Assembly: GCA_016839815.1 (NCBI GenBank)
Contig: JAEOTM010000187.1
Span: forward strand, 37,214-101,213
Direction of reading: 5' to 3'
From: Candidatus Hodarchaeota archaeon
Lineage (GTDB): Archaea; Asgardarchaeota; Heimdallarchaeia; Hodarchaeales; Hodarchaeaceae
DNA: 64,000 bases
This document shows, piece after piece, positions 1 through 64,000 of this stretch (positions within the stretch are counted from its first letter, which is position 1; each line of letters opens with the position of its first letter). Below the pieces are notes generated by a model. The model was not told where the DNA came from and searched no databases. It saw only the letters and a program-made list of their open reading frames with translations. A program made the position numbers and the translations under genes.

Positions 1-330
1 AAAAACATAAGTCATTGGAGAGACTAGAAAGTCAACTACCCAATGACTAAAGACAAGCAAACCTAATAAGAGACTAGTAACGGGATCTTGCCCAAAAAAC
101 ATGAAACCTATCATACCAACAGTTGACCAAATTAAAGCCATAAGTAAACTATGAGACCAAGGGGCTTCAGTAATATGGTCAGAACTCGGCATATCTTCAA
201 GACCAGCGAACATAAAGACCATAAAAAGTAAATCAAGAAGATATGAGCAAATCACTAGAAGAATAATTGAGATGTCAGGAAGGATTAGTTGGAACGCTAA
301 TCCAATCCCAAGGTGTGCTATACCTGCCAT
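1..330 (-). CDS. Partial multi-pass membrane protein, possible YdjM/DUF457-like membrane-bound metal-dependent hydrolase (truncated by window edge)
   Basis: Reverse strand from ATG at 330 reads MAGIAHLGIGLAFQLILPDISIILLVICSYLLDLLFMVFMFAGLEDMPSSDHITEAPWSHSLLMALIWS...LLLGLLVFSHWVVDFLVSPMTYV; hydrophobic, with SHS and SHWVVD motifs. Not in the ORF track because it has no stop in the window. Confidence 0.6.
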   Translation of the reverse strand, partial: MAGIAHLGIGLAFQLILPDISIILLVICSYLLDLLFMVFMFAGLEDMPSSDHITEAPWSHSLLMALIWSTVGMIGFMFFGQDPVTSLLLGLLVFSHWVVDFLVSPMTYVF

Positions 331-348
331 GAAATGGTCACCAAATTC

Positions 349-1083
349 TTACACTTCAACAACAACAGTTTCTGCTAAGATATCTAAACCCCGTTGTTTC
401 GTTGTTTTTTCTGGGTCAAATCGTTCCAGTATCATACCTAAAATAACATCTATTGGTAAAAATTCTTCAAAGATGAAAACTTTGGAGAAATTACGTATGA
501 TGGCTTGCTTCCAGGTAATTTTTATCCCAGATTGATCGACAACAGCTAAATGAAATAACTTTTTACCAATGGTTGTAGCATAACGATACTCTAAAACTAC
601 ATTATAACCCACAAATAAGAGAATAGCTAGGATGGTCATTATAGTAATCGAGAGCAATAACAAGATACCTTGGATTGATAAATCGACCGTACCACTTTCC
701 CAGTTAGAAAATTCAGTCATCAATTCGTCTAAAGGCATAATTGTGAGGATAACGAAACCAAAACCAAGAGCAAGTACGAATAGGATAAGAAATATTTCAA
801 GAATGAAATCAACTATCCATGCGAAGAAACGCGTTAACCAAGTTGCGCGTGTATTATGCCAATTTTGCCCTTTACTAACATTCAAAGCGACATTACGGGG
901 AGTACCAAAAACTGAAGTAGGATTGGTTCCACCAGATTCTTCCATAGCTGATTGAACGTCGATACGGAGTTCTTCTAAAGCATCATGTTTCATTTCATTC
1001 GAATAAGGAAGATAATAACTTACTTCCTCGATATACTCATCAATAACATTTTTTGTAGTATTTTTACCCATTTTTGTCAACAC
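349..1083 (-). CDS. HAAS-like N-terminal domain plus RDD-like membrane protein
   Basis: N-terminal VIDEYIEEVSYYLPYSNEMKHDALEELRIDVQSAMEE resembles HAAS signalling domains; C-terminal multi-TM region with GKKLFHLAVVDQSG..TWKQAIIRNFSK, RDD-like. Confidence 0.65.
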   Translation of the reverse strand: MLTKMGKNTTKNVIDEYIEEVSYYLPYSNEMKHDALEELRIDVQSAMEESGGTNPTSVFGTPRNVALNVSKGQNWHNTRATWLTRFFAWIVDFILEIFLILFVLALGFGFVILTIMPLDELMTEFSNWESGTVDLSIQGILLLLSITIMTILAILLFVGYNVVLEYRYATTIGKKLFHLAVVDQSGIKITWKQAIIRNFSKVFIFEEFLPIDVILGMILERFDPEKTTKQRGLDILAETVVVEV

Positions 1084-1084
1084 A

Positions 1085-1438
1085 TCATTTAGTATCTATC
1101 ATTTCATGGACAATATTCAGAAATTCTTTCATTGAGAGTTGCAAAGAGGTTAAAAATTCTGTTCCTTCATCTGTCAATGAATAGATCCTTTTACGTGAGT
1201 CTCCTTCTTTCACTCCAATAATCAACCCACTATCTTCTTCTAGGTTTTTGAGAATTGGATAAATGTTGGATCCTTCAATCTTGATTTTATCCTTAGTCTT
1301 TTCTCTAAGTCTTTTTGAGATTTGAAAGGGATAATCAGGCTTTTCTGCAAGTATGAAAAGGATTAGTGGCTTAGAAAAGCCTTTTTTGAATTCTATTTCG
1401 AATTTTTCACGTATTTTGTCCAGATCCAATGATTTCAA
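1085..1438 (-). CDS. PadR-family transcriptional regulator
   Basis: LILFILAEKPDYPFQISKRLREKTKDKIKIEGSNIYPILKNLEEDSGLIIGVKEGDSRKRIYSLTDEG is a classic PadR winged helix; directly upstream of the HAAS/RDD gene. Confidence 0.85.
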   Translation of the reverse strand: MKSLDLDKIREKFEIEFKKGFSKPLILFILAEKPDYPFQISKRLREKTKDKIKIEGSNIYPILKNLEEDSGLIIGVKEGDSRKRIYSLTDEGTEFLTSLQLSMKEFLNIVHEMIDTK

Positions 1439-1603
1439 CTCTGTTTATAGTTTATATATTGATTCTATATATAGATTATGGTTACGGATCATTACTCAAT
1501 AATTGTGATAAACTCATCTCTATCGAAAAAACAGTATTAATAGTAGATTAATTTTTAAATGCTATCGTAATAATTATTGCTAATAGCTTAGGATGAAACA
1601 TGT

Positions 1604-2047
1604 ATGGTAGTTGGCTGGTTTGCAAAGCAAATTGGATCAAAACTGAATTCAGGGGTGATAAAACTAGAGGAAGAGCTAGTAGAAAGAGAAGATACCATCA
1701 AATATTCTCCCACCTCTACAGAAAGAATGTTGTTCAATCCCAAAGATATGTCTACAATGCGACCTCTTGTGAAGTTACGGTTAGTTCCCAAAATGTTTCG
1801 TATCATGAGTCCTATGATTAGTAATATGAACCTTTCATTAAAAAGTCTAAGTGAGAATCCTACGGATCCCAAACGACGGGTGGATGATGATTTCACAAAA
1901 AAATTTGAAGGATATGCCTATGAAATTGGCGTAGATGATATCGCATATACAGAGTTATCAGGAGATTTTATTTTCAAAGATAAAGCTGTCAAGTATGGAG
2001 GAGGAGTCATTGTATTATTGAGCTCAATTCTATTATTTATTGTTTAA
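1604..2047 (+). CDS. Short protein resembling the N-terminal part of an archaeal epoxyqueuosine-reductase/dehalogenase-like Fe-S protein; possible gene fragment
   Basis: 147 aa; FEGYAYEIGVDDIAYTELSGDFIFKDKAVKYGGGVIVLLSS looks like the N-terminal domain of that family, then ends abruptly in a hydrophobic tail with no Fe-S cysteines. Confidence 0.35.
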   Translation: MVVGWFAKQIGSKLNSGVIKLEEELVEREDTIKYSPTSTERMLFNPKDMSTMRPLVKLRLVPKMFRIMSPMISNMNLSLKSLSENPTDPKRRVDDDFTKKFEGYAYEIGVDDIAYTELSGDFIFKDKAVKYGGGVIVLLSSILLFIV

Positions 2048-2302
2048 TATCGGTGACTTCAAAACTAGAAATGTAAATTTCACTTAGTATATCGACCTAT
2101 TTTTTTTTGCGGAGACTTTCTCTAGGTGAGAGGATTAGGGAATGTATATTAAGATTTAATCACTAAAAAAGCCTAAGACGGATGAATCTTTGATTACGAA
2201 AATGTCCTAAAACGGGATATCCCAATACCTTGTCTAATTTACCCTTATAAGACAACTTCATAATTGAGATTTCGAACTTCTCCAAATCTGATAATAAATA
2301 GT

Positions 2303-5300
2303 ATGATGGAGAGATATATTATGCGACTGAAAGTCTTACGTGTCCAACACATTATGTTGTTAACAGTATTAATGTTAAATGTTTTTGCTTTGATGATTAA
2401 TTTTAATAGTGTATTGGAGGGAGAAGTCGAAGGATTCACTGCAGACCTATTAAGAGGATTTGGAGTACCAATACATAATGAAGATCAAAGTGAATCAGTA
2501 ATCCCGAAATTAACAACTGAATCTCTTAATAAAATTGACGAAAGGAATCAGGTGAACTCTTTTCCCATCACAACATCAAAGATCGTCAATAGTTTTTCGC
2601 TTCCCTCTTGGGGAGGATTGGGTTTTGGGTTTAGGAAAAATATCACAATTGATTCTACTAAAGTTCCTACAGATTTAACTAATTTTCCTTTATTGATTGA
2701 TATGAAAGACGCTCCTGATATCTTTGGTGTTACTCAAGCTTCGGGAAAGGATATTATATTTACTGATTCATCAGGGACGATTTTAGATCATGAAATTGAA
2801 CTCTTTGATGACGATACTTATCATTTAGTTGCCTGGGTGCGCATTCCTTCCCTTTCAAGTAGCCTAGATACACGTATTTCAATGTACTATGGAAATGAAA
2901 CTATTGGTACTCAACAAAATCCCTCTGGTGTTTGGGACAACGACTATATGGCTGTGTATCACTTAAACGATAATCCTAGCTCGACCATCTATGATAGTAC
3001 TTCCAATGATAATGATGGGTCATCATATGGTTCTGTCATTCAAGAAGAGGGACTGATGGGAAATGCTTATTACTTTGATCAACAAGGAGGTACAAATGAT
3101 TATCTACAGATTCCTCAAAGCACTAGTCTTAATCTCGTAGGAAATCAGATGACCTTAGAAGGATGGGTGTACTTACAATTTACTCCTGTACTACATGATT
3201 CCATGGTTTTTGACAAGGCAGGTGATTTTTACAATACTGATGGATGGATGATGGGAGTTGATGGAGAGTACGTATCTGGTGGAGTCGGGTATCCCACACG
3301 GTTAAATCAACGATTAAATACTCAAAATAATCAAGCTATTCGAACAGATAATGGTGCAATTTATCCTGGACAATGGACTTATCTCACAGTAGTTTATAAC
3401 GGTATCACGACATCGTATACTGGTTATATTGATGCTTCAAGTGTTTATAATAATCCAAGCATCAGTGGGAATATTAGACCGGTAGATATGGATCTATTTA
3501 TTGGAAAACGCGATGAAGCTGCAAATCGAGTGTTTTATGGAAGTATGGATGAGCTTAGAATTTCAAATACTACACGATCAACTGGTTATATTACAACCTG
3601 TTATAATAATTACAACGATCCCGATTCATTTTATAGTATCTCCCCTCAAGAACCTAGTTTTTCATTATTTGAAAAACAAAGGACTCTTACAATTGATTCT
3701 TCAATTGTAGCTGGTGGTAGTGATTTAACCAACTTTCCATTACTTTTGAATTTATACCTAGAAAATGCTTCTCAGAATGTGTTGTTCCAAGATGCTTCCA
3801 CCTCTCAAACCCTTGATTATGAGATTGAGCACTTCGATGCAGAATATAACACAAGTCATGGCAGGTTGGTAGTGTGGGTAAAAATTCCGATATTATCTAG
3901 TACAGTTGATACAGAAATTATCATGTTTACAGATTCTACTATAGCACCTGTGACAAGTAATACGAATATCTGGAAAGGATATCGAGGAGTTTGGCACTTG
4001 AGTGAGAGTGTCGTAGATGAGAGTTCAGCAAATAATGTTTACTTTGATGCAACTGGGGAAGGAAGTTTAGGAAATCAGCATGGTAGTGATGATAGTGGGA
4101 GCTCACTTGGTAAAGGAGCAAGTTTTGATGGTACCAATGACTATATCGAAATGGGTTCCCCTAATATCTTGAATCTCAATGATAGTACTGATTCTGGAGG
4201 AATTGATCAAGTTTTTACACTTTCTGGATGGTTTTATCGAGATACCACTGGTACTATTGATGTAATTGTTGATAAATCTCAAGATGGAACTTATCCTAAT
4301 ATTCTAACTGGGTACATGGCATATATCGACTCAGATAACCGATTTAATTTTCGTCTTATGGATGATGATGATGATGGTTACAAAATGATTTCTGCATCAA
4401 CTTATACTAATCCTGGTTGGCATCATTTTGCGGCCACTTTCGATACATGTGGAGGTGGGGGGATATTCACAGAAAGTGTGAATTGGAAATTACTTATTGA
4501 TGGTGTTGATGACACGGGAACAAAAGGAAGTTGGGGTCCAGGTGGAGGAGCATGGGAGTGGATCAATGGTTATCTGCCTAATGATGGTTATTTCACAATT
4601 GGAGCAAATTCCAATAATTCCAATTATTTCGATGGACTTATCGATGAAATTCGTTTGATAGATTCAACCTTATCACCAGATTGGATCGCTACCGAGTATC
4701 GTAACGCCTATAATTTATCATCTTACCTTTCTATTAGCCCTGAAATCGAAAGCCAAAGATTATGGCATGATGATTCATTTGCAAGACGAAAGGATTTGCA
4801 GATCGATTCTTCAGGTTTTCAGGATGCGAATAATGAACATCATATTATACTTCGACCAGGTGCGCGAGGAACAGATTATAATCAATGGGGAGTATCAGGA
4901 GCTAATTATCGGCATGCAGCAGTAGAGGAAGTTATAGCTGACGGTTGGACAACGTATATCACCCATTCTAGTAATAATACCTATCTACGTGAGATGTTCT
5001 ATGCCGTTGGGTTACCTCCCACGACACCAAGTGGAACAATTACTAGTGTGAGGATTTATAGTACAGCAAGGACTTCTGGAGTCGTATCTTCTTATGCATT
5101 TCAACATTATGTGAGAGTAGGCGGATCTAACCAATGGTTTGGATCTCGGGGTCTTAGTGGTTCTTGGATTAAGGATTATGATGAACAAACAACTAATCCT
5201 GTTACTTCTCAACCTTGGACATGGCAGGATTTGGTAGATTTTGAATTTGGAGTCCGTGCTCAAGTTGTAGAAGGTGCTTCTGCAGGATATATTCGTGTAA

Positions 5301-8300
5301 CTCAGGTTTACGCAGTAGTTTCATATATCCCAGACTCCTCTTCTCTCGAAAATTTCCCAATATATCTTGATATCGATGATTCTGATCTTAAAACAGATGT
5401 TCAAGCTAATGGTAATGATATTTGTTTTTATGACGAATACGGCATGTTTCTTGCACATGAAATTGTTGAATTTGATCAAAATTTCAATTCTACTCATGCT
5501 CATTTATCTGCATGGATAGAAATTCCTACTTTATCAACAGGTGGGGATTCCTATATAACAATGTATTATGGAAATTCTACCTTAAGTTCTCAAGAACGAG
5601 CATCTGAAACTTGGGAGGATTTTTTAGCAGTTTATCACTTGGAAGAGGCCCCAACAGGGCCTGTATTAGATAGTACGTCTAATAATTTAGATTTAACCTC
5701 ATCAGGAACAATGACCACTGGTGATTTAGTGGTTGGCCAGATTGGTTCCTCTATTGATTTTGATGGTATTAATGATCAATTATTTACAACCCAAGTTGTT
5801 TCCATAGGGAGTTTCACAATCTCTACTTGGGTTTATTTCGACGCAGGAGTTGGATGGAATACAATTGTAAATTTCGATCGTAGTATTTCTGATTATCGGC
5901 AATTTGCGGTTCAAGATTGGGATCCTCGTTTTGATGGTGCAGGTTATTCCTATCCTTTTGGAGGGCCTTATAGTATTTCCACTTGGTATCATTTAGCTTT
6001 TAGTTACGATGCAAATACAACTGAATTTAACGTGTATGTAAATGGAGCTCTTTCAGGACCAACTCGCTATCTTAACATACCCGATTTAAGTGATGATTTT
6101 CAGTTGGGCGCATGGGGAACAGGTGATTGGTGGGATGGTAAACTAGATGAGATTAGGATTGCTACAGAAAAAAGATCAGAAGCATGGATCAAAGCTGAGT
6201 TTGCTAATCAAGAAAATCCTTCAACATTTATTACTATGGGTCAAGAGGTTGAACTCCTCCCCCCGACAGTGAATTCATTTGGAGTCGATGATCCAGGGAA
6301 CGGGAATCCCACTTTTTGGGCGAATATTACTGATCATGATTCCTCTGTGTCTTTCGTATCTTTTAGAGTAAATTCCTCAGATGAGATGATGTCTAAAAAT
6401 GCCAGTGGTATCTGGACTTATCAGCTACCATCGGTAAATTATGGTGATTATTATACTTATCAAGTTACCAATGCTTCAGATCTTAATGGAAATTATTTGT
6501 CAACAGCTTCCATCATCCGAGATGTCACATTTGACTACGATACCGTCTTACCAACTGTTTTAGATTGGGATTATGACCCCTATAAAGGCGTTAATGGAAC
6601 CTTTAACGCTAATGTTTCCGATAGCTGGGGAACTGTAAATACAGTAATGGTGAATGTGACTGCACATGATAATATGGGTGATTTAAGTGGTTTGTGGGGT
6701 ATAATGAGATATACTCCTGGTGGTTATGTAAATGATACAATTAAAATGCTTTCAGGAACCATTAGTTTTGTTGTTACTGTTACAGATATACGTGGAAATA
6801 GTTTCACGTCAACAGAACATGTATCTATCGTAATTAATCATGCACCAAGTATTGAGAACGTTTTATTATCTCGTGATATATCAAATGAGACACTCCTTCC
6901 AGTCTATAGCAATAGTACTGCGATATATTTGCATTATGATTTCAATGATGTTGATGGAGACTCACAATCAGGTACTCAGATTCGATGGTATAAATGGAAT
7001 GATACTGCCTGGGTGCAACAAGGAGCATATGATGACACTACTCAAGTTCCTCGGACTGCTTTAATTAAAAACGCAATATGGAGAGTTTCAGTTAGACCAA
7101 GAGATGGAATTGACTTTGGAACAACGGTCTACTCTGATAATATAACAATTGAGAATACTGTACCTCTAATTCGAGATCCCATCCTTTCCCCAACTAATCC
7201 AAAGACAGGAAATGATCTTACTGTATCATATACGTGGATTGATGCGGATGCACTGGATACAGATCAATCACTTATTCAGTGGTACAGAGATAATGGAAGT
7301 GGTTATTACTTACTAGACAGTTATACAAATGATACTTTACTTCCCTCAAGTGTTACAATAAAAGGAGATAAGTGGAGGGTTAATGTAACTGCAAGTGACG
7401 GGGATGGATTTGGAAATTGGATTGTAACATTGGAGATTATTATCCTAAATACAGCCCCTACTCTGGACGTAGATATTAATAATAAAACAATTCCTTCTAC
7501 TGTAGATGTCAATGACGATTTAGTTGCGAATTATACGTATTACGATGCCGATGGAGATAGCGAATCCTCGGTCGAGTATCAATGGTTGAAGTTCAATACT
7601 ACAAGTAATGATTTTGAAATCTTTACGACAGGTGTAGATAATATTAGTTATACAAACACTATTGCTGGTGAACTTTGGCGTGTAGAAATAAGAGTTAGTG
7701 ATGGAACAAATACAAGTGGATGGGTTACTTCTGCAACAATGAGTATTGGAGTAGCACCAAATAATCCACCATCAGCAATCAACATAAATCTGACACTAAG
7801 TAATGCTGTAGCAGGGGGATTTTTGTATATTAGCTACACTTTTACTGATCCTAATGGAGATAATGAAACAATTTCTCTTTACAGATGGTATCGAAATAGT
7901 GTATATCAACCCCAATTTGACGGATATCGCAATCTTACAAGTGCATCATTAGTGAAAGGAGATTCATGGTATGCTGAAGTAAGACCAAGAGATGAGCTTG
8001 ATTATGGAAATTGGAGTCAGAGTACGGTTATTGTAATTGGAAACACAGTTCCGACGGTTACTTCGACAGAAATATTCCCATCTGGCGATGCATTTACTAC
8101 AAATGTCCTGGTAGCAAATTATGAAACAAGTGATGTTGATGGAGACACAATTGTCGATTACAAGATTGTATGGAATAAATATAATGGAACTTCTTACGAG
8201 ATAACCTCTCTGGAGAATGAAACTGAAGTTCCTGGCTCTTCTACATCAAAAGGAGATATATGGACTTTTGAGGTTTTCATCTATGATGGAACAGATTGGT

Positions 8301-11300
8301 CATTAGGGGTTACTTCTCTCCAGAAACAAATACGAAATTCCGAGCCAACTATCACTGATATTTCTCTTTCAGGTGGAGAAAATTCGAGTAGAAATATCAC
8401 ATTATCCTATAAATTCGTAGATCTTGATAATGATACTGAATCTGGTACTTCGATTACCTGGTGGATAATTTCAGGTACTGGCCCAACTCAAATCCCAAAT
8501 GATCAATTAGCGTTGATTTTTACATCCTTCGTTGCTGGAGATCTTGTATATGCAGCAATTACCCCTGATGACGGTTCTGGCTCAACTGGTCTATTTTTAA
8601 CTATAGGTCTATCCAATGGCCTGATCATTGTAGGAAACAGTGCTCCCACATTGGATGACGCGCCCAATATCCTAGGACCAAATGATTCCACTTCATTTAC
8701 AGCTGGATTCCCTATTTACGTAAATTATTCTGCCTCAGATCCTGATCATGGAGAAGCTGATGCGATCTATGATATTGAATTAGATGGAGATGGATATGTT
8801 GTTGGTGCAGAATACCAATGGTACAGAAATGATCTTCTTGTTGCTACATTAACGGGTCCAACAGTACCAACCGATTATCTAAGTAAAGGCGATAATTGGA
8901 TGGTGAGAGTGAAACCTCGTGATCGTTATGGTTATTTTGGAGATTGGATAAATTCCTCACTAATAGTAATTGCTAACAGTAATCCTGAAATTTCAGGAGT
9001 AGAGTTTATCACCACTTATTTGACAACCATAATCGATATTCGTGTCCAATTTACTTATTCTGATATTGATGGTGATCCAATCCAAACTGAAAATACTTCT
9101 ATTCTATGGTATCGGAATGGTATCCTAATACTTGGTACAGAAAATCGAACTGTTGTTTCTAGCGAACTAATTGGGGATTCTTATCTCGTCATTATTACCT
9201 TAAACAGTATTAATTATCAGAAAAATGATAATATTTCAGTAACTGTACAGCCATTTGATGGAACTGACTGGTCCACAACAAGTTCCACTAGTAGCGAAAT
9301 TACCGTCCAGAACTCACTTCCAACGGTTTCTAATCTCAATTTGCTCCCTCATAATCGAAGTGGGACAATTATTTACACTACTGATCAAATAAATCTATCT
9401 TGGGTTTATTTTGATCATGATGGAGATAATGAGAGTTCCCCTATTATTATTTGGGAAAGAAACGATGTCATCCAAGGCTTATATAATAACTCATGGTTTA
9501 TTCCTTCAGTAGCAACAGCAAAAGATGAAAAATGGGACGTAATCATACAGACTTTCGATGGTACAAGCTACAGCGTTGGACTATCGATAACTATAATCAT
9601 TACCAATAGTATTCCCACATTAACAGATGTAATATTAGAGAATAATGAAGGTCTTACGAACATTACTTATGCCGATAATGGAATTTCAATTGACTATATA
9701 TACACTGATGCTGATTTTGACTCTGTTGATGAAAATTCGGGTTTCATTCAGTGGTATCGTAATGGTGTACATGTTTCTGTGTTAGACAACCAAACGAGTA
9801 TTTCTGGTAGTGAGCTGGTTAAGGGTGATAATTGGTATGCAGTTGTGCAAATACTAGATCGGGGTGGAGTAGTTTGGTCGAATAATCGTACTTCCCAGAC
9901 AATATTTGTTGTCAATAAAGCACCTGAAGTCATATCTATTCTCATCTTAGAGGAATTGAATCAACTTATTGAAGATGAAAATTTGACATTAATTTTGACA
10001 ATTACTGATCCTGATATTAATGATACTGACGCTTCTCTCATCGAATGGTTGAAAGATGGAATGATTCAACCACAATTTACTAATCAAATAGGAATCTCTT
10101 ATCTTGATACTTCACCAGGTGAAACCTGGACTATCAGAATCACACCATCGGATGGAATAGACAGCGGAGTAATTAGAAACAAATCTTACTTTATTCAAAG
10201 TCGTCCATATATTCAAGATCTAACTACAATTGTTGAGCAAGATACTGATGGCCACTTCACTTTTGGACTTCAGGTAGTCGATGCTTTAAATGCTATTACT
10301 TCAGTCAGATATCGGGTATTTCTTAATGGTAGTGCGCTACCTGAAATTGTCGATACATTAAATTCCCCCAATGCTACTGATTTCTGGAATCTTGACTATA
10401 TCTTATCGGATCCCGCGTACTATAATACTGAACTATTAATAGAAGTTTTAGCCACGTCTGTTCAGGATATTTGGGATCTTCGATTTTTCCATTTCACTAT
10501 TATTGATGGAGTAGCACCTCGTATTTCAACTGCTACAAGTTTAGGAGTATGGTTTGAGAAGAATAGTGACGATCCAACTCATCTATCTTTCTTTGCTGAG
10601 ATTGAAGAATATGGTGCTGGAGTTGCTAACGTCACCTTATATTATTATTACGACCCAGTTGAAGCTGGAGAAGGATCAGCATCCGTACAAGATTTTACGT
10701 CCATTCTTATGACTTTTAATAAATCAACCGGTGCTACTCTTACCTACGCAGTCACAGTTCCTTATCCTCAAGATCAAACCGATTATGAGATCTTGTACTG
10801 GGTTGCTACTCAAGATATGGATGGAAATAGTAATCCTGTGGCCTTTGATATTCGGAACTATCCTGAACGAATTAGTAATGAGAAAATTATCCAACTCACA
10901 ATGGGTGGTCTTCCAGAAGAAGTATTATTTATCGCTGGTGCAGCGGTTCTCTTGATTTTCGTCGGTGCAGTGGTATACGTTCGTTTCATTCGCAAACCAG
11001 AGATTATTGGATTAGACAAGGAACTAGTTATGAAGGGAGTTCCAGGTGTTGGAGACGAGAAAGTTTTTGCTGACATTGACCGACATACGTTGGGACTTGT
11101 AGTCAGCTTCTTCGATCAATTACATGGGCCAATCCCAATAATTGTCATTCCTGAAATGCTTAAGGATAATTATAGTAAGTTAGTGGCACTTTCTGATCGT
11201 TCATTTAGTGGTACTGGATTTAGTGATGATTATACAAGCGAAGTTCATTCCTCTTATGATTTTGTTTTGGCTGAAAAACTCAGGATTAGTGTTATGAGTT

Positions 11301-11578
11301 ATGGGTTCGCCTTAGATAAACCCGATGCTCGTGGTGGCCAAGAGAATCTCACATTAAACATCCTTGTTCATCAAGATATCTTTAATCTCATTGAACAGTT
11401 TAAAGACGAGATCCAAGAAAAAGTACACGAATTTCATATGACTATGGCAGGAGACTCTAGTAATAAGACATTGATTCGAGTAAAGGCGAATGAAGTTAGA
11501 AAATACGTAAGCGCAATTGTTTTGAGCTATGTTGATATTTACGGAACAACAGAGCTTATAAAAGAAGATGAAGAATAA
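2303..11578 (+). CDS. Giant single-pass surface protein: N-terminal signal/anchor, three DUF2341/LamG-like modules, many Ig/cadherin-like repeats, TM helix, cytosolic longin/roadblock-like tail
   Basis: Track ORF 2264-11578 (TTG start); ATG at 2303 or 2321 precedes a hydrophobic signal. Repeats of RKNITIDSTKV..LTNFPLL / YHLNDNP..DSTSN / GWVYL..; then repeated xxWYRNG...KGDxWxVxVxPxDG..GxW units; TM VLFIAGAAVLLIFVGAVVYVRFIRK near 10918-10995; ~190-aa cytosolic tail. Confidence 0.85.
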   Translation: MMERYIMRLKVLRVQHIMLLTVLMLNVFALMINFNSVLEGEVEGFTADLLRGFGVPIHNEDQSESVIPKLTTESLNKIDERNQVNSFPITTSKIVNSFSLPSWGGLGFGFRKNITIDSTKVPTDLTNFPLLIDMKDAPDIFGVTQASGKDIIFTDSSGTILDHEIELFDDDTYHLVAWVRIPSLSSSLDTRISMYYGNETIGTQQNPSGVWDNDYMAVYHLNDNPSSTIYDSTSNDNDGSSYGSVIQEEGLMGNAYYFDQQGGTNDYLQIPQSTSLNLVGNQMTLEGWVYLQFTPVLHDSMVFDKAGDFYNTDGWMMGVDGEYVSGGVGYPTRLNQRLNTQNNQAIRTDNGAIYPGQWTYLTVVYNGITTSYTGYIDASSVYNNPSISGNIRPVDMDLFIGKRDEAANRVFYGSMDELRISNTTRSTGYITTCYNNYNDPDSFYSISPQEPSFSLFEKQRTLTIDSSIVAGGSDLTNFPLLLNLYLENASQNVLFQDASTSQTLDYEIEHFDAEYNTSHGRLVVWVKIPILSSTVDTEIIMFTDSTIAPVTSNTNIWKGYRGVWHLSESVVDESSANNVYFDATGEGSLGNQHGSDDSGSSLGKGASFDGTNDYIEMGSPNILNLNDSTDSGGIDQVFTLSGWFYRDTTGTIDVIVDKSQDGTYPNILTGYMAYIDSDNRFNFRLMDDDDDGYKMISASTYTNPGWHHFAATFDTCGGGGIFTESVNWKLLIDGVDDTGTKGSWGPGGGAWEWINGYLPNDGYFTIGANSNNSNYFDGLIDEIRLIDSTLSPDWIATEYRNAYNLSSYLSISPEIESQRLWHDDSFARRKDLQIDSSGFQDANNEHHIILRPGARGTDYNQWGVSGANYRHAAVEEVIADGWTTYITHSSNNTYLREMFYAVGLPPTTPSGTITSVRIYSTARTSGVVSSYAFQHYVRVGGSNQWFGSRGLSGSWIKDYDEQTTNPVTSQPWTWQDLVDFEFGVRAQVVEGASAGYIRVTQVYAVVSYIPDSSSLENFPIYLDIDDSDLKTDVQANGNDICFYDEYGMFLAHEIVEFDQNFNSTHAHLSAWIEIPTLSTGGDSYITMYYGNSTLSSQERASETWEDFLAVYHLEEAPTGPVLDSTSNNLDLTSSGTMTTGDLVVGQIGSSIDFDGINDQLFTTQVVSIGSFTISTWVYFDAGVGWNTIVNFDRSISDYRQFAVQDWDPRFDGAGYSYPFGGPYSISTWYHLAFSYDANTTEFNVYVNGALSGPTRYLNIPDLSDDFQLGAWGTGDWWDGKLDEIRIATEKRSEAWIKAEFANQENPSTFITMGQEVELLPPTVNSFGVDDPGNGNPTFWANITDHDSSVSFVSFRVNSSDEMMSKNASGIWTYQLPSVNYGDYYTYQVTNASDLNGNYLSTASIIRDVTFDYDTVLPTVLDWDYDPYKGVNGTFNANVSDSWGTVNTVMVNVTAHDNMGDLSGLWGIMRYTPGGYVNDTIKMLSGTISFVVTVTDIRGNSFTSTEHVSIVINHAPSIENVLLSRDISNETLLPVYSNSTAIYLHYDFNDVDGDSQSGTQIRWYKWNDTAWVQQGAYDDTTQVPRTALIKNAIWRVSVRPRDGIDFGTTVYSDNITIENTVPLIRDPILSPTNPKTGNDLTVSYTWIDADALDTDQSLIQWYRDNGSGYYLLDSYTNDTLLPSSVTIKGDKWRVNVTASDGDGFGNWIVTLEIIILNTAPTLDVDINNKTIPSTVDVNDDLVANYTYYDADGDSESSVEYQWLKFNTTSNDFEIFTTGVDNISYTNTIAGELWRVEIRVSDGTNTSGWVTSATMSIGVAPNNPPSAININLTLSNAVAGGFLYISYTFTDPNGDNETISLYRWYRNSVYQPQFDGYRNLTSASLVKGDSWYAEVRPRDELDYGNWSQSTVIVIGNTVPTVTSTEIFPSGDAFTTNVLVANYETSDVDGDTIVDYKIVWNKYNGTSYEITSLENETEVPGSSTSKGDIWTFEVFIYDGTDWSLGVTSLQKQIRNSEPTITDISLSGGENSSRNITLSYKFVDLDNDTESGTSITWWIISGTGPTQIPNDQLALIFTSFVAGDLVYAAITPDDGSGSTGLFLTIGLSNGLIIVGNSAPTLDDAPNILGPNDSTSFTAGFPIYVNYSASDPDHGEADAIYDIELDGDGYVVGAEYQWYRNDLLVATLTGPTVPTDYLSKGDNWMVRVKPRDRYGYFGDWINSSLIVIANSNPEISGVEFITTYLTTIIDIRVQFTYSDIDGDPIQTENTSILWYRNGILILGTENRTVVSSELIGDSYLVIITLNSINYQKNDNISVTVQPFDGTDWSTTSSTSSEITVQNSLPTVSNLNLLPHNRSGTIIYTTDQINLSWVYFDHDGDNESSPIIIWERNDVIQGLYNNSWFIPSVATAKDEKWDVIIQTFDGTSYSVGLSITIIITNSIPTLTDVILENNEGLTNITYADNGISIDYIYTDADFDSVDENSGFIQWYRNGVHVSVLDNQTSISGSELVKGDNWYAVVQILDRGGVVWSNNRTSQTIFVVNKAPEVISILILEELNQLIEDENLTLILTITDPDINDTDASLIEWLKDGMIQPQFTNQIGISYLDTSPGETWTIRITPSDGIDSGVIRNKSYFIQSRPYIQDLTTIVEQDTDGHFTFGLQVVDALNAITSVRYRVFLNGSALPEIVDTLNSPNATDFWNLDYILSDPAYYNTELLIEVLATSVQDIWDLRFFHFTIIDGVAPRISTATSLGVWFEKNSDDPTHLSFFAEIEEYGAGVANVTLYYYYDPVEAGEGSASVQDFTSILMTFNKSTGATLTYAVTVPYPQDQTDYEILYWVATQDMDGNSNPVAFDIRNYPERISNEKIIQLTMGGLPEEVLFIAGAAVLLIFVGAVVYVRFIRKPEIIGLDKELVMKGVPGVGDEKVFADIDRHTLGLVVSFFDQLHGPIPIIVIPEMLKDNYSKLVALSDRSFSGTGFSDDYTSEVHSSYDFVLAEKLRISVMSYGFALDKPDARGGQENLTLNILVHQDIFNLIEQFKDEIQEKVHEFHMTMAGDSSNKTLIRVKANEVRKYVSAIVLSYVDIYGTTELIKEDEE

Positions 11579-11597
11579 TTTTTTCTCTTCTTATTTT

Positions 11598-13793
11598 TTA
11601 ATCACTTTCGAGTAACGATAGATAATGCATCAACTTGTCTGAGGTTTCATCATCTTCAGGGACTTTTTTGGTCTCTAAATCCACTTTTCGTGGAAATTTA
11701 GTCTCTTTACTTCTGACTAGAAATTTGATGATCATTTTGATCATTCGTGCTGCAAAATCCACAGCACCTTCAGATTCTATTGGTAATTGCATGGCTTGGG
11801 ATAACAAACCACTCAATTGAGCAGAATTAACGCTCTCAATAACGTTGACTCTGCCGATTGGATAGCCACGTTGTACAAAATTAATGAGAACACCTCTCTT
11901 TTGAGATTGTTCCACGGAAAAACCGATTTTATCGGTATCAGGGAGAATGACAAATTCTCCATTAGTTTTAATTTCCAAAGGAATGATATAATCAATTGTT
12001 TCCGACAAACTATCTTTCTCAGGCGTTGCAACTACAAGAGGCTGCTCTTTGAGCTTCTTGATGGATTCAAAAATTACTCTTGCCGAAAACGCCATCGAAG
12101 AGACTCCGTCTTCGAAATAACCAACATTAGCTAAATTCATTTCGTAAGCTAGAAGATACAGAATCTCATCTTGATTAATACTCATAGGGATTTGTGAAGT
12201 CCCGATTACTCCCTTCTTTCCTGATGCACCTTGTTGCAGATACAAGCTAATCTGTACATTTGAGGATTCTTCAATTGCCTCGACTTTGAAACTGATACCT
12301 CGTGCCCCAGGTAGAGTAATTGTTCCATCCACAGTCTCTGATTGTAAGGGCATTTCCATTGGAGCAACGGTGGGTTTTTTCACTTTCTCTTTCTTTTCTA
12401 TCTCAGGTTCTAAGTACTTGCTTACAATTTCATCAATTGCTAATTTCGGCCTTTCAACTGCAAAGACCAAGCATTTTATGATCATCTCTTCATCTAATTC
12501 ATTCTTAAGATGAGCTGAGAATATATCTAGTAATCTTTGGCCTGTTAAATTCTTGAATTTCTTTTCTCCTTGGGAAGTCCGAACAAAAGGAATATACTTT
12601 AGAAAGAACTCGGTTAGGAGGGTGACTGGTATACCAGAGGAAGCTGCAATCTTGAATAATTCACCATACCCAGATTTGACAACCTCGGTTGCTTCATCAG
12701 GTTCTATTCCACAGAAATCTACCAAATAAACAATCTGATTGACCACCTCATTAGCATCAGCGGGAGTTTCTGCCTCAACTATTTCTGTAGGTGCAACTAA
12801 TCCATTTTCAGATTCGGTAATAGGAGTTGCTGGCTCTGCGTGATCGACTTGTAGCTCTTGTGTGTCTATTGGGATTGGGGAAACTTCAGTTGGTGTAATA
12901 ACTGGTTCCATAATTGGTTCTGGTTTAACAGTTGAAGTTGTCTTAACTGGTGTGGGAGTAGATGCTGCTGGAGTAGTTGATATTTTAGGTTGTACAGGTG
13001 CGCCCTCTTCCCCTGCAGACTGAGTTGCTTGTTGCATGAGTGATTGCAATTTTTGTAAGACTGCAGGATCACCTGCCATTTTCGGAGCAGTAATTTGAAT
13101 TTTTGAAGCAGTGGAGACTTTGGCCTTAGGTTTGGCTTTCCGAAGGGTCATTCCTTCCCTCTGAAATTCTTCAATTTCACCAATTGTTCTTCCATCAACA
13201 AAATCGCTCTGAGCAATTGTTGGAGTTGCAAGTTCAAATATACGCCCAAAAGCATCAATGACTGTTTCAGGGGTAAAGATAGATGTTCTAAAAAACCGAA
13301 GTGGCTCACTATATTCTAGTTGAAAGCTTTCTTTCAGTTGAGTGTGAACTGATTCATAATTAGGGGAATTTCGTACAAGATCATTCTTGTGTAAGAACAC
13401 AAAGACCTCGGCCTCAGGAGAATAGTTAATAAGTTTCTCAATGGAGGCTTTAAAATACTGAAAAGCATTATTTCGTGTCGTTTTATTTGCTGTATCAATC
13501 AAAAAGATAAATATTTTTACATTGCTAAATACAAACGGACTAAAGGCAGTAAGAAACTTTTTCAAGAATATTTTCTGTCCACCAAGATCCACAATTGTAA
13601 TAGGTGTATCTTTTATGGTCACAGACAATCTTTCATAGTTTATAGTTGCAGAAAGCTTATCAACATCTTCTGTGCGCTGTTTTAAAAAGAAAATTCTCTT
13701 TACTGCCGTTTTTCCGGCTTCCGAGAGGCCAGCTATAAGAATTTTATGCCCCATCTTCTGAGAAATCTCTGCTTCGCTGACCCACTCTGACAT
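11598..13793 (-). CDS. Large Rag/Gtr-like GTPase with C-terminal helical domain and two tandem repeat domains
   Basis: G1 GLSEAGKTA, G3 DLGGQ, G4 HKND (Rag-type HKxD); Pro/Thr-rich linker; conserved middle region; two related C-terminal repeats. Paralogous to 61535-63682. Confidence 0.85.
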   Translation of the reverse strand: MSEWVSEAEISQKMGHKILIAGLSEAGKTAVKRIFFLKQRTEDVDKLSATINYERLSVTIKDTPITIVDLGGQKIFLKKFLTAFSPFVFSNVKIFIFLIDTANKTTRNNAFQYFKASIEKLINYSPEAEVFVFLHKNDLVRNSPNYESVHTQLKESFQLEYSEPLRFFRTSIFTPETVIDAFGRIFELATPTIAQSDFVDGRTIGEIEEFQREGMTLRKAKPKAKVSTASKIQITAPKMAGDPAVLQKLQSLMQQATQSAGEEGAPVQPKISTTPAASTPTPVKTTSTVKPEPIMEPVITPTEVSPIPIDTQELQVDHAEPATPITESENGLVAPTEIVEAETPADANEVVNQIVYLVDFCGIEPDEATEVVKSGYGELFKIAASSGIPVTLLTEFFLKYIPFVRTSQGEKKFKNLTGQRLLDIFSAHLKNELDEEMIIKCLVFAVERPKLAIDEIVSKYLEPEIEKKEKVKKPTVAPMEMPLQSETVDGTITLPGARGISFKVEAIEESSNVQISLYLQQGASGKKGVIGTSQIPMSINQDEILYLLAYEMNLANVGYFEDGVSSMAFSARVIFESIKKLKEQPLVVATPEKDSLSETIDYIIPLEIKTNGEFVILPDTDKIGFSVEQSQKRGVLINFVQRGYPIGRVNVIESVNSAQLSGLLSQAMQLPIESEGAVDFAARMIKMIIKFLVRSKETKFPRKVDLETKKVPEDDETSDKLMHYLSLLESD

Positions 13794-14109
13794 GACAATG
13801 ACCTTATGCCATTAGTTGTGTAAAACTGCTCTAGATGTTTGTTTGAGAATGTTTCTTTTTAGGATTTCTAATTAAATTTTCAGAACATCCTGTTCATTTG
13901 AGATTTTTATTGAGAAAGCTTCTTGAGGAGTAAGTTTTGATTATAGAATTAGTAAATTTTGGTTTAGTCTAGCTACTTTATAAAAAAGTATAAAATTAGA
14001 AAGACTAGATCAAAAAAATATATCACTAGTTTTACATTGAAGAAGTTGTAAAACAAATTTCAATTATCTACCCCAAAACAAGAGAAAAATAAAAGAGGAT
14101 CCGATAACA

Positions 14110-15006
14110 ATGTCTGGAACCGCTGTATCAAAGATTTTATTTATGGGACTCGGTGCTAGTGGAAAAAGTAGTATCCGATCGATCGTATTTGAAGGGAAAT
14201 CCCTTGACGATGTCAAAGATTACAATGCAACGATAAACTATACTCGATCAACCCGAAATATCATAGATTCCGCTTTTCAAATCTTCGATTGTGGAGGTCA
14301 AGAGTCCTTCATTTCTGTATTCGTAGGAGATCAAGCTGAATTCATTTTCAGCAATGTGTCGATTCTTGTCTGGGTTGTAGATGTTTCCAATTTCGATGCT
14401 GTGTCTACATCTAAGTTCTATTTTGATCATGCTGTGAATAGACTCTATCAATACTCTCCAGATGCTGTAATATATACATTATTCCATAAAATTGATTTAC
14501 TTCTGCCTGATATGCGTGAACAGGTTATTGAGACCATGGAATCCTTTTTTACATCAGATAAAGACATTCAGATCTACTATCGTGGGACTTCAATCTATGA
14601 TCAATCAACCTTTGCTGTTGTAGGAGAGATGGTTCAGACACTTATAACGAAGAGTATCAAAGCCAAGACAGTTTCCGAAGCAATTCAAGAATTTGTAAAG
14701 CAGAATGTGGAATTATCAGGTATTGCAATATATTCCGAAGATGGATTGCCAGTATTCGAAGAGGGTGATTTGGCAAAGAAAATTATTCTACCTGCAAATC
14801 TCTGGTTAACAAATTATGAACGTCTCCGAGGGGATTTTCCTGGTAATAATTTTAAAACCACTTTAGAAACCAATGAATTTATGTTTGTTTTTCAACAAAT
14901 TAAAACGGAGATTCTTCTTGCTGGAGTTGCACGCAAAGTATCCCCTCTCCAATATGTGCTTGTGAAAATGGATAAACTCGCCGAAATTGTCGGAGAGCTG
15001 TTATAA
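14110..15006 (+). CDS. RagA/Gtr1-like small GTPase with C-terminal roadblock-like domain
   Basis: MSGTAVSKILFMGLGASGKSSIRSIVFEG; DCGGQESF; LFHKIDLL (HKxD); C-terminal ELSGIAIYSEDGLPVFE as in roadblock/LC7 domains. Matches the eukaryotic Rag GTPase layout. Confidence 0.9.
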   Translation: MSGTAVSKILFMGLGASGKSSIRSIVFEGKSLDDVKDYNATINYTRSTRNIIDSAFQIFDCGGQESFISVFVGDQAEFIFSNVSILVWVVDVSNFDAVSTSKFYFDHAVNRLYQYSPDAVIYTLFHKIDLLLPDMREQVIETMESFFTSDKDIQIYYRGTSIYDQSTFAVVGEMVQTLITKSIKAKTVSEAIQEFVKQNVELSGIAIYSEDGLPVFEEGDLAKKIILPANLWLTNYERLRGDFPGNNFKTTLETNEFMFVFQQIKTEILLAGVARKVSPLQYVLVKMDKLAEIVGELL

Positions 15007-15022
15007 TAGTATAATTAATAAT

Positions 15023-16081
15023 TTAATCAAATAATAAAAGTCCATTCTCGATTTTACATCCAGACATTACATTCGTTTGGATTGCTTGTTGTACAACTCC
15101 CATAATAAATTTTTCAGAGAATCCTACTTCTGATGCTAACAACGTAAAATCAATTGAGGCTTTATTGTTGAATGCATCCAAAATCCTCTTGGCTAGTAAT
15201 CCTCGAATTTTTTTCACTGGAATTGACAAAAATTGATCTAATTCATCAAAATCGAGTTTTCCTGATAATCTAAGTCGATATTGAAGGCCCATATCCGTCT
15301 GTGTTTCTAATCCAGACTTACTTAGTAATTGTTTTCCTACAAAAGGATCAGTAATCATTTCAGCGCGATATAGGTTTCCTCGAGGCATTTTTTTCTTGAA
15401 CTCATCGACAATTCTTCTTATTTTTGTTTTTACGAGAGGAGTAGGTTGATCGCGAAAAATTACCTGAAGCTGAGTTTTTTCCGTATTTACAAGGAGAATC
15501 GGAGCTAATTCAGGAATCATGGAAATATTACTAAAGGCATCAACAGTTTCTGCATCTGTTATATAATATGCATCCATACCAGTATCGATAATCTGAATAT
15601 TTTGGTCTATCTTCTTTAGGATTTCTTGATTATAAAGATCTTTATCATTTACAATATTGTAGACTCGGAGAGTCCTTTTAATCATGAGTTTCAGAAATTC
15701 CGTATATTTACTGATGGAACTTGAGGTAGTAATAATCCAAAAGAATATCATTCGACCAAATTGAGCAATTCTATTGTCCATAGAATCTTTTGCTGCTAAA
15801 GAAAACATGAAAGCCTCTGAGACATAGGGTTCTTTGGGAGTGGGAATTGGTCCATAAGCCCGTACTTCTCCTGGATTAAATGGCTGACTTGTTCCGATCG
15901 CGGTTAATGTTTTTATTGCCATGGTAAAAGCTTCATCATCAGCCAATGGAGAAGAGTTGTAAATGTTCGTGGGTCCCTCATCCTCGAAAACTGTGACTAT
16001 AAGTCCATCTGTCAGTGCTTTCGTACTATCTTTTTGAGTCATTTTTGGAAAACATCCAGAGATTAAACAAATAATTTCCAT
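15023..16081 (-). CDS. Putative longin/roadblock-like protein with C-terminal winged-helix-like segment
   Basis: N-terminal GLIVTVFEDEGPTNIYNSSPL...AFMFSLAAKDSMDNRIAQFGRMIFFWIIT is longin/roadblock-like; C-terminal SIDFTLLASEVGFSEKFIMGVVQQAIQTNVMSGCKIENGLLLFD is wHTH-like. True start may be the internal Met (MTQKDSTK). Confidence 0.5.
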   Translation of the reverse strand: MEIICLISGCFPKMTQKDSTKALTDGLIVTVFEDEGPTNIYNSSPLADDEAFTMAIKTLTAIGTSQPFNPGEVRAYGPIPTPKEPYVSEAFMFSLAAKDSMDNRIAQFGRMIFFWIITTSSSISKYTEFLKLMIKRTLRVYNIVNDKDLYNQEILKKIDQNIQIIDTGMDAYYITDAETVDAFSNISMIPELAPILLVNTEKTQLQVIFRDQPTPLVKTKIRRIVDEFKKKMPRGNLYRAEMITDPFVGKQLLSKSGLETQTDMGLQYRLRLSGKLDFDELDQFLSIPVKKIRGLLAKRILDAFNNKASIDFTLLASEVGFSEKFIMGVVQQAIQTNVMSGCKIENGLLLFD

Positions 16082-16192
16082 TCATTATAATATTTAATCT
16101 TTCGAATTACTAGTTAATAAAAAAATCCTAGTTTAGCTTACCAGAAAACTCATGTAAATACTATTCTATATATCTTCATCATAGAGTAAAAT

Positions 16193-17239
16193 CTAGTTAA
16201 AAGAATCCAATTTCACATGGTTTCTGACAAGTTCTTCTAGAAGTTCGATCTTTTGTGTCTCATCCTTAGTAAAGAGAATTTCCATATCGTCAATGAGTTT
16301 GGCGACTGCAAATGTATCATTTGTAGCAAGTAGAATTGGAATATTCCTAGTATCTGCTTTCGATTTGATGATGGGATCGTCAGGAAGAATATTATTTGTA
16401 AGGACTATTCCTGCGGTACTGGATTCTAACGCAGCTGTAATCATATCGACACGGTCACCAGGAGTGATAATAAGCTTATTTTCTGAATGCCACAATGGTT
16501 TTGTAACAACTTGCGCTGCACTCATAGCCCCCACAAAGATATGGTTAACAACATTCATTAATCCCTCTTCGCCAGCAATAATTTTCGCAAATAATGTTTT
16601 GTAGAGATAATCGATGGTGAATCGTGTCAGTGTTTCATCATAGGGAATAATCCCCAAAACAGGCACATCCAGTTCATCGAAAATTTCCAAATAGATATTT
16701 TTGAATTCCTCGATATCTTTGATTTGATTGACAATAACACCTGCAAAAATATCTGGATCAGAGAGAACACACTTTTTCAAGAATATAATCTCATCTGCAA
16801 TTTCACTTCCTTCACCACTCAATATTAGTAATAACTGAGCACCTACACTTTTCGCAATGGTCATAGGATCCAAAAACACAGAATGTCCATATGCTAGATT
16901 CTGACCTCCTTCAATTAGGACAACATCATGATCCTTACTCACATTATCACATATAGTTTTCAATTTTTTACGCGTGGATTGTTTATCATACATAAAGCGT
17001 AATTTACTATGATCGAAACCTAGGGAAATGTCCTCTGGTTTCTCTGTTAGACTTAAAACATTAGAAACTAAGGAGGCATCGTAATCCCAGAGGCGTTTCT
17101 TTTGATATAACAATCGATCTCCCAAGGGTTTCATATAACCGCATGAAATGTTTTTCCTTGAAAGGGCTTTTGCAATACCTATTATAATACTGGTTTTACC
17201 TGCTTCTTTATGAGTGGAAGCTACCACAATCCTTTTCAT
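16193..17239 (-). CDS. BioD-like P-loop ATPase with DRTGG domain (phosphotransacetylase N-terminal-like)
   Basis: MKRIVVASTHKEAGKTSIIIGIAKAL; later ITPGDRVDMITAALESSTAGIVLTNNILPDDPI is the DRTGG-type pattern. Confidence 0.8.
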   Translation of the reverse strand: MKRIVVASTHKEAGKTSIIIGIAKALSRKNISCGYMKPLGDRLLYQKKRLWDYDASLVSNVLSLTEKPEDISLGFDHSKLRFMYDKQSTRKKLKTICDNVSKDHDVVLIEGGQNLAYGHSVFLDPMTIAKSVGAQLLLILSGEGSEIADEIIFLKKCVLSDPDIFAGVIVNQIKDIEEFKNIYLEIFDELDVPVLGIIPYDETLTRFTIDYLYKTLFAKIIAGEEGLMNVVNHIFVGAMSAAQVVTKPLWHSENKLIITPGDRVDMITAALESSTAGIVLTNNILPDDPIIKSKADTRNIPILLATNDTFAVAKLIDDMEILFTKDETQKIELLEELVRNHVKLDSFN

Positions 17240-17251
17240 TTTTATTCACCT

Positions 17252-19408
17252 TTAGGGGTTTAATAATATACGAGTATCTACTGCTAGAACACCTTGATTC
17301 TGTTCAAATACTAATACTGGGTTGATTTCAATATCAGAAATATCTTTACATAATTGAATAATCTTACTTAACCGAAGAATGATGTCAATGCAGCCGCTGA
17401 TGTCTTTAGCTTCTTCACCCCTGACTCCAAGTAATAATGGATAAGAACGGATTTGTTGGATCATTTCAACAGCATCTGATCGTTTTACCGGAACTGCTCT
17501 AAAAGCGACATCTTTTAACACTTCAACATAAATTCCCCCTAAACCGAACATAACGGTGGGGCCAAATGTGGTATCAATTCTTGCGCCAATGATAGTTTCC
17601 ATAGCTTCGTCCATATTAATCATTCTGACAATTTCCACTCCCTCAATTATCGCATCAGGTTTATATTTTCGTACAGAGGCAAGAATGGCTTCATATGCAT
17701 CCAAAAGCTCTTCTCGATTTTCTAAATCAAGAGCTACTCCACCAGCATCCGATTTGTGTATAATATCCTTGGATACGATTTTCATGACTACAGGATATTT
17801 GACAACTTCTTCGGCGAAATAGATGACTTCCTCTAGATTTTTTGCCACATAACTTTTTGGTGTGGGAATTCCTGCTGCATCCATAACTCGTAATGCTTCG
17901 GGAACAAGTAAAAATCGTCGATTATCTGCTTTGACCTCATCAATAACCTTTTGAATAGTGTCTATATCGATTTCTGGATCATCTTGATCAGATATTTTGT
18001 CTTCAATGTGTGTTATATTATGATAATGTTTATACAAAGCACCAAGACAGCTTGCTGCCTCATAAACGTCCGAAAATATCGGAACACCTTTTGATTTCAA
18101 CGCAAATAATCCTTGTTCAAATTCTCCTCCTCCGAAAAATGAGAAAACAACTGGTTTATCAGGCTTATGATCCAAATATTGCTTTTGAACGACTGCTGCT
18201 AACTGATCTGCAGAAAATATGGCTGTTTCACATCCTAAAACGATAACAGAGTGAATATCAGGGCTATCTAAAGCTGTTTGGAGGGCTTGTTCATAAATCT
18301 CATTTGATGCTTGGCCTGTTATATCAACAGGGTTCTTAGTTGATCCAAAAGAAGGTGTTACCGGAGTAAAAATCTCTTTCAATACCTTATGGTCATCATA
18401 AAGCGTTACTCCATACAGCTCACATGCATCAGTAGCGAGAACACCAATTCCTCCTCCATTCGTGACAATGACGGTATTTTCCCCCGTGGGAAGATCCTTC
18501 TGGATAGCAAGGAATTTTGCCCAATTTAACGCTTCCTGTACACTTAAAGCTCTTAGTGCCCCAACTTGTCGTGCAATAATATCCGTAAAAACATTATCTG
18601 CTCCTGCTAAGGATCCAGTATGGGAGGCCGCTGCCATGGCACCTCGTTTGGATCTACCCGATTTGATTACTATTACTGGTTTAATCTTTGTTGCTCTTTC
18701 AAGAACCTTTGTTAATCGATCTCCATGTTTAAGACCCTCTATATACAAGAGAATTACTCTTGTATTGTCATCTGTGATAAAATATTCAATTAAATCAGCT
18801 TCGGCAATATCACTTTTATTTCCGACTGAGACAATAGCTGATAGTCCGATTCCTTCGGTAGCAGTTTTGCCAATCATTGCTACACCTAGAGCTCCTGATT
18901 GTGTGACAATTGCAACTGATCCATGCTCAATATGCTTGTAGCCGAAAGTTGCATTCACAGGGGCTTTAGCAGAGAAAATTCCAAAGATATTTGGGCCGAG
19001 TAATCGCATCCCATTCTCTCTTGCAAAATTAACTAATTCTAGCTCTTCATCAAGATTCCCAACTTCTGAGAACCCGCTTGTAATTATTGAGACAAATTTG
19101 GTTTTTTTCTTTGCACAACTTTTTAGTGTTTCAAATACGAACTTTGCTGGTACACAGATGGTTGCAAGATCAATAAAATCATCTATTGCCTCTATTGAGG
19201 GATATACTTTGCAACTAAGTATTTCTCCTCCTTTTGGATTAACAGGATAAATTTTCCCATGATATCCTGACGCGACAACGTTATCAACTACTTTATAACC
19301 GATTTTATTGGGATTCGATGATGCACCGATGATTGCTATTGATTTTGGTTCAAATAAATGCTTTATATGAGGACCTTTGGTTTTTGGCATACGATACTTG
19401 TTCTCCAT
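17252..19408 (-). CDS. NDP-forming acyl-/acetyl-CoA synthetase, fused alpha-beta (ACD family)
   Basis: IKHLFEPKSIAIIGASSNPNKIGYKVVDN; VTQSGALGVAM; SHTGSLAGAD; C-terminal ATP-grasp PVVMKIVSKDIIHKSDAGGVALDLEN. Confidence 0.93.
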   Translation of the reverse strand: MENKYRMPKTKGPHIKHLFEPKSIAIIGASSNPNKIGYKVVDNVVASGYHGKIYPVNPKGGEILSCKVYPSIEAIDDFIDLATICVPAKFVFETLKSCAKKKTKFVSIITSGFSEVGNLDEELELVNFARENGMRLLGPNIFGIFSAKAPVNATFGYKHIEHGSVAIVTQSGALGVAMIGKTATEGIGLSAIVSVGNKSDIAEADLIEYFITDDNTRVILLYIEGLKHGDRLTKVLERATKIKPVIVIKSGRSKRGAMAAASHTGSLAGADNVFTDIIARQVGALRALSVQEALNWAKFLAIQKDLPTGENTVIVTNGGGIGVLATDACELYGVTLYDDHKVLKEIFTPVTPSFGSTKNPVDITGQASNEIYEQALQTALDSPDIHSVIVLGCETAIFSADQLAAVVQKQYLDHKPDKPVVFSFFGGGEFEQGLFALKSKGVPIFSDVYEAASCLGALYKHYHNITHIEDKISDQDDPEIDIDTIQKVIDEVKADNRRFLLVPEALRVMDAAGIPTPKSYVAKNLEEVIYFAEEVVKYPVVMKIVSKDIIHKSDAGGVALDLENREELLDAYEAILASVRKYKPDAIIEGVEIVRMINMDEAMETIIGARIDTTFGPTVMFGLGGIYVEVLKDVAFRAVPVKRSDAVEMIQQIRSYPLLLGVRGEEAKDISGCIDIILRLSKIIQLCKDISDIEINPVLVFEQNQGVLAVDTRILLNP

Positions 19409-19548
19409 GACCTAAAGCAAGTGGATCAAGATTTTTTTGATTCTAAGTAAATCTTAGCAGTAAATAGTAGGCTTTTTTTCGTTTATAATTGGAATTATCT
19501 CAGTAGTATATTTCTTTTGAGCTATATCTGAAAGTAATGAATCTCAGA

Positions 19549-21450
19549 TTAGAATGTCATCCTTAGTTCATAAACACCTTCAGAAAGTCGTTTATCAAGA
19601 TTAGGGAATAATTTTTCAAATAAAGCAAGCATTCCCCTATTTTCTAACAACACTTCAGCACTAAATCCAAGTAATCCAGCAGATTTCGCCAGATAAGTCA
19701 AATATTTCATTAATTCAGTGCCTATACCGTTTCTATGATGATCGTCTCGCACTACGAAAGCAGCTTCTGCGATATGGGAATGTTGGTCAATCCCATATTG
19801 ACCCACACCAATAATTTCTTGTGAGACACCTTTACTTAAGACTGCAAGAATGACCATCTCTTTTGAAAAATCAATAATACAGAAATCCTGTAATCGAGAA
19901 TGGGGAATATCCTTTCTAACACTCATAAATCGTCGATAAAGGGATTGGTCAGACAAATCATAAAAAAAGTCTTTTAACAAGGATTCATCACTAATTTTTA
20001 CAGGCCGAAGCATTATTTCAAGACCCCGTGAGGTTGTCCTCCATGTTTCTAAATGTTCTGGATATTCTCCTTTTTTTCCCGGGACGAAAGCCTGATCAGA
20101 GTAGATTAAATTGGCCTTTTTTGCTTCTTTTATCAACTGTGGTCTGAAACGTGGATGGGCAATAGAAATTAATTGCATGGCTCGTTCTCGTATGTTTTTT
20201 CCATGTAGGTAACCTATACCATATTCTGTGATTACGTAATGAATATCCCCTCGGTTGAGTGTTACACCCGCTCCTTCAGATAAGAAAGGGACAATTCTAG
20301 AGGTTTTTCCATTATCCGCTGTCGACTGAATAGTTAATATCGATTTCCCCTTATTAGCAAGGATAGCTCCGCGCATGAAATCTGCTTGACCTCCAATACC
20401 AGAATAAAAAGTTCTACCAATAGATTCAGAAGAGGCCTGTCCTGTCAGATCTATCTGTAATCCACTATTGATGGCGGTCATATTGGCGTGTTGAGCGATA
20501 TTTAATGGATTATTCGTGTATTCAATTTGTTTTAATTCAATTGAAGGATTATCATTAATAAAATCATAAGTCGACTGAGAACCCATACAGAACGACGCTA
20601 CAGACTTTCCACGATTCACCGTCTTTCTAGAGTTATCTATAACTCCTATTTTCATTAATTCAACAAGTCCATCGCTTACAAGCTCAGTGTGAACGCCTAA
20701 ATGCTTTTTATCTTTCAAATTTGTCATAACTGCGTTTGGTATACTTCCGTAGCCAACTTGTATTGTATCTCCGTCTTGAATTAATCGTGAAACATACTGT
20801 CCAATTTTATTTGCTACTTCGTCACTCGTAGGTTCCTGTATAAATTCTAAAATAGGTTCATCGTATGGGATAATATAGTCAATATCTTTTATGTGTAAAA
20901 ATCCATCTCCGTGAACTCGTGGCATTCTGCTATTCATTTGAGCAATTACAGTAGCTGCACTTTCGATTGCTGATTTAACAATATCAACTGAAACTCCAAG
21001 ACTAACATATCCATGATCATCAGGAGGCGTGACTTGGATTAAAGCGACATCTATCGGAACAAGTCCACTATAAAATAGACTTGGTGCGTTTGAAAGGAAA
21101 ATAGGTGTATAATCAGAAAGACCACTATTAACAGCTTCACGAGTAGGATTTGCAACGAAAAAAGAATTGTGACGAAAGTTTATTTGATAAGCAGTATCCG
21201 TATACGGGGTGACTCCCAAATTATACCAAGATAAAACCTCAGTATCAAAAAAAGCTTTTGGATGCTTTTCAAGATATTGAGCAAGTGAATTCATTAAGTA
21301 TTGAGGTTCACCACAACCTGTATGAACAAAGATTCGGTCACCTCTATGAATATTTTGGAAAATTCTTGCAAGTGATTCGAATTTTGATGGATATTGTTCG
21401 ATCAGTGCTGAATATACAGCATTTTTCTGATTTTCAGAAACCATTGACAA
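19549..21450 (-). CDS. Acetyl-CoA hydrolase/CoA-transferase fused to C-terminal GNAT acetyltransferase
   Basis: VSDGLVELMKIGVIDNSRK, FYSGIGGQADFMRGA, VTEYGIGYLHGKNIRERA (CoA-transferase family); C-terminal IMLRPVKISDESLLKDFF...VRDDHHRNGIGTELMKYL (GNAT). Confidence 0.9.
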   Translation of the reverse strand: MSMVSENQKNAVYSALIEQYPSKFESLARIFQNIHRGDRIFVHTGCGEPQYLMNSLAQYLEKHPKAFFDTEVLSWYNLGVTPYTDTAYQINFRHNSFFVANPTREAVNSGLSDYTPIFLSNAPSLFYSGLVPIDVALIQVTPPDDHGYVSLGVSVDIVKSAIESAATVIAQMNSRMPRVHGDGFLHIKDIDYIIPYDEPILEFIQEPTSDEVANKIGQYVSRLIQDGDTIQVGYGSIPNAVMTNLKDKKHLGVHTELVSDGLVELMKIGVIDNSRKTVNRGKSVASFCMGSQSTYDFINDNPSIELKQIEYTNNPLNIAQHANMTAINSGLQIDLTGQASSESIGRTFYSGIGGQADFMRGAILANKGKSILTIQSTADNGKTSRIVPFLSEGAGVTLNRGDIHYVITEYGIGYLHGKNIRERAMQLISIAHPRFRPQLIKEAKKANLIYSDQAFVPGKKGEYPEHLETWRTTSRGLEIMLRPVKISDESLLKDFFYDLSDQSLYRRFMSVRKDIPHSRLQDFCIIDFSKEMVILAVLSKGVSQEIIGVGQYGIDQHSHIAEAAFVVRDDHHRNGIGTELMKYLTYLAKSAGLLGFSAEVLLENRGMLALFEKLFPNLDKRLSEGVYELRMTF

Positions 21451-21584
21451 TCTTCTACCTATCAGTAAACTTTAATTAAGAATTAAAATTTGAATTCCGT
21501 GTATTGGCGAGAATATCAAGATGAATAAAGCTTATGCTTTACAATTTAGCCATTATAAACTTTTAAAATAACACACAAGTGCCT

Positions 21585-22682
21585 CTAATGTTTGTGCATC
21601 TCTCCCCCACAAAACATGCAATTAGACATATTTGTTTCTTTCATTGTTGAATAGCAATCAGGGCAAACACTTCGAAAACATGTAAGACACTGATAATGGG
21701 GATCTGCAATAGGTATTTCCCCCTCATGCAGGTAACATTTAATATTATTAGAACCAAGAATCAAATAATCATCTGAGGCAGTATCATAAGTTCCTGATGT
21801 GTCTAGGAATCCTTGAATTAATTGTTGTTCTACTAATGCTCTCAAAATCAGGTTTACTAGTGGAATTTCCAGTCTATTGAGCTGAGCAATACGAGATAAG
21901 GGTATTTGCTTTTCTCCTTCGATATCATGAATCATGGTAATTGTATCAAGAACAGCTTTTTTATGCTTGCTTATCTCCCTTTCTTGTTTCCTGAAATCAA
22001 GGAATGTTCGTGTATTATTCTTAAGGTCAGAAAATGACCATCGCCGTTTATTCAATTTCTTGATGTCGTTAAAGACTGATGAAGATACTTTTCTAACACC
22101 TTTAGTTGAAAGATTTGATTTTTGTGTCTGATAATAGTCTCCTAACGAAGAAACTGCACTTTTACGATCTACTAATGATTTTACATCTTCTTTCTTAAAA
22201 ATACGTGGGACAGGAATTAATTCGCCTTTACAGTAGGGACAAGTATCTGTTTGAACACTTTGATAACAGGAACTACAAATAAATCTTAAACAAGTTTCAC
22301 ATTGGAAGTGCAAGTTAAAAACAGAGTGTTCGGTTTGATCGATTTGGCAATAGTATGTATCTTCTTTAAGAACGAGAATCTGTTCATTTGATTCTGGATC
22401 TCTTTCAATGATCCCATCAATCAATCTTTGTGCAGTAAACTCCTGTATAATAAAGATAACATCATTTTCTGACAATTCAGTCTCTTTAACTACTTCTGTT
22501 ATTGCGATACGTCCCTCATGAAGTTTATGAAGCCGAGAGATTGTGATAAAAGTCCGTTTAATTGGATGCGAGGATATTTTATACTCCTTTTCGTAAGCCT
22601 GAAAATGTGTCACTTCAGAGTTGACGATTCGTGAGATTTTTTCAGATATTTTCTCTGAAAAGCTTCGATTAGGTTGATTCAT
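21585..22682 (-). CDS. Winged-helix protein with duplicated RING/B-box-like zinc-binding modules
   Basis: Two Cys-rich blocks: CQIDQTEHSVFNLHFQCETCLRFICSSCYQSVQTDTCPYCKGE and CYLHEGEIPIADPHYQCLTCFRSVCPDCYSTMKETNMSNCMFCGGE, each preceded by a helical wHTH-like segment. Confidence 0.7.
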   Translation of the reverse strand: MNQPNRSFSEKISEKISRIVNSEVTHFQAYEKEYKISSHPIKRTFITISRLHKLHEGRIAITEVVKETELSENDVIFIIQEFTAQRLIDGIIERDPESNEQILVLKEDTYYCQIDQTEHSVFNLHFQCETCLRFICSSCYQSVQTDTCPYCKGELIPVPRIFKKEDVKSLVDRKSAVSSLGDYYQTQKSNLSTKGVRKVSSSVFNDIKKLNKRRWSFSDLKNNTRTFLDFRKQEREISKHKKAVLDTITMIHDIEGEKQIPLSRIAQLNRLEIPLVNLILRALVEQQLIQGFLDTSGTYDTASDDYLILGSNNIKCYLHEGEIPIADPHYQCLTCFRSVCPDCYSTMKETNMSNCMFCGGEMHKH

Positions 22683-22956
22683 GGCTTAACTATTTCATAC
22701 ATTGAATTAATATTTAAGAATTGCTTTGCTGGAAAACGACAAGCCTTCAGATGCAGAATTCATACGTTTTTTTAACGGATAACCCATGAGCCACACTAAA
22801 AAACTCATTAGAACTTAATTTTCATTGTTATGTATTGTCCGAGGTGTTCCAATTCTACGTCTAAAATTAAAATGAAGGCCTCAAAAAGATCATTTCACAA
22901 AAAAACAAAATTTCTCTGTCCCAAATGTGGATTTATCAAAATGAAACCTCATTAAT

Positions 22957-23910
22957 ATGGTGAAACTCTTGGACTTGTCGCTTGGTGTCTCACTTAGTAT
23001 GACCCGCTTTCTTTCACAGGAGAAAACTCTCAACAGAGTAAATCAAATTAAGAAAGCTAAACTAAATTCAGTAGAATTCGGATTATTAAGTTGTGCCATC
23101 GGTCAAACAAGAATTCCAGGTATTAATCCATTTCCTACTGAAAAACAATCCAAATCTGTTGCAGAATTATTCGACAACTCTGAATATTATTTTTCTGTTC
23201 ATGCACCCTATCGAATTTCTGCTACAACTGAAGAAGAATCAAAGTTGAAGTATTCAAAATCAAACCTTTCAGCCACTTTAAAGGTTACAGACTGGCTTAA
23301 TGGACATCATGTTACGTTTCATGCAGGATCTTTTAAGAAAAAACATAACAACAGTCATGTAGAAAAAGTACTCAAAAACTGGGAGGAATGGAGGCAAGAA
23401 AAGGCTTATAATGCGAAATTAGCTCCTGAAGTCGGCGGAAAGTATAATAGTTTCGCTGATTTTTTTACTCTGGTAGAAATAACTGGAGGAATTGACAATT
23501 GTTTAATGACTTGGGATATAAGTCACGATTTTGCTCGTGGAGGTAATATTATTGATGAGGGAGCGATTTTAAATCGATTAGAGAAACTTGATCAAGCATT
23601 CGATCTTAATTCAACTAATCGCTTACCAATGCATTTTTCAGGCATGGTTGTCGGTAAAACTGGAGAGAAACATCATACACTTCTTGGGAAAGGAAATGGT
23701 GTCCCTTGGGAATTAGTTTTCTCCGTTTTGAAGGAACAAAACTTTCTCTCGAAAGTAAATCTTATCTGTGAAAGTAAAGTACCAAAAGGTGAAAAAATGA
23801 AAGGTAATTCAGTTTCAGACGCCCTTAAAGCGAGAGAGTTTCTAGAATCTAATCAAGTTGTTAAACAGTATAAAGGAAAGCCTGGGAATTTGGATTTTTA
23901 CTTTAATTAA
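22957..23910 (+). CDS. Endonuclease IV / AP-endonuclease-2-like TIM-barrel protein
   Basis: LGVSLSMTRFLSQEKTLNRVNQIKKAKLNSVEFG; YYFSVHAPYRIS; VTFHAGSFKKK; LMTWDISHDFARGGNI; LPMHFSG; LICESK at positions expected for metal ligands. Confidence 0.7.
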   Translation: MVKLLDLSLGVSLSMTRFLSQEKTLNRVNQIKKAKLNSVEFGLLSCAIGQTRIPGINPFPTEKQSKSVAELFDNSEYYFSVHAPYRISATTEEESKLKYSKSNLSATLKVTDWLNGHHVTFHAGSFKKKHNNSHVEKVLKNWEEWRQEKAYNAKLAPEVGGKYNSFADFFTLVEITGGIDNCLMTWDISHDFARGGNIIDEGAILNRLEKLDQAFDLNSTNRLPMHFSGMVVGKTGEKHHTLLGKGNGVPWELVFSVLKEQNFLSKVNLICESKVPKGEKMKGNSVSDALKAREFLESNQVVKQYKGKPGNLDFYFN

Positions 23911-23918
23911 TGGAAGAC

Positions 23919-25280
23919 CTATATTTTTTTCCTAAATGTTACGATTATGGTGCTTAAAACAAATAGGGCCACTATTTCAATCCCATAACTCGTTATAGAG
24001 CTGGTACTTTTCCCATTCGAAGAACTTTCATCCGATTTTGAGGTTGTGACTTCCGAAGTAGTTGAAATTTCTATTTTTGAAGATGTTTGATTATTGTCGA
24101 TTTTTTCAAGAATTGAGTAAATTCTTCCATCAAACGCACAAATGTAAATCTCTCCCTGATTGTCTAAACCAAAGGATGCAATATTGAGATTTGTATCTTT
24201 TACTAACATATTTTCGGTCGTAGTTCCATTTTTAGACAGCGCCCAGATTTTACCAGAACCATAGTCACCATAAATGTATTTAGCGTTTAAAGTTGGGTTC
24301 CGTAAACCATAATATACGTATCCACCAGTTATACTGTATCCCTCTAATCGATTATACTCCCAAATTGGAGTTATCAATTCTGTGGTATTACAGTTAGGAT
24401 TATTATAACAATGATTCCCCTCCTGCAAATTCCACCCATAATTTCCTCCCTTTTCAATTATGTCAATTTCTTCATACAGATTTTGTCCTACATCTCCAGC
24501 CCATAATAATGATGTATTATAATCAAAGCTCATACGCCATGGATTGCGTAAACCGTACGCATAGATCTCTTCACGAAAACCTTCCGCATTACCAACGAAT
24601 GGATTATCAGGGGGAATTGAATAATTTTTTTCTAAACTTTTTATGTCAATATTGATCCTTAGAATGGAACCTAAAAGAGATGTTCGATCTTGACCATTTT
24701 GATTTGGATCACCTGAACCTCCTCCGTCACCTAAAGCTATGTATAAATTACCATCAGGGCCAAAAGTTATTTCACCTCCATTATGATTACTGTGAGGTTG
24801 TGAAACTTCCAGAATGATAATTTCTGAGCTGATATTTGTTAGATTTTGATTATCCTCTCTCACTTTAAATTCACTAATTACAGTCCTTCTTGGAGAATCG
24901 CGGACATAATTCACATAGAAGAGACCATTCAAAGAAAATTCAGGGTGAAATGCTAAGCCCAATAAACCCTGTTCTCCTCCGTATAGAACTTGATCTTTAA
25001 TATCTAAAAAGACTGTGGTAGAATCATTACTCACAGAAGGGTCAATAATATGGACTTGGCCTGCTTGTTCAACCACGAATAATCTGGTATCGCCCGTATT
25101 GAATATCCCAACTGGTCTAGTGAAGCTGAGGTTGGGAAATGGCACTGAAAGGTCATAATCGGTTACTTCTTGGCGTGTAAATGAAGTAGAATAAGAAAAA
25201 TAACCTATAGCTGTAGTTAGAAGGAGAAAAGCTAAGAAAACAGATATTTTTTTAGCTCTAGTGATAGAAAAGTTCTTCAT
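23919..25280 (-). CDS. Secreted/membrane-anchored PQQ-dependent sugar (glucose/sorbosone) dehydrogenase-like protein
   Basis: N-terminal signal; LSFTRPVGIFNTGDTRLFVVEQAGQVHIID; LLGLAFHPEFSLNGLFYVNY; HNGGEITFGPDGNLYIALGDGGGSGDP; YGLRNPWRMSFD; Ser/Thr-rich stalk and C-terminal TM. Confidence 0.88.
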   Translation of the reverse strand: MKNFSITRAKKISVFLAFLLLTTAIGYFSYSTSFTRQEVTDYDLSVPFPNLSFTRPVGIFNTGDTRLFVVEQAGQVHIIDPSVSNDSTTVFLDIKDQVLYGGEQGLLGLAFHPEFSLNGLFYVNYVRDSPRRTVISEFKVREDNQNLTNISSEIIILEVSQPHSNHNGGEITFGPDGNLYIALGDGGGSGDPNQNGQDRTSLLGSILRINIDIKSLEKNYSIPPDNPFVGNAEGFREEIYAYGLRNPWRMSFDYNTSLLWAGDVGQNLYEEIDIIEKGGNYGWNLQEGNHCYNNPNCNTTELITPIWEYNRLEGYSITGGYVYYGLRNPTLNAKYIYGDYGSGKIWALSKNGTTTENMLVKDTNLNIASFGLDNQGEIYICAFDGRIYSILEKIDNNQTSSKIEISTTSEVTTSKSDESSSNGKSTSSITSYGIEIVALFVLSTIIVTFRKKI

Positions 25281-25408
25281 TCATAAAAACCAGATAAAAT
25301 TACCTTGGTAGAGATATAAGACTTGTTTTGCGAAAAAATTAGGTAGAGGTGGATTATCGAAACATTCTTGATTCCTTAGAATTTGAAAAGTCAAGAACAT
25401 TCTGAAAA

Positions 25409-26617
25409 ATGAAGGTGAAGAGAATAACCATTGTAAAGATCCCAGAACAAAGATTTGAGAAGCGTCAGAGGCATTTTCAAAAGATAATTAATGAAAAGGG
25501 CTTGGCTCATTTTATCGTGTTAAGTCCTAAGTCAATATATTATTTAACTGGATTTACGTTAATTCCTACAGAACGACCCTTTTTTCTAATCTTCAAAAAT
25601 GATGAGCTCAATTTTTTTGTCCCTGAACTGGAAAAAATACATGTATTGGAAGAAGTTCCAGGAGTAAAGGAAGTAGGGAGCTACTTTGAATATCCCGACG
25701 AAGTACATCCTTTGATCCATTTTTCAAAATTTCTCAAAAATTCTTTGAAAATTACGAGTAAGATCGGAGCAGAAGGAGGAGGCGCTTCAGGTTTATGGGG
25801 TTATCAAGGGCCATCATTTAAAGAAGTGTTAAAGATACCAGTAGCAATTCATCCAGAGATTATCACTAACATGCGAATTTTAAAAGATGCGGATGAACTC
25901 GCCTGTATTCGAGAGAGTGCGAAATGGGGAGGTATTGCACACGAATTACTCCAACAATATACCCATGAGGGAGAAAATGAAATCGATGTATCGTTTCAGG
26001 CATCCCATGAGGCCTCAAAACGGATGAGAGCAGAACTCGGCCCTGATTATTCACCGATTGGATATGGTTCTCGGCCTTGTGGTGCAGGCTATCGGGGTCA
26101 AATTGGAAGTTATAGTGCTATACCACATGCCATGACAAGGAATGCAATATTTCAGAAGGGCGATACATTAGTAACAGGGGCAAGTGCTAATATTGCAGGA
26201 TATTTATCCGAACTTGAACGAACAATGTTTCTAGGGGAACCAACTGAGAAGCAGAAAGGATATTTTGCAATAATGATGAAAGCTCAAGAAGTCGCGTTCA
26301 ATACGTTAAAGCCAGGTACCCCTGTATCGGAAGTAGATAGAAATTGTCGCAAAGTCTTTAAAGAGAACGGAGTCATGGATCTTGTCCAACATCATACCGG
26401 ACATGCGATAGGATTAGAAGCTCACGAACGACCATTTCTAGATAAAGGAATGACTCAAGTAATAATGAAACAGGGTATGGTGTTCACTGTCGAGCCTGGA
26501 ATATATGACAGGTCTATTGGTGGATTCAGACATTCAGATACCGTCATTATTACAGAAGATGGTAATGAGCGAATAACGCAATATCCTCGTGAACTTGATC
26601 AATTGACCATAATGTAG
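25409..26617 (+). CDS. M24-family aminopeptidase (Xaa-Pro aminopeptidase-like)
   Basis: Creatinase-like N-domain; HHTGHAIGLEAHERPFLDKG; GMVFTVEPGIYDRSIGGFRHSDTVIITEDGNERIT. Confidence 0.92.
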   Translation: MKVKRITIVKIPEQRFEKRQRHFQKIINEKGLAHFIVLSPKSIYYLTGFTLIPTERPFFLIFKNDELNFFVPELEKIHVLEEVPGVKEVGSYFEYPDEVHPLIHFSKFLKNSLKITSKIGAEGGGASGLWGYQGPSFKEVLKIPVAIHPEIITNMRILKDADELACIRESAKWGGIAHELLQQYTHEGENEIDVSFQASHEASKRMRAELGPDYSPIGYGSRPCGAGYRGQIGSYSAIPHAMTRNAIFQKGDTLVTGASANIAGYLSELERTMFLGEPTEKQKGYFAIMMKAQEVAFNTLKPGTPVSEVDRNCRKVFKENGVMDLVQHHTGHAIGLEAHERPFLDKGMTQVIMKQGMVFTVEPGIYDRSIGGFRHSDTVIITEDGNERITQYPRELDQLTIM

Positions 26618-26629
26618 AGGTGAAAAATA

Positions 26630-27010
26630 CTGTCGGAACTTCTACTACAAGGGATTGAATTCATAAGACATGTTGAGAATGAAAAAGCAATTGATGTATT
26701 AAAAAAGGCTATAGAAGTCGATCCGCAGAATCCCGAGGCCTATCGACACCTCGGATTAGCATTTTTTAACGTTGGAGAATATTCCAATGCCCTAGAAAAC
26801 TGGAATCATTGTCTAGATTTAGATCCGAAACATCACCCTACATGGTGGAATCTTGGTCAGCTACACGAGATTTTAGGTGATTTTGAAAAATCTCATCATG
26901 CTTATACAAAAGCAGAATCTACTGCTGACGATGATCCTGCGAAGGCTATAAGATACAAAGAATGGGCTAAAAAAATGCAGAATAAACTCAGTTTGAATAA
27001 GAACTACTAA
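26630..27010 (+). CDS. Small TPR-repeat protein, apparently using a non-ATG (CTG) start
   Basis: Reading frame opens after TGA at 26621-26623. CTG at 26630 follows GAGGTGA; translation SELLLQGIEFIRHVENEKAIDVLKKAIEVDPQNPEAYRHLGLAFFNVGEYSNALENWNHCLDLDPKHHPTWWNLGQLHEILGDFEKSHHAYTKAE..; stop TAA 27008-27010. Absent from the ORF track. Confidence 0.7.
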   Translation: MSELLLQGIEFIRHVENEKAIDVLKKAIEVDPQNPEAYRHLGLAFFNVGEYSNALENWNHCLDLDPKHHPTWWNLGQLHEILGDFEKSHHAYTKAESTADDDPAKAIRYKEWAKKMQNKLSLNKNY

Positions 27011-27011
27011 T

Positions 27012-27548
27012 ATGATAGGTTATGGGTACATGAAGCAACAGGAAATCAAAGATCAAATAATTGAAATCATTCAAGGATTGCGAGTCTATGGCCATTGGAT
27101 GTTAGAGGATCTTACAAAAGAAGAAATACTTTGGCAACCTGATAATACTAATGCTCGTACAATTCAAAGTTTCTTACGACATATCGTTAATGCGGAGGTC
27201 TTTTGGTTAAAGCACTTAAGTGATGAAACTTTTTCTTATGAACCAAAGTCAATTAACTTTCAGAAATTATTACAAACTTATGATAAGCTGGAAAATCATT
27301 TTATTACCTGTATTCAGAATGCGAACGATACTGATCTTGAGTTTCACACCCCTAAGTATGAGGGAGAGGTGTTAGTAAGCCCAGGAACTATCAGTTGGGT
27401 AATTTTACGGACATCATTACATTCAATTCATCATTTCGGTCAAATCGCACATATCCGTTACTCAATGGAGAAACCTCCAAATAAAGAGACACAGAAAATA
27501 TCATGGGGAGAAGCAATGGATATTGTTGTAAAAGCCATGCTTCTCTAG
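27012..27548 (+). CDS. DinB-like / DUF664-type four-helix protein
   Basis: RVYGHWMLEDLTKEEILWQPDNTNARTIQSFLRHIVNAEVFWLKHL ... SLHSIHHFGQIAHIRY fits the DinB helix pattern with conserved His. Confidence 0.75.
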   Translation: MIGYGYMKQQEIKDQIIEIIQGLRVYGHWMLEDLTKEEILWQPDNTNARTIQSFLRHIVNAEVFWLKHLSDETFSYEPKSINFQKLLQTYDKLENHFITCIQNANDTDLEFHTPKYEGEVLVSPGTISWVILRTSLHSIHHFGQIAHIRYSMEKPPNKETQKISWGEAMDIVVKAMLL

Positions 27549-27570
27549 AGAGGTATTAAAAATGATTTTA

Positions 27571-28734
27571 CTACTTGTAGCAGCCAATATATCTAGAAAT
27601 AACTAATCTTTGAATCTCACTAGTTCCTTCGCCTATTTCTAGCAACTTTTGATCACGATAAAATCGCTCAACAGGATATTCTTTCATAAGGCCATATCCA
27701 CCATGGATTTGGACTGCATGGTTAACTACTCTATTGGCAACTTCGGAGCAGTATAATTTTGACATAGCAGCATACTTCTTATATTCAGATCGTCCCTGAT
27801 CATATAACCAGGTTGCCTTATACAACAGATTTCGTGCAGCTTCAATTTCTGTAGCCATATCAGCGAGCTTGAAAGCATTCGCTTGAAATGTACTTATCTT
27901 TCGACCAAAAGCTTTACGTTGCTGGGCATATTCAAGAGCTAGCTCATAAGCTCCCACAGCACACCCCAAACCCATCGCAGCTATGCTTAAACGACCTTTG
28001 TCTAAAGTATCCAACATTTGATGAAATCCCTCTCCACGCTTACCAAGCATTGTACTTTCAGATACCTTGCAGTTTGTGAAGAAAAGTTCGGAGGTAATGG
28101 AAGCTCTCCACATCATTTTTCGATGCATTTCTTGCGCTTCAAATCCATCAGTTCCTTGTTCCACAAGAAAACACGTATATTCCTTCTTTCCATCAGGCCT
28201 TGAACCTGTAATAGTCTGTACAGTGACTCCTAACGAAGCTGGAGTGGATCCATTAGTTATGAAATTTTTACTACCATTGATTATCCACGAATCACCCTCT
28301 TTTACTGCTTTTGTTTTTGATGCTCCTGCATCAGAACCAGCCTCTGGTTCTGTAAGACCAAATCCCCATAATTTATCTCCAGTGGTTAATTGAGGGAGAT
28401 ATCTTTCTTTCTGTTCTTTAGACCCGAAATAATATATCGGTCCAATTCCCAATGAGTTATGAGCAGCAATTGTAGCAGCTTGACTTCCATCCACCCGGGC
28501 TAGTTCCTCAACTGCAACAATGTAAGCGAGATATGATAATTCAGCACCGCCGTATTCCTCTGGGAGATAAACTCCTAATAAACCTAAATCTCCCATTTTC
28601 TTAGTTAGGGAAGGAGAAAACTGTTCTTTCTCATCAAGGTCTCCTGCGATAGGAGCAATTTCTTTTTCAGCAAAATCACGAACTGCTTCGCGCATCATAC
28701 TTGCTTCTTCAGGTATATCGAATGAGAGGGTCAT
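27571..28734 (-). CDS. Acyl-CoA dehydrogenase
   Basis: LTEPEAGSDAGASKTKAVKEGDSWIINGSKNFITNG; YAQQRKAFGRKISTFQA; VQIHGGYGLMKEYPVERFYRDQKLLEIGEGTSEIQRLVISR. Confidence 0.97.
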   Translation of the reverse strand: MTLSFDIPEEASMMREAVRDFAEKEIAPIAGDLDEKEQFSPSLTKKMGDLGLLGVYLPEEYGGAELSYLAYIVAVEELARVDGSQAATIAAHNSLGIGPIYYFGSKEQKERYLPQLTTGDKLWGFGLTEPEAGSDAGASKTKAVKEGDSWIINGSKNFITNGSTPASLGVTVQTITGSRPDGKKEYTCFLVEQGTDGFEAQEMHRKMMWRASITSELFFTNCKVSESTMLGKRGEGFHQMLDTLDKGRLSIAAMGLGCAVGAYELALEYAQQRKAFGRKISTFQANAFKLADMATEIEAARNLLYKATWLYDQGRSEYKKYAAMSKLYCSEVANRVVNHAVQIHGGYGLMKEYPVERFYRDQKLLEIGEGTSEIQRLVISRYIGCYK

Positions 28735-29154
28735 AAATCTGTCACCATAGCTTGAAAACCATTCATTGAATAGAGTACTAAATTCTTATGTAAGTTTTCT
28801 AGGTATCTAGAGAAAAGTCAGACTGAAATCTCATAAAATGCCTGTATATAAGCTTACAATTAACTCAAATTCCAGAAAAAACTAGTAAAAGTGTGACACT
28901 AATATAAAATCCAGAAAGAGTGTGTAAAATGTAGCATTAGTTGTATATATTCTACCTATATGAATAACTTTAAATTTCTGAGCTAAATCGATTGCTATAG
29001 TTTAAATACTAAACGAGCGTAAATCGTCGTGTAATCTCGTAGACATATAAGAAAAACTAAAAAGCGATTTCTATATCTATCAAAACAGAAAATTGTAAAA
29101 AGTTGATTTTTATAAGATAGTTCTCCAAGTTTTCAATATTTTTGAGGATTTTTC

Positions 29155-31479
29155 ATGGCGTCTGAGAGTTCTAAATCTTTAGTTATTGTGTCGGTTGGTG
29201 TAGAGCACTCACCTTTACTAAAGAATTTCTTAGATGCGGGATTACAATTTTCTATTGTACCAAATACTACTGGTGATTTCAAATTAATAGATGAAAATGG
29301 GAGTGAGAAGGAAAATGAGGTTTGGTATCATCATGAAATCATTAAATTAGCTAGTTCAATAGTCCCTGATGATTTTGCTCAGAGTTCGCTTGCAAAGATA
29401 TTTACAAAACCTATATCGGAAACCCCGATGCCTCTTTCTGACGCAGAAAAATTCCTGATCCAGTGGGTATCAGAGCAACACAAAGCTAAGCATGACTTCA
29501 CCGATTTTTTTGTTGCTTTGAGTGAATATTCAAACAAAAAAATTGCTGTTCACCCGTTAAGACTGCCAGAGACAATTTTAACCTTAAAAGGGGAGGATTT
29601 TGAGATTCCTCTGAGGTATTTTCAAGTTACTGGCTTCTTAGATACAAAAGGAGAAAATAAACCTGATTTAGATGAGCTCCGAAACCTGCTAAATGAAACA
29701 AAAGAAGATAAAAGTAAGAAAGCCAAACCTAAAATTAAAGTCAATGGCCTTAGTGTTAAGAGAGATATTTTAGGAGAGCAATCGAAAAAGGCATTAACTG
29801 AAGCAGATGCAATTTTAATTCTTGCTAGTGACCCTTGCTCTCTGGGAATCTTGTTATTACATAGAGAATTTATCCGTGTCGTTAGAGAATCAAAAGCACC
29901 TTCAACTCTAGTATTTCCAATAAAATTCTCCTTTCGAGAGCAGTTCATATTGGAATTACTTTCCATTAAACCTAGTTTAGTCGGAATTGCTGAACTTTGT
30001 TCTGGTGCAATTGATCATTTAGTTGTTGGCCCTGATGATGCCAGTGAAGTTAAAAATTTATTAGATCAGGGTTTTAATGTTTTAATGGAAGATTTGTCCA
30101 AAGTAAAAGATGCTCAGGGATTATCCACAATTCTGAAAGGATTAGGGTTATCTCTGAAAGATTTATCGGTCGAAAGCGAGGAACCAGGGAAAAAACGCAG
30201 TTTGGAAGAATTAGTTACAAAATTAACCTATTCCACAACTGAAAATTCCTTAACATCAGATATTGCTGATAAAATCGAAGAAGCTGAGACAACAGTCGAA
30301 CTTCCCGAGAATCAGGTTGCAGTTCAAGAAAAACCGAGACCCACTGTAAAATTACAAGATACTGAATCCCGAAATTATGATTTTGATGATCCAGAGCTGG
30401 TTTTAACTCAGGAAATGATCGAATCATTGATGGAAGAATTATCTGAAGATATTCTTAATTCAGAAGGAAAACCTCAAATACCAACTCCTGAAAAAACGGA
30501 GGAAAAAATTGCTGAAGAAAGTCAGGAAGTCTTTACTGAGTCTCTTGATAAATTTCTAGATTTTGATGAAACCCTTAATCGAACAGAAATGATTGAGAGG
30601 ATAAGTGAAAGGATCACCAAGAATGCCGATATGGCAGGTTATGCTGCAAAAAAGCTTACTGCGGCCTTAATTTCGTCTAAGACCCCTCCACAGTTCTTAG
30701 ATGAGTATATAGCATTTATTAAGACAAGACCTCTTTTATTCATTAAAGAATTAGTCGATTGGCTGGTAACAGATATAGAAAGTCCTGATTATGTTACATA
30801 TTCCCAAAAATCCTTGGTAATTGTAAAAATTGGACGAATCGAAACCTCATTTGTTGAGCAAATCATAGAAAATTTAGTCAAATATAGAATGACCCAGAAG
30901 ATAGCTCCCAAAGAAAAGGAACACCTTCGTACGATTATCGGAATGATAACTGCTCGTGATGTGACCTTGCAGCGAAAAGCTATTCGAGAATACCTTGCTC
31001 ATTATGAAACTCTCAAAAAACCAGATGATGTATGGCTCGGACTTTTGAAGTATGATGCGGCTTTAGTTGCTCTTGAACTCATCGAGCATGAATCAAAACG
31101 AGGGATTAAAATTGTTCAAGATGCATTGACACGCGATTTAGGTAGTTTTGGCCATATTGTATATGAAGTCTTTGCAGCTTATCAAAAAGGCGATATTCAG
31201 AGTGTTCTATCAGCAGCGGGTCCTCTATCAGATGGATTAGTTCGAAAGCAGAAACGAGTTGAACTTGCAGAGAAAATTACCAAATTTGGAAGTGTACCAA
31301 TCGAAATTCTTGCTAACAACGTACATATGGATCCAAAAGAACTTGAATCACTTGTTTATGAAATGATACATGAAAATGAAATCAATGCAAAAATAGGGGT
31401 TGTGGAAGGGCGACTATGTATTGTACAATTAGGAGAGAACGAAGGGGAGCAGAATAATGATAAAACTAAGAATGGGTAA
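29155..31479 (+). CDS. Large orphan protein: possible degenerate CofD-like N-terminal domain, acidic linker, helical-repeat and winged-helix-like C-terminus
   Basis: KKALTEADAILILASDPCSLGILLLHREFIRVVRESKAPSTLVFPI resembles the CofD/YvcK segment; C-terminal LAEKITKFGSVPIEILANNVHMDPKELESLVYEMIHENEINAKIGVVEGRLCIV is wHTH/PCI-like. Confidence 0.45.
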   Translation: MASESSKSLVIVSVGVEHSPLLKNFLDAGLQFSIVPNTTGDFKLIDENGSEKENEVWYHHEIIKLASSIVPDDFAQSSLAKIFTKPISETPMPLSDAEKFLIQWVSEQHKAKHDFTDFFVALSEYSNKKIAVHPLRLPETILTLKGEDFEIPLRYFQVTGFLDTKGENKPDLDELRNLLNETKEDKSKKAKPKIKVNGLSVKRDILGEQSKKALTEADAILILASDPCSLGILLLHREFIRVVRESKAPSTLVFPIKFSFREQFILELLSIKPSLVGIAELCSGAIDHLVVGPDDASEVKNLLDQGFNVLMEDLSKVKDAQGLSTILKGLGLSLKDLSVESEEPGKKRSLEELVTKLTYSTTENSLTSDIADKIEEAETTVELPENQVAVQEKPRPTVKLQDTESRNYDFDDPELVLTQEMIESLMEELSEDILNSEGKPQIPTPEKTEEKIAEESQEVFTESLDKFLDFDETLNRTEMIERISERITKNADMAGYAAKKLTAALISSKTPPQFLDEYIAFIKTRPLLFIKELVDWLVTDIESPDYVTYSQKSLVIVKIGRIETSFVEQIIENLVKYRMTQKIAPKEKEHLRTIIGMITARDVTLQRKAIREYLAHYETLKKPDDVWLGLLKYDAALVALELIEHESKRGIKIVQDALTRDLGSFGHIVYEVFAAYQKGDIQSVLSAAGPLSDGLVRKQKRVELAEKITKFGSVPIEILANNVHMDPKELESLVYEMIHENEINAKIGVVEGRLCIVQLGENEGEQNNDKTKNG

Positions 31480-31504
31480 CATATTTCTTAATTTCCGTTC
31501 TTCT

Positions 31505-32512
31505 TTAAACTGGAAATACTCCTGCGCTAATTAAAATCAAAATTAGCAATAATGTAACTATTAAAATCCAAAGAACATTAAGACGACGAACTTTGGCGGC
31601 TTGACGCTTTGATAACCCACGACTTTTTACCCCAAAAATCCAAAAAACACTCGTGCATGATAAAATAATGGCTAAGATGTTCAAGAGGAGTAGATTAGCA
31701 GCTTTAAGAGCAAGATCAAATTCACCAATGGCACTCAATATCCCTATAGTTGCTGCGGGAGGGCATAAGGATGCCGCAATTGCTACACCGACAATGGAAA
31801 CATCTAATCCGCGTGCAACAATAATACCAGCAGCAAGACCTCCTAGTAGAGCAAGGGAAATCGTAGGGACTGTGAGAGAGGTTCGATTTAATACTTCAGA
31901 ATAGAGTTGGTTTCCCCCTTCAGTAGCATGAATATCTATTGTCTCAAATGAATTGAAAATATATCCAATAATGGCCCCTAAACTAATGGTGGTAAAAATT
32001 CCAGTAAACTCCGCAAAAATTCCTTTTCTAACGAAGGATGTAGTTTCTAGACTCAGTAATCCTAGAGACGTTAGAACAATAGGACCTAAAAGCGGAGCAA
32101 CAATCATACTCGCGATTATGACAACAACATCATTGTTCAATAATCCAAAAGCTGCTAAGGCAGCAGCAAGACCATTCATCAAGAGGTAAGTAAACGATAG
32201 ACCTGAGATCAAACCAATATTTGCTAAGATTTCTTCTCTATTTACTCCCGCACTTTGAGGAAGACTGCTTTCTCCCTTTTTGCTAGCTATCAAAAGGGAT
32301 AGAGGACGTACAACAATGTCTCCATAAGCAACTCCAATCCCTCTAGCTTTTAATTCTTCAATTAGCATGTTTGTTTGATAATCTTTTATGCGAAGCTCAT
32401 ATCTAATTGTTTCACCAAAGTCGTAAGTCGTGGCTAGAACAGAAAACTCCTTTAAAAACTCATCCATTAAGGTTTTTCGATCAGTTGGCAGAGTAACCTG
32501 AATTTCCTTCAC
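31505..32512 (-). CDS. DUF389-family membrane protein
   Basis: N-terminal cytosolic domain then NIGLISGLSFTYLLMNGLAAALAAFGLLNNDVVVIIASMIVAPLLGPIVLTSLGL...LSLALLGGLAAG...SLCPPAATIGI, the DUF389 pattern. Confidence 0.88.
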   Translation of the reverse strand: MKEIQVTLPTDRKTLMDEFLKEFSVLATTYDFGETIRYELRIKDYQTNMLIEELKARGIGVAYGDIVVRPLSLLIASKKGESSLPQSAGVNREEILANIGLISGLSFTYLLMNGLAAALAAFGLLNNDVVVIIASMIVAPLLGPIVLTSLGLLSLETTSFVRKGIFAEFTGIFTTISLGAIIGYIFNSFETIDIHATEGGNQLYSEVLNRTSLTVPTISLALLGGLAAGIIVARGLDVSIVGVAIAASLCPPAATIGILSAIGEFDLALKAANLLLLNILAIILSCTSVFWIFGVKSRGLSKRQAAKVRRLNVLWILIVTLLLILILISAGVFPV

Positions 32513-32707
32513 TTTGGGGCCTCGAAATTGATTCCTTCAATGAGGATAAAAATGATTGAGAGGAAATTTATTAATCCTTTGAATCTCCTACCTTAATTAG
32601 TCAAACGTTTCTAAAAGTGCATTTATTTTGCTAAGGGTATTTTTAATTAAGTTTTAACGATAATAGATAGAAATCTGTTAAGATAGTGACAATTGGAACT
32701 ACTACTG

Positions 32708-34420
32708 ATGTTGCAAAAAGAGAGAAGCCAGCTAGATAGATTAACAATTCGATTAGCAAAGTTAACATCGAAAAGAGAATTCAATACGGCTTGGTACATC
32801 TTCATATTTCTTTTCTTCTTTGGATTAGTTTTATTCCCTACAATTTATGTTATTGGGAAAGTCGTTTTAGAATTTCTGATTAATCCATCAATCGGAGATG
32901 CAGTTCTTTCAAATACGGAAATTCAGTCCCAGATCGTAACTGCACTATTCTATTCAATCTCTGTTTCAATACTTGTGACAATAATCGATTTGATTTTTGG
33001 ACTCCCAATTGCTTGGACTTTGGTACGAAAGGAATTCCGATTTAAATCGTTACTAAACAGTTTCATTGAACTACCTCTTGCAGTACCAACTGCAGGATTA
33101 GGATTTTCTGTTGCACTCTTTTGGGGAGTGACCCCAGGTGTAGAATCGCCTATATTTGCAGTCCAACTAGTCAGAAATGCCCTCCCAATCTTGGTCTTGT
33201 TCCATTTTACCACAACATTTCCATATGTTGTAAGGTCTTTAACCGCAATTTTAGAAGAAATTGATGTGACACTTGAAGTAGCTGCTCGTACGTGTGGAGC
33301 AAGCAAATTCACAGCTGCTCGAACTGTCACATTACCAATGTTTCGGTCTGGTGTTGCTACAGCTATGGTATTGAGCTTAGCGAAGAGTTTATCTGATACC
33401 GGTGGTGTAGTAACATTACTAGCTACTATCCAAAGTGCGACAAAAACAGGAACCACGCTAATCAGTGACTGGAAGCATGCTTATGTAGATGAGGAAACTG
33501 TACAGGGGATTCCTTCTGAATTACTCCTCCCAAGTACTGCACTTCTCGCTGCAATTATGATTTTTATCGCTTTGATATTGGTATTTATTGCGAAAATGAT
33601 TGCAAAAAACGCGCGTCTCCCCTTCCGCAAGGTTTTCCCTTCATTTGAACGGAGTGTAAGTGAAGGAAAAGCTCCACAAGCTCGTCAAATTGTCGCATTT
33701 GGATTTTTAGTTTTATTTGTAATTGTTCCTTCCTTCTTTCTTGTAGCATATTTGATTCAGGGAGCCTCATTAGCAGCTTTTTCCTCTGCCAATTGGGTAT
33801 TGTTCGGCCAAAGCATATTTATGACAGTGTTAGTAGCAAGCGTAGCTACCATTGTTAATGTAGTTTTGGGGGTACCTATGGCTATCCTAATAGCAAGAAA
33901 ATCAGATAGATTTTCGCGAATACTTGATGCAATGGTTGATATTCCTTATGTGGTACCAAGCTCTGCTCTTGGGCTTTCCGTCGGATTTTTTTGGACAGAT
34001 CAACCTATATTACCTGTGAATGAACTTTTCTTTGTTATTATGGCGCATATAAGTATGACTTTTCCTTTCATTGTTCGGAACACTTTGGGAGGATTAGCTG
34101 AACTTGATTCTGCATATGAAGATGTTGCACGGACTTTAGGAGCGAAGCCTATGCAGACTTTTCGAGAAATCACCTTACCAGTGATTAAATTTTCAATAAT
34201 TGCAGGGGCAATAATGTCATTTACCAGAAGTGTTGGGGAAACTGGTGCTACACTAGCTGTTTCTCCTTCTTCAACAACGGCACCTGTTTTCATTGTTAAC
34301 TTAATCAAGGAGGATCAGAATTACTTTCTCGCAGCATTAGCTACATTAATTCTAATCTTTATATCTTCATTATTGATATTTACACTCCGAGCGAGTATTT
34401 CCCGAGCCAAAAGGAGGTAA
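32708..34420 (+). CDS. ABC importer permease with two fused permease halves (iron/thiamine/phosphonate-type)
   Basis: Two EAA-type loops: LEVAARTCGASKFTAARTVTLPMF and YEDVARTLGAKPMQTFREITLPVI; each half ~6 TMs. ORF track start 32693 is TTG; ATG at 32708. Confidence 0.88.
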   Translation: MLQKERSQLDRLTIRLAKLTSKREFNTAWYIFIFLFFFGLVLFPTIYVIGKVVLEFLINPSIGDAVLSNTEIQSQIVTALFYSISVSILVTIIDLIFGLPIAWTLVRKEFRFKSLLNSFIELPLAVPTAGLGFSVALFWGVTPGVESPIFAVQLVRNALPILVLFHFTTTFPYVVRSLTAILEEIDVTLEVAARTCGASKFTAARTVTLPMFRSGVATAMVLSLAKSLSDTGGVVTLLATIQSATKTGTTLISDWKHAYVDEETVQGIPSELLLPSTALLAAIMIFIALILVFIAKMIAKNARLPFRKVFPSFERSVSEGKAPQARQIVAFGFLVLFVIVPSFFLVAYLIQGASLAAFSSANWVLFGQSIFMTVLVASVATIVNVVLGVPMAILIARKSDRFSRILDAMVDIPYVVPSSALGLSVGFFWTDQPILPVNELFFVIMAHISMTFPFIVRNTLGGLAELDSAYEDVARTLGAKPMQTFREITLPVIKFSIIAGAIMSFTRSVGETGATLAVSPSSTTAPVFIVNLIKEDQNYFLAALATLILIFISSLLIFTLRASISRAKRR

Positions 34421-34427
34421 ACAAACC

Positions 34428-35576
34428 ATGATAGATAGCCCACACATAGTCATCTCCGATTTAACAAAACGGTTTGGGAAAAAAACGGTTTTAAATAAGA
34501 TTAATCTTCATGTAAAGAAAGGTGAATACATAGTAATTCTGGGACCAACAGGTGCTGGGAAAACCACACTTTTAAAACTCATAGCAGGATTATTACCCCC
34601 TACTAAGGGTGAGATTTCAACCGACACAGGTGATATCACTCGATTGCCTCCTGAATTACGTAATCTAGCATATCTTCCGCAAACCAGCGATTATTCACTG
34701 TTTGCGTTCAAGAATGTGTGGAATAATGCGATTTTTGCTCTCAAAATGAAAAATGAGAAAACGCTCCCTGAGATCACCACCATTGGGAATGAAGTGTTAG
34801 ATCTAGTGAATTTACGTCATCGGTACAATGCGCTACCCCATGAACTAAGTGGAGGTATGAAGCAGAGAGTGGCACTTGCGCGGGCAATTGCGACAGATGC
34901 CAGCATTTTTCTTTTGGATGAACCTCTTAGAGCCTTGGATGCACGGTTAAGAATAATTTTACGCACAGAAATAAAGAAATTAGTGACGGATCTAAAGAAA
35001 ACGACTTTTCATGTTACTCATGATCAAGAAGAAGCATTAGCCGTCGCAGATCGTCTTCTAATAATAAATGAAGGCCAAATTATCCAGTTTGATACACCAC
35101 AGGTAATTTATAGAAGACCTAAGACAATTTTCGCTGCTTACTTCTTTGGTGTTACGAACCTCCTACCTGCAACAATGAAAGAAGAAAAAGATGGAAAGGT
35201 CATCTTTTCGATTGGTAAACACACATTAACAAGCTTATCGACGTTAAGAGGAGAATCAGAGGTTTCTGAAGAATCAATGGATGAATTTATTTTAGCTATC
35301 AAAGCTGATAGTCTTAAATTATCATCTGTCAGCCCTACAGACGAAATTGGTTTCAATGAATTGGTAGGAAAAATAAATGATTCGTATTATTTAGGAAAAT
35401 GGGTCCATTTAATAATTAATATTGAATCGTTCCCTAAAGATTTAGTCATTGCTATTCCTTCAACAGAAAAGAAAAAATACAAAGTAGGTACTGACATCTT
35501 AATCAGATTCGATCCCGAAGATATTAATTTCTATAATGAACCGTGGGCCAGAATTAAAGAACTGGAGGATAACTGA
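34428..35576 (+). CDS. ABC importer ATPase subunit 1
   Basis: Walker A GPTGAGKTT, signature LSGGMKQRVALARAIA, Walker B IFLLDEP, TOBE-like C-terminus; strong upstream AGGAGG. Confidence 0.95.
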   Translation: MIDSPHIVISDLTKRFGKKTVLNKINLHVKKGEYIVILGPTGAGKTTLLKLIAGLLPPTKGEISTDTGDITRLPPELRNLAYLPQTSDYSLFAFKNVWNNAIFALKMKNEKTLPEITTIGNEVLDLVNLRHRYNALPHELSGGMKQRVALARAIATDASIFLLDEPLRALDARLRIILRTEIKKLVTDLKKTTFHVTHDQEEALAVADRLLIINEGQIIQFDTPQVIYRRPKTIFAAYFFGVTNLLPATMKEEKDGKVIFSIGKHTLTSLSTLRGESEVSEESMDEFILAIKADSLKLSSVSPTDEIGFNELVGKINDSYYLGKWVHLIINIESFPKDLVIAIPSTEKKKYKVGTDILIRFDPEDINFYNEPWARIKELEDN

Positions 35577-35578
35577 AA

Positions 35579-36673
35579 TTGCCAACAGTATCAATGACAA
35601 ATCTCAGTAAAAGGTTTGGATATGTCATTGCATTAACTGGAATTGACCTAGAAATTGAAGAAGGGGAATATATCGCAATTCTAGGACCTTCAGGATGTGG
35701 AAAAACTACTCTAATTAATTGCATTACAGGCATTGTTGATATCACTGAGGGTGAAATTAAAATTGATGGGAAATCAGTCGAAGGAATACCTATTGAGAAA
35801 AGATCTTTTGCTATGGTCTTCCAGAACATTGCCTTGTTCCCCCAGATGACTGTTGCGGAGAATGTAACCTATGCACCCTTCGTTAATGACATTCCTCACA
35901 AAGACCTCAAAAAAATCGAATTAGAGATGCTAACACTTGTGGATTTATTGGAGCAAAAAGAACTATATCCACGGGAACTAAGTGGTGGGGCCCAACAAAA
36001 AACAGCAGTCGCAAGAGCCTTAGCAACCCGTGAAAAACTCCTTATACTCGATGAACCGATTAGTGCTCTAGACTACAAAGTACGTGTCACACTAAGATAT
36101 GCTATTCGAAAATTGGTGAAAGAACTCGGTTTAACTGCTATCCACATTACTCATGATCAAGAAGAAGCCATGTCAGTTGCTGATAGGATTGTGATTCTTC
36201 GTGCGGGTGAAATAGTGGAAGTGGGGACTCCAGAACAACTCTATAGTTCTCCTAAAACCCTTTTCACAATGAATTTCGTTGGTGAGAGTAATTTTCTAGA
36301 AGGTGTAGTTACAGAGGTAGTGTCAAGGAATGAAGTGCATGTTAGCTTTCGAAATAATCAATCCCTTGGATTAAATAATGGGGATCTACATTTTGAAGAA
36401 GGAGAGAGTGTAGTTGTTGCTTTTCGTCCTGAAAATGCTTTTATTAGTATAAAATCAGCAACTAATGCCTTAATCGGAGAAATTACAAACAAACAATTTA
36501 TAGGGGGGTATTTCCGCTATACTATATTTCTTCGTACCGAAGATGAAATTATATTAGATTCTCAACTCGATTTAGAATCTCACGGGAATGTTTTTATTCA
36601 GCTCAACCCTCAAGAAGCACGAGTCTTTCGTGCACCAACATACGGACTGAAGAAGGTGTTAACCCTTGAATAA
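35579..36673 (+). CDS. ABC importer ATPase subunit 2
   Basis: Walker A GPSGCGKTT, signature LSGGAQQKTAVARALA, Walker B LLILDEP, H-loop THDQEEAMSVADRI. Confidence 0.95.
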   Translation: MPTVSMTNLSKRFGYVIALTGIDLEIEEGEYIAILGPSGCGKTTLINCITGIVDITEGEIKIDGKSVEGIPIEKRSFAMVFQNIALFPQMTVAENVTYAPFVNDIPHKDLKKIELEMLTLVDLLEQKELYPRELSGGAQQKTAVARALATREKLLILDEPISALDYKVRVTLRYAIRKLVKELGLTAIHITHDQEEAMSVADRIVILRAGEIVEVGTPEQLYSSPKTLFTMNFVGESNFLEGVVTEVVSRNEVHVSFRNNQSLGLNNGDLHFEEGESVVVAFRPENAFISIKSATNALIGEITNKQFIGGYFRYTIFLRTEDEIILDSQLDLESHGNVFIQLNPQEARVFRAPTYGLKKVLTLE

Positions 36674-37367
36674 TGGTCAAAACGTAAATAGTTTATTACA
36701 TTGGTTTAAGGAAAGAAGAAATCAAATAATATTAAAAAGTTTAGATGAGCATGCTGGAAAATTGGTCGATACTTGTACCGCCAGTCTTAAATTACTGAAT
36801 TTATTAAAGTCACCTGACCAATCTAAAGCGGAAAATCTCTATAATCGGGTCAGTATGCAGGAAAGATCAGCAGACCATTTTCAAGATGATTTAGCAAATG
36901 AAATCGCCCGCGGATTACTTCCCCCTGAAATTCGTGAAAAATTATTCCGTTTAACACGAGTAGCTGATTCGGTAGCGAATTGGTTGAAGAGCGGAAGTAA
37001 GAATTTAGTTCTTCTCGTGAAATTAGAAGTAGATACATCAGAATTTGATATGATTCTTGATTATCTGATTGAAATAGTCAAACTCACTCATGAGAGTGTC
37101 ATTATCTTTAGAAAAATGGTGAAAGCACTAGGAACTGATGATCAATATATCCTAGATACCCGTCAGATTATTGAGGATCGAGAAAGGGAAGCTGATACTG
37201 CCCATTTTGCAGTGAGAGAAGAAATTCTTGCTATCAATGACAAACAGGGTTTCTCTGTTCATTATCTTCTCATTGATGCGGCTAAGTGTCTTGAAAATGC
37301 CTCTGATTCCGTTACAAATGCTGCAGATATCCTCTATACGATAGTTATGCTCGGTGTTCCAACCTAA
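36666..37367 (+). CDS. DUF47/PhoU-like protein
   Basis: All-helical; VSMQERSADHFQDDLANEIARGLLPPEIREKLFRLTRVADSVANWLKSGSKNL ... ASDSVTNAADILY matches the DUF47 pattern; overlaps the preceding ATPase gene by 8 bp. Confidence 0.75.
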   Translation: MNNGQNVNSLLHWFKERRNQIILKSLDEHAGKLVDTCTASLKLLNLLKSPDQSKAENLYNRVSMQERSADHFQDDLANEIARGLLPPEIREKLFRLTRVADSVANWLKSGSKNLVLLVKLEVDTSEFDMILDYLIEIVKLTHESVIIFRKMVKALGTDDQYILDTRQIIEDREREADTAHFAVREEILAINDKQGFSVHYLLIDAAKCLENASDSVTNAADILYTIVMLGVPT

Positions 37368-37397
37368 TAAAAGTGGTAAAAAAGAAAGAAGAAGTGC

Positions 37398-37853
37398 CTA
37401 TGGCAGTTTATCATAGATTTTTTCTTCTTTAATCAGAACTTCAATATTCTCAATACCATCGAATTTGCCTAATTCAGAAACGAAGTAGTCAAGATCGTGC
37501 TTTGATTTACTGAGAACTTCTAATATGAAATTACTTTCTCCATTAGCTCGATATAATGCTAATAAATCACAATTTACGCCTTGACAGATATAAGGGAGAT
37601 TGTCCATTTGTGCGTAGGTTTCATAAGAAGGTTCCATTTGGAAGCGAATAATTGCCTGTTTTTCGTAACCAAGGTTCACTGGATCAGTCACTACGCGAAA
37701 GCCTTGTATAACTCCTTTCTCTCGTAGACGACGAACACGATTTCGAACCGTTCCTTCAGTTCGCTTGATAGATTTCGCAATTGTTGTAAATTTGGTTCTT
37801 CCATCCCGATTTAATATTTCTAAGATTTCCCGATCAATATCATCATAAATCAT
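37398..37853 (-). CDS. Lrp/AsnC-family transcriptional regulator
   Basis: DDIDREILEILNRDGRTKFTTIAKSIKRTEGTVRNRVRRLREKGVIQGFRVVTDPVNLGYE. Confidence 0.95.
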   Translation of the reverse strand: MIYDDIDREILEILNRDGRTKFTTIAKSIKRTEGTVRNRVRRLREKGVIQGFRVVTDPVNLGYEKQAIIRFQMEPSYETYAQMDNLPYICQGVNCDLLALYRANGESNFILEVLSKSKHDLDYFVSELGKFDGIENIEVLIKEEKIYDKLP

Positions 37854-38085
37854 GGTATTTTTCTCCTTAACAATTGTTTATTGCTTACTTAACAATAGTA
37901 AATTTTTCTTTTAAAAAGATTTGGGAAAAACGTAGAAATTCGAGAATAGCAATCTTACGAAGATCGAAATCACTTCGAATATCGGAATTCCTTACTCCAG
38001 AAATTAAACATAATTTACTCAAAGGTATAAATGAGACCTTATACAATGGAAAAAAGCTACCAAAGTAAAATTAGTTGGTGAAACG

Positions 38086-38514
38086 ATGTTCGATACACCG
38101 ATAGAGCATAAAGTTTTAGTAAGAGCGGATCGACAGAAAGTTTTTGATGCAATGACAACTGCAAAAGGACTGGATTCATGGTTCACTAAAGGATCGACCG
38201 TTGATTTGCGCCCTGGAGGTAAAATCCTTTTCAATTGGGTGGAATGGGGTGTTGATAAGGAAACTTTCAAAGCTGAATGTCCTATTCTCGAAGTGATTGT
38301 TCCAGCGCGACTCGTTTTCAAGTGGTGGAGTGATCATTATACCACGGTAGAAATGGACTTTTCAATCGTGGAAGAAGGAACAGTTATCTCTCTTATTGAG
38401 AAAGGGTATGCAGACACCGAAGAGGGACATCATCGATGTTTAGAATGTGCTGTAGGATGGGGAGAAGCGTTAACCTTGTTAAAATTTTATGTAGAACATG
38501 GACTACGGTATTGA
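38086..38514 (+). CDS. SRPBCC/AHSA1-like domain protein
   Basis: IEHKVLVRADRQKVFDAMTTAKGLDSWFTKGSTVDLRPGGKILFNW ... VVPARLVFKWWSDH ... GWGEALTLLKFYVEHG. Confidence 0.92.
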   Translation: MFDTPIEHKVLVRADRQKVFDAMTTAKGLDSWFTKGSTVDLRPGGKILFNWVEWGVDKETFKAECPILEVIVPARLVFKWWSDHYTTVEMDFSIVEEGTVISLIEKGYADTEEGHHRCLECAVGWGEALTLLKFYVEHGLRY

Positions 38515-38530
38515 AAGAAGTCTAAGATTA

Positions 38531-40279
38531 TCATGGGAACGTATCTTTCGTAGCACTTGATACTGCGAAATTTTGTCCAAAGATCCGCTCGGTTGAGTCT
38601 TCGAAAGATGAGTGACGTCGGGCTTTCAGATACTGATTTGTTCTCATCGCCACTGATTTTCTTTGGAGGGGTTCCAAGTCTTCGCCACGGGCTTTCCAAT
38701 CATCGATATGAGCATCTGGAGGAGCTTGGGCCACAAGTCCCACAGTCATATTTTGATTTCCATCCATTTTGACGATATATTTCTCTTTAGCATCTGTAGT
38801 AAAGAAAATTTCTTCAATTAAAAATTCCTGAACATTAAATGCCGTTTGGAAGAGATTAGATAATAAAGGATTAAGATTTGTTAGGAAAGTCATCAGAGTC
38901 GAGGATAGTGAAAGGGTAGGTTTTGAAAGGAAAGTGGTTACATTTGATTTTAGATCTGTTTCAAAGATTCCATCGATGCTATAATTTCCCTCTCGAAGTG
39001 TGTCAAAGGTATCTACAATTTGAATGTTACTAACAGCTTCGATTACTAAAGATTGGGGTAAGAAAGAAGCCTCTGTTGTAAATGAACCCTTTTTCGTTTT
39101 TCCTTCCTTAGGTTTTGCTTGAACAGGAGGTCTGGATGCTGTAGGTTCGATTTCTTCTTGCGTTTGGGGATCAGATTTACGAATTCTCCCAAATAATCGA
39201 CCTAGAAATCCCTTCTTTTTAACGGGTGTATCAGAAACCGTTTGTTTTTTCGGTGCAATAGGTCGGGGTTTAGATTTTTGTTCTCCAGTTAAGGTTTTTT
39301 TCCAACTACCTGCTTTGAGCTCCTCTAAACCACGTAAGTGAAGAATTTGTGAAACACCTGTTGAGTTTATATCTTCTGCGGGAGTTTTCATTATTATCAT
39401 GGGTTTAGCAGATGAAATTGGATCTCTAACAAGCATAAGGTGTTCTAGGGTATTAAGAATCCGTCCACGAAGCATAACAACTTGACTATTAAGGATATAT
39501 TTGCTTAAAAACGAAGTAACCCTTTGAAATGGAGTTTGGAGACTATTTACTTTCATAGATTCATCTTGATTCCACGAGGAAATTAATGATGATTGTTCAG
39601 TAGTAAAGAGGATAAAAGCTTGAGTCTCATTCATGTTGGCTATGGTGACGCTTGGATTTTGTGAAACGAGATGGAGGGTTTCATGCTCCTTAAGTATCTT
39701 CCAAATAGGGGTATTTAGTTCAGAGAACTGAGTATGATCACTCTTGATGTTAAGGGCTTGTATCTCTTCATTCACGTATGTTCGTTTGAGCGCAGCGGCA
39801 AGTAATGCTAATTCCCATCCACAAGGACCTTTGGTGAGATAATTTCCAACTCTCTTAAGATAAGGTGAAACAAAATAGTCCTTCAAGCGGATTAATGACA
39901 CATCACGAGGCATTCCTCTTCCACCCATGAACAAATCTTGGGATCTCATCTTTATGGCCGTTTTATATGCAACATAAAACACATGCATGAGTTTATCAGG
40001 TGATAAGTTACGATTACGGCCTGCAATGAAAGCTTTGAACACAGATTGATAACGATCTTCATCGGAAGCTTCTGAAGGTACTTCTGACGCAGTGACAATG
40101 AAATCTGCGACAAATAGTGCACGTGGTGCTTCATCCGCAGTTAAACCTGCATCAGTTGCTAAAGTGAGCAATTCTGGGGCAGCACTTGCGTATCTGCTCA
40201 GTCGGACTGGAATATCATATTCCCGTCCTAATTCAACTATTAATGAATCAATGTACGGGAGATTTGGTATACTTGACAC
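38531..40279 (-). CDS. Orphan protein of unknown function with basic linker
   Basis: 582-aa ORF; folded-looking N- and C-terminal regions separated by a Lys/Pro/Arg-rich stretch (KSKPRPIAPKKQTVSDTPVKKKGFLGRLFGRIRKSDPQTQEE). No family recognised. Confidence 0.65.
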   Translation of the reverse strand: MSSIPNLPYIDSLIVELGREYDIPVRLSRYASAAPELLTLATDAGLTADEAPRALFVADFIVTASEVPSEASDEDRYQSVFKAFIAGRNRNLSPDKLMHVFYVAYKTAIKMRSQDLFMGGRGMPRDVSLIRLKDYFVSPYLKRVGNYLTKGPCGWELALLAAALKRTYVNEEIQALNIKSDHTQFSELNTPIWKILKEHETLHLVSQNPSVTIANMNETQAFILFTTEQSSLISSWNQDESMKVNSLQTPFQRVTSFLSKYILNSQVVMLRGRILNTLEHLMLVRDPISSAKPMIIMKTPAEDINSTGVSQILHLRGLEELKAGSWKKTLTGEQKSKPRPIAPKKQTVSDTPVKKKGFLGRLFGRIRKSDPQTQEEIEPTASRPPVQAKPKEGKTKKGSFTTEASFLPQSLVIEAVSNIQIVDTFDTLREGNYSIDGIFETDLKSNVTTFLSKPTLSLSSTLMTFLTNLNPLLSNLFQTAFNVQEFLIEEIFFTTDAKEKYIVKMDGNQNMTVGLVAQAPPDAHIDDWKARGEDLEPLQRKSVAMRTNQYLKARRHSSFEDSTERIFGQNFAVSSATKDTFP

Positions 40280-40389
40280 GGAATCACCAAGTTACAGTAC
40301 TCGAGAGAACAAGGATGTTCTAAACTAAAACCTTTTGCTAAAAGAAAATCTCTATTCCCATAAAAACATTCAATCTACTATCTTTATCC

Positions 40390-40842
40390 TTACTTCCAAG
40401 TAGTTGTCTGTTGACGGGCCATATATAAAAGCCCAAGTGTTAATGCTCCACCAATAACTCCACCCCAAAATCCAATATCAGGCCACCAAGCATTGTCTTC
40501 AATGATGTTCACGAGTGCAAATCCAGAGAAGGCGACGAGTTGTGATCCGACCGCACCTAATGCAGCAAAGACACCCAGATTGGCGAAATTATCACTCAAA
40601 TTATCGGTCACTCCGAGATAAGAAATATAAGCGCAAAATGCGAGCAATCCAATAGCCACAAGAAGAAATGGCGACATTAATATATGATTAAAGGGATTAA
40701 TCCACCCCTCCTCTTCGATACCCAAATAGTAATTTTGCCAATACCATCCTGAAAAATCCCCAATTAATAAGATAGCTGCTCCAATTATACTAGTTATTAA
40801 GGAGCCTACATATAGACTGTTTGTATTTATTGTCGTAGACAT
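40390..40842 (-). CDS. Small multi-pass membrane protein, unknown function
   Basis: 150 aa with about four hydrophobic segments. Confidence 0.6.
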   Translation of the reverse strand: MSTTINTNSLYVGSLITSIIGAAILLIGDFSGWYWQNYYLGIEEEGWINPFNHILMSPFLLVAIGLLAFCAYISYLGVTDNLSDNFANLGVFAALGAVGSQLVAFSGFALVNIIEDNAWWPDIGFWGGVIGGALTLGLLYMARQQTTTWK

Positions 40843-40933
40843 AAGTTTTCACCTGTAAATGTTTCTTAGCATGAAATTGGTTCTTGATTTATCAAGTTTT
40901 TACTTCTAAAAGCTCAAAATCAGATCCTAAAAT

Positions 40934-42094
40934 CTAATCACCTTCAGACGAAATCTCAAGTTTTGGACTTGGAGAGGTTGTTCTGAATCCATAGACAATA
41001 AGAATTAAACCTGTAATAATGAAAGAGATATTTATAGGTAAGATAGGCAACGTATTCCATACTGATTTACCTCTCATGAGCTCAACGTGGAGCGGGGAAT
41101 AGAGGAGATAAAAGAATGCGGACGAAGCTATTAATGTCACTCCATAAGAACTCCAAAAGGGAAGTAGGAACCTCTGCTTAGCTAGAAACGATGAGAAGAA
41201 ATACAAACAAACTATCAGAATTAATAACGAGAATATTCTCAATTCAACAGGGATATATTCATTATAACGTGCTTCTTCATAACCAATGAAAATGTAAAAT
41301 GGTGCTAACGTTAATAATAAAGACAAAACAACAATAAATTGACGAAATTGATTCTTTGAAGAGGTTACTGAAAAATTCTTAAGTGTTAATCGAAGTAAGT
41401 TAATACAATAATAAAAATATATTACCGTTGGAATAGGGATAAAGAATTTAACACGAAGAAGTGTGATAACTGTTAAATAAGAGATAAAGAAGAGTATAGG
41501 AGCTATAGATTGCAAACGTTCAAAAGAATCATCTTTACATTCCTCAGTATAAGATTCTGAAAGTGCAAAAAAGAAGAGAATACCAGAAATGAAAAATGAT
41601 GGAATAAAAATATATATAAAATAACCTAATCCATCGAAATAGGGAAATCCCATTCCAGATAAGAGTTCGAAGAAAAGATTTGAGCGTGCGCGAACTGTTA
41701 TACTAATAATTTGGACAGATTGTTGGGAATGAAATTGAAGGGTAATATCTCCACCAAGATTCCAGTCTGAGTTGCTTGTTATGAATTGACCAGGGTGGAG
41801 AGAATATGATTCTTCTATTCTATAGTCATGACCACTACCATAAAGAGTAAAATTAATATTTTCAGAATTTGAATCAAGAGCGAGAATTATAACTTCATCT
41901 ACTACTGGATAGTCAAAAATATAATAATTTATCTCTTCTCTAATTTCTAATATCTCTTCAAAGCTATAAGATTTTCCTTCAAGAGAAAAACTGACAAAAA
42001 CACTAATAATTATGATGAATAAAATGGTAGACCCAATGATTACTTTATTACGATGTTTTTCTGAAAGAAAACGAAATTCTGTCAAAATTATCAC
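40934..42094 (-). CDS. Multi-pass membrane protein with extracytoplasmic loop, unknown function
   Basis: N-terminal TM, ~120-aa loop (beta-rich), then ~7 hydrophobic segments. Confidence 0.6.
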   Translation of the reverse strand: MIILTEFRFLSEKHRNKVIIGSTILFIIIISVFVSFSLEGKSYSFEEILEIREEINYYIFDYPVVDEVIILALDSNSENINFTLYGSGHDYRIEESYSLHPGQFITSNSDWNLGGDITLQFHSQQSVQIISITVRARSNLFFELLSGMGFPYFDGLGYFIYIFIPSFFISGILFFFALSESYTEECKDDSFERLQSIAPILFFISYLTVITLLRVKFFIPIPTVIYFYYCINLLRLTLKNFSVTSSKNQFRQFIVVLSLLLTLAPFYIFIGYEEARYNEYIPVELRIFSLLILIVCLYFFSSFLAKQRFLLPFWSSYGVTLIASSAFFYLLYSPLHVELMRGKSVWNTLPILPINISFIITGLILIVYGFRTTSPSPKLEISSEGD

Positions 42095-42217
42095 GTTGAT
42101 TAGTGATTCTTAGGGTGAAAAGAACGGATCACGATTTCTATGATTGGATCTTATATAGATATTTTTATAATTCGGAAATTCACAAGTAGTCATGAATCGA
42201 AGAAAAAGGTGAAAGCT

Positions 42218-42691
42218 ATGAGTAGACGTGTTTATGTCAAAGGTAAAAAGACTTATGCGAAAGGTCAAGCCCCAGATTTGAGTAAATCGAACCGTTATCA
42301 AAATATTATAGCATTGATGAGTATTCGGGTTGAGGATGTTCATGAACGTAATCCTATGGATCGTACTGGAGAATTTTATTTTGAAGTAGGTGGGAAAGGG
42401 TTACTTAAACATGATTATCGTGTTCCGTTCCATGGTGAAATTAAAATTAAGGAAAACCTAACCTACACAGCCAAACAAGATTTTACATTGTGGATTTCGT
42501 TCGATGAGGCGGATAAAGAAAAAACTCGGAGTATTCCTATTAAATTTCGTGAAAGGGATCCTACGAAAGATGATACAATCATAAAAACCGAGATCCCTAT
42601 TACTTTTGGATCAGGATCAAAGTATGAGGTAATAAAAGGACCTGGAATTTCTATTAAGTTAAAAATTTCAAGTCACAAAACTCGTTATTAA
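42218..42691 (+). CDS. Predicted beta-sandwich cytosolic protein, unknown function
   Basis: Internal ATG MSRRVYVKGKKTYAKG at 42218 (track ORF begins 42140); alternating hydrophobic pattern EFYFEVGGKGLLKHDYRVPFHGEIKIKENLTYTAKQDFTLWISFDEADKEKTRSIPIKF. Confidence 0.55.
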   Translation: MSRRVYVKGKKTYAKGQAPDLSKSNRYQNIIALMSIRVEDVHERNPMDRTGEFYFEVGGKGLLKHDYRVPFHGEIKIKENLTYTAKQDFTLWISFDEADKEKTRSIPIKFRERDPTKDDTIIKTEIPITFGSGSKYEVIKGPGISIKLKISSHKTRY

Positions 42692-42706
42692 TTTGGTGTT
42701 CTTTTC

Positions 42707-43279
42707 ATGAACAAGAAGAATTCTAAACCAAAAAAAAGCTTTGTTGACCGTATCAAAGATTCAAGTAAGGATTTCGTTGAGGGTGTGAAAGCTGAATTTG
42801 ATGAAGTCGGACAATCTCAATCATCCAAAGAGAAATCCCCTTCCTATGTAGGGAGAAAACGCGAAGAATTTCAACAATCAGTAAGTAGACGTGTAAGTGA
42901 TACCAGTTCTCCAGAGGAGGTGTATTACTCTACTACAGCATGGTTTTGGGCGATGTTCTTCATAATCATAATATGTATCGCCCTATTCTTTTCTGGGATT
43001 ATGAATCCTCGTTTTTTCCTTGTGGGATTACTCGCTTTACTAGCGATGCCATTCTTGGTGGTATGGTGTTTAATTCATATGATTCCCACAATTCGAATTT
43101 TTGGATTTACGGTCTTTGATAGAAACCAGCTCTCTTTTAGGAGGCAATTATCGGTGGGTAAAGAAATTGCCCGCTTTTTTACCCGAGAATTTCTTGAAGA
43201 ATCACCTCTTTTTGCATTCTTTTTGTTCATGTTTATGTTGATATTTATCTTGTCGATACTCTTTGCTTTTATTCCTTAA
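42707..43279 (+). CDS. Membrane protein with basic cytosolic N-terminus and three hydrophobic segments
   Basis: Charged N-terminus then WFWAMFFIIIICIALFFSGIM, FFLVGLLALLAMPFLVVWCLIHMI, and FAFFLFMFMLIFILSILFAFI. Confidence 0.6.
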   Translation: MNKKNSKPKKSFVDRIKDSSKDFVEGVKAEFDEVGQSQSSKEKSPSYVGRKREEFQQSVSRRVSDTSSPEEVYYSTTAWFWAMFFIIIICIALFFSGIMNPRFFLVGLLALLAMPFLVVWCLIHMIPTIRIFGFTVFDRNQLSFRRQLSVGKEIARFFTREFLEESPLFAFFLFMFMLIFILSILFAFIP

Positions 43280-43288
43280 AAGATCGCA

Positions 43289-43317
43289 GAGGGGTATAAA
43301 TTACCCCTCCATTTTTT
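43289..43317. terminator. Hairpin plus T-tract between convergent genes
   Basis: GAGGGGTA-taaat-TACCCCTC (perfect 8-bp stem, 43289-43309) followed by CATTTTTT, between genes ending at 43279 (+) and 43316 (-). Confidence 0.6.
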
Positions 43318-44962
43318 AAGTGTCTGAATTTGATAGACGATCAATAAAAATTTGTGGTTTATCCTCATATCTGAGTAAGACATCATCACATGCTAATATC
43401 TGGAGGTCTTCTTCACTTCCATCGGAATAGATAGTTCTTTGTAGAAGATTGCCAAAACCATCCTGTACATGAATGATAATCTGTTCAATATCCTCCTTAA
43501 TTATTTGAGGAAAATCCGTATTTATCATACTTGAATCCCATATAACTCGGCCATATGTTGTATTTTTCCAAAATATTGGATTTTTCATATTGGGAAAGTC
43601 AAAAATTCTTCCATCATTCAAATAAACGGAAGCATTGACACTTAATACATTTGAAAGTGAATCCTCAACGTTAAATCGTAGAAAAGTGTGATGAAGCAGT
43701 TGAGGATCTTGATCCCAATCCTGCTCTATATATCGTGTAGTAAGTGTTAGGTTAGATATAGAAGGAGGTGTTTGGTCGGTTATATTCAAATCACGCCAGA
43801 TAGTCACTTTCTGAGGAACACTTTCTGGAGTTATTTCCAGTAACAATTCCTTAGAATCCTTGTAATCCCTAATTGAGAACTGAGAAGAGAATTTATTATT
43901 GATTTGAGGATAAGGATTCTCCCACGATTTTGGAAGTAAAATTCCCATAGTTAATGGAACGTTGAAGATATCCGTATTAAGTTTAGGAGTTGAAAACTCA
44001 AATTCAAGTTTTTCGTCAAAATAGTTTATCGTAGAAAACTCGGTAAACTGTTTTTCAATCTCATAGGCAACGAGTTCACCCCAGGAAGTATACCAGACAT
44101 CTGGCCAGCCCGAGATACTTGAAATTGTCTCTTCATAGCTAGTAAAGTCGGTTACACCATATGTTTTCCCAGGAGCGTTCGTATGACCATATCCTTTGAA
44201 AACTTGATATCCTTCAGAGTGATATATCTTCTGAAGAATTGGTTCAATTTTATTGAGATTAGTATCTTCAATTCCACTTGAACTAATGGTAGCTCCCTCT
44301 AATGGCCATGAGGAAGGGGGCCATGAGGTCCCTCCTGCATTAATCGTTCGACCCAAAGTGAAGTATTTCTTTACAAAATTTGATCCCCCAAGATCTCCAA
44401 ATGGGTACGCAAAAACAATTGGAGTAAATCCGAAAAGCTCTTCTATGCCTGTACGACCCCATTTCACATAATATTCCCTTTCTACTGTGCTACATTGCGA
44501 AAGGTGAACATGTTTTCCACAATGAGATTGAACATCGTATCCTTGAAATAATTCATCCATTAAGAATGCATACCGCCAGTAAGACCGATTGGGGTAACTT
44601 CGATAAGAAGGAGCAAAAATAGTATGGGAAATACCGTACTTTTGGTCAATTGGAGCTAATTTTACATCATATAGACGAGCATCATCCCAGGAGAGGGTAA
44701 AAGTAGTATTGCAATCTTGAGAAAAATATGTGATACGGGGTTTATTAGGAAATTGACTGAAATTAGGATTGCTAATTGGAGGAGGTTCTTCAACTGGTGT
44801 CAGAAATGGAAATATTAACAATGAAATATTAGCAAAAATGATCAGAATACCAATCAGTCCTTTCTTTTCGAAGAAAGTAGTAAGAGTTGATCTTAATAAA
44901 AGAGCAAAACTCCATAAAAAGTGTAAGAATTGATTAAATAGTAGTAAATTCATCTTAAACAC
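43316..44962 (-). CDS. Extracytoplasmic polysaccharide deacetylase-like (NodB/CE4) protein with beta-rich C-terminus
   Basis: N-terminal TM; TFTLSWDDARLYDV (DD motif), DVQSHCGKHVHLS (HxxxH-like), PIVFAYPFGDLG; later beta-rich region. Confidence 0.75.
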   Translation of the reverse strand: MFKMNLLLFNQFLHFLWSFALLLRSTLTTFFEKKGLIGILIIFANISLLIFPFLTPVEEPPPISNPNFSQFPNKPRITYFSQDCNTTFTLSWDDARLYDVKLAPIDQKYGISHTIFAPSYRSYPNRSYWRYAFLMDELFQGYDVQSHCGKHVHLSQCSTVEREYYVKWGRTGIEELFGFTPIVFAYPFGDLGGSNFVKKYFTLGRTINAGGTSWPPSSWPLEGATISSSGIEDTNLNKIEPILQKIYHSEGYQVFKGYGHTNAPGKTYGVTDFTSYEETISSISGWPDVWYTSWGELVAYEIEKQFTEFSTINYFDEKLEFEFSTPKLNTDIFNVPLTMGILLPKSWENPYPQINNKFSSQFSIRDYKDSKELLLEITPESVPQKVTIWRDLNITDQTPPSISNLTLTTRYIEQDWDQDPQLLHHTFLRFNVEDSLSNVLSVNASVYLNDGRIFDFPNMKNPIFWKNTTYGRVIWDSSMINTDFPQIIKEDIEQIIIHVQDGFGNLLQRTIYSDGSEEDLQILACDDVLLRYEDKPQIFIDRLSNSDT

Positions 44963-45030
44963 ATCAAATAAGGATTTTAAAGACTTATAACTCTAAAATA
45001 CTTATAGAATTGACGTTTTTAAGACGATAC

Positions 45031-45089
45031 AAACGAACAGATTGTTTTCTTTTACAAACGGATTGTTTTTATTTCGGAACAGATCGTTC
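45031..45089. promoter_or_regulatory. Cluster of candidate operator sites
   Basis: AAACGAACAGATTGTTTTC (45031-45049), AAACGGATTGTTT (from ~45056) and GAACAGATCGTTC (45077-45089), upstream of the deacetylase gene; related to GAACAGTCTGTTC at 46434. Confidence 0.5.
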
Positions 45090-45196
45090 TAAGAATTAGA
45101 TGACCTGTTTGACTTTTAGAACATTAGATGGAATGAGTCCAAGTGATGGAATTAATCGAGTTAGTGATTAGAACACCTTACAAGAATGGTGATATT

Positions 45197-45646
45197 CTAT
45201 AGAGGTTTCATCTGGTAAGTTTTAATGGCCTCAAAACAAAAGATTACTGAAACAGCAGAACTAAATACAAGAAAAAGTACATCTATCAGACGAAGAGGTG
45301 AGTCTTGAGTGAAAATTAAAAGAAAAGTCAAAAAACAGAAAGTTAAGGAGAAAGATAGATAAAAAGTCATACGAGGGATTAAAAGTCGACCAAATCTGAT
45401 ATAAAGTCCCAATACGCCTGTTTTTACTTCTTCCTTGATGAAATATTTGTCAGTTTTGATATCTTGAACTACCAGCCCTGCATTGACCAGCTTATTCATA
45501 TGATAAGAAACTGTGGAGGAAGAAGGGATGTTTAAGTTTTTCTGAATTTCTCTGATTCCAGATTGACCATGTGACAACAGATACCAGTAAATCTGCATCG
45601 TTTTTCCTTTTAATAAGTCATCCACTGTAGGGTCTACTGCTTTCAT
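45197..45646 (-). CDS. ArsR-like winged-helix regulator with C-terminal membrane segments
   Basis: GKTMQIYWYLLSHGQSGIREIQKNLNIPSSSTVSYHMNKLVNAGLVVQDIKTDKYFIKEEVKTG followed by two hydrophobic helices. Confidence 0.85.
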   Translation of the reverse strand: MKAVDPTVDDLLKGKTMQIYWYLLSHGQSGIREIQKNLNIPSSSTVSYHMNKLVNAGLVVQDIKTDKYFIKEEVKTGVLGLYIRFGRLLIPRMTFYLSFSLTFCFLTFLLIFTQDSPLRLIDVLFLVFSSAVSVIFCFEAIKTYQMKPL

Positions 45647-45667
45647 TTGTTTTCACCGTACAGTTTG

Positions 45668-46363
45668 TTAAACAGGAAACACGGAAAAAATCAATTCTGC
45701 CAAAGCATTCATACCAGCATAAATATTCGAAGAATCGGTAATCTCTAGAAATTGCATGTTATGGGTGTTATAATAAACCTGTACGATCCTTACTCCCCTG
45801 AATGAAATTTCAGTCTGCTCCCAAACACCTTGAAGAAATCCAAAAACCATCTTTTCTTTTGAGAAAGCAATGCTAAACGCAGTTCCATCCTCATACGCAA
45901 TATCCATCAAAAATGTAGGTGGATCTATGTCACCAAGATCATTAATTGTTTGACTGACATTATCTAAAGGAATTATTGTGGAACGAAATTGTACCATAAC
46001 CTCTTGAAGTTGTGAGCGATTTATTGGAGATATTGTCGCCGTTGGTTCATGTAATAATGCCATGGTAAAGGTTCCATTGATATCACCAACTTGTATACCA
46101 TCAATGAATTTAGAATAGTGTGTAGATATATTCACATTCAACCAAGTATTATTAAAAATCCAAACATAGCTGATATTGGCTTCTTTACTCTCCATTTCTT
46201 TGGCAATCGTGGAACCAGTAGTTTCTTCAACAGGTGGTACAAACGGTATTATATTAAACGAATTATATAAGCTTGATACTGCTAGAAAGAGAAGAATGCC
46301 TGTAATTCCTCCTGCGAAAATTGCGATTAGTCCTTGTTTTTTGAATGATCCATTTAGAGCCAT
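45668..46363 (-). CDS. Membrane-anchored extracytoplasmic protein, unknown function
   Basis: Track ORF 45668-46456; better start is MALNGSFKKQGLIAIFAGGITGILLFLAVSSLY (46363), giving an N-terminal TM anchor. Confidence 0.65.
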   Translation of the reverse strand: MALNGSFKKQGLIAIFAGGITGILLFLAVSSLYNSFNIIPFVPPVEETTGSTIAKEMESKEANISYVWIFNNTWLNVNISTHYSKFIDGIQVGDINGTFTMALLHEPTATISPINRSQLQEVMVQFRSTIIPLDNVSQTINDLGDIDPPTFLMDIAYEDGTAFSIAFSKEKMVFGFLQGVWEQTEISFRGVRIVQVYYNTHNMQFLEITDSSNIYAGMNALAELIFSVFPV

Positions 46364-46433
46364 TTTAGCACCCTTTTGGAAAGTAAGAATCAAGAAAAGA
46401 AAGGTTTTACCTCTCTTAAATACATATACCTTG

Positions 46434-46446
46434 GAACAGTCTGTTC
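46434..46446. promoter_or_regulatory. Candidate operator palindrome GAACAG-T-CTGTTC
   Basis: Perfect 6-bp arms around a single central base, ~70 bp upstream of the preferred start at 46363. Confidence 0.5.
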
Positions 46447-46562
46447 GTAAAAGCAAACGAGTTTAGTAAGGTATAACAAAGCCTACTTATACCTACACTG
46501 AATCCTAGTAAGAACATTTCTTTGTAATAACTAATTAACTAATATAAAACAAATCTAAAGTA

Positions 46563-47492
46563 TCAATCGAGTAAATCGCAGTATTTTAACGTTACTAATA
46601 ATTCGTAAGTTAGTTTTCCGGCCCATTCTTTCTCTATCTTGTTCCAAAGATCAGTCTCTCCCCATTTCCAGCTAGGATGTGACCCACCATCTGGGAATAA
46701 TCTATCAACCTCATTCTGGAGTAGGTTGACAATCTTTTTAGGAAATTTCCGGTATAAAAAGGAATTTTTTTCAGTAACTAACCTCTGGATCTTAACATCT
46801 TTGAGATTAGTGGTATTTAATAGCTCAGTATCCCTAAAGCTGTTTTCTAGCATGATAAAAATTTGCTTCTGTAAATCTTCAGATATTTGAGGTAAAAGAC
46901 GCTTAAAGCATAGGAAATCATAATAAGGTGATTTTCTAAGTTTTGGAACGAGTTTGAGATATTCATTCAGGTCTATTACTACTTCTTCAAGTAAAAATGG
47001 AAGTACAAGATCCGAATATTGTAATAGATACCCGATGACTTCAACAGAGGGGTTAGGCCAGCTTTCGATGTTTGGAGGTTCCAGTTTTTCAATTATCCAC
47101 CAGGGTGCTTGGGAGGAATGATTTATGATTCGAGGGACAGGATACCAAAAATACCTAAGGGGAAAATCCATTGAAAATTGTTGAATACTCTTTGTGAGAT
47201 AAGAAATTGCCCGTTCAATTATTTTATTTGGTTTTGACAATTTTAGTTCATTAAGATATTGCATAGCTACAGTGGTTGCCAATACAGATGATCTTTTTGT
47301 ACGAAAATCAGGTTCCAACGCCTGTCCGAACCCCCCATCATCATTTTGATAGTTTTTTAATAAATCTAGAACCATTTGAGGTGAACCATTATTAAATTCT
47401 AAATTATAAAGAGCTTGGTCTATTGGTCGGGCATGAGACCTAATGAAATTCTCTGCTTTTTCAAACTGTGATTTAGAAAGCATCAACCTCAC
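46563..47492 (-). CDS. Prenyltransferase/terpene-cyclase-like alpha/alpha-toroid protein
   Basis: MVLDLLKNYQNDDGGFGQALEPDFRTKRSSVLATTVAMQYLNEL resembles prenyltransferase/squalene-cyclase repeats. Confidence 0.55.
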   Translation of the reverse strand: MRLMLSKSQFEKAENFIRSHARPIDQALYNLEFNNGSPQMVLDLLKNYQNDDGGFGQALEPDFRTKRSSVLATTVAMQYLNELKLSKPNKIIERAISYLTKSIQQFSMDFPLRYFWYPVPRIINHSSQAPWWIIEKLEPPNIESWPNPSVEVIGYLLQYSDLVLPFLLEEVVIDLNEYLKLVPKLRKSPYYDFLCFKRLLPQISEDLQKQIFIMLENSFRDTELLNTTNLKDVKIQRLVTEKNSFLYRKFPKKIVNLLQNEVDRLFPDGGSHPSWKWGETDLWNKIEKEWAGKLTYELLVTLKYCDLLD

Positions 47493-47583
47493 AATATCAA
47501 GAATTGGTAGACGTAGATCTGTAATATTCTTTAAGAACTATATACTAGAAACATCACTTACATATATATGGATGTACCTGACA

Positions 47584-49017
47584 ATGGAAGATGTCCTAGA
47601 ATTTGCAGTGAATGAGGGGGAAAAGGCAGGGGCGGATTTTGTTGAAGCCCGGTTTGAGGATTTAAAACTTCAGACACTAATTCGCGAAAAAGATACAATG
47701 AAAGATGTACTGAGTTCACGTCGTCGTGGTATCGGTATCACAACCTACTATAAAGGAGTTCAAGGTTTTAGCTATACAGCTGCTCTCTCACAACCTGATG
47801 TGAAAGAAACAGTCCTCAGAGCTGTAAAAATTGCTAAGGCTTCTGAACCCACGGCAAGATTGAGATTACCTTTTGAAAAAGATGGAAATTTACCAGATTT
47901 ACGATCTCCTTTGGAATTTAAAGTAAATAAACATCCCAAAAAGTTTGATTTGGCTTATAAGAAAGAATTAGTTGATAGAGCTTCAAGTACCGCATTATCA
48001 TTTGATTCTCCAAAAGCAAATTCCATTATTGGCCGATATGGGGAGTTGAGTGGGATTAAGATGATCTATACATCTGAAAATCGGTTAATTAGTTATAAAC
48101 CACTCATTACTGATCTACGAATGACTGTGATTGTAAAGGATCCCAAAACTGGAGAACTGCTCAGAGCTGGAGATGGGCATGGTGGCGCTTTTGGCCTTGA
48201 TCGTTGGGAACACAAAGGCAGAACACCTGAAGAACTAGGGACTAATGCGTATAATTGGGCCGTTGAAAAGTGTGATGCCAAAAAACCACCCGCAGGAAAG
48301 CATCGCGTGCTAACTGACCCTGAACTAACTGCAGTATTGGCTCACGAATCCTTTGGACATTTAACAGAAGCTGATGGTGTTGTAGAGAAATCTAGTCCAC
48401 TTACAGGAAAAATTGGCCAACAGATTGCCACTGATATTATTAATGTCATTGATAGAGGTGTTAATCCTGGTGAAGGAGGATTATGGCTACCTTTCGATGA
48501 CCAAGGTGTTCCAACTGCTGAAACAAATCTCGTTGAAGCAGGTGTGCTCAAATCATACCTACATAATAGAGGGACAGAACATGCCGTACCTGATTCAGGT
48601 GGATTGAGTGGTAATGCAAGAGCTTTAACATATAGACATTCTCCCATTCCACGAATGAAAAATACTATCTTCTTACCTGGAGATGTGAAGACTGAAGAAG
48701 AAATGCTTGAGTTATTAGGAACAGGTATCTATTCCATTGATACCTCAGGTGGTTCTGTATCAATGTCTAATTTCCAATTCTTTGCTCTACGCGGATATTG
48801 GGTAGAGAATGGAGAGAAGAAATACCCTCTTCGTGATCATCTTTTAACTGGAAATATTCTTCAATGCCTTTTACAAGTTGAAGCCTTAAGTCAAGAAACT
48901 GTTCTTTTATCTGGTTACTTTGGAGGTTGTGGAAAAGGTGGTCAAAATGGCTTATCTGTTGGTATGGGTGCTCCTCACATGCTTTTCTCGGAAATTCAGG
49001 TTGGAGGAGAAAACTAA
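47584..49017 (+). CDS. tldD: TldD-like protease subunit
   Basis: LAHESFGHLTEADGVVEKSSPLTGKIGQQIATDIINVIDRG (HExxxH-like motif); NARALTYRHSPIPRMKNTIF. Track start 47443; internal Met at 47584 fits better. Confidence 0.92.
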   Translation: MEDVLEFAVNEGEKAGADFVEARFEDLKLQTLIREKDTMKDVLSSRRRGIGITTYYKGVQGFSYTAALSQPDVKETVLRAVKIAKASEPTARLRLPFEKDGNLPDLRSPLEFKVNKHPKKFDLAYKKELVDRASSTALSFDSPKANSIIGRYGELSGIKMIYTSENRLISYKPLITDLRMTVIVKDPKTGELLRAGDGHGGAFGLDRWEHKGRTPEELGTNAYNWAVEKCDAKKPPAGKHRVLTDPELTAVLAHESFGHLTEADGVVEKSSPLTGKIGQQIATDIINVIDRGVNPGEGGLWLPFDDQGVPTAETNLVEAGVLKSYLHNRGTEHAVPDSGGLSGNARALTYRHSPIPRMKNTIFLPGDVKTEEEMLELLGTGIYSIDTSGGSVSMSNFQFFALRGYWVENGEKKYPLRDHLLTGNILQCLLQVEALSQETVLLSGYFGGCGKGGQNGLSVGMGAPHMLFSEIQVGGEN

Positions 49018-49034
49018 GTTTAGGATGTGATTCT

Positions 49035-50426
49035 ATGGGTAAAGTTGAATTTGAAGATATAAAGGGATATCTACAGGGACTTGCTGATGATACGATTAAA
49101 TATGGGGCCTCTAAATATCCTAATATGGAAATAGAAGCATATCTACAGTATGGGTATGAAAGCGAGATTAGTATTGAAGGAGGATTACCAAAAGCACTCG
49201 ATGGTTTTGGTGGAGGAATCGGCATTCGGGTAGCGGACAAAAAATGTGTTGGATTTGCATCTGCCTCTGGTCTCGCAGAAGAAGGGCTATTTGCTACAGT
49301 CGATGATGCAGTTGCAACCATGAAAGCAATTAATGCATCGGATGAAAAATTTCAAGGCTTTTCTGATCCTGTTACACGTCATTCTGTTGACGGGGATCTG
49401 TACAAACCCATTCTCGATTTAACCTCGGCTGAATTAATACAAATGGTGAATCAAATTACTTCAGAAGCTCGTGAAGTCGATAAACGAATTGCTACTATTG
49501 TTGGAAACACTGGACTCGCTTATGGTGGTTTTGCTGTAGCCAACAATCGGGGTATTAACAATGCAAGTACCGCAGTTGCATCATTTATTGTGATTCAATG
49601 TATTGCGCAAGAACCTGGTTCTGACAAACGGAAAATTGGTTTCGAATTTGATGTGAGTCGATCTCGTGAATTGAAATGGGATGGATTAGCTGAAAAAGCA
49701 GCTACTCATGCAGTAAAGCTCTTAGAAACAAAGAAGCTCAATAAATCTGAACCAATGCCAACCGTTTGGGAACCCCGAATAAGTTCCACCTATGTTATGA
49801 GTAGTCTTTCACCGGCTTTAAATGGACGTATGGTTGTCGAAGGACGATCGCGTTTTGCTGACAGAATTGGTGAGGAAATCACACTCAAAGAATTTTCACT
49901 ATTTGATGATGGACAGTTACCAGAAGGTTTGAGTACTTCTGCTTTTGATGCAGAAGGAATTCCTACACAGAAGACTTCTCTTGTTGAAAATGGCGTTTTG
50001 AAGAATTTCCTGTTTGATACTTACTATTCCCGTGTTTTCGGAACAGAAAGTACCGCAAATGCCTCCCGTAGTGGCCAGGGATTCACTTCCACCCCACAGA
50101 TTGGAGTAACAACACTTATTGTATCAGAAGGGTCTACAGACGTTGATACTACGATAAGCGAAATTTCAGAAGGAATTTTTATTCAAGATTACGTCATGGG
50201 TTTAGGCCATTCAGATCCAATCAGTGGTGATTTTTCTGCAGTAGCCCCACAATCATTGTACATAAAGGATGGAGAAATTGCTGGATCTCTTGATCCAGTT
50301 ACAATCGCGGGAAATTTCTATAAAGGATTTAACGAAATTCGACAGTTGTGTAATGATGCTATCTTAACACCTTGGAATATTAAAATCCCAACAATGGTTA
50401 TTGATGGATTTACAGTTTCAGGGTAA
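49035..50426 (+). CDS. pmbA: TldE/PmbA-like protease subunit
   Basis: GLAYGGFAVANNRGINNASTAVASFIV; SSLSPALNGRMVVEGRSRFADRIGEEI; GLGHSDPISGDFSAVAPQSLYIKDGEI. Preferred start MGKVEFEDIK at 49035. Confidence 0.92.
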   Translation: MGKVEFEDIKGYLQGLADDTIKYGASKYPNMEIEAYLQYGYESEISIEGGLPKALDGFGGGIGIRVADKKCVGFASASGLAEEGLFATVDDAVATMKAINASDEKFQGFSDPVTRHSVDGDLYKPILDLTSAELIQMVNQITSEAREVDKRIATIVGNTGLAYGGFAVANNRGINNASTAVASFIVIQCIAQEPGSDKRKIGFEFDVSRSRELKWDGLAEKAATHAVKLLETKKLNKSEPMPTVWEPRISSTYVMSSLSPALNGRMVVEGRSRFADRIGEEITLKEFSLFDDGQLPEGLSTSAFDAEGIPTQKTSLVENGVLKNFLFDTYYSRVFGTESTANASRSGQGFTSTPQIGVTTLIVSEGSTDVDTTISEISEGIFIQDYVMGLGHSDPISGDFSAVAPQSLYIKDGEIAGSLDPVTIAGNFYKGFNEIRQLCNDAILTPWNIKIPTMVIDGFTVSG

Positions 50427-50450
50427 ATCCTCCCCTTTTTTATTCTCAGG

Positions 50451-51026
50451 TTAATCTTTGTTAAAATCCTCAACGATAGTAGTACCATTCTCATATGTGG
50501 TTAGTTTTCGTTTTGGTTCTACTACTCCTGCTGAAGTTAGAAGATCTATTTCACCTGCAAGGCCCTCCTGATACTCAACGGCTGTTGAGTAGGATTCAGA
50601 TCGTTTAACTGCTCCTTGTGAGGATTGTATTCCATAACCGATAATTGCTAATATTATACTCGTTAATATTCCAAGCAATATATCTGGAAGTGCAAAATTC
50701 TCGCTTACATATAGAAACTCGATCATTGAAATTGGTACAATAGCGAATGTCAGAAAGATCAGCGTTACCATTCCAATACCCATGAAAGCAGCCCCAATTT
50801 CGGTAATTATTTCTTTTCTTGTTGAATTCAGACCAAATTTGTAATAAAATCCAATTGATAGCATCATAATTCCGAAAATGATTATTATACCAGAAATAGT
50901 TATTTCTATATCCTTAGGTGTAAATATGGTAAATTTAAAAATTGTCATAAGTCCATAGATAGCGACTAATCCCCCTACAATATAACAAAGGTATGCAATT
51001 CGTAAATTCATTGGAGTTCCTTCCAT
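50451..51026 (-). CDS. Membrane protein, unknown function
   Basis: 191 aa with about four hydrophobic segments and a soluble C-terminal tail. Confidence 0.6.
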   Translation of the reverse strand: MEGTPMNLRIAYLCYIVGGLVAIYGLMTIFKFTIFTPKDIEITISGIIIIFGIMMLSIGFYYKFGLNSTRKEIITEIGAAFMGIGMVTLIFLTFAIVPISMIEFLYVSENFALPDILLGILTSIILAIIGYGIQSSQGAVKRSESYSTAVEYQEGLAGEIDLLTSAGVVEPKRKLTTYENGTTIVEDFNKD

Positions 51027-51180
51027 TTTTATGAGCTATTGAATTCTAAAAGTTACAAATTCTATACATTAATAGTAATTATGAAGAAATATTTTGGTTT
51101 TCTGTCTCGGAATAAACCCCTCACATTCATTTTTCAAGAAATTCTCCTCCCCTAATCAGGGAAAAGGAAAAAGAAAGAGG

Positions 51181-53025
51181 TTAATGTATTACGGAAATAA
51201 CAGATTTATTTCTGAGTTTAATCTCTTGGAGTGAGCCTTGATGGGCATAATACGTGTAATATAATTTTCGATATGGCCCTTCTCTATTTATGAGATCTGC
51301 GTGAGTTCCCTGATCGACAATTTTCCCCTCTTCAAGTACTAGAATTCTATCTGCATTTAAAATTGTACTCAATCGGTGAGCGATCACAATCGTGGTTCGA
51401 TTTGAGAACACTGTCTGAAGAGCTTTTTGAATCATATACTCTGTATAGGCATCCACTGAAGCGGTCGCTTCATCGAGTAAAAGGATTCGTGGATCCTTCA
51501 AGAGAATTCGAGCTAATGAAAGAAGTTGTCTCTGTCCTTGAGATAATCCTCTGCCTCGTTCACGAATAGGGGTATCTAATCCTTTGGGTAGTAATTTTAT
51601 AAAAGAATCGGCGTTTACTGCGTGTAAAGCCCACTGTAACTGATCTTCTGAAGCATTTGGTGACCCTAACATAATATTTTCTCGAATAGTTCCCGTGAAA
51701 AGGAATGGTTCCTGTAATACAAACCCGATTTGATTTCTAAGACTGTCTGCCTCAAGATGTTTTAAACACCATTTTCCATCTAATACGATCTCTCCGTCTG
51801 TATATTCATAAAATCGGGCTAAAAGCGAAGCAATAGTGGTTTTACCAGAACCAGTTGGTCCAACAATAGCTAATGTTTGTCCTGCGGGAATATGAAGATT
51901 GAAGCTACTCAAAATGGGCTCATCTTTTTTATACTCGAAATTAACATTTTGAAATTCAATTTCTCCATCTAGAGGAGGTGTAGGTAGTTGATCGCGTGAA
52001 TACATACTGATAGGAACATCCATCAGAGAAAAAATTCTTTCTCCAGCAGCAAATCCCCCTTGTAGGGTGGCATAAAAAGTAGAAAGCGCAATAAGGGGTT
52101 GAAATAGTCTACGTAAATATGTAATAAACAGATAGAGTAAACTAGCAGTTAATGTACCAGAAAGGATTGAATTTCCTCCAATCACAAGAAGAATAAAAAG
52201 GCCAAATGCAGCAATTAAATCGAAGAGGGGGCCAACAACACGAAAGAGAGTTGCCTGACGTATATTCACCCGTACTTTTTCCTTCTGAAGCTCTCCGAAA
52301 TTATCCAAAACAACTTTCTCCTGACCAAAAGATTTAGTAATTTGGATACCAGAAATCTGTTCTTCCACAAACGAGTTTAAAGAAGCTTCAGCACGTCTTT
52401 GAAGTAATGATGCCTTCCGGAAAACAGAACGAAACATATAGACAGTTCCGAATAAAATGGGAAATATTACGAGTGACGCTAAGGTTAATTGCCATTGCAG
52501 TAACAACATCATCCCTAGAATAAGAGAAGCACGTAAAATAACAGAACCAAGATCCATTATGGAGGTCAATACTCCACCAAGCTGGAATGTATCCCCTGAA
52601 ATCCGTGACATTATTTTTCCTGTTTTATTTTGATCAAAAAAGGCGATTTCATGTTTATTGACCCTGGAAAAAATATCCCGTCTTAAATCATATGTAACAT
52701 GCGATTGGAGTTTTTGACTATTAACAGTGGCCACATAGGTCAGTATCCACTCTAATGCTAGAAGAAGCATATATCCTACGGTAGCACCAATAATAATCGT
52801 TAAATTTCTGTCCTCTGGCTGTTTGAAAAGTTGATCCAATCCAATAGCTAACCCTAAGGGTACAATTATAGATACTAATGCGCTTAGAAGAGAAAAAGCA
52901 ATTACTAAGATTAGAAACTTCTTATGATTTCGTAGGTAAGGTAACACACGACGAATGATCTGACGTTCTGTATACTGTTTATCCCACTTTGCAGCATTCA
53001 AAGCGCCCATTAAGTGCCAGGCCAT
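51181..53025 (-). CDS. ABC exporter half-transporter (catalytic Walker B Glu present)
   Basis: Six-TM domain plus NBD: GPTGSGKTT, LSQGQRQLLSLARILLKDPRILLLDEATASVD. Confidence 0.95.
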   Translation of the reverse strand: MAWHLMGALNAAKWDKQYTERQIIRRVLPYLRNHKKFLILVIAFSLLSALVSIIVPLGLAIGLDQLFKQPEDRNLTIIIGATVGYMLLLALEWILTYVATVNSQKLQSHVTYDLRRDIFSRVNKHEIAFFDQNKTGKIMSRISGDTFQLGGVLTSIMDLGSVILRASLILGMMLLLQWQLTLASLVIFPILFGTVYMFRSVFRKASLLQRRAEASLNSFVEEQISGIQITKSFGQEKVVLDNFGELQKEKVRVNIRQATLFRVVGPLFDLIAAFGLFILLVIGGNSILSGTLTASLLYLFITYLRRLFQPLIALSTFYATLQGGFAAGERIFSLMDVPISMYSRDQLPTPPLDGEIEFQNVNFEYKKDEPILSSFNLHIPAGQTLAIVGPTGSGKTTIASLLARFYEYTDGEIVLDGKWCLKHLEADSLRNQIGFVLQEPFLFTGTIRENIMLGSPNASEDQLQWALHAVNADSFIKLLPKGLDTPIRERGRGLSQGQRQLLSLARILLKDPRILLLDEATASVDAYTEYMIQKALQTVFSNRTTIVIAHRLSTILNADRILVLEEGKIVDQGTHADLINREGPYRKLYYTYYAHQGSLQEIKLRNKSVISVIH

Positions 53026-54834
53026 TTAGACCGCCTCCTCTGGTATTAAAACATCATCAGGAATGGGAGGTAAATCTTCAAATTGGCGAAACATCTCAGC
53101 ATACTCTGTATTTCGAGCATATAATTTTGTATGAGTTCCAATATCTTGAATTTCTCCGCCATTCATTAATATGACAACATCAGCTTTACGGAGCACTGAT
53201 AAACGATGGGTAACAATAAGAGTTGTTCGGGATTCGAGTAAATTACCGATAGCACTTTGAATTTTTGCTTCAGTATAAGCATCAATGGCGGATGTAGAAT
53301 CATCCATGATGAGGATGGGTGGATTCATAATAAATGCACGAGCAATCGCTAATCGTTGTCTTTGTCCCCCTGATAAAGTAATTCCTCGTTCACCAATGAC
53401 TGTATCATATCCTTTGGGTAATTTAGATACAAAACTGTGGATTTGAGCTGATTTAGCTACCTCAATCATTGACTGAGTCAGATCATCCTCTCCATTCTTA
53501 CTTCCAAAAAGAATATTTTCCTTGATACTTGCAGAGAAGAGAAAGATATCTTGCTCAATTACACCAATCTGTCTTCTTAATTCCTCAATCGGATAGTCCT
53601 TAATATCCACATCATCAATCAAAATCTTACCAGTAGTAGGATCATAAAGTCTATGGATTAATTTCTGAAGAGTAGTTTTCCCGCAACCAGTGTGACCAAT
53701 TATTGCTACTGTTTGACCTGGGGCAATAGTAAGGTTGATATTCTGTAAAACGTCAGGTCCCTCCGAATTATAGCGAAAAGATACATCTTTGAATTGGATT
53801 TTTCCACGTAATTTTCTTACTGGATGATCTCCCTCTTCTAATAGTTGTTGTTCTGCAATCACAGAATATACTCGATTCCCACCAGCGAATCCCATCGATC
53901 CGAGAAAGATTGTAAACCGAATGAACTGATTGGGCGTTTGAAGTAGGAGAACTAAGCTATTAAAGGCAATTACTGTCCCAACAGTCATATCACCAGTATA
54001 AACAAAATAACTTCCCAGGATAAACAATATTCCCATGGCAAAATAAATGATAAGAGTGGAATAGTATCGTGCGGATAGTATCCCACGTTCAATAAGAATT
54101 TCTCTTACTGCCTGAAGGTCAGAATCATATTTATCGAATTCACTCTGACGGTTAGATAAAGTACGAAGGGCCCGAATACCTGCAAGATTTTCTTGAAGGG
54201 TTGCTTGCCATTGAGCAAATAACGCTTGACGTCGAATTGAAACAGGGCCGAGATTTTTGCCATACAATACAATAGCTAAGGCAATAAAAGGAACAAATAA
54301 CAGAAACACGAAGAATAGGGTTGGATCCAATGAGTACATTGCAAGTAGACTACCAATGGTTGTTGCAAATGCAAGTCCAAACATAAGAATGGAAAGTAAC
54401 ATCCATGAAAGTTGACGAGAATCGCTAGTTGCCATAGCTAACAGTTCTCCAGTTCGAGCACTATCATGGAAGGACATTGATTTGGAGTGCATGGATTCGA
54501 AAAATTCATTCTGGACATCTTTGACAACTTCTTCTGAAAACCACGCATTCACCCACGAACCAAGTGCTGAGGCCAGAAAATTAAAAATATAAAGAGAAAT
54601 GAAGAGTAAACTAGTGCTTAGGATTAACTCGAAATCACTCTTGATCGCTTCATCAAAATAGAATTGTAGAATTAAAGGGATGATAATTGAAAGGGCAGTT
54701 CCAAGAAACATTAACAGAAATCCAACAAAGAACAAATATTTGTGTCTTAGAAGATGACCAAAAATCCAGGTTATGAAATTACGATAATACCGAGGGTGAA
54801 GGTAAGTAGTGCTTTTATATGTTGAATGACTCAT
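53026..54834 (-). CDS. ABC exporter half-transporter (degenerate Walker B, Asp in place of Glu)
   Basis: TM domain plus NBD: GHTGCGKTT, LSGGQRQRLAIARAFIMNPPILIMDDSTSAID; directly abuts 51181-53025. Confidence 0.95.
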   Translation of the reverse strand: MSHSTYKSTTYLHPRYYRNFITWIFGHLLRHKYLFFVGFLLMFLGTALSIIIPLILQFYFDEAIKSDFELILSTSLLFISLYIFNFLASALGSWVNAWFSEEVVKDVQNEFFESMHSKSMSFHDSARTGELLAMATSDSRQLSWMLLSILMFGLAFATTIGSLLAMYSLDPTLFFVFLLFVPFIALAIVLYGKNLGPVSIRRQALFAQWQATLQENLAGIRALRTLSNRQSEFDKYDSDLQAVREILIERGILSARYYSTLIIYFAMGILFILGSYFVYTGDMTVGTVIAFNSLVLLLQTPNQFIRFTIFLGSMGFAGGNRVYSVIAEQQLLEEGDHPVRKLRGKIQFKDVSFRYNSEGPDVLQNINLTIAPGQTVAIIGHTGCGKTTLQKLIHRLYDPTTGKILIDDVDIKDYPIEELRRQIGVIEQDIFLFSASIKENILFGSKNGEDDLTQSMIEVAKSAQIHSFVSKLPKGYDTVIGERGITLSGGQRQRLAIARAFIMNPPILIMDDSTSAIDAYTEAKIQSAIGNLLESRTTLIVTHRLSVLRKADVVILMNGGEIQDIGTHTKLYARNTEYAEMFRQFEDLPPIPDDVLIPEEAV

Positions 54835-55045
54835 GATACGACTTCCTAATACTAGAATCAGTGCCTAGAGAATATCAAAGAATTTTTCTTACAAGTGTAC
54901 AGTTTTTACTCCCAAATTAGGCAATGTGAAATAGTAGAATAGGAGTGACTTAACAATTGTTATACGAATGTCATCAGTGAGGTTGCCCCAAACACATTAT
55001 TAAAAAGTCAATCTTGGAATTCAGAGTTAAATTTCTTTTACGAAG

Positions 55046-56005
55046 TTGATATCATTGAAGTCTAGAGCACACATTCTAATTTTACTAGTAATTTTCAGTC
55101 TTTTTTCTCTGATAATACCTTCCATCCAATCGAAAATGTTGGATGAATCCCTAACATCGCATACTATAGATGTAGGAACTGAAAGTCAGTCCTACTACTT
55201 ATATTCACCTTCTACTCCAAAAGGAGCAATACTAGTGCTTCCAAGCTTTTCTGCAGATCATACTGAGGTGCTAGATGGAACAAAATGGGGAGAACCAGAA
55301 CAAAGTATGGAAAACTCCCCTTTTATCCAAGCTGCGCGGGAGTACCAATTTGCAGTTGTTTTTGCCGAAGGAGAAACACATGACTGGTACTCTCCTGACA
55401 ACGGAGAAAAGAAGGTATTAGCATGCTTAAATGATGCTAATATCACGCTGAACATACCAAATGGATCATGGTTCGTATATGGATTTTCTATGGGTGGAAC
55501 TGGAGCATTAACCATGTCAATTCGTTATCCAGAACTATTTAGTGGATTATACATTGGTGATGGAGTGATGAATTATACAGACCCAGGATTCATCGAAGTT
55601 TATATTACTGGATTATCAAACTGGAATACTACTGAATTTCTAAATGATGCAAATCCCTTTCGACAATTAGAATCCTTTCGTAGTAAAGCTATTGCTTTAG
55701 CATCTGGAACTTCTGGAATTAATGTACGTAACTGTGATAATTTCTCTCAAACACTAGATTCGGTGAATATTCAACATTATTATCATCGAGGAGATGGTGG
55801 TCATGATGTCTTCCTTTTATTTAACTCGATAAACCAGACATTCAACTTATTTTCACATCAATTGGCTGGAACTGTTGATCAATTTTATGAGGGATATGTT
55901 TCTCCGTTAAAAACCGCTTCTACATCTTCTTGGGGAGTCGATTTGATAGTTACCGTAGTATTACTCATTTTTATAAGCTCTAAACAAATTAAAAGAAGGA
56001 AATGA
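55046..56005 (+). CDS. Secreted/anchored alpha/beta-hydrolase (esterase/feruloyl esterase-like)
   Basis: N-terminal signal, C-terminal TM; WFVYGFSMGGTGALTMSIRYPELFSGLYIGDG (GFSMG nucleophile elbow). Confidence 0.85.
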   Translation: MISLKSRAHILILLVIFSLFSLIIPSIQSKMLDESLTSHTIDVGTESQSYYLYSPSTPKGAILVLPSFSADHTEVLDGTKWGEPEQSMENSPFIQAAREYQFAVVFAEGETHDWYSPDNGEKKVLACLNDANITLNIPNGSWFVYGFSMGGTGALTMSIRYPELFSGLYIGDGVMNYTDPGFIEVYITGLSNWNTTEFLNDANPFRQLESFRSKAIALASGTSGINVRNCDNFSQTLDSVNIQHYYHRGDGGHDVFLLFNSINQTFNLFSHQLAGTVDQFYEGYVSPLKTASTSSWGVDLIVTVVLLIFISSKQIKRRK

Positions 56006-56097
56006 TATAATAGTTGTTACTCATATGGTAAGAAATAGGCATTAATAACTCTCTTTCTTTGATTTTTGTAGAAGTTTTTTTTTCCGAAGTGGATACT

Positions 56098-58419
56098 ATG
56101 GCTGTAGGTAAACGTTTAAAGCGGAAAGATGCAGATACTAAAGTAACTGGAGAAGCTCCTTATGCATATGATCTTTCATTCGCAGATGAACATTATTTGA
56201 AAGTAATCCGGAGCCCCTATGCCCATGCGCGAATTTTAGAGATAAATATCGATTATAAGAAACTTGAAGCTCTCAATGTTACGTCAGGAACAGTCAAGGA
56301 TATTCCAGAAAAGGGAAAAAATATCTTACATGTGATTCATGATGACTGGCCTTTACTCGCAGAGGAAGTCGTAAGACATGTAGGAGAACCTGTAGTAATA
56401 TTAGTAGGAAAGACATTGAAGTCGGCAGAAGATGCGAGTAAGTATGTATCAATAAAATATGAAGAATTACCAGTAGTATTTGATCCTGTAGAGGCGAAAG
56501 ATCATCCTACCATACACATCTTTGAGGAAAATAACGTTTGTTCCCATTGGCAGCAGAAGAATGGTGATGTCGAAAAGGGATTTGCGGAATCAGATATAAT
56601 AATCGAGAATGAATACCGAACACCAGCGCAGGAACATGCATACATCGAGACTCAAGGGTGTATAGCTGTCCCACAAGGAAATGATTCCATCACTGTATAT
56701 GGAAGTATGCAATGTCCTTTTTATGTCCAGCGGTGTATAGCCGAGGTACTTGGATTAGACTGGAGTAAAGTTAATATTATACAAACAACCACTGGAGGAG
56801 CCTTTGGTGGAAAAGAAGACGTTCCTAATCAAATAGGTAGTCTCGCCGCCCTTGGATCGTGGTTGATTAGAAAGCCAGTGAAATATATTCTGACGAGGGA
56901 AGAAGATATTGAGACAACATCGAAAAGACACCCAGCAGTCATTCGGTACAAAACTGGAATTACAAAAGCAGGTGAACTGAAAGCAATTAAGGTGGAAGTC
57001 TTTCTAAATACAGGAGCTTATGCAACGCTTGCACCCGCTGTTCTTTATCGAGCTGCAATGCATGCAGCTGGGCCATATCGATGTGAAAATGTAGATGTTC
57101 AGGCGTATGCAGTCACAACAAATCTTGTACCTTTTGGAGCGTTTCGGGGCTTCGGTTCTCCCCAAGTTCTATTTCCAGCAGAAGAACAGATGGATCGTGC
57201 CGCTGAAAGCATTAAGATGGATCCAAGCGATTTTCGTGAAATGCATATTCTCAAAGTCGGTGATAAAACTACATTTGGCCAAACATTGCATCAATCTGTG
57301 GGTTTAGAAGAAACTCTAAAGAAAGCACGAGAAGAAAGTGAGTGGTATAAAAAACGAAAACCAACCCCAACTATAAAAGAAGTATTAACTGATCAGAAGA
57401 AAGGAATTTACCGTCGAAGAGGAATTGGGATTGCCACAATATTCTACGGATGCTTCTTAGGAGCAGCAGGGAAGATTATGTCACGATCTGGTGCTTATGT
57501 TCAAGCAGAACCAGATGGAAGTGTTCGATTTGCGGTGGGAACTACAGAAATGGGACAAGGGATGATCACAGTTCTATCCCAGATTGTAGCTGAAGAGCTT
57601 GGAATCGAATATGAAAGAGTTCATATGACCCCTGTAGATACAAGCCGTGTTCCTGATTCAGGCCCGACTGTTGCTAGCCGTGCAACCATTATGTCGGGCC
57701 GTGCACTTCAGAATGCCTGTGAAAAACTTCGTGCCCTCATTTATGAAAAAGTTGCAATGAAATATAATGCAAATACCAGTGATTTACTGATTAAGGATTA
57801 TGAAATTCAAGATCAATCCACACAGAAGGTAATACTCTCAGTTACTGATGCGATAAAGTTAGTTTATCAAGAAAGAGGTCAAGTCGCTGTTGCTGGATGG
57901 GATGTTGCACCATCGACATCTTATGATAACGAAAAGGGGCAAGGAGATGCATATTCAGCCTATGCCTGGTGTACTAATATTGTAGAAGTCGAAGTTGACT
58001 CACAAATAGGAACAGTTGATATTTTAAATATATGGGCTGCTCATGATGTAGGAAAGGCGATAAATCCGCAAACTCTTGAAGGGCAGATAGAAGGAGGAAG
58101 CTTGCAGGGTTTAGGTTACGGACGGTATGAAGAAATTATATTTACACCTAAAGGACGAGTGTTATCCAATAATTTGGGAACATATTTGATCCCCACAACG
58201 AAGGAAACTCCCAAAATTCATTCCATCATTATTGAGGATCCTTGGTCCGAAGGCCCTTATGGAGCGAAAGGAATCGGGGAGCAACCATTAATGGGCATTG
58301 CCCCTGCTCTAACGAATGCTATTACCAATGCTGTGGGTATAAGATTGAATGCAATTCCAGCTACTCCTGAACGAGTGTGGGCGGCTATTCAAGAGAAAAT
58401 TAAGGAGGAAGAAAAATGA
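56098..58419 (+). CDS. Xanthine-dehydrogenase-family molybdenum-binding subunit
   Basis: MAVGKRLKRKDADTKVTGEAPYAYDLSFADEHYLKVIRSPYAHARIL; TTTGGAFGGKEDVPNQIGSLAAL; PFGAFRGFGSPQ; GAKGIGEQPLMGIAPALTNAITNAVG. Internal Met at 56098 fits better than track start 56059. Confidence 0.95.
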   Translation: MAVGKRLKRKDADTKVTGEAPYAYDLSFADEHYLKVIRSPYAHARILEINIDYKKLEALNVTSGTVKDIPEKGKNILHVIHDDWPLLAEEVVRHVGEPVVILVGKTLKSAEDASKYVSIKYEELPVVFDPVEAKDHPTIHIFEENNVCSHWQQKNGDVEKGFAESDIIIENEYRTPAQEHAYIETQGCIAVPQGNDSITVYGSMQCPFYVQRCIAEVLGLDWSKVNIIQTTTGGAFGGKEDVPNQIGSLAALGSWLIRKPVKYILTREEDIETTSKRHPAVIRYKTGITKAGELKAIKVEVFLNTGAYATLAPAVLYRAAMHAAGPYRCENVDVQAYAVTTNLVPFGAFRGFGSPQVLFPAEEQMDRAAESIKMDPSDFREMHILKVGDKTTFGQTLHQSVGLEETLKKAREESEWYKKRKPTPTIKEVLTDQKKGIYRRRGIGIATIFYGCFLGAAGKIMSRSGAYVQAEPDGSVRFAVGTTEMGQGMITVLSQIVAEELGIEYERVHMTPVDTSRVPDSGPTVASRATIMSGRALQNACEKLRALIYEKVAMKYNANTSDLLIKDYEIQDQSTQKVILSVTDAIKLVYQERGQVAVAGWDVAPSTSYDNEKGQGDAYSAYAWCTNIVEVEVDSQIGTVDILNIWAAHDVGKAINPQTLEGQIEGGSLQGLGYGRYEEIIFTPKGRVLSNNLGTYLIPTTKETPKIHSIIIEDPWSEGPYGAKGIGEQPLMGIAPALTNAITNAVGIRLNAIPATPERVWAAIQEKIKEEEK

Positions 58420-58871
58420 TTATTAGAATTACGATAAACGACAAATTCATTGTAAGAGATGTGTCCCCAAATCGACGATTATTGGATTTCTTAAGGGAAG
58501 ATTTAGGCCTTAAGGGAACGAAATATGGATGTGACCAAGGAGAATGTGGGGCGTGTTCAGTAATTCTAAACGATAAAATTGTTACCTCGTGCATTGTTCT
58601 AATGGCTCAAATACCTCTTAACAGCACTGTACTGACGATAGAAGGAAAAGATCCCACATTGCAGTTACTCCAAGAAAAATTCATGGAATTTGGCGCCGCT
58701 CAATGCGGAGCTTGCACTACAGGCATGTTAATGGCTGCTACGTCCCTTCTTCATCACAATTCTCAAGCTAATCAGGAAGAAATAGAAGAGGGTTTATGTG
58801 GAGTGTTGTGTCGCTGTACAGGCTACACTAAAATATATGATGCCGTTAAGGAGGCCCAAAAACATCTCTAG
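58416..58871 (+). CDS. Molybdenum hydroxylase 2Fe-2S subunit
   Basis: GTKYGCDQGECGACSVILNDKIVTSC ... QCGACTTGML ... LCGVLCRCTGYTKIYDAV. Confidence 0.97.
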   Translation: MIIRITINDKFIVRDVSPNRRLLDFLREDLGLKGTKYGCDQGECGACSVILNDKIVTSCIVLMAQIPLNSTVLTIEGKDPTLQLLQEKFMEFGAAQCGACTTGMLMAATSLLHHNSQANQEEIEEGLCGVLCRCTGYTKIYDAVKEAQKHL

Positions 58872-58879
58872 GTGGTATT

Positions 58880-59683
58880 ATGAGAAATCTCTTCATGTTA
58901 ATTGACCAAGAAATCAATGCTGGTAAACCAGTATCTTTAGTAAGTGTGGTTGATGTAAAAGGTTCGGCACCACAGCGAGTAGGTGCTAAAATGCTTGTTT
59001 CTGCTACTGGAGAATTATTATGGGGAACTATAGGAGGAGGAACAGTTGAATCTCTAGCGTTAAAACAGGCAAAATATCAAATTGAATCGAAAATACCCAT
59101 CCTGAAGACTTTTGAGCTACAAGAATCAGGCGAGGATGCAACTGGCATGTTGTGTGGTGGAGAGATGCAGTTATTCTTTGATGTATTTGGGACTTCAATA
59201 AAGGTGTTCATCTTTGGTGCGGGCCATATTACTCAACAAATATTGCCATTGCTCATGAAATTAGGATATACTCCTATAGTAATTGATGATCGGGAAGAAT
59301 ATCTGAAACAACATATTATATCAAGATTTAATGTCGCTACATATACTGGGGATTTTCTAGAAATCATAGAATCCCTGTTTATTGAACAAGATAGTTACAT
59401 CGTTATTTTGACTTATTCTCATGATATGGATGAGAAAATTCTATTTCATCTTCTCTCTCAGAAAATTTCGGATCTTTCTACAATAAAATATTTGGGAATG
59501 ATTGGTAGTAAACGAAAAGTGAAAGAAATCTTTTCTCGATTGGAGTCCAAAGGCATTTCTCGTGAGACTCTAGATTCTATTCATTCACCAATAGGAGTTC
59601 CTATAAACAGTCAAACCCCTGAAGAAATTGCGATTTCAATAGCTGCAGAATTAATATCTGTGCGCAATAAGGAGGAAAAATAA
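58880..59683 (+). CDS. XdhC/CoxF-family Mo-cofactor maturation/insertion protein
   Basis: VSVVDVKGSAPQRVGAKMLVSATGELLWGTIGGGTVE; CGGEMQLFFDVF; FGAGHITQQILPLLMKLGYTPIVIDDREEY; YLGMIGSKRKVKEIF. Confidence 0.95.
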   Translation: MRNLFMLIDQEINAGKPVSLVSVVDVKGSAPQRVGAKMLVSATGELLWGTIGGGTVESLALKQAKYQIESKIPILKTFELQESGEDATGMLCGGEMQLFFDVFGTSIKVFIFGAGHITQQILPLLMKLGYTPIVIDDREEYLKQHIISRFNVATYTGDFLEIIESLFIEQDSYIVILTYSHDMDEKILFHLLSQKISDLSTIKYLGMIGSKRKVKEIFSRLESKGISRETLDSIHSPIGVPINSQTPEEIAISIAAELISVRNKEEK

Positions 59684-59684
59684 A

Positions 59685-60548
59685 GTGTACACAAATGAAA
59701 TCCTCTCACCTGCGAGTATAGAAGAGGCTCTAACGCTAAAGGATCAATATGGAAGTGAAATCTATCCCCTCGCTGGTGGAACAGATGTTCTAGTAATGGT
59801 ACGAAATAAGCTAGGAGTATGGGGTGACTCACCTCCTCTGTTGAATCTTAATACCATCCCAAATCTTAACGTTATTCAAGAAACTGAGGATAGTATCGAA
59901 ATTGGTCCGTTAGTCACTCATACTCAAGTTCTAGAAAGTCCTCTTGTTAAAAAATTTATTCCCACATTAACTAAAGCTGTGTCTATCATTGGTTCACCTC
60001 AAATACGTAATTTAGGTACAATTATTGGGAATATATGTAGAGCTTCTCCTGCTGCTGATACATTAGCTACGTTATATTCACGAGAAACATTAATACAAGT
60101 CCAAACGGTAAATAGTTTAGAATTGGTCCCCATTAACAAATTCATAACTGGTCCAGGTCTGATCGACATTCCTAAGAATGGATTAGTCACTAAACTTGTT
60201 GTTCCCAAGTTAGAAGGATATCAAGGTGACTATATTTCATTAAGACAGAGATATGCACTATCAATAGTTGTTGTTTCCATCGCAGTTGAGGCCCTTCTGG
60301 TGAAAGAAGAATCAAGAATTGAGGATATTCGAATTTCGTTAGGAGCTGTTGCACCCACCATAGTCCGAGCTACCCAAACAGAACACCTTCTAAAATCCCA
60401 ATTGTTTACCAAGGAATTAATCGAACAAGCCGAAGGGCTGATTGTAGAGGAAACTAAACCTATCACTGATATTCGGTCAAATAAACGTTATCGAAAAGCG
60501 ATGACTGGAGTCCTTCTTGGACGAATATTGAAAAGCCTTTTACCCTAG
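59685..60548 (+). CDS. Molybdenum hydroxylase FAD-binding subunit
   Basis: IYPLAGGTDVLVMVRNKLG; IGSPQIRNLGTIIGNICRASPAADTLATL; CO-dehydrogenase flavoprotein-like C-terminus. Confidence 0.95.
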   Translation: MYTNEILSPASIEEALTLKDQYGSEIYPLAGGTDVLVMVRNKLGVWGDSPPLLNLNTIPNLNVIQETEDSIEIGPLVTHTQVLESPLVKKFIPTLTKAVSIIGSPQIRNLGTIIGNICRASPAADTLATLYSRETLIQVQTVNSLELVPINKFITGPGLIDIPKNGLVTKLVVPKLEGYQGDYISLRQRYALSIVVVSIAVEALLVKEESRIEDIRISLGAVAPTIVRATQTEHLLKSQLFTKELIEQAEGLIVEETKPITDIRSNKRYRKAMTGVLLGRILKSLLP

Positions 60549-60580
60549 GATTGAGAATTCATAATATATCTGGTAGATGA

Positions 60581-61282
60581 ATGAATGTGAAGAAGTTTTC
60601 AGTTGCTGAGTTTCGCAATGATATGATAATCGAAGATGATGTTTGGATTAATGGAAGTTCTACCGCTTATGGACAGTTCAGAGCATTTTCACTTATTCTC
60701 GATGATAACTTCCAAGTACAGAATGAATTAAGAACCTCTAAAGGCAAAATCGAAGCAAAAGGAGATCTAATTGTGGGAATGGATCTTATTTCTGCTGATG
60801 ACATAATCGTACAGAAGAACTGTCGAGTTGGTGGAAATATTAATGGGGGGAAAATAAGGCTATTTGGTCTGAATAATTCTGCAGTATCCATTGGAGCGTC
60901 TACCTTACACCTAGAGGGTAACATAAACGTACAAAGTGGTATTACTGCTTCGGAATCTATATTTCTCTTTTTAAATCCTAGAAGATGGTCAGTGAATATC
61001 GGGGGGATAATAAAAGCCCCTTTCATAACAATTAAATTTGTGGGTTTTTTTACTAAATGGACATTACTCTCAGACAAGATTTTTAGAAGAGTTGGAAGAA
61101 ATGATATTAGAGTAAAAAGACAGTTCGATCTTGGGAATTTAAAAATTTCAACAAAGAAGCTCATAATCAAAACACGTTTTCCTCCTGAAAGAGTAGAAAT
61201 CCTATCAAATCAAGCAGAAATAATTGCTGATGAAATCGAAATTATTCAAGTTGATGACACTCAAATTATGATGGGAGACTGA
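60581..61282 (+). CDS. Bactofilin/polymer-forming-like beta-helix protein
   Basis: Repeated short beta turns: IIEDDVWINGSSTAYGQFRAF..LRTSKGKIEAKGDLIVGMDLISADDIIVQKNCRVGGNINGGKIRLFG..LEGNINVQSGITASESI. Confidence 0.6.
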   Translation: MNVKKFSVAEFRNDMIIEDDVWINGSSTAYGQFRAFSLILDDNFQVQNELRTSKGKIEAKGDLIVGMDLISADDIIVQKNCRVGGNINGGKIRLFGLNNSAVSIGASTLHLEGNINVQSGITASESIFLFLNPRRWSVNIGGIIKAPFITIKFVGFFTKWTLLSDKIFRRVGRNDIRVKRQFDLGNLKISTKKLIIKTRFPPERVEILSNQAEIIADEIEIIQVDDTQIMMGD

Positions 61283-61534
61283 AGGTACAACGAGAAGTAT
61301 AATCTTCTGGATAATAAATAAGGCTTATAGACCATTACTTTTTGCCAGGATACTTTTTAATTAAATGAAGATTTGTTAAGATCTTTAATAGGCTTGGTTA
61401 GACATTCAGGGCATGATACAAATTAAATCAACCATATAATGCTCCTTCATATTCCTAGAGAGTCTACATTTAAAGAATTAATTCTCTCATATATAAAGAA
61501 AAATTAAAATCCATATTTTTATACGAGAAGACGA

Positions 61535-63682
61535 TTAGAAAAGCTTTTCATCATCTAGGAGTAGATTTAAATATTCCTTCAGCTTATCCGAGGTCTCTTC
61601 TTTCTTTTCTTCATGTTTTCTGGTAGCTTGCGGGTCTGAAATTTCCTTAAATTGCATGGCGGTTTTTATTGAAGCATGAATAATCTTGCATGCAAATCGG
61701 ACTGATCCCGCTGATTCTATAGGAATTTGCATTGCTTCTTTCAATAATTTTTCAAGTTGGAGCTCTGATATTGTTTCAGAAATGTGTGCCTGTCCAATAG
61801 GAAATCCTCGTTGAGTGAAACTGAGGATAAATCCCTTTTTTACAGATTCTAGATTAAAAGCAACTTTTTCACTATCTGGAAGTAAAAGATTGTTTCCACT
61901 AGTTTCTAACTCGATTGGAATTACAAATTCAACTAGATCCGCTCTAACTCCAGTTTCACTTCGAATTCTTTTTGTAGTGACATCCTTCGTAGAGCTAATT
62001 TTCCTAGCCTTTAACTGTCTGATTGATTCATAAATTATTTTTGCAGCGAAATACATTGATGAAATACCATCTTCAAAAACGCCAATACTCATAAAGTTCT
62101 TTTCATAGGCTAGTAAGTAAAGGATTTCCTCTTCAGTTGCTTCAGACGAAACTAAAGAACTTCCAATCAATTCTTTTTGACCCATACTACTCCGTAGCTG
62201 AAAAGAAATAAGAGCATTAAAACCATCATCAACTAAATCTACTTTAAAGCCCATACCCTGAGTATTTGGTAATGCAATAACCCCTTCGCTGCTTTCCATT
62301 TCAACTGGAACATCTAAATGTGCATATTCTACTGTTTTCTTTTTTACTTCTATCTCTTTCCTTTGAACTATTTCTTTAGAAGGTATGATATATGCTTGAA
62401 CTATTTCTCTTATACTAAATTGTGGTTTTTCAGATGCTAATACTAAGCATTTGACAATATCTTCTTCATTTAATTCTCCCTTAAGAATCAATGAAAATAA
62501 TCCAAGAAGTTTATTGTGATCAATAGTCCGATACTTTTCTTCCCCTTGAGATTTCTCAATAAATGGTAAGTACTTTAAGAATATATCACTTACTAACGGT
62601 ACAGGCATTCCAGAAGTAACACCCATTTCAAATAATTGATTCCATCCACTATTTACAAGTTCATTAGCTTCTCCAAAACCGATACGATAGAATTCAATTA
62701 GGTGATTAACTTCAACCGAACTAGTCGGAGGAGTCAATTGAGGTTCAAATTCTCCAGAAATTTCTTTAAGCGGTGGTGAAGTTAAGCTTTTTGCTTCTAT
62801 TTCTTCTAAATTGGGATCTCTGTGTATTAGGGTTGTTTCTGAAATAGATTCTTCGCTTGCTGCACTACCAAGAAAGACTTTAGCTTCGTCAGAAACATCA
62901 TTAGATGTCTTCAAAGATTGTTTCATAAGAAAACGCAATTTCTCTACAACGGTAGTATCTTCATCCGATTCTGTTGGTATTAGTCGTGTTTGAGCTATGG
63001 TAGCTACTGGTTCAATTTTATCTGCTAGTGTCATCTTAATTTCATGATGTTCCTCTATTTCCCCAATTAATCGGCCATTTACAAAGTCGCTTTGAGAAAG
63101 CTCTGGAAGACAAAGTTCAAAAATTCGTCCAAACGTATCAATAACACTTTCAGGTTTAAAAATTGTGGTTCTAAAAAATTTCAATTGATTTGAACATTCA
63201 ATTTGGAATTGTTCCTTTAATTGCTCATGAATTGATTCATAATTAGGGCTATTTCTAATTAAATCATTCTTGTGTAAGAATACGAAGATATTGGCTGTTG
63301 GAGAGAATTTGTTCAATTTTTCTAAACAAGCTGTGAAATATTGAATTGAGTTATTTCGTGATGTTTTATTTGCAACATCAATTAGAAAAATAAATATTTT
63401 AACATTACTAAATACAAATGGACTAAATCCACTTAGAAACCGTTGTAAAAAGATCTTTTGTCCACCCAAATCGACAATAGTGACTGGTACATCATTCACT
63501 GTGAGAGACAATCTCTCGTAATTAATTGTTGCAGAAAGTTTATTCACGTCTTCGGTTTGCTGCTTTAAAAAGAAAATTCGTTTTACCGCAGTTTTTCCTG
63601 CCTCACTCAAACCAGCAATTAGGATTTTATATCCAAGTTGTTGAGAAATCTCGGACTCCGAAACCCATCGTGACATCTTCAA
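61535..63682 (-). CDS. Large Rag/Gtr-like GTPase with helical domain and tandem C-terminal repeats (paralog of 11598-13793)
   Basis: ILIAGLSEAGKTAVKRIFFLKQ, DLGGQKIFLQRFLSGFSPFVFSNVKIFIFLID, HKNDLIRNSPNYES; same C-terminal layout ending in TSDKLKEYLNLLLDD. Confidence 0.85.
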   Translation of the reverse strand: MKMSRWVSESEISQQLGYKILIAGLSEAGKTAVKRIFFLKQQTEDVNKLSATINYERLSLTVNDVPVTIVDLGGQKIFLQRFLSGFSPFVFSNVKIFIFLIDVANKTSRNNSIQYFTACLEKLNKFSPTANIFVFLHKNDLIRNSPNYESIHEQLKEQFQIECSNQLKFFRTTIFKPESVIDTFGRIFELCLPELSQSDFVNGRLIGEIEEHHEIKMTLADKIEPVATIAQTRLIPTESDEDTTVVEKLRFLMKQSLKTSNDVSDEAKVFLGSAASEESISETTLIHRDPNLEEIEAKSLTSPPLKEISGEFEPQLTPPTSSVEVNHLIEFYRIGFGEANELVNSGWNQLFEMGVTSGMPVPLVSDIFLKYLPFIEKSQGEEKYRTIDHNKLLGLFSLILKGELNEEDIVKCLVLASEKPQFSIREIVQAYIIPSKEIVQRKEIEVKKKTVEYAHLDVPVEMESSEGVIALPNTQGMGFKVDLVDDGFNALISFQLRSSMGQKELIGSSLVSSEATEEEILYLLAYEKNFMSIGVFEDGISSMYFAAKIIYESIRQLKARKISSTKDVTTKRIRSETGVRADLVEFVIPIELETSGNNLLLPDSEKVAFNLESVKKGFILSFTQRGFPIGQAHISETISELQLEKLLKEAMQIPIESAGSVRFACKIIHASIKTAMQFKEISDPQATRKHEEKKEETSDKLKEYLNLLLDDEKLF

Positions 63683-63911
63683 TTTTATCCTTGTGTATTG
63701 AGTGACAATTACAAATCAGAGAAGATTATTATTCAATATATTCATGTTTAACTGTGATTAACATTTTAATAAGACTTCTAATTAACTCATCCGAAATTAA
63801 TTGGGAGAATCTATTTATAATTATTGATATTATCATGCAAATTAGTAATTAGTTAAAATTTCCCTGAAGGTAAATACTTCACTTGAATTCAGAGAAGTGT
63901 TGTGAGTATAA

Positions 63912-64000
63912 ATGCAACAGACTAATCAACCTAATAAAGTATTATTCATGGGATTGGGAGCAAGTGGAAAAAGTAGCATTAGATCGATTGTATTTGAAGG
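63912..64000 (+). CDS. Partial RagA/Gtr1-like GTPase (second copy, truncated by window end)
   Basis: MQQTNQPNKVLFMGLGASGKSSIRSIVFEG; from LFMGLG onward identical to the corresponding part of 14110-15006. Too short for the ORF track. Confidence 0.85.
   Translation, partial: MQQTNQPNKVLFMGLGASGKSSIRSIVFE

What the first reader, a model, noticed from the sequence alone, without database searches (positions are those of the whole stretch)
11598..15006. Divergent Rag-like GTPase gene pair, duplicated in the same window
Seen: a minus-strand ~720-aa Rag-like GTPase and a plus-strand RagA-like GTPase are transcribed divergently at 11598-15006. The same arrangement recurs at 61535-64000, where the compact GTPase is cut off but its first 30 codons share LFMGLGASGKSSIRSIVFEG with copy 1. 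Intergenic gaps are ~316 and ~229 bp. All complete copies use HKxD rather than NKxD as G4, typical of Rag/Gtr GTPases, and DxGGQ as G3. Known: eukaryotic Rags act as obligate RagA/B-RagC/D heterodimers. Inference: each divergent pair encodes an archaeal heterodimer, and the locus has duplicated as a unit.
Basis: partly seen in the sequence, partly recalled or inferred. Interest (0 to 1): 0.9.

Follow-up and report, generated by a model that had tools for sequence, protein, structure and literature searches.

The report
Archaeal Rag GTPase pair with receptor
In a close archaeal relative of eukaryotes, two different Rag-type switch proteins (the kind that tells our own cells whether nutrients are available) are kept next to each other whatever their gene orientation and often beside a giant cell-surface protein, which suggests a membrane-signalling unit that can now be tested in the laboratory.

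Summary
The window lies in a Heimdallarchaeia genome and carries a divergent pair (731-aa large, 298-aa compact) of Gtr1/RagA-domain GTPases. A second large copy (715 aa, 51% identical) ends the window with its compact partner cut off by the contig end. The head-to-head pair recurs at 14 loci in 10 of 12 genomes of the genus, and the two genes duplicate and diverge together. In another family of the order they are adjacent in tandem; in two other families of the class, adjacent but convergent. The tree gives two old GTPase lines, one of each at every sister locus. New here: the pair often lies beside a giant single-pass membrane protein whose cytosolic domain is longin-like (weak Folliculin similarity), and in this genus also beside a longin/winged-helix protein. 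The classic RagA-RagC heterodimer is only partly supported: the compact protein has a weak roadblock-like C-terminus, but the large one has no detectable roadblock; it carries a GatE (Glu-tRNA(Gln) amidotransferase) helical-tail domain plus a duplicated domain. Relation to eukaryotic RagA versus RagC is unresolved. Best reading: a membrane-anchored two-GTPase module, a new variant of known Asgard Rag systems.

The parts
2264..11578 (+). Giant single-pass membrane protein (3104 aa): N-terminal hydrophobic segment, ectodomain with DUF2341 and Laminin_G_3 domains and Ig-like repeats, one C-terminal TM helix, 199-aa cytosolic domain
   Evidence: homologues beside the Rag pair in three families of the class
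10979..11578 (+). Cytosolic longin-like (Folliculin-like) domain of the membrane protein
   Evidence: alignment A6; Folliculin PF11704 is the most frequent Pfam match, 9 of 19 members, best E 0.0017, weak
11598..13793 (-). Large Rag-type GTPase, copy 1 (731 aa): Gtr1_RagA G domain, low-complexity linker, GatE-tail-like helical domain, two beta-beta-beta-alpha-alpha repeats
12399..12755 (-). GatE helical/tail-like domain of large copy 1
   Evidence: other members E 1.7e-8 to 1.4e-5 to GatE
13794..14109 (.). 316-bp intergenic region between the divergent genes, with blocks conserved in four species (TTTCTTTTTAGGATTTCTAATTAA-like; AAAAAGTATAAAATTA-like)
   Evidence: promoter role inferred
14110..15006 (+). 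Compact RagA-like GTPase, copy 1 (298 aa): Gtr1_RagA G domain plus about 110-aa roadblock-like C-terminal domain
15023..16081 (-). Longin-like domain plus C-terminal winged helix (352 aa), convergent with the compact gene
   Evidence: beside the compact gene in 7 genomes of the genus and in the G013 operon (L089)
61535..63682 (-). Large Rag-type GTPase, copy 2 (715 aa)
62372..62725 (-). GatE helical/tail-like domain of large copy 2
63683..63911 (.). 229-bp intergenic region, copy 2
63912..64000 (+). Compact RagA-like GTPase, copy 2, first 30 codons, cut off by the contig end

Best explanation
The locus encodes a membrane-anchored signalling module built on two unlike Rag-type GTPases. SHOWN: two old GTPase lines (compact = type I, large = type II) are kept together through changes of gene orientation, are duplicated and diverge together, and often lie beside a giant single-pass surface protein with a conserved cytosolic longin-like domain and, in this genus, beside a longin/winged-helix protein. 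INFERRED: the surface protein binds something outside the cell (its ectodomain has LamG, DUF2341 and Ig-like domains). Its cytosolic longin domain, perhaps dimerised with the longin/winged-helix protein as in FLCN-FNIP or NPRL2-NPRL3, acts as platform and nucleotide-state regulator (GAP- or GEF-like) for the GTPase pair. The compact protein is the switch with a roadblock-type tail. The large protein is the partner or output arm that recruits effectors through its extra C-terminal domains; in this genus these include a domain from the tRNA-binding end of GatE.
For: Divergent pair at 14 loci in 10 of 12 genomes of the genus. Same two lines adjacent in tandem in G013 (L089) and convergent in 18 genomes of two other families. 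Type II clade 92/86, type I as a clade not opposed (AU 0.53). Mirror-tree r 0.77, 0 of 5000. Membrane-protein gene immediately upstream of the large gene in 21 genomes of the two other families, directly beside the pair at 7 of 14 loci of this genus, and beside another compact paralogue plus longin/winged-helix gene in G006 (L142). Membrane proteins have one C-terminal TM helix and 187-209 cytosolic residues. Folliculin is the commonest Pfam match of the cytosolic domain (9 of 19, best E 0.0017). Compact tail: best PDB matches are Roadblock/LC7 proteins, weak SLM4 and LAMTOR5. Longin-like order of strands and helices in the 352-aa protein, and Foldseek top matches a Loki longin domain and SEA/FLCN/GATOR1 chains.
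Against: No physical interaction is shown. Longin and roadblock assignments are weak one by one, and both AF2 models have low confidence (mean pLDDT 50 and 45). At half of the genus's pairs (copy 2 included) the membrane-protein gene is not adjacent. Two genomes of the genus (one only 1.4 Mb) lack the divergent pair. The large protein has no detectable roadblock domain. Gene neighbourhood alone cannot give the direction of signalling.
Confidence: 0.55

Rival explanations
1. The two GTPases form a RagA-RagC-like obligate heterodimer through roadblock tails, directly ancestral to the eukaryotic pair.
For: Two lines, one of each per locus; the MK-D1 Rag-like pair in an operon was modelled as a heterodimer through roadblock domains (PMC10933270); Rag-type motifs intact.
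Against: Large proteins of this genus have no detectable roadblock domain; the extra domain of the other families' large proteins matches neither roadblock nor the compact tail. Grouping of the two lines with eukaryotic RagA and RagC respectively is neither favoured nor rejected.
Confidence: 0.2
2. Each GTPase works as a homo-oligomer; the genes are neighbours because they share a promoter region or regulator, not because the proteins bind each other.
For: LokiRagO (PDB 8yl2) is a homotetrameric RagA-like GTPase. The divergent genes share a 316-bp region with conserved promoter-like blocks.
Against: A shared promoter cannot explain convergent pairs in two other families. Adjacency outlives changes of orientation.
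Confidence: 0.2
3. The genes sit together only as inherited linkage or local tandem duplication, without functional tie.
For: Both are paralogous GTPases, and Asgard genomes hold dozens of them (33 PF04670 hits here).
Against: The tree puts the split of the two lines before the split of the families, so recent duplication is unlikely; neighbours outside the module differ between families while the module stays.
Confidence: 0.05

Closest known systems
Eukaryotic Rag/Gtr GTPases (RagA/B-RagC/D, Gtr1-Gtr2) with Ragulator and FLCN-FNIP/GATOR1
   Same: Gtr1_RagA G domains with HKxD; two unlike GTPases; longin-type proteins genetically tied to them; membrane platform (inferred)
   Different: Large partner lacks a detectable roadblock tail and has GatE-like and duplicated domains; the platform would be a giant single-pass surface protein, not LAMTOR; orthology to RagA versus RagC unresolved
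Asgard Rag-like GTPases (MK-D1 operon pair, Tran et al. 2024, PMC10933270; LokiRagO, PDB 8yl2)
   Same: Rag-like GTPases with roadblock tails, one gene pair adjacent
   Different: That pair is in an operon and is modelled as joined by roadblock domains; no surface protein or GatE fusion mentioned in the passages read; LokiRagO is a homotetramer
NPRL2-like and FLCN-like longin proteins (NPRL2-like longin is a listed Asgard family in PMC9834061)
   Same: Longin-like fold; longin plus winged helix layout recalls NPRL2/3 (that layout from general knowledge)
   Different: Family membership not reached by any profile cut-off; one version is the cytosolic end of a giant membrane protein
MglA-MglB of bacteria (Ras-like GTPase plus roadblock regulator)
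   Same: GTPase beside a roadblock/longin-type platform
   Different: Single GTPase, no giant membrane protein, different GTPase family
GatE (archaeal Glu-tRNA(Gln) amidotransferase)
   Same: Helical/tail domain shared with the large GTPase (E down to 1.7e-8)
   Different: Catalytic cradle absent

Membership tests
Rag/Gtr GTPases | Gtr1_RagA G domain above Pfam cut-off | tested here: met
   105, 126 and 111 bits against cut-off 22
Rag/Gtr GTPases | HKxD as G4 and intact G1, G3, G5 | tested here: met
Rag/Gtr GTPases | C-terminal roadblock dimerisation domain, compact protein | tested here: inconclusive
   Full-length profile aligns through the Gtr1 tail; tail alone best matches Roadblock/LC7 at E 0.065
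Rag/Gtr GTPases | C-terminal roadblock dimerisation domain, large protein | tested here: not met
   No roadblock match; GatE-like domain and repeats instead
Rag/Gtr GTPases | Obligate heterodimer | not testable with these tools
   No multi-chain prediction offered
Rag/Gtr GTPases | Two lines corresponding to RagA/B and RagC/D | tested here: inconclusive
   Two archaeal lines found, but link to each eukaryotic line p-AU 0.37-0.39 and eukaryotes-together p-AU 0.40
Folliculin/longin family (cytosolic domain of the membrane protein) | Folliculin or longin profile clearly matched | tested here: inconclusive
   9 of 19 members match PF11704, best E 0.0017; no PDB sequence match
NPRL2/3-like longin plus winged helix (15023-16081) | Longin fold followed by winged helix | tested here: inconclusive
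   Predicted order of strands and helices fits; winged helix pLDDT 65-84, rest about 50; Foldseek top match Loki longin 8yqg, E 0.015
GatE | Helical/tail domain | tested here: met
   reverse profile search finds true GatE proteins
GatE | Catalytic cradle domain | tested here: not met
   Only profile positions about 431-584 of 630 match

The most novel reading that the evidence does not exclude
A transmembrane receptor whose cytosolic Folliculin-like longin domain directly controls a heterologous Rag GTPase pair, one member of which carries a GatE-derived tRNA-contacting domain: a cell-surface and perhaps Glu/Gln-tRNA-linked Rag pathway in archaea that predates the lysosomal Ragulator/FLCN system.
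Probability: 0.25. Interest if true: 0.92.

Novelty: new variant of a known kind. Interest (0 to 1): 0.72.

Why it matters
Where the Rag heterodimer and its longin/roadblock regulators came from is an open question of eukaryote origins. Here, in an archaeal class close to eukaryotes, two unlike Rag-type GTPases are tied by gene position to longin-type proteins and to a surface protein, so named partners can be expressed and tested. The GatE-domain fusion offers a concrete, checkable link between a Rag-type GTPase and tRNA-dependent amino-acid metabolism.

Tried and rejected
PADLOC: no defence family. Pfam on the GatE-like region alone: nothing, though NCBIfam and PDB profile searches find it. 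Profile-profile comparison of the compact tail with the extra domain of the other families' large proteins: no similarity, so I do not claim a roadblock tail there. Longin of membrane protein against longin of 15023-16081: E 0.0014 but probability only 18%. Literature: no open-access paper found that describes this locus; absence from the library is not proof. Assembly duplication rejected: 51% identity between copies.

Full report
WHAT IS THERE. The window is contig C168:37214-101213 of a 4.24-Mb Asgard metagenome-assembled genome (89.5% complete). The closest named genomes are Hodarchaeota/Heimdallarchaeota MAGs (YT2_065, MAG_8, B3_Heim). The two divergent pairs are as described: 11598-13793 (-) with 14110-15006 (+), and 61535-63682 (-) with a compact gene from 63912 that the contig end cuts. 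All are Gtr1_RagA proteins by a wide margin with intact nucleotide motifs and HKxD. The two large copies are 51% identical.

CONSERVATION OF THE PAIR. In the genus (12 genomes) 10 carry the head-to-head pair, at 14 loci. Large and compact distances correlate (r = 0.77; 0 of 5000 permutations) and both trees give the same copy-1 clade (G000, G005, G002, G007) and copy-2 clade (G005, G006, G001). So the pair was duplicated and inherited as a unit. In another family of the order (G013, L089) the probable orthologues (362 and 308 aa) lie in tandem with a homologue of 15023-16081. In two other families of the class (f4, f7) a large (550-690 aa) and a compact (406-432 aa) Rag-type GTPase lie tail to tail in 18 genomes (counted by hand from coordinates; in most of the remaining genomes with the large gene the contig ends). 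Adjacency thus survives three orientations, which a shared promoter cannot explain.

TWO LINES. A maximum-likelihood tree of the G domains puts the large genes of all loci together with one gene of a separate Rag operon (OP2 on C182) (92/86 after removal of long rows), while the compact genes fall with the other gene of that operon (OP1); type I as one clade is not opposed (AU 0.53). Each sister locus holds one of each. Eukaryotic RagA/Gtr1 and RagC/Gtr2 cannot be placed: together, or each with one archaeal line, are all acceptable (AU 0.37-0.40).

NEIGHBOURS. Directly beside the pair lies a giant membrane protein: 2264-11578 in the window, 3104 aa, with an N-terminal hydrophobic segment, DUF2341, Laminin_G_3 and Ig-like domains, a single C-terminal TM helix and 199 cytosolic residues. 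Homologues with the same C-terminal part (187-209 residues) stand immediately upstream of the large gene in 21 genomes of f4/f7 and beside 7 of the 14 pairs of the genus (hand count). In G006 another member is divergent from a compact paralogue with its longin/winged-helix neighbour (L142). Among 197 Asgard genomes the cytosolic domain is found in 34, all but one weak hit within this class. Its commonest Pfam match is Folliculin (9 of 19 members, best E 0.0017), and its sequence pattern fits a longin fold (my reading, not modelled). The compact gene's other neighbour, 15023-16081, has a longin-like N-terminus and a winged-helix C-terminus; the weak model's best PDB matches include a Loki longin domain and chains of SEA, FLCN and GATOR1 complexes, none below E 0.01. 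The fold evidence is weak; the gene association is strong.

THE LARGE GTPASE. Residues about 10-200 are the G domain. No roadblock domain is detected after it. Residues about 320-470 match the helical/tail end of GatE: PDB 1zq1 E 6.7e-4, NCBIfam GatE 7.5e-5 for copy 1 and 1.7e-8, 4.5e-6 and 1.4e-5 in relatives; the reverse search finds true GatE genes (657 and 651 aa, E < 1e-190). Two similar segments follow (about 487-583 and 602-695) with predicted order beta-beta-beta-alpha-alpha. The large proteins of f4/f7 have instead a different domain of about 140 aa and a long acidic/proline-rich tail. The GatE end contacts tRNA in the known enzyme (general knowledge); whether it does so here is untested.

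THE COMPACT GTPASE. G domain plus about 110 residues whose two best PDB matches are Roadblock/LC7 proteins over nearly the full length (E 0.065 and 0.67), with weak SLM4 and LAMTOR5 Pfam matches: consistent with a Rag-type tail, not proof.

MECHANISM. The best reading is a membrane-anchored two-GTPase module: surface protein as input, longin domain(s) as platform and regulator, compact GTPase as switch, large GTPase as partner and output arm. Adjacency, co-duplication and domain layouts are shown; binding, GAP/GEF action and direction of signal are inferred. Homo-oligomers remain possible, since LokiRagO (8yl2) is a homotetramer.

KNOWN BACKGROUND. Tran et al. 2024 (PMC10933270) describe Rag-like GTPases fused to roadblock or longin domains in MK-D1 and one operonic pair with a predicted roadblock-mediated heterodimer. 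NPRL2-like longin and Gtr1/RagA proteins are listed Asgard families (PMC9834061). The pairing idea is therefore not new; the class-wide two-line locus, the giant membrane protein with the longin-like cytosolic end, and the GatE-domain fusion I did not find described.

Noticed in passing
L045 6855-10598 (contig C182 of the same genome; also L091, L092, L093): Conserved operon of a Rag-type GTPase (310 aa), a longin-like protein (268 aa), a GTPase relative with an altered P-loop region (351 aa) and a second Rag-type GTPase (334 aa): one member of each line, both about Gtr length; a good candidate for a canonical Asgard Rag heterodimer.
   Followed up: partly
L046 776-3854 (contig C198): Another head-to-head pair of GTPases, 467 and 469 aa, sisters of each other, with N- and C-terminal extensions; similar clusters on G004 C485 and G011 C430/C173.
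   Followed up: no
L082 13102-18892; L087 12419-18177; L077: Next to copy-2 type pairs: a tubulin/FtsZ-family protein (PF00091), a protein of about 1140 aa without a confident Pfam match that looks coiled-coil, and a soluble protein of about 312 aa with a possible longin-like end; likely continuation beyond the window's contig end.
   Followed up: partly
L116 2510-3277, L120 14398-15132, L122 15060-15842: In the f4/f7 families a further GTPase-like protein (about 250 aa, GDGNTGKT, MPGQ, GTHLD) sits upstream of the membrane protein.
   Followed up: no
window 56059-60548: Molybdenum hydroxylase-like (XdhA/B/C-like by sequence reading) gene cluster downstream of copy 2, kept in the same place in G005 (L082).
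   Followed up: no
window 60581-61282: Bactofilin/FapA-like 233-aa protein between that cluster and copy 2 (sub-threshold Pfam).
   Followed up: no
G002:C87:16350-16958 (-): An open frame of 8821 aa holds the same cytosolic longin-like domain, an exceptionally large archaeal protein if intact.
   Followed up: no
L144 8579-17998; G034 C13: In some f4 genomes two membrane proteins with the longin-like end stand in tandem before the large GTPase gene.
   Followed up: no
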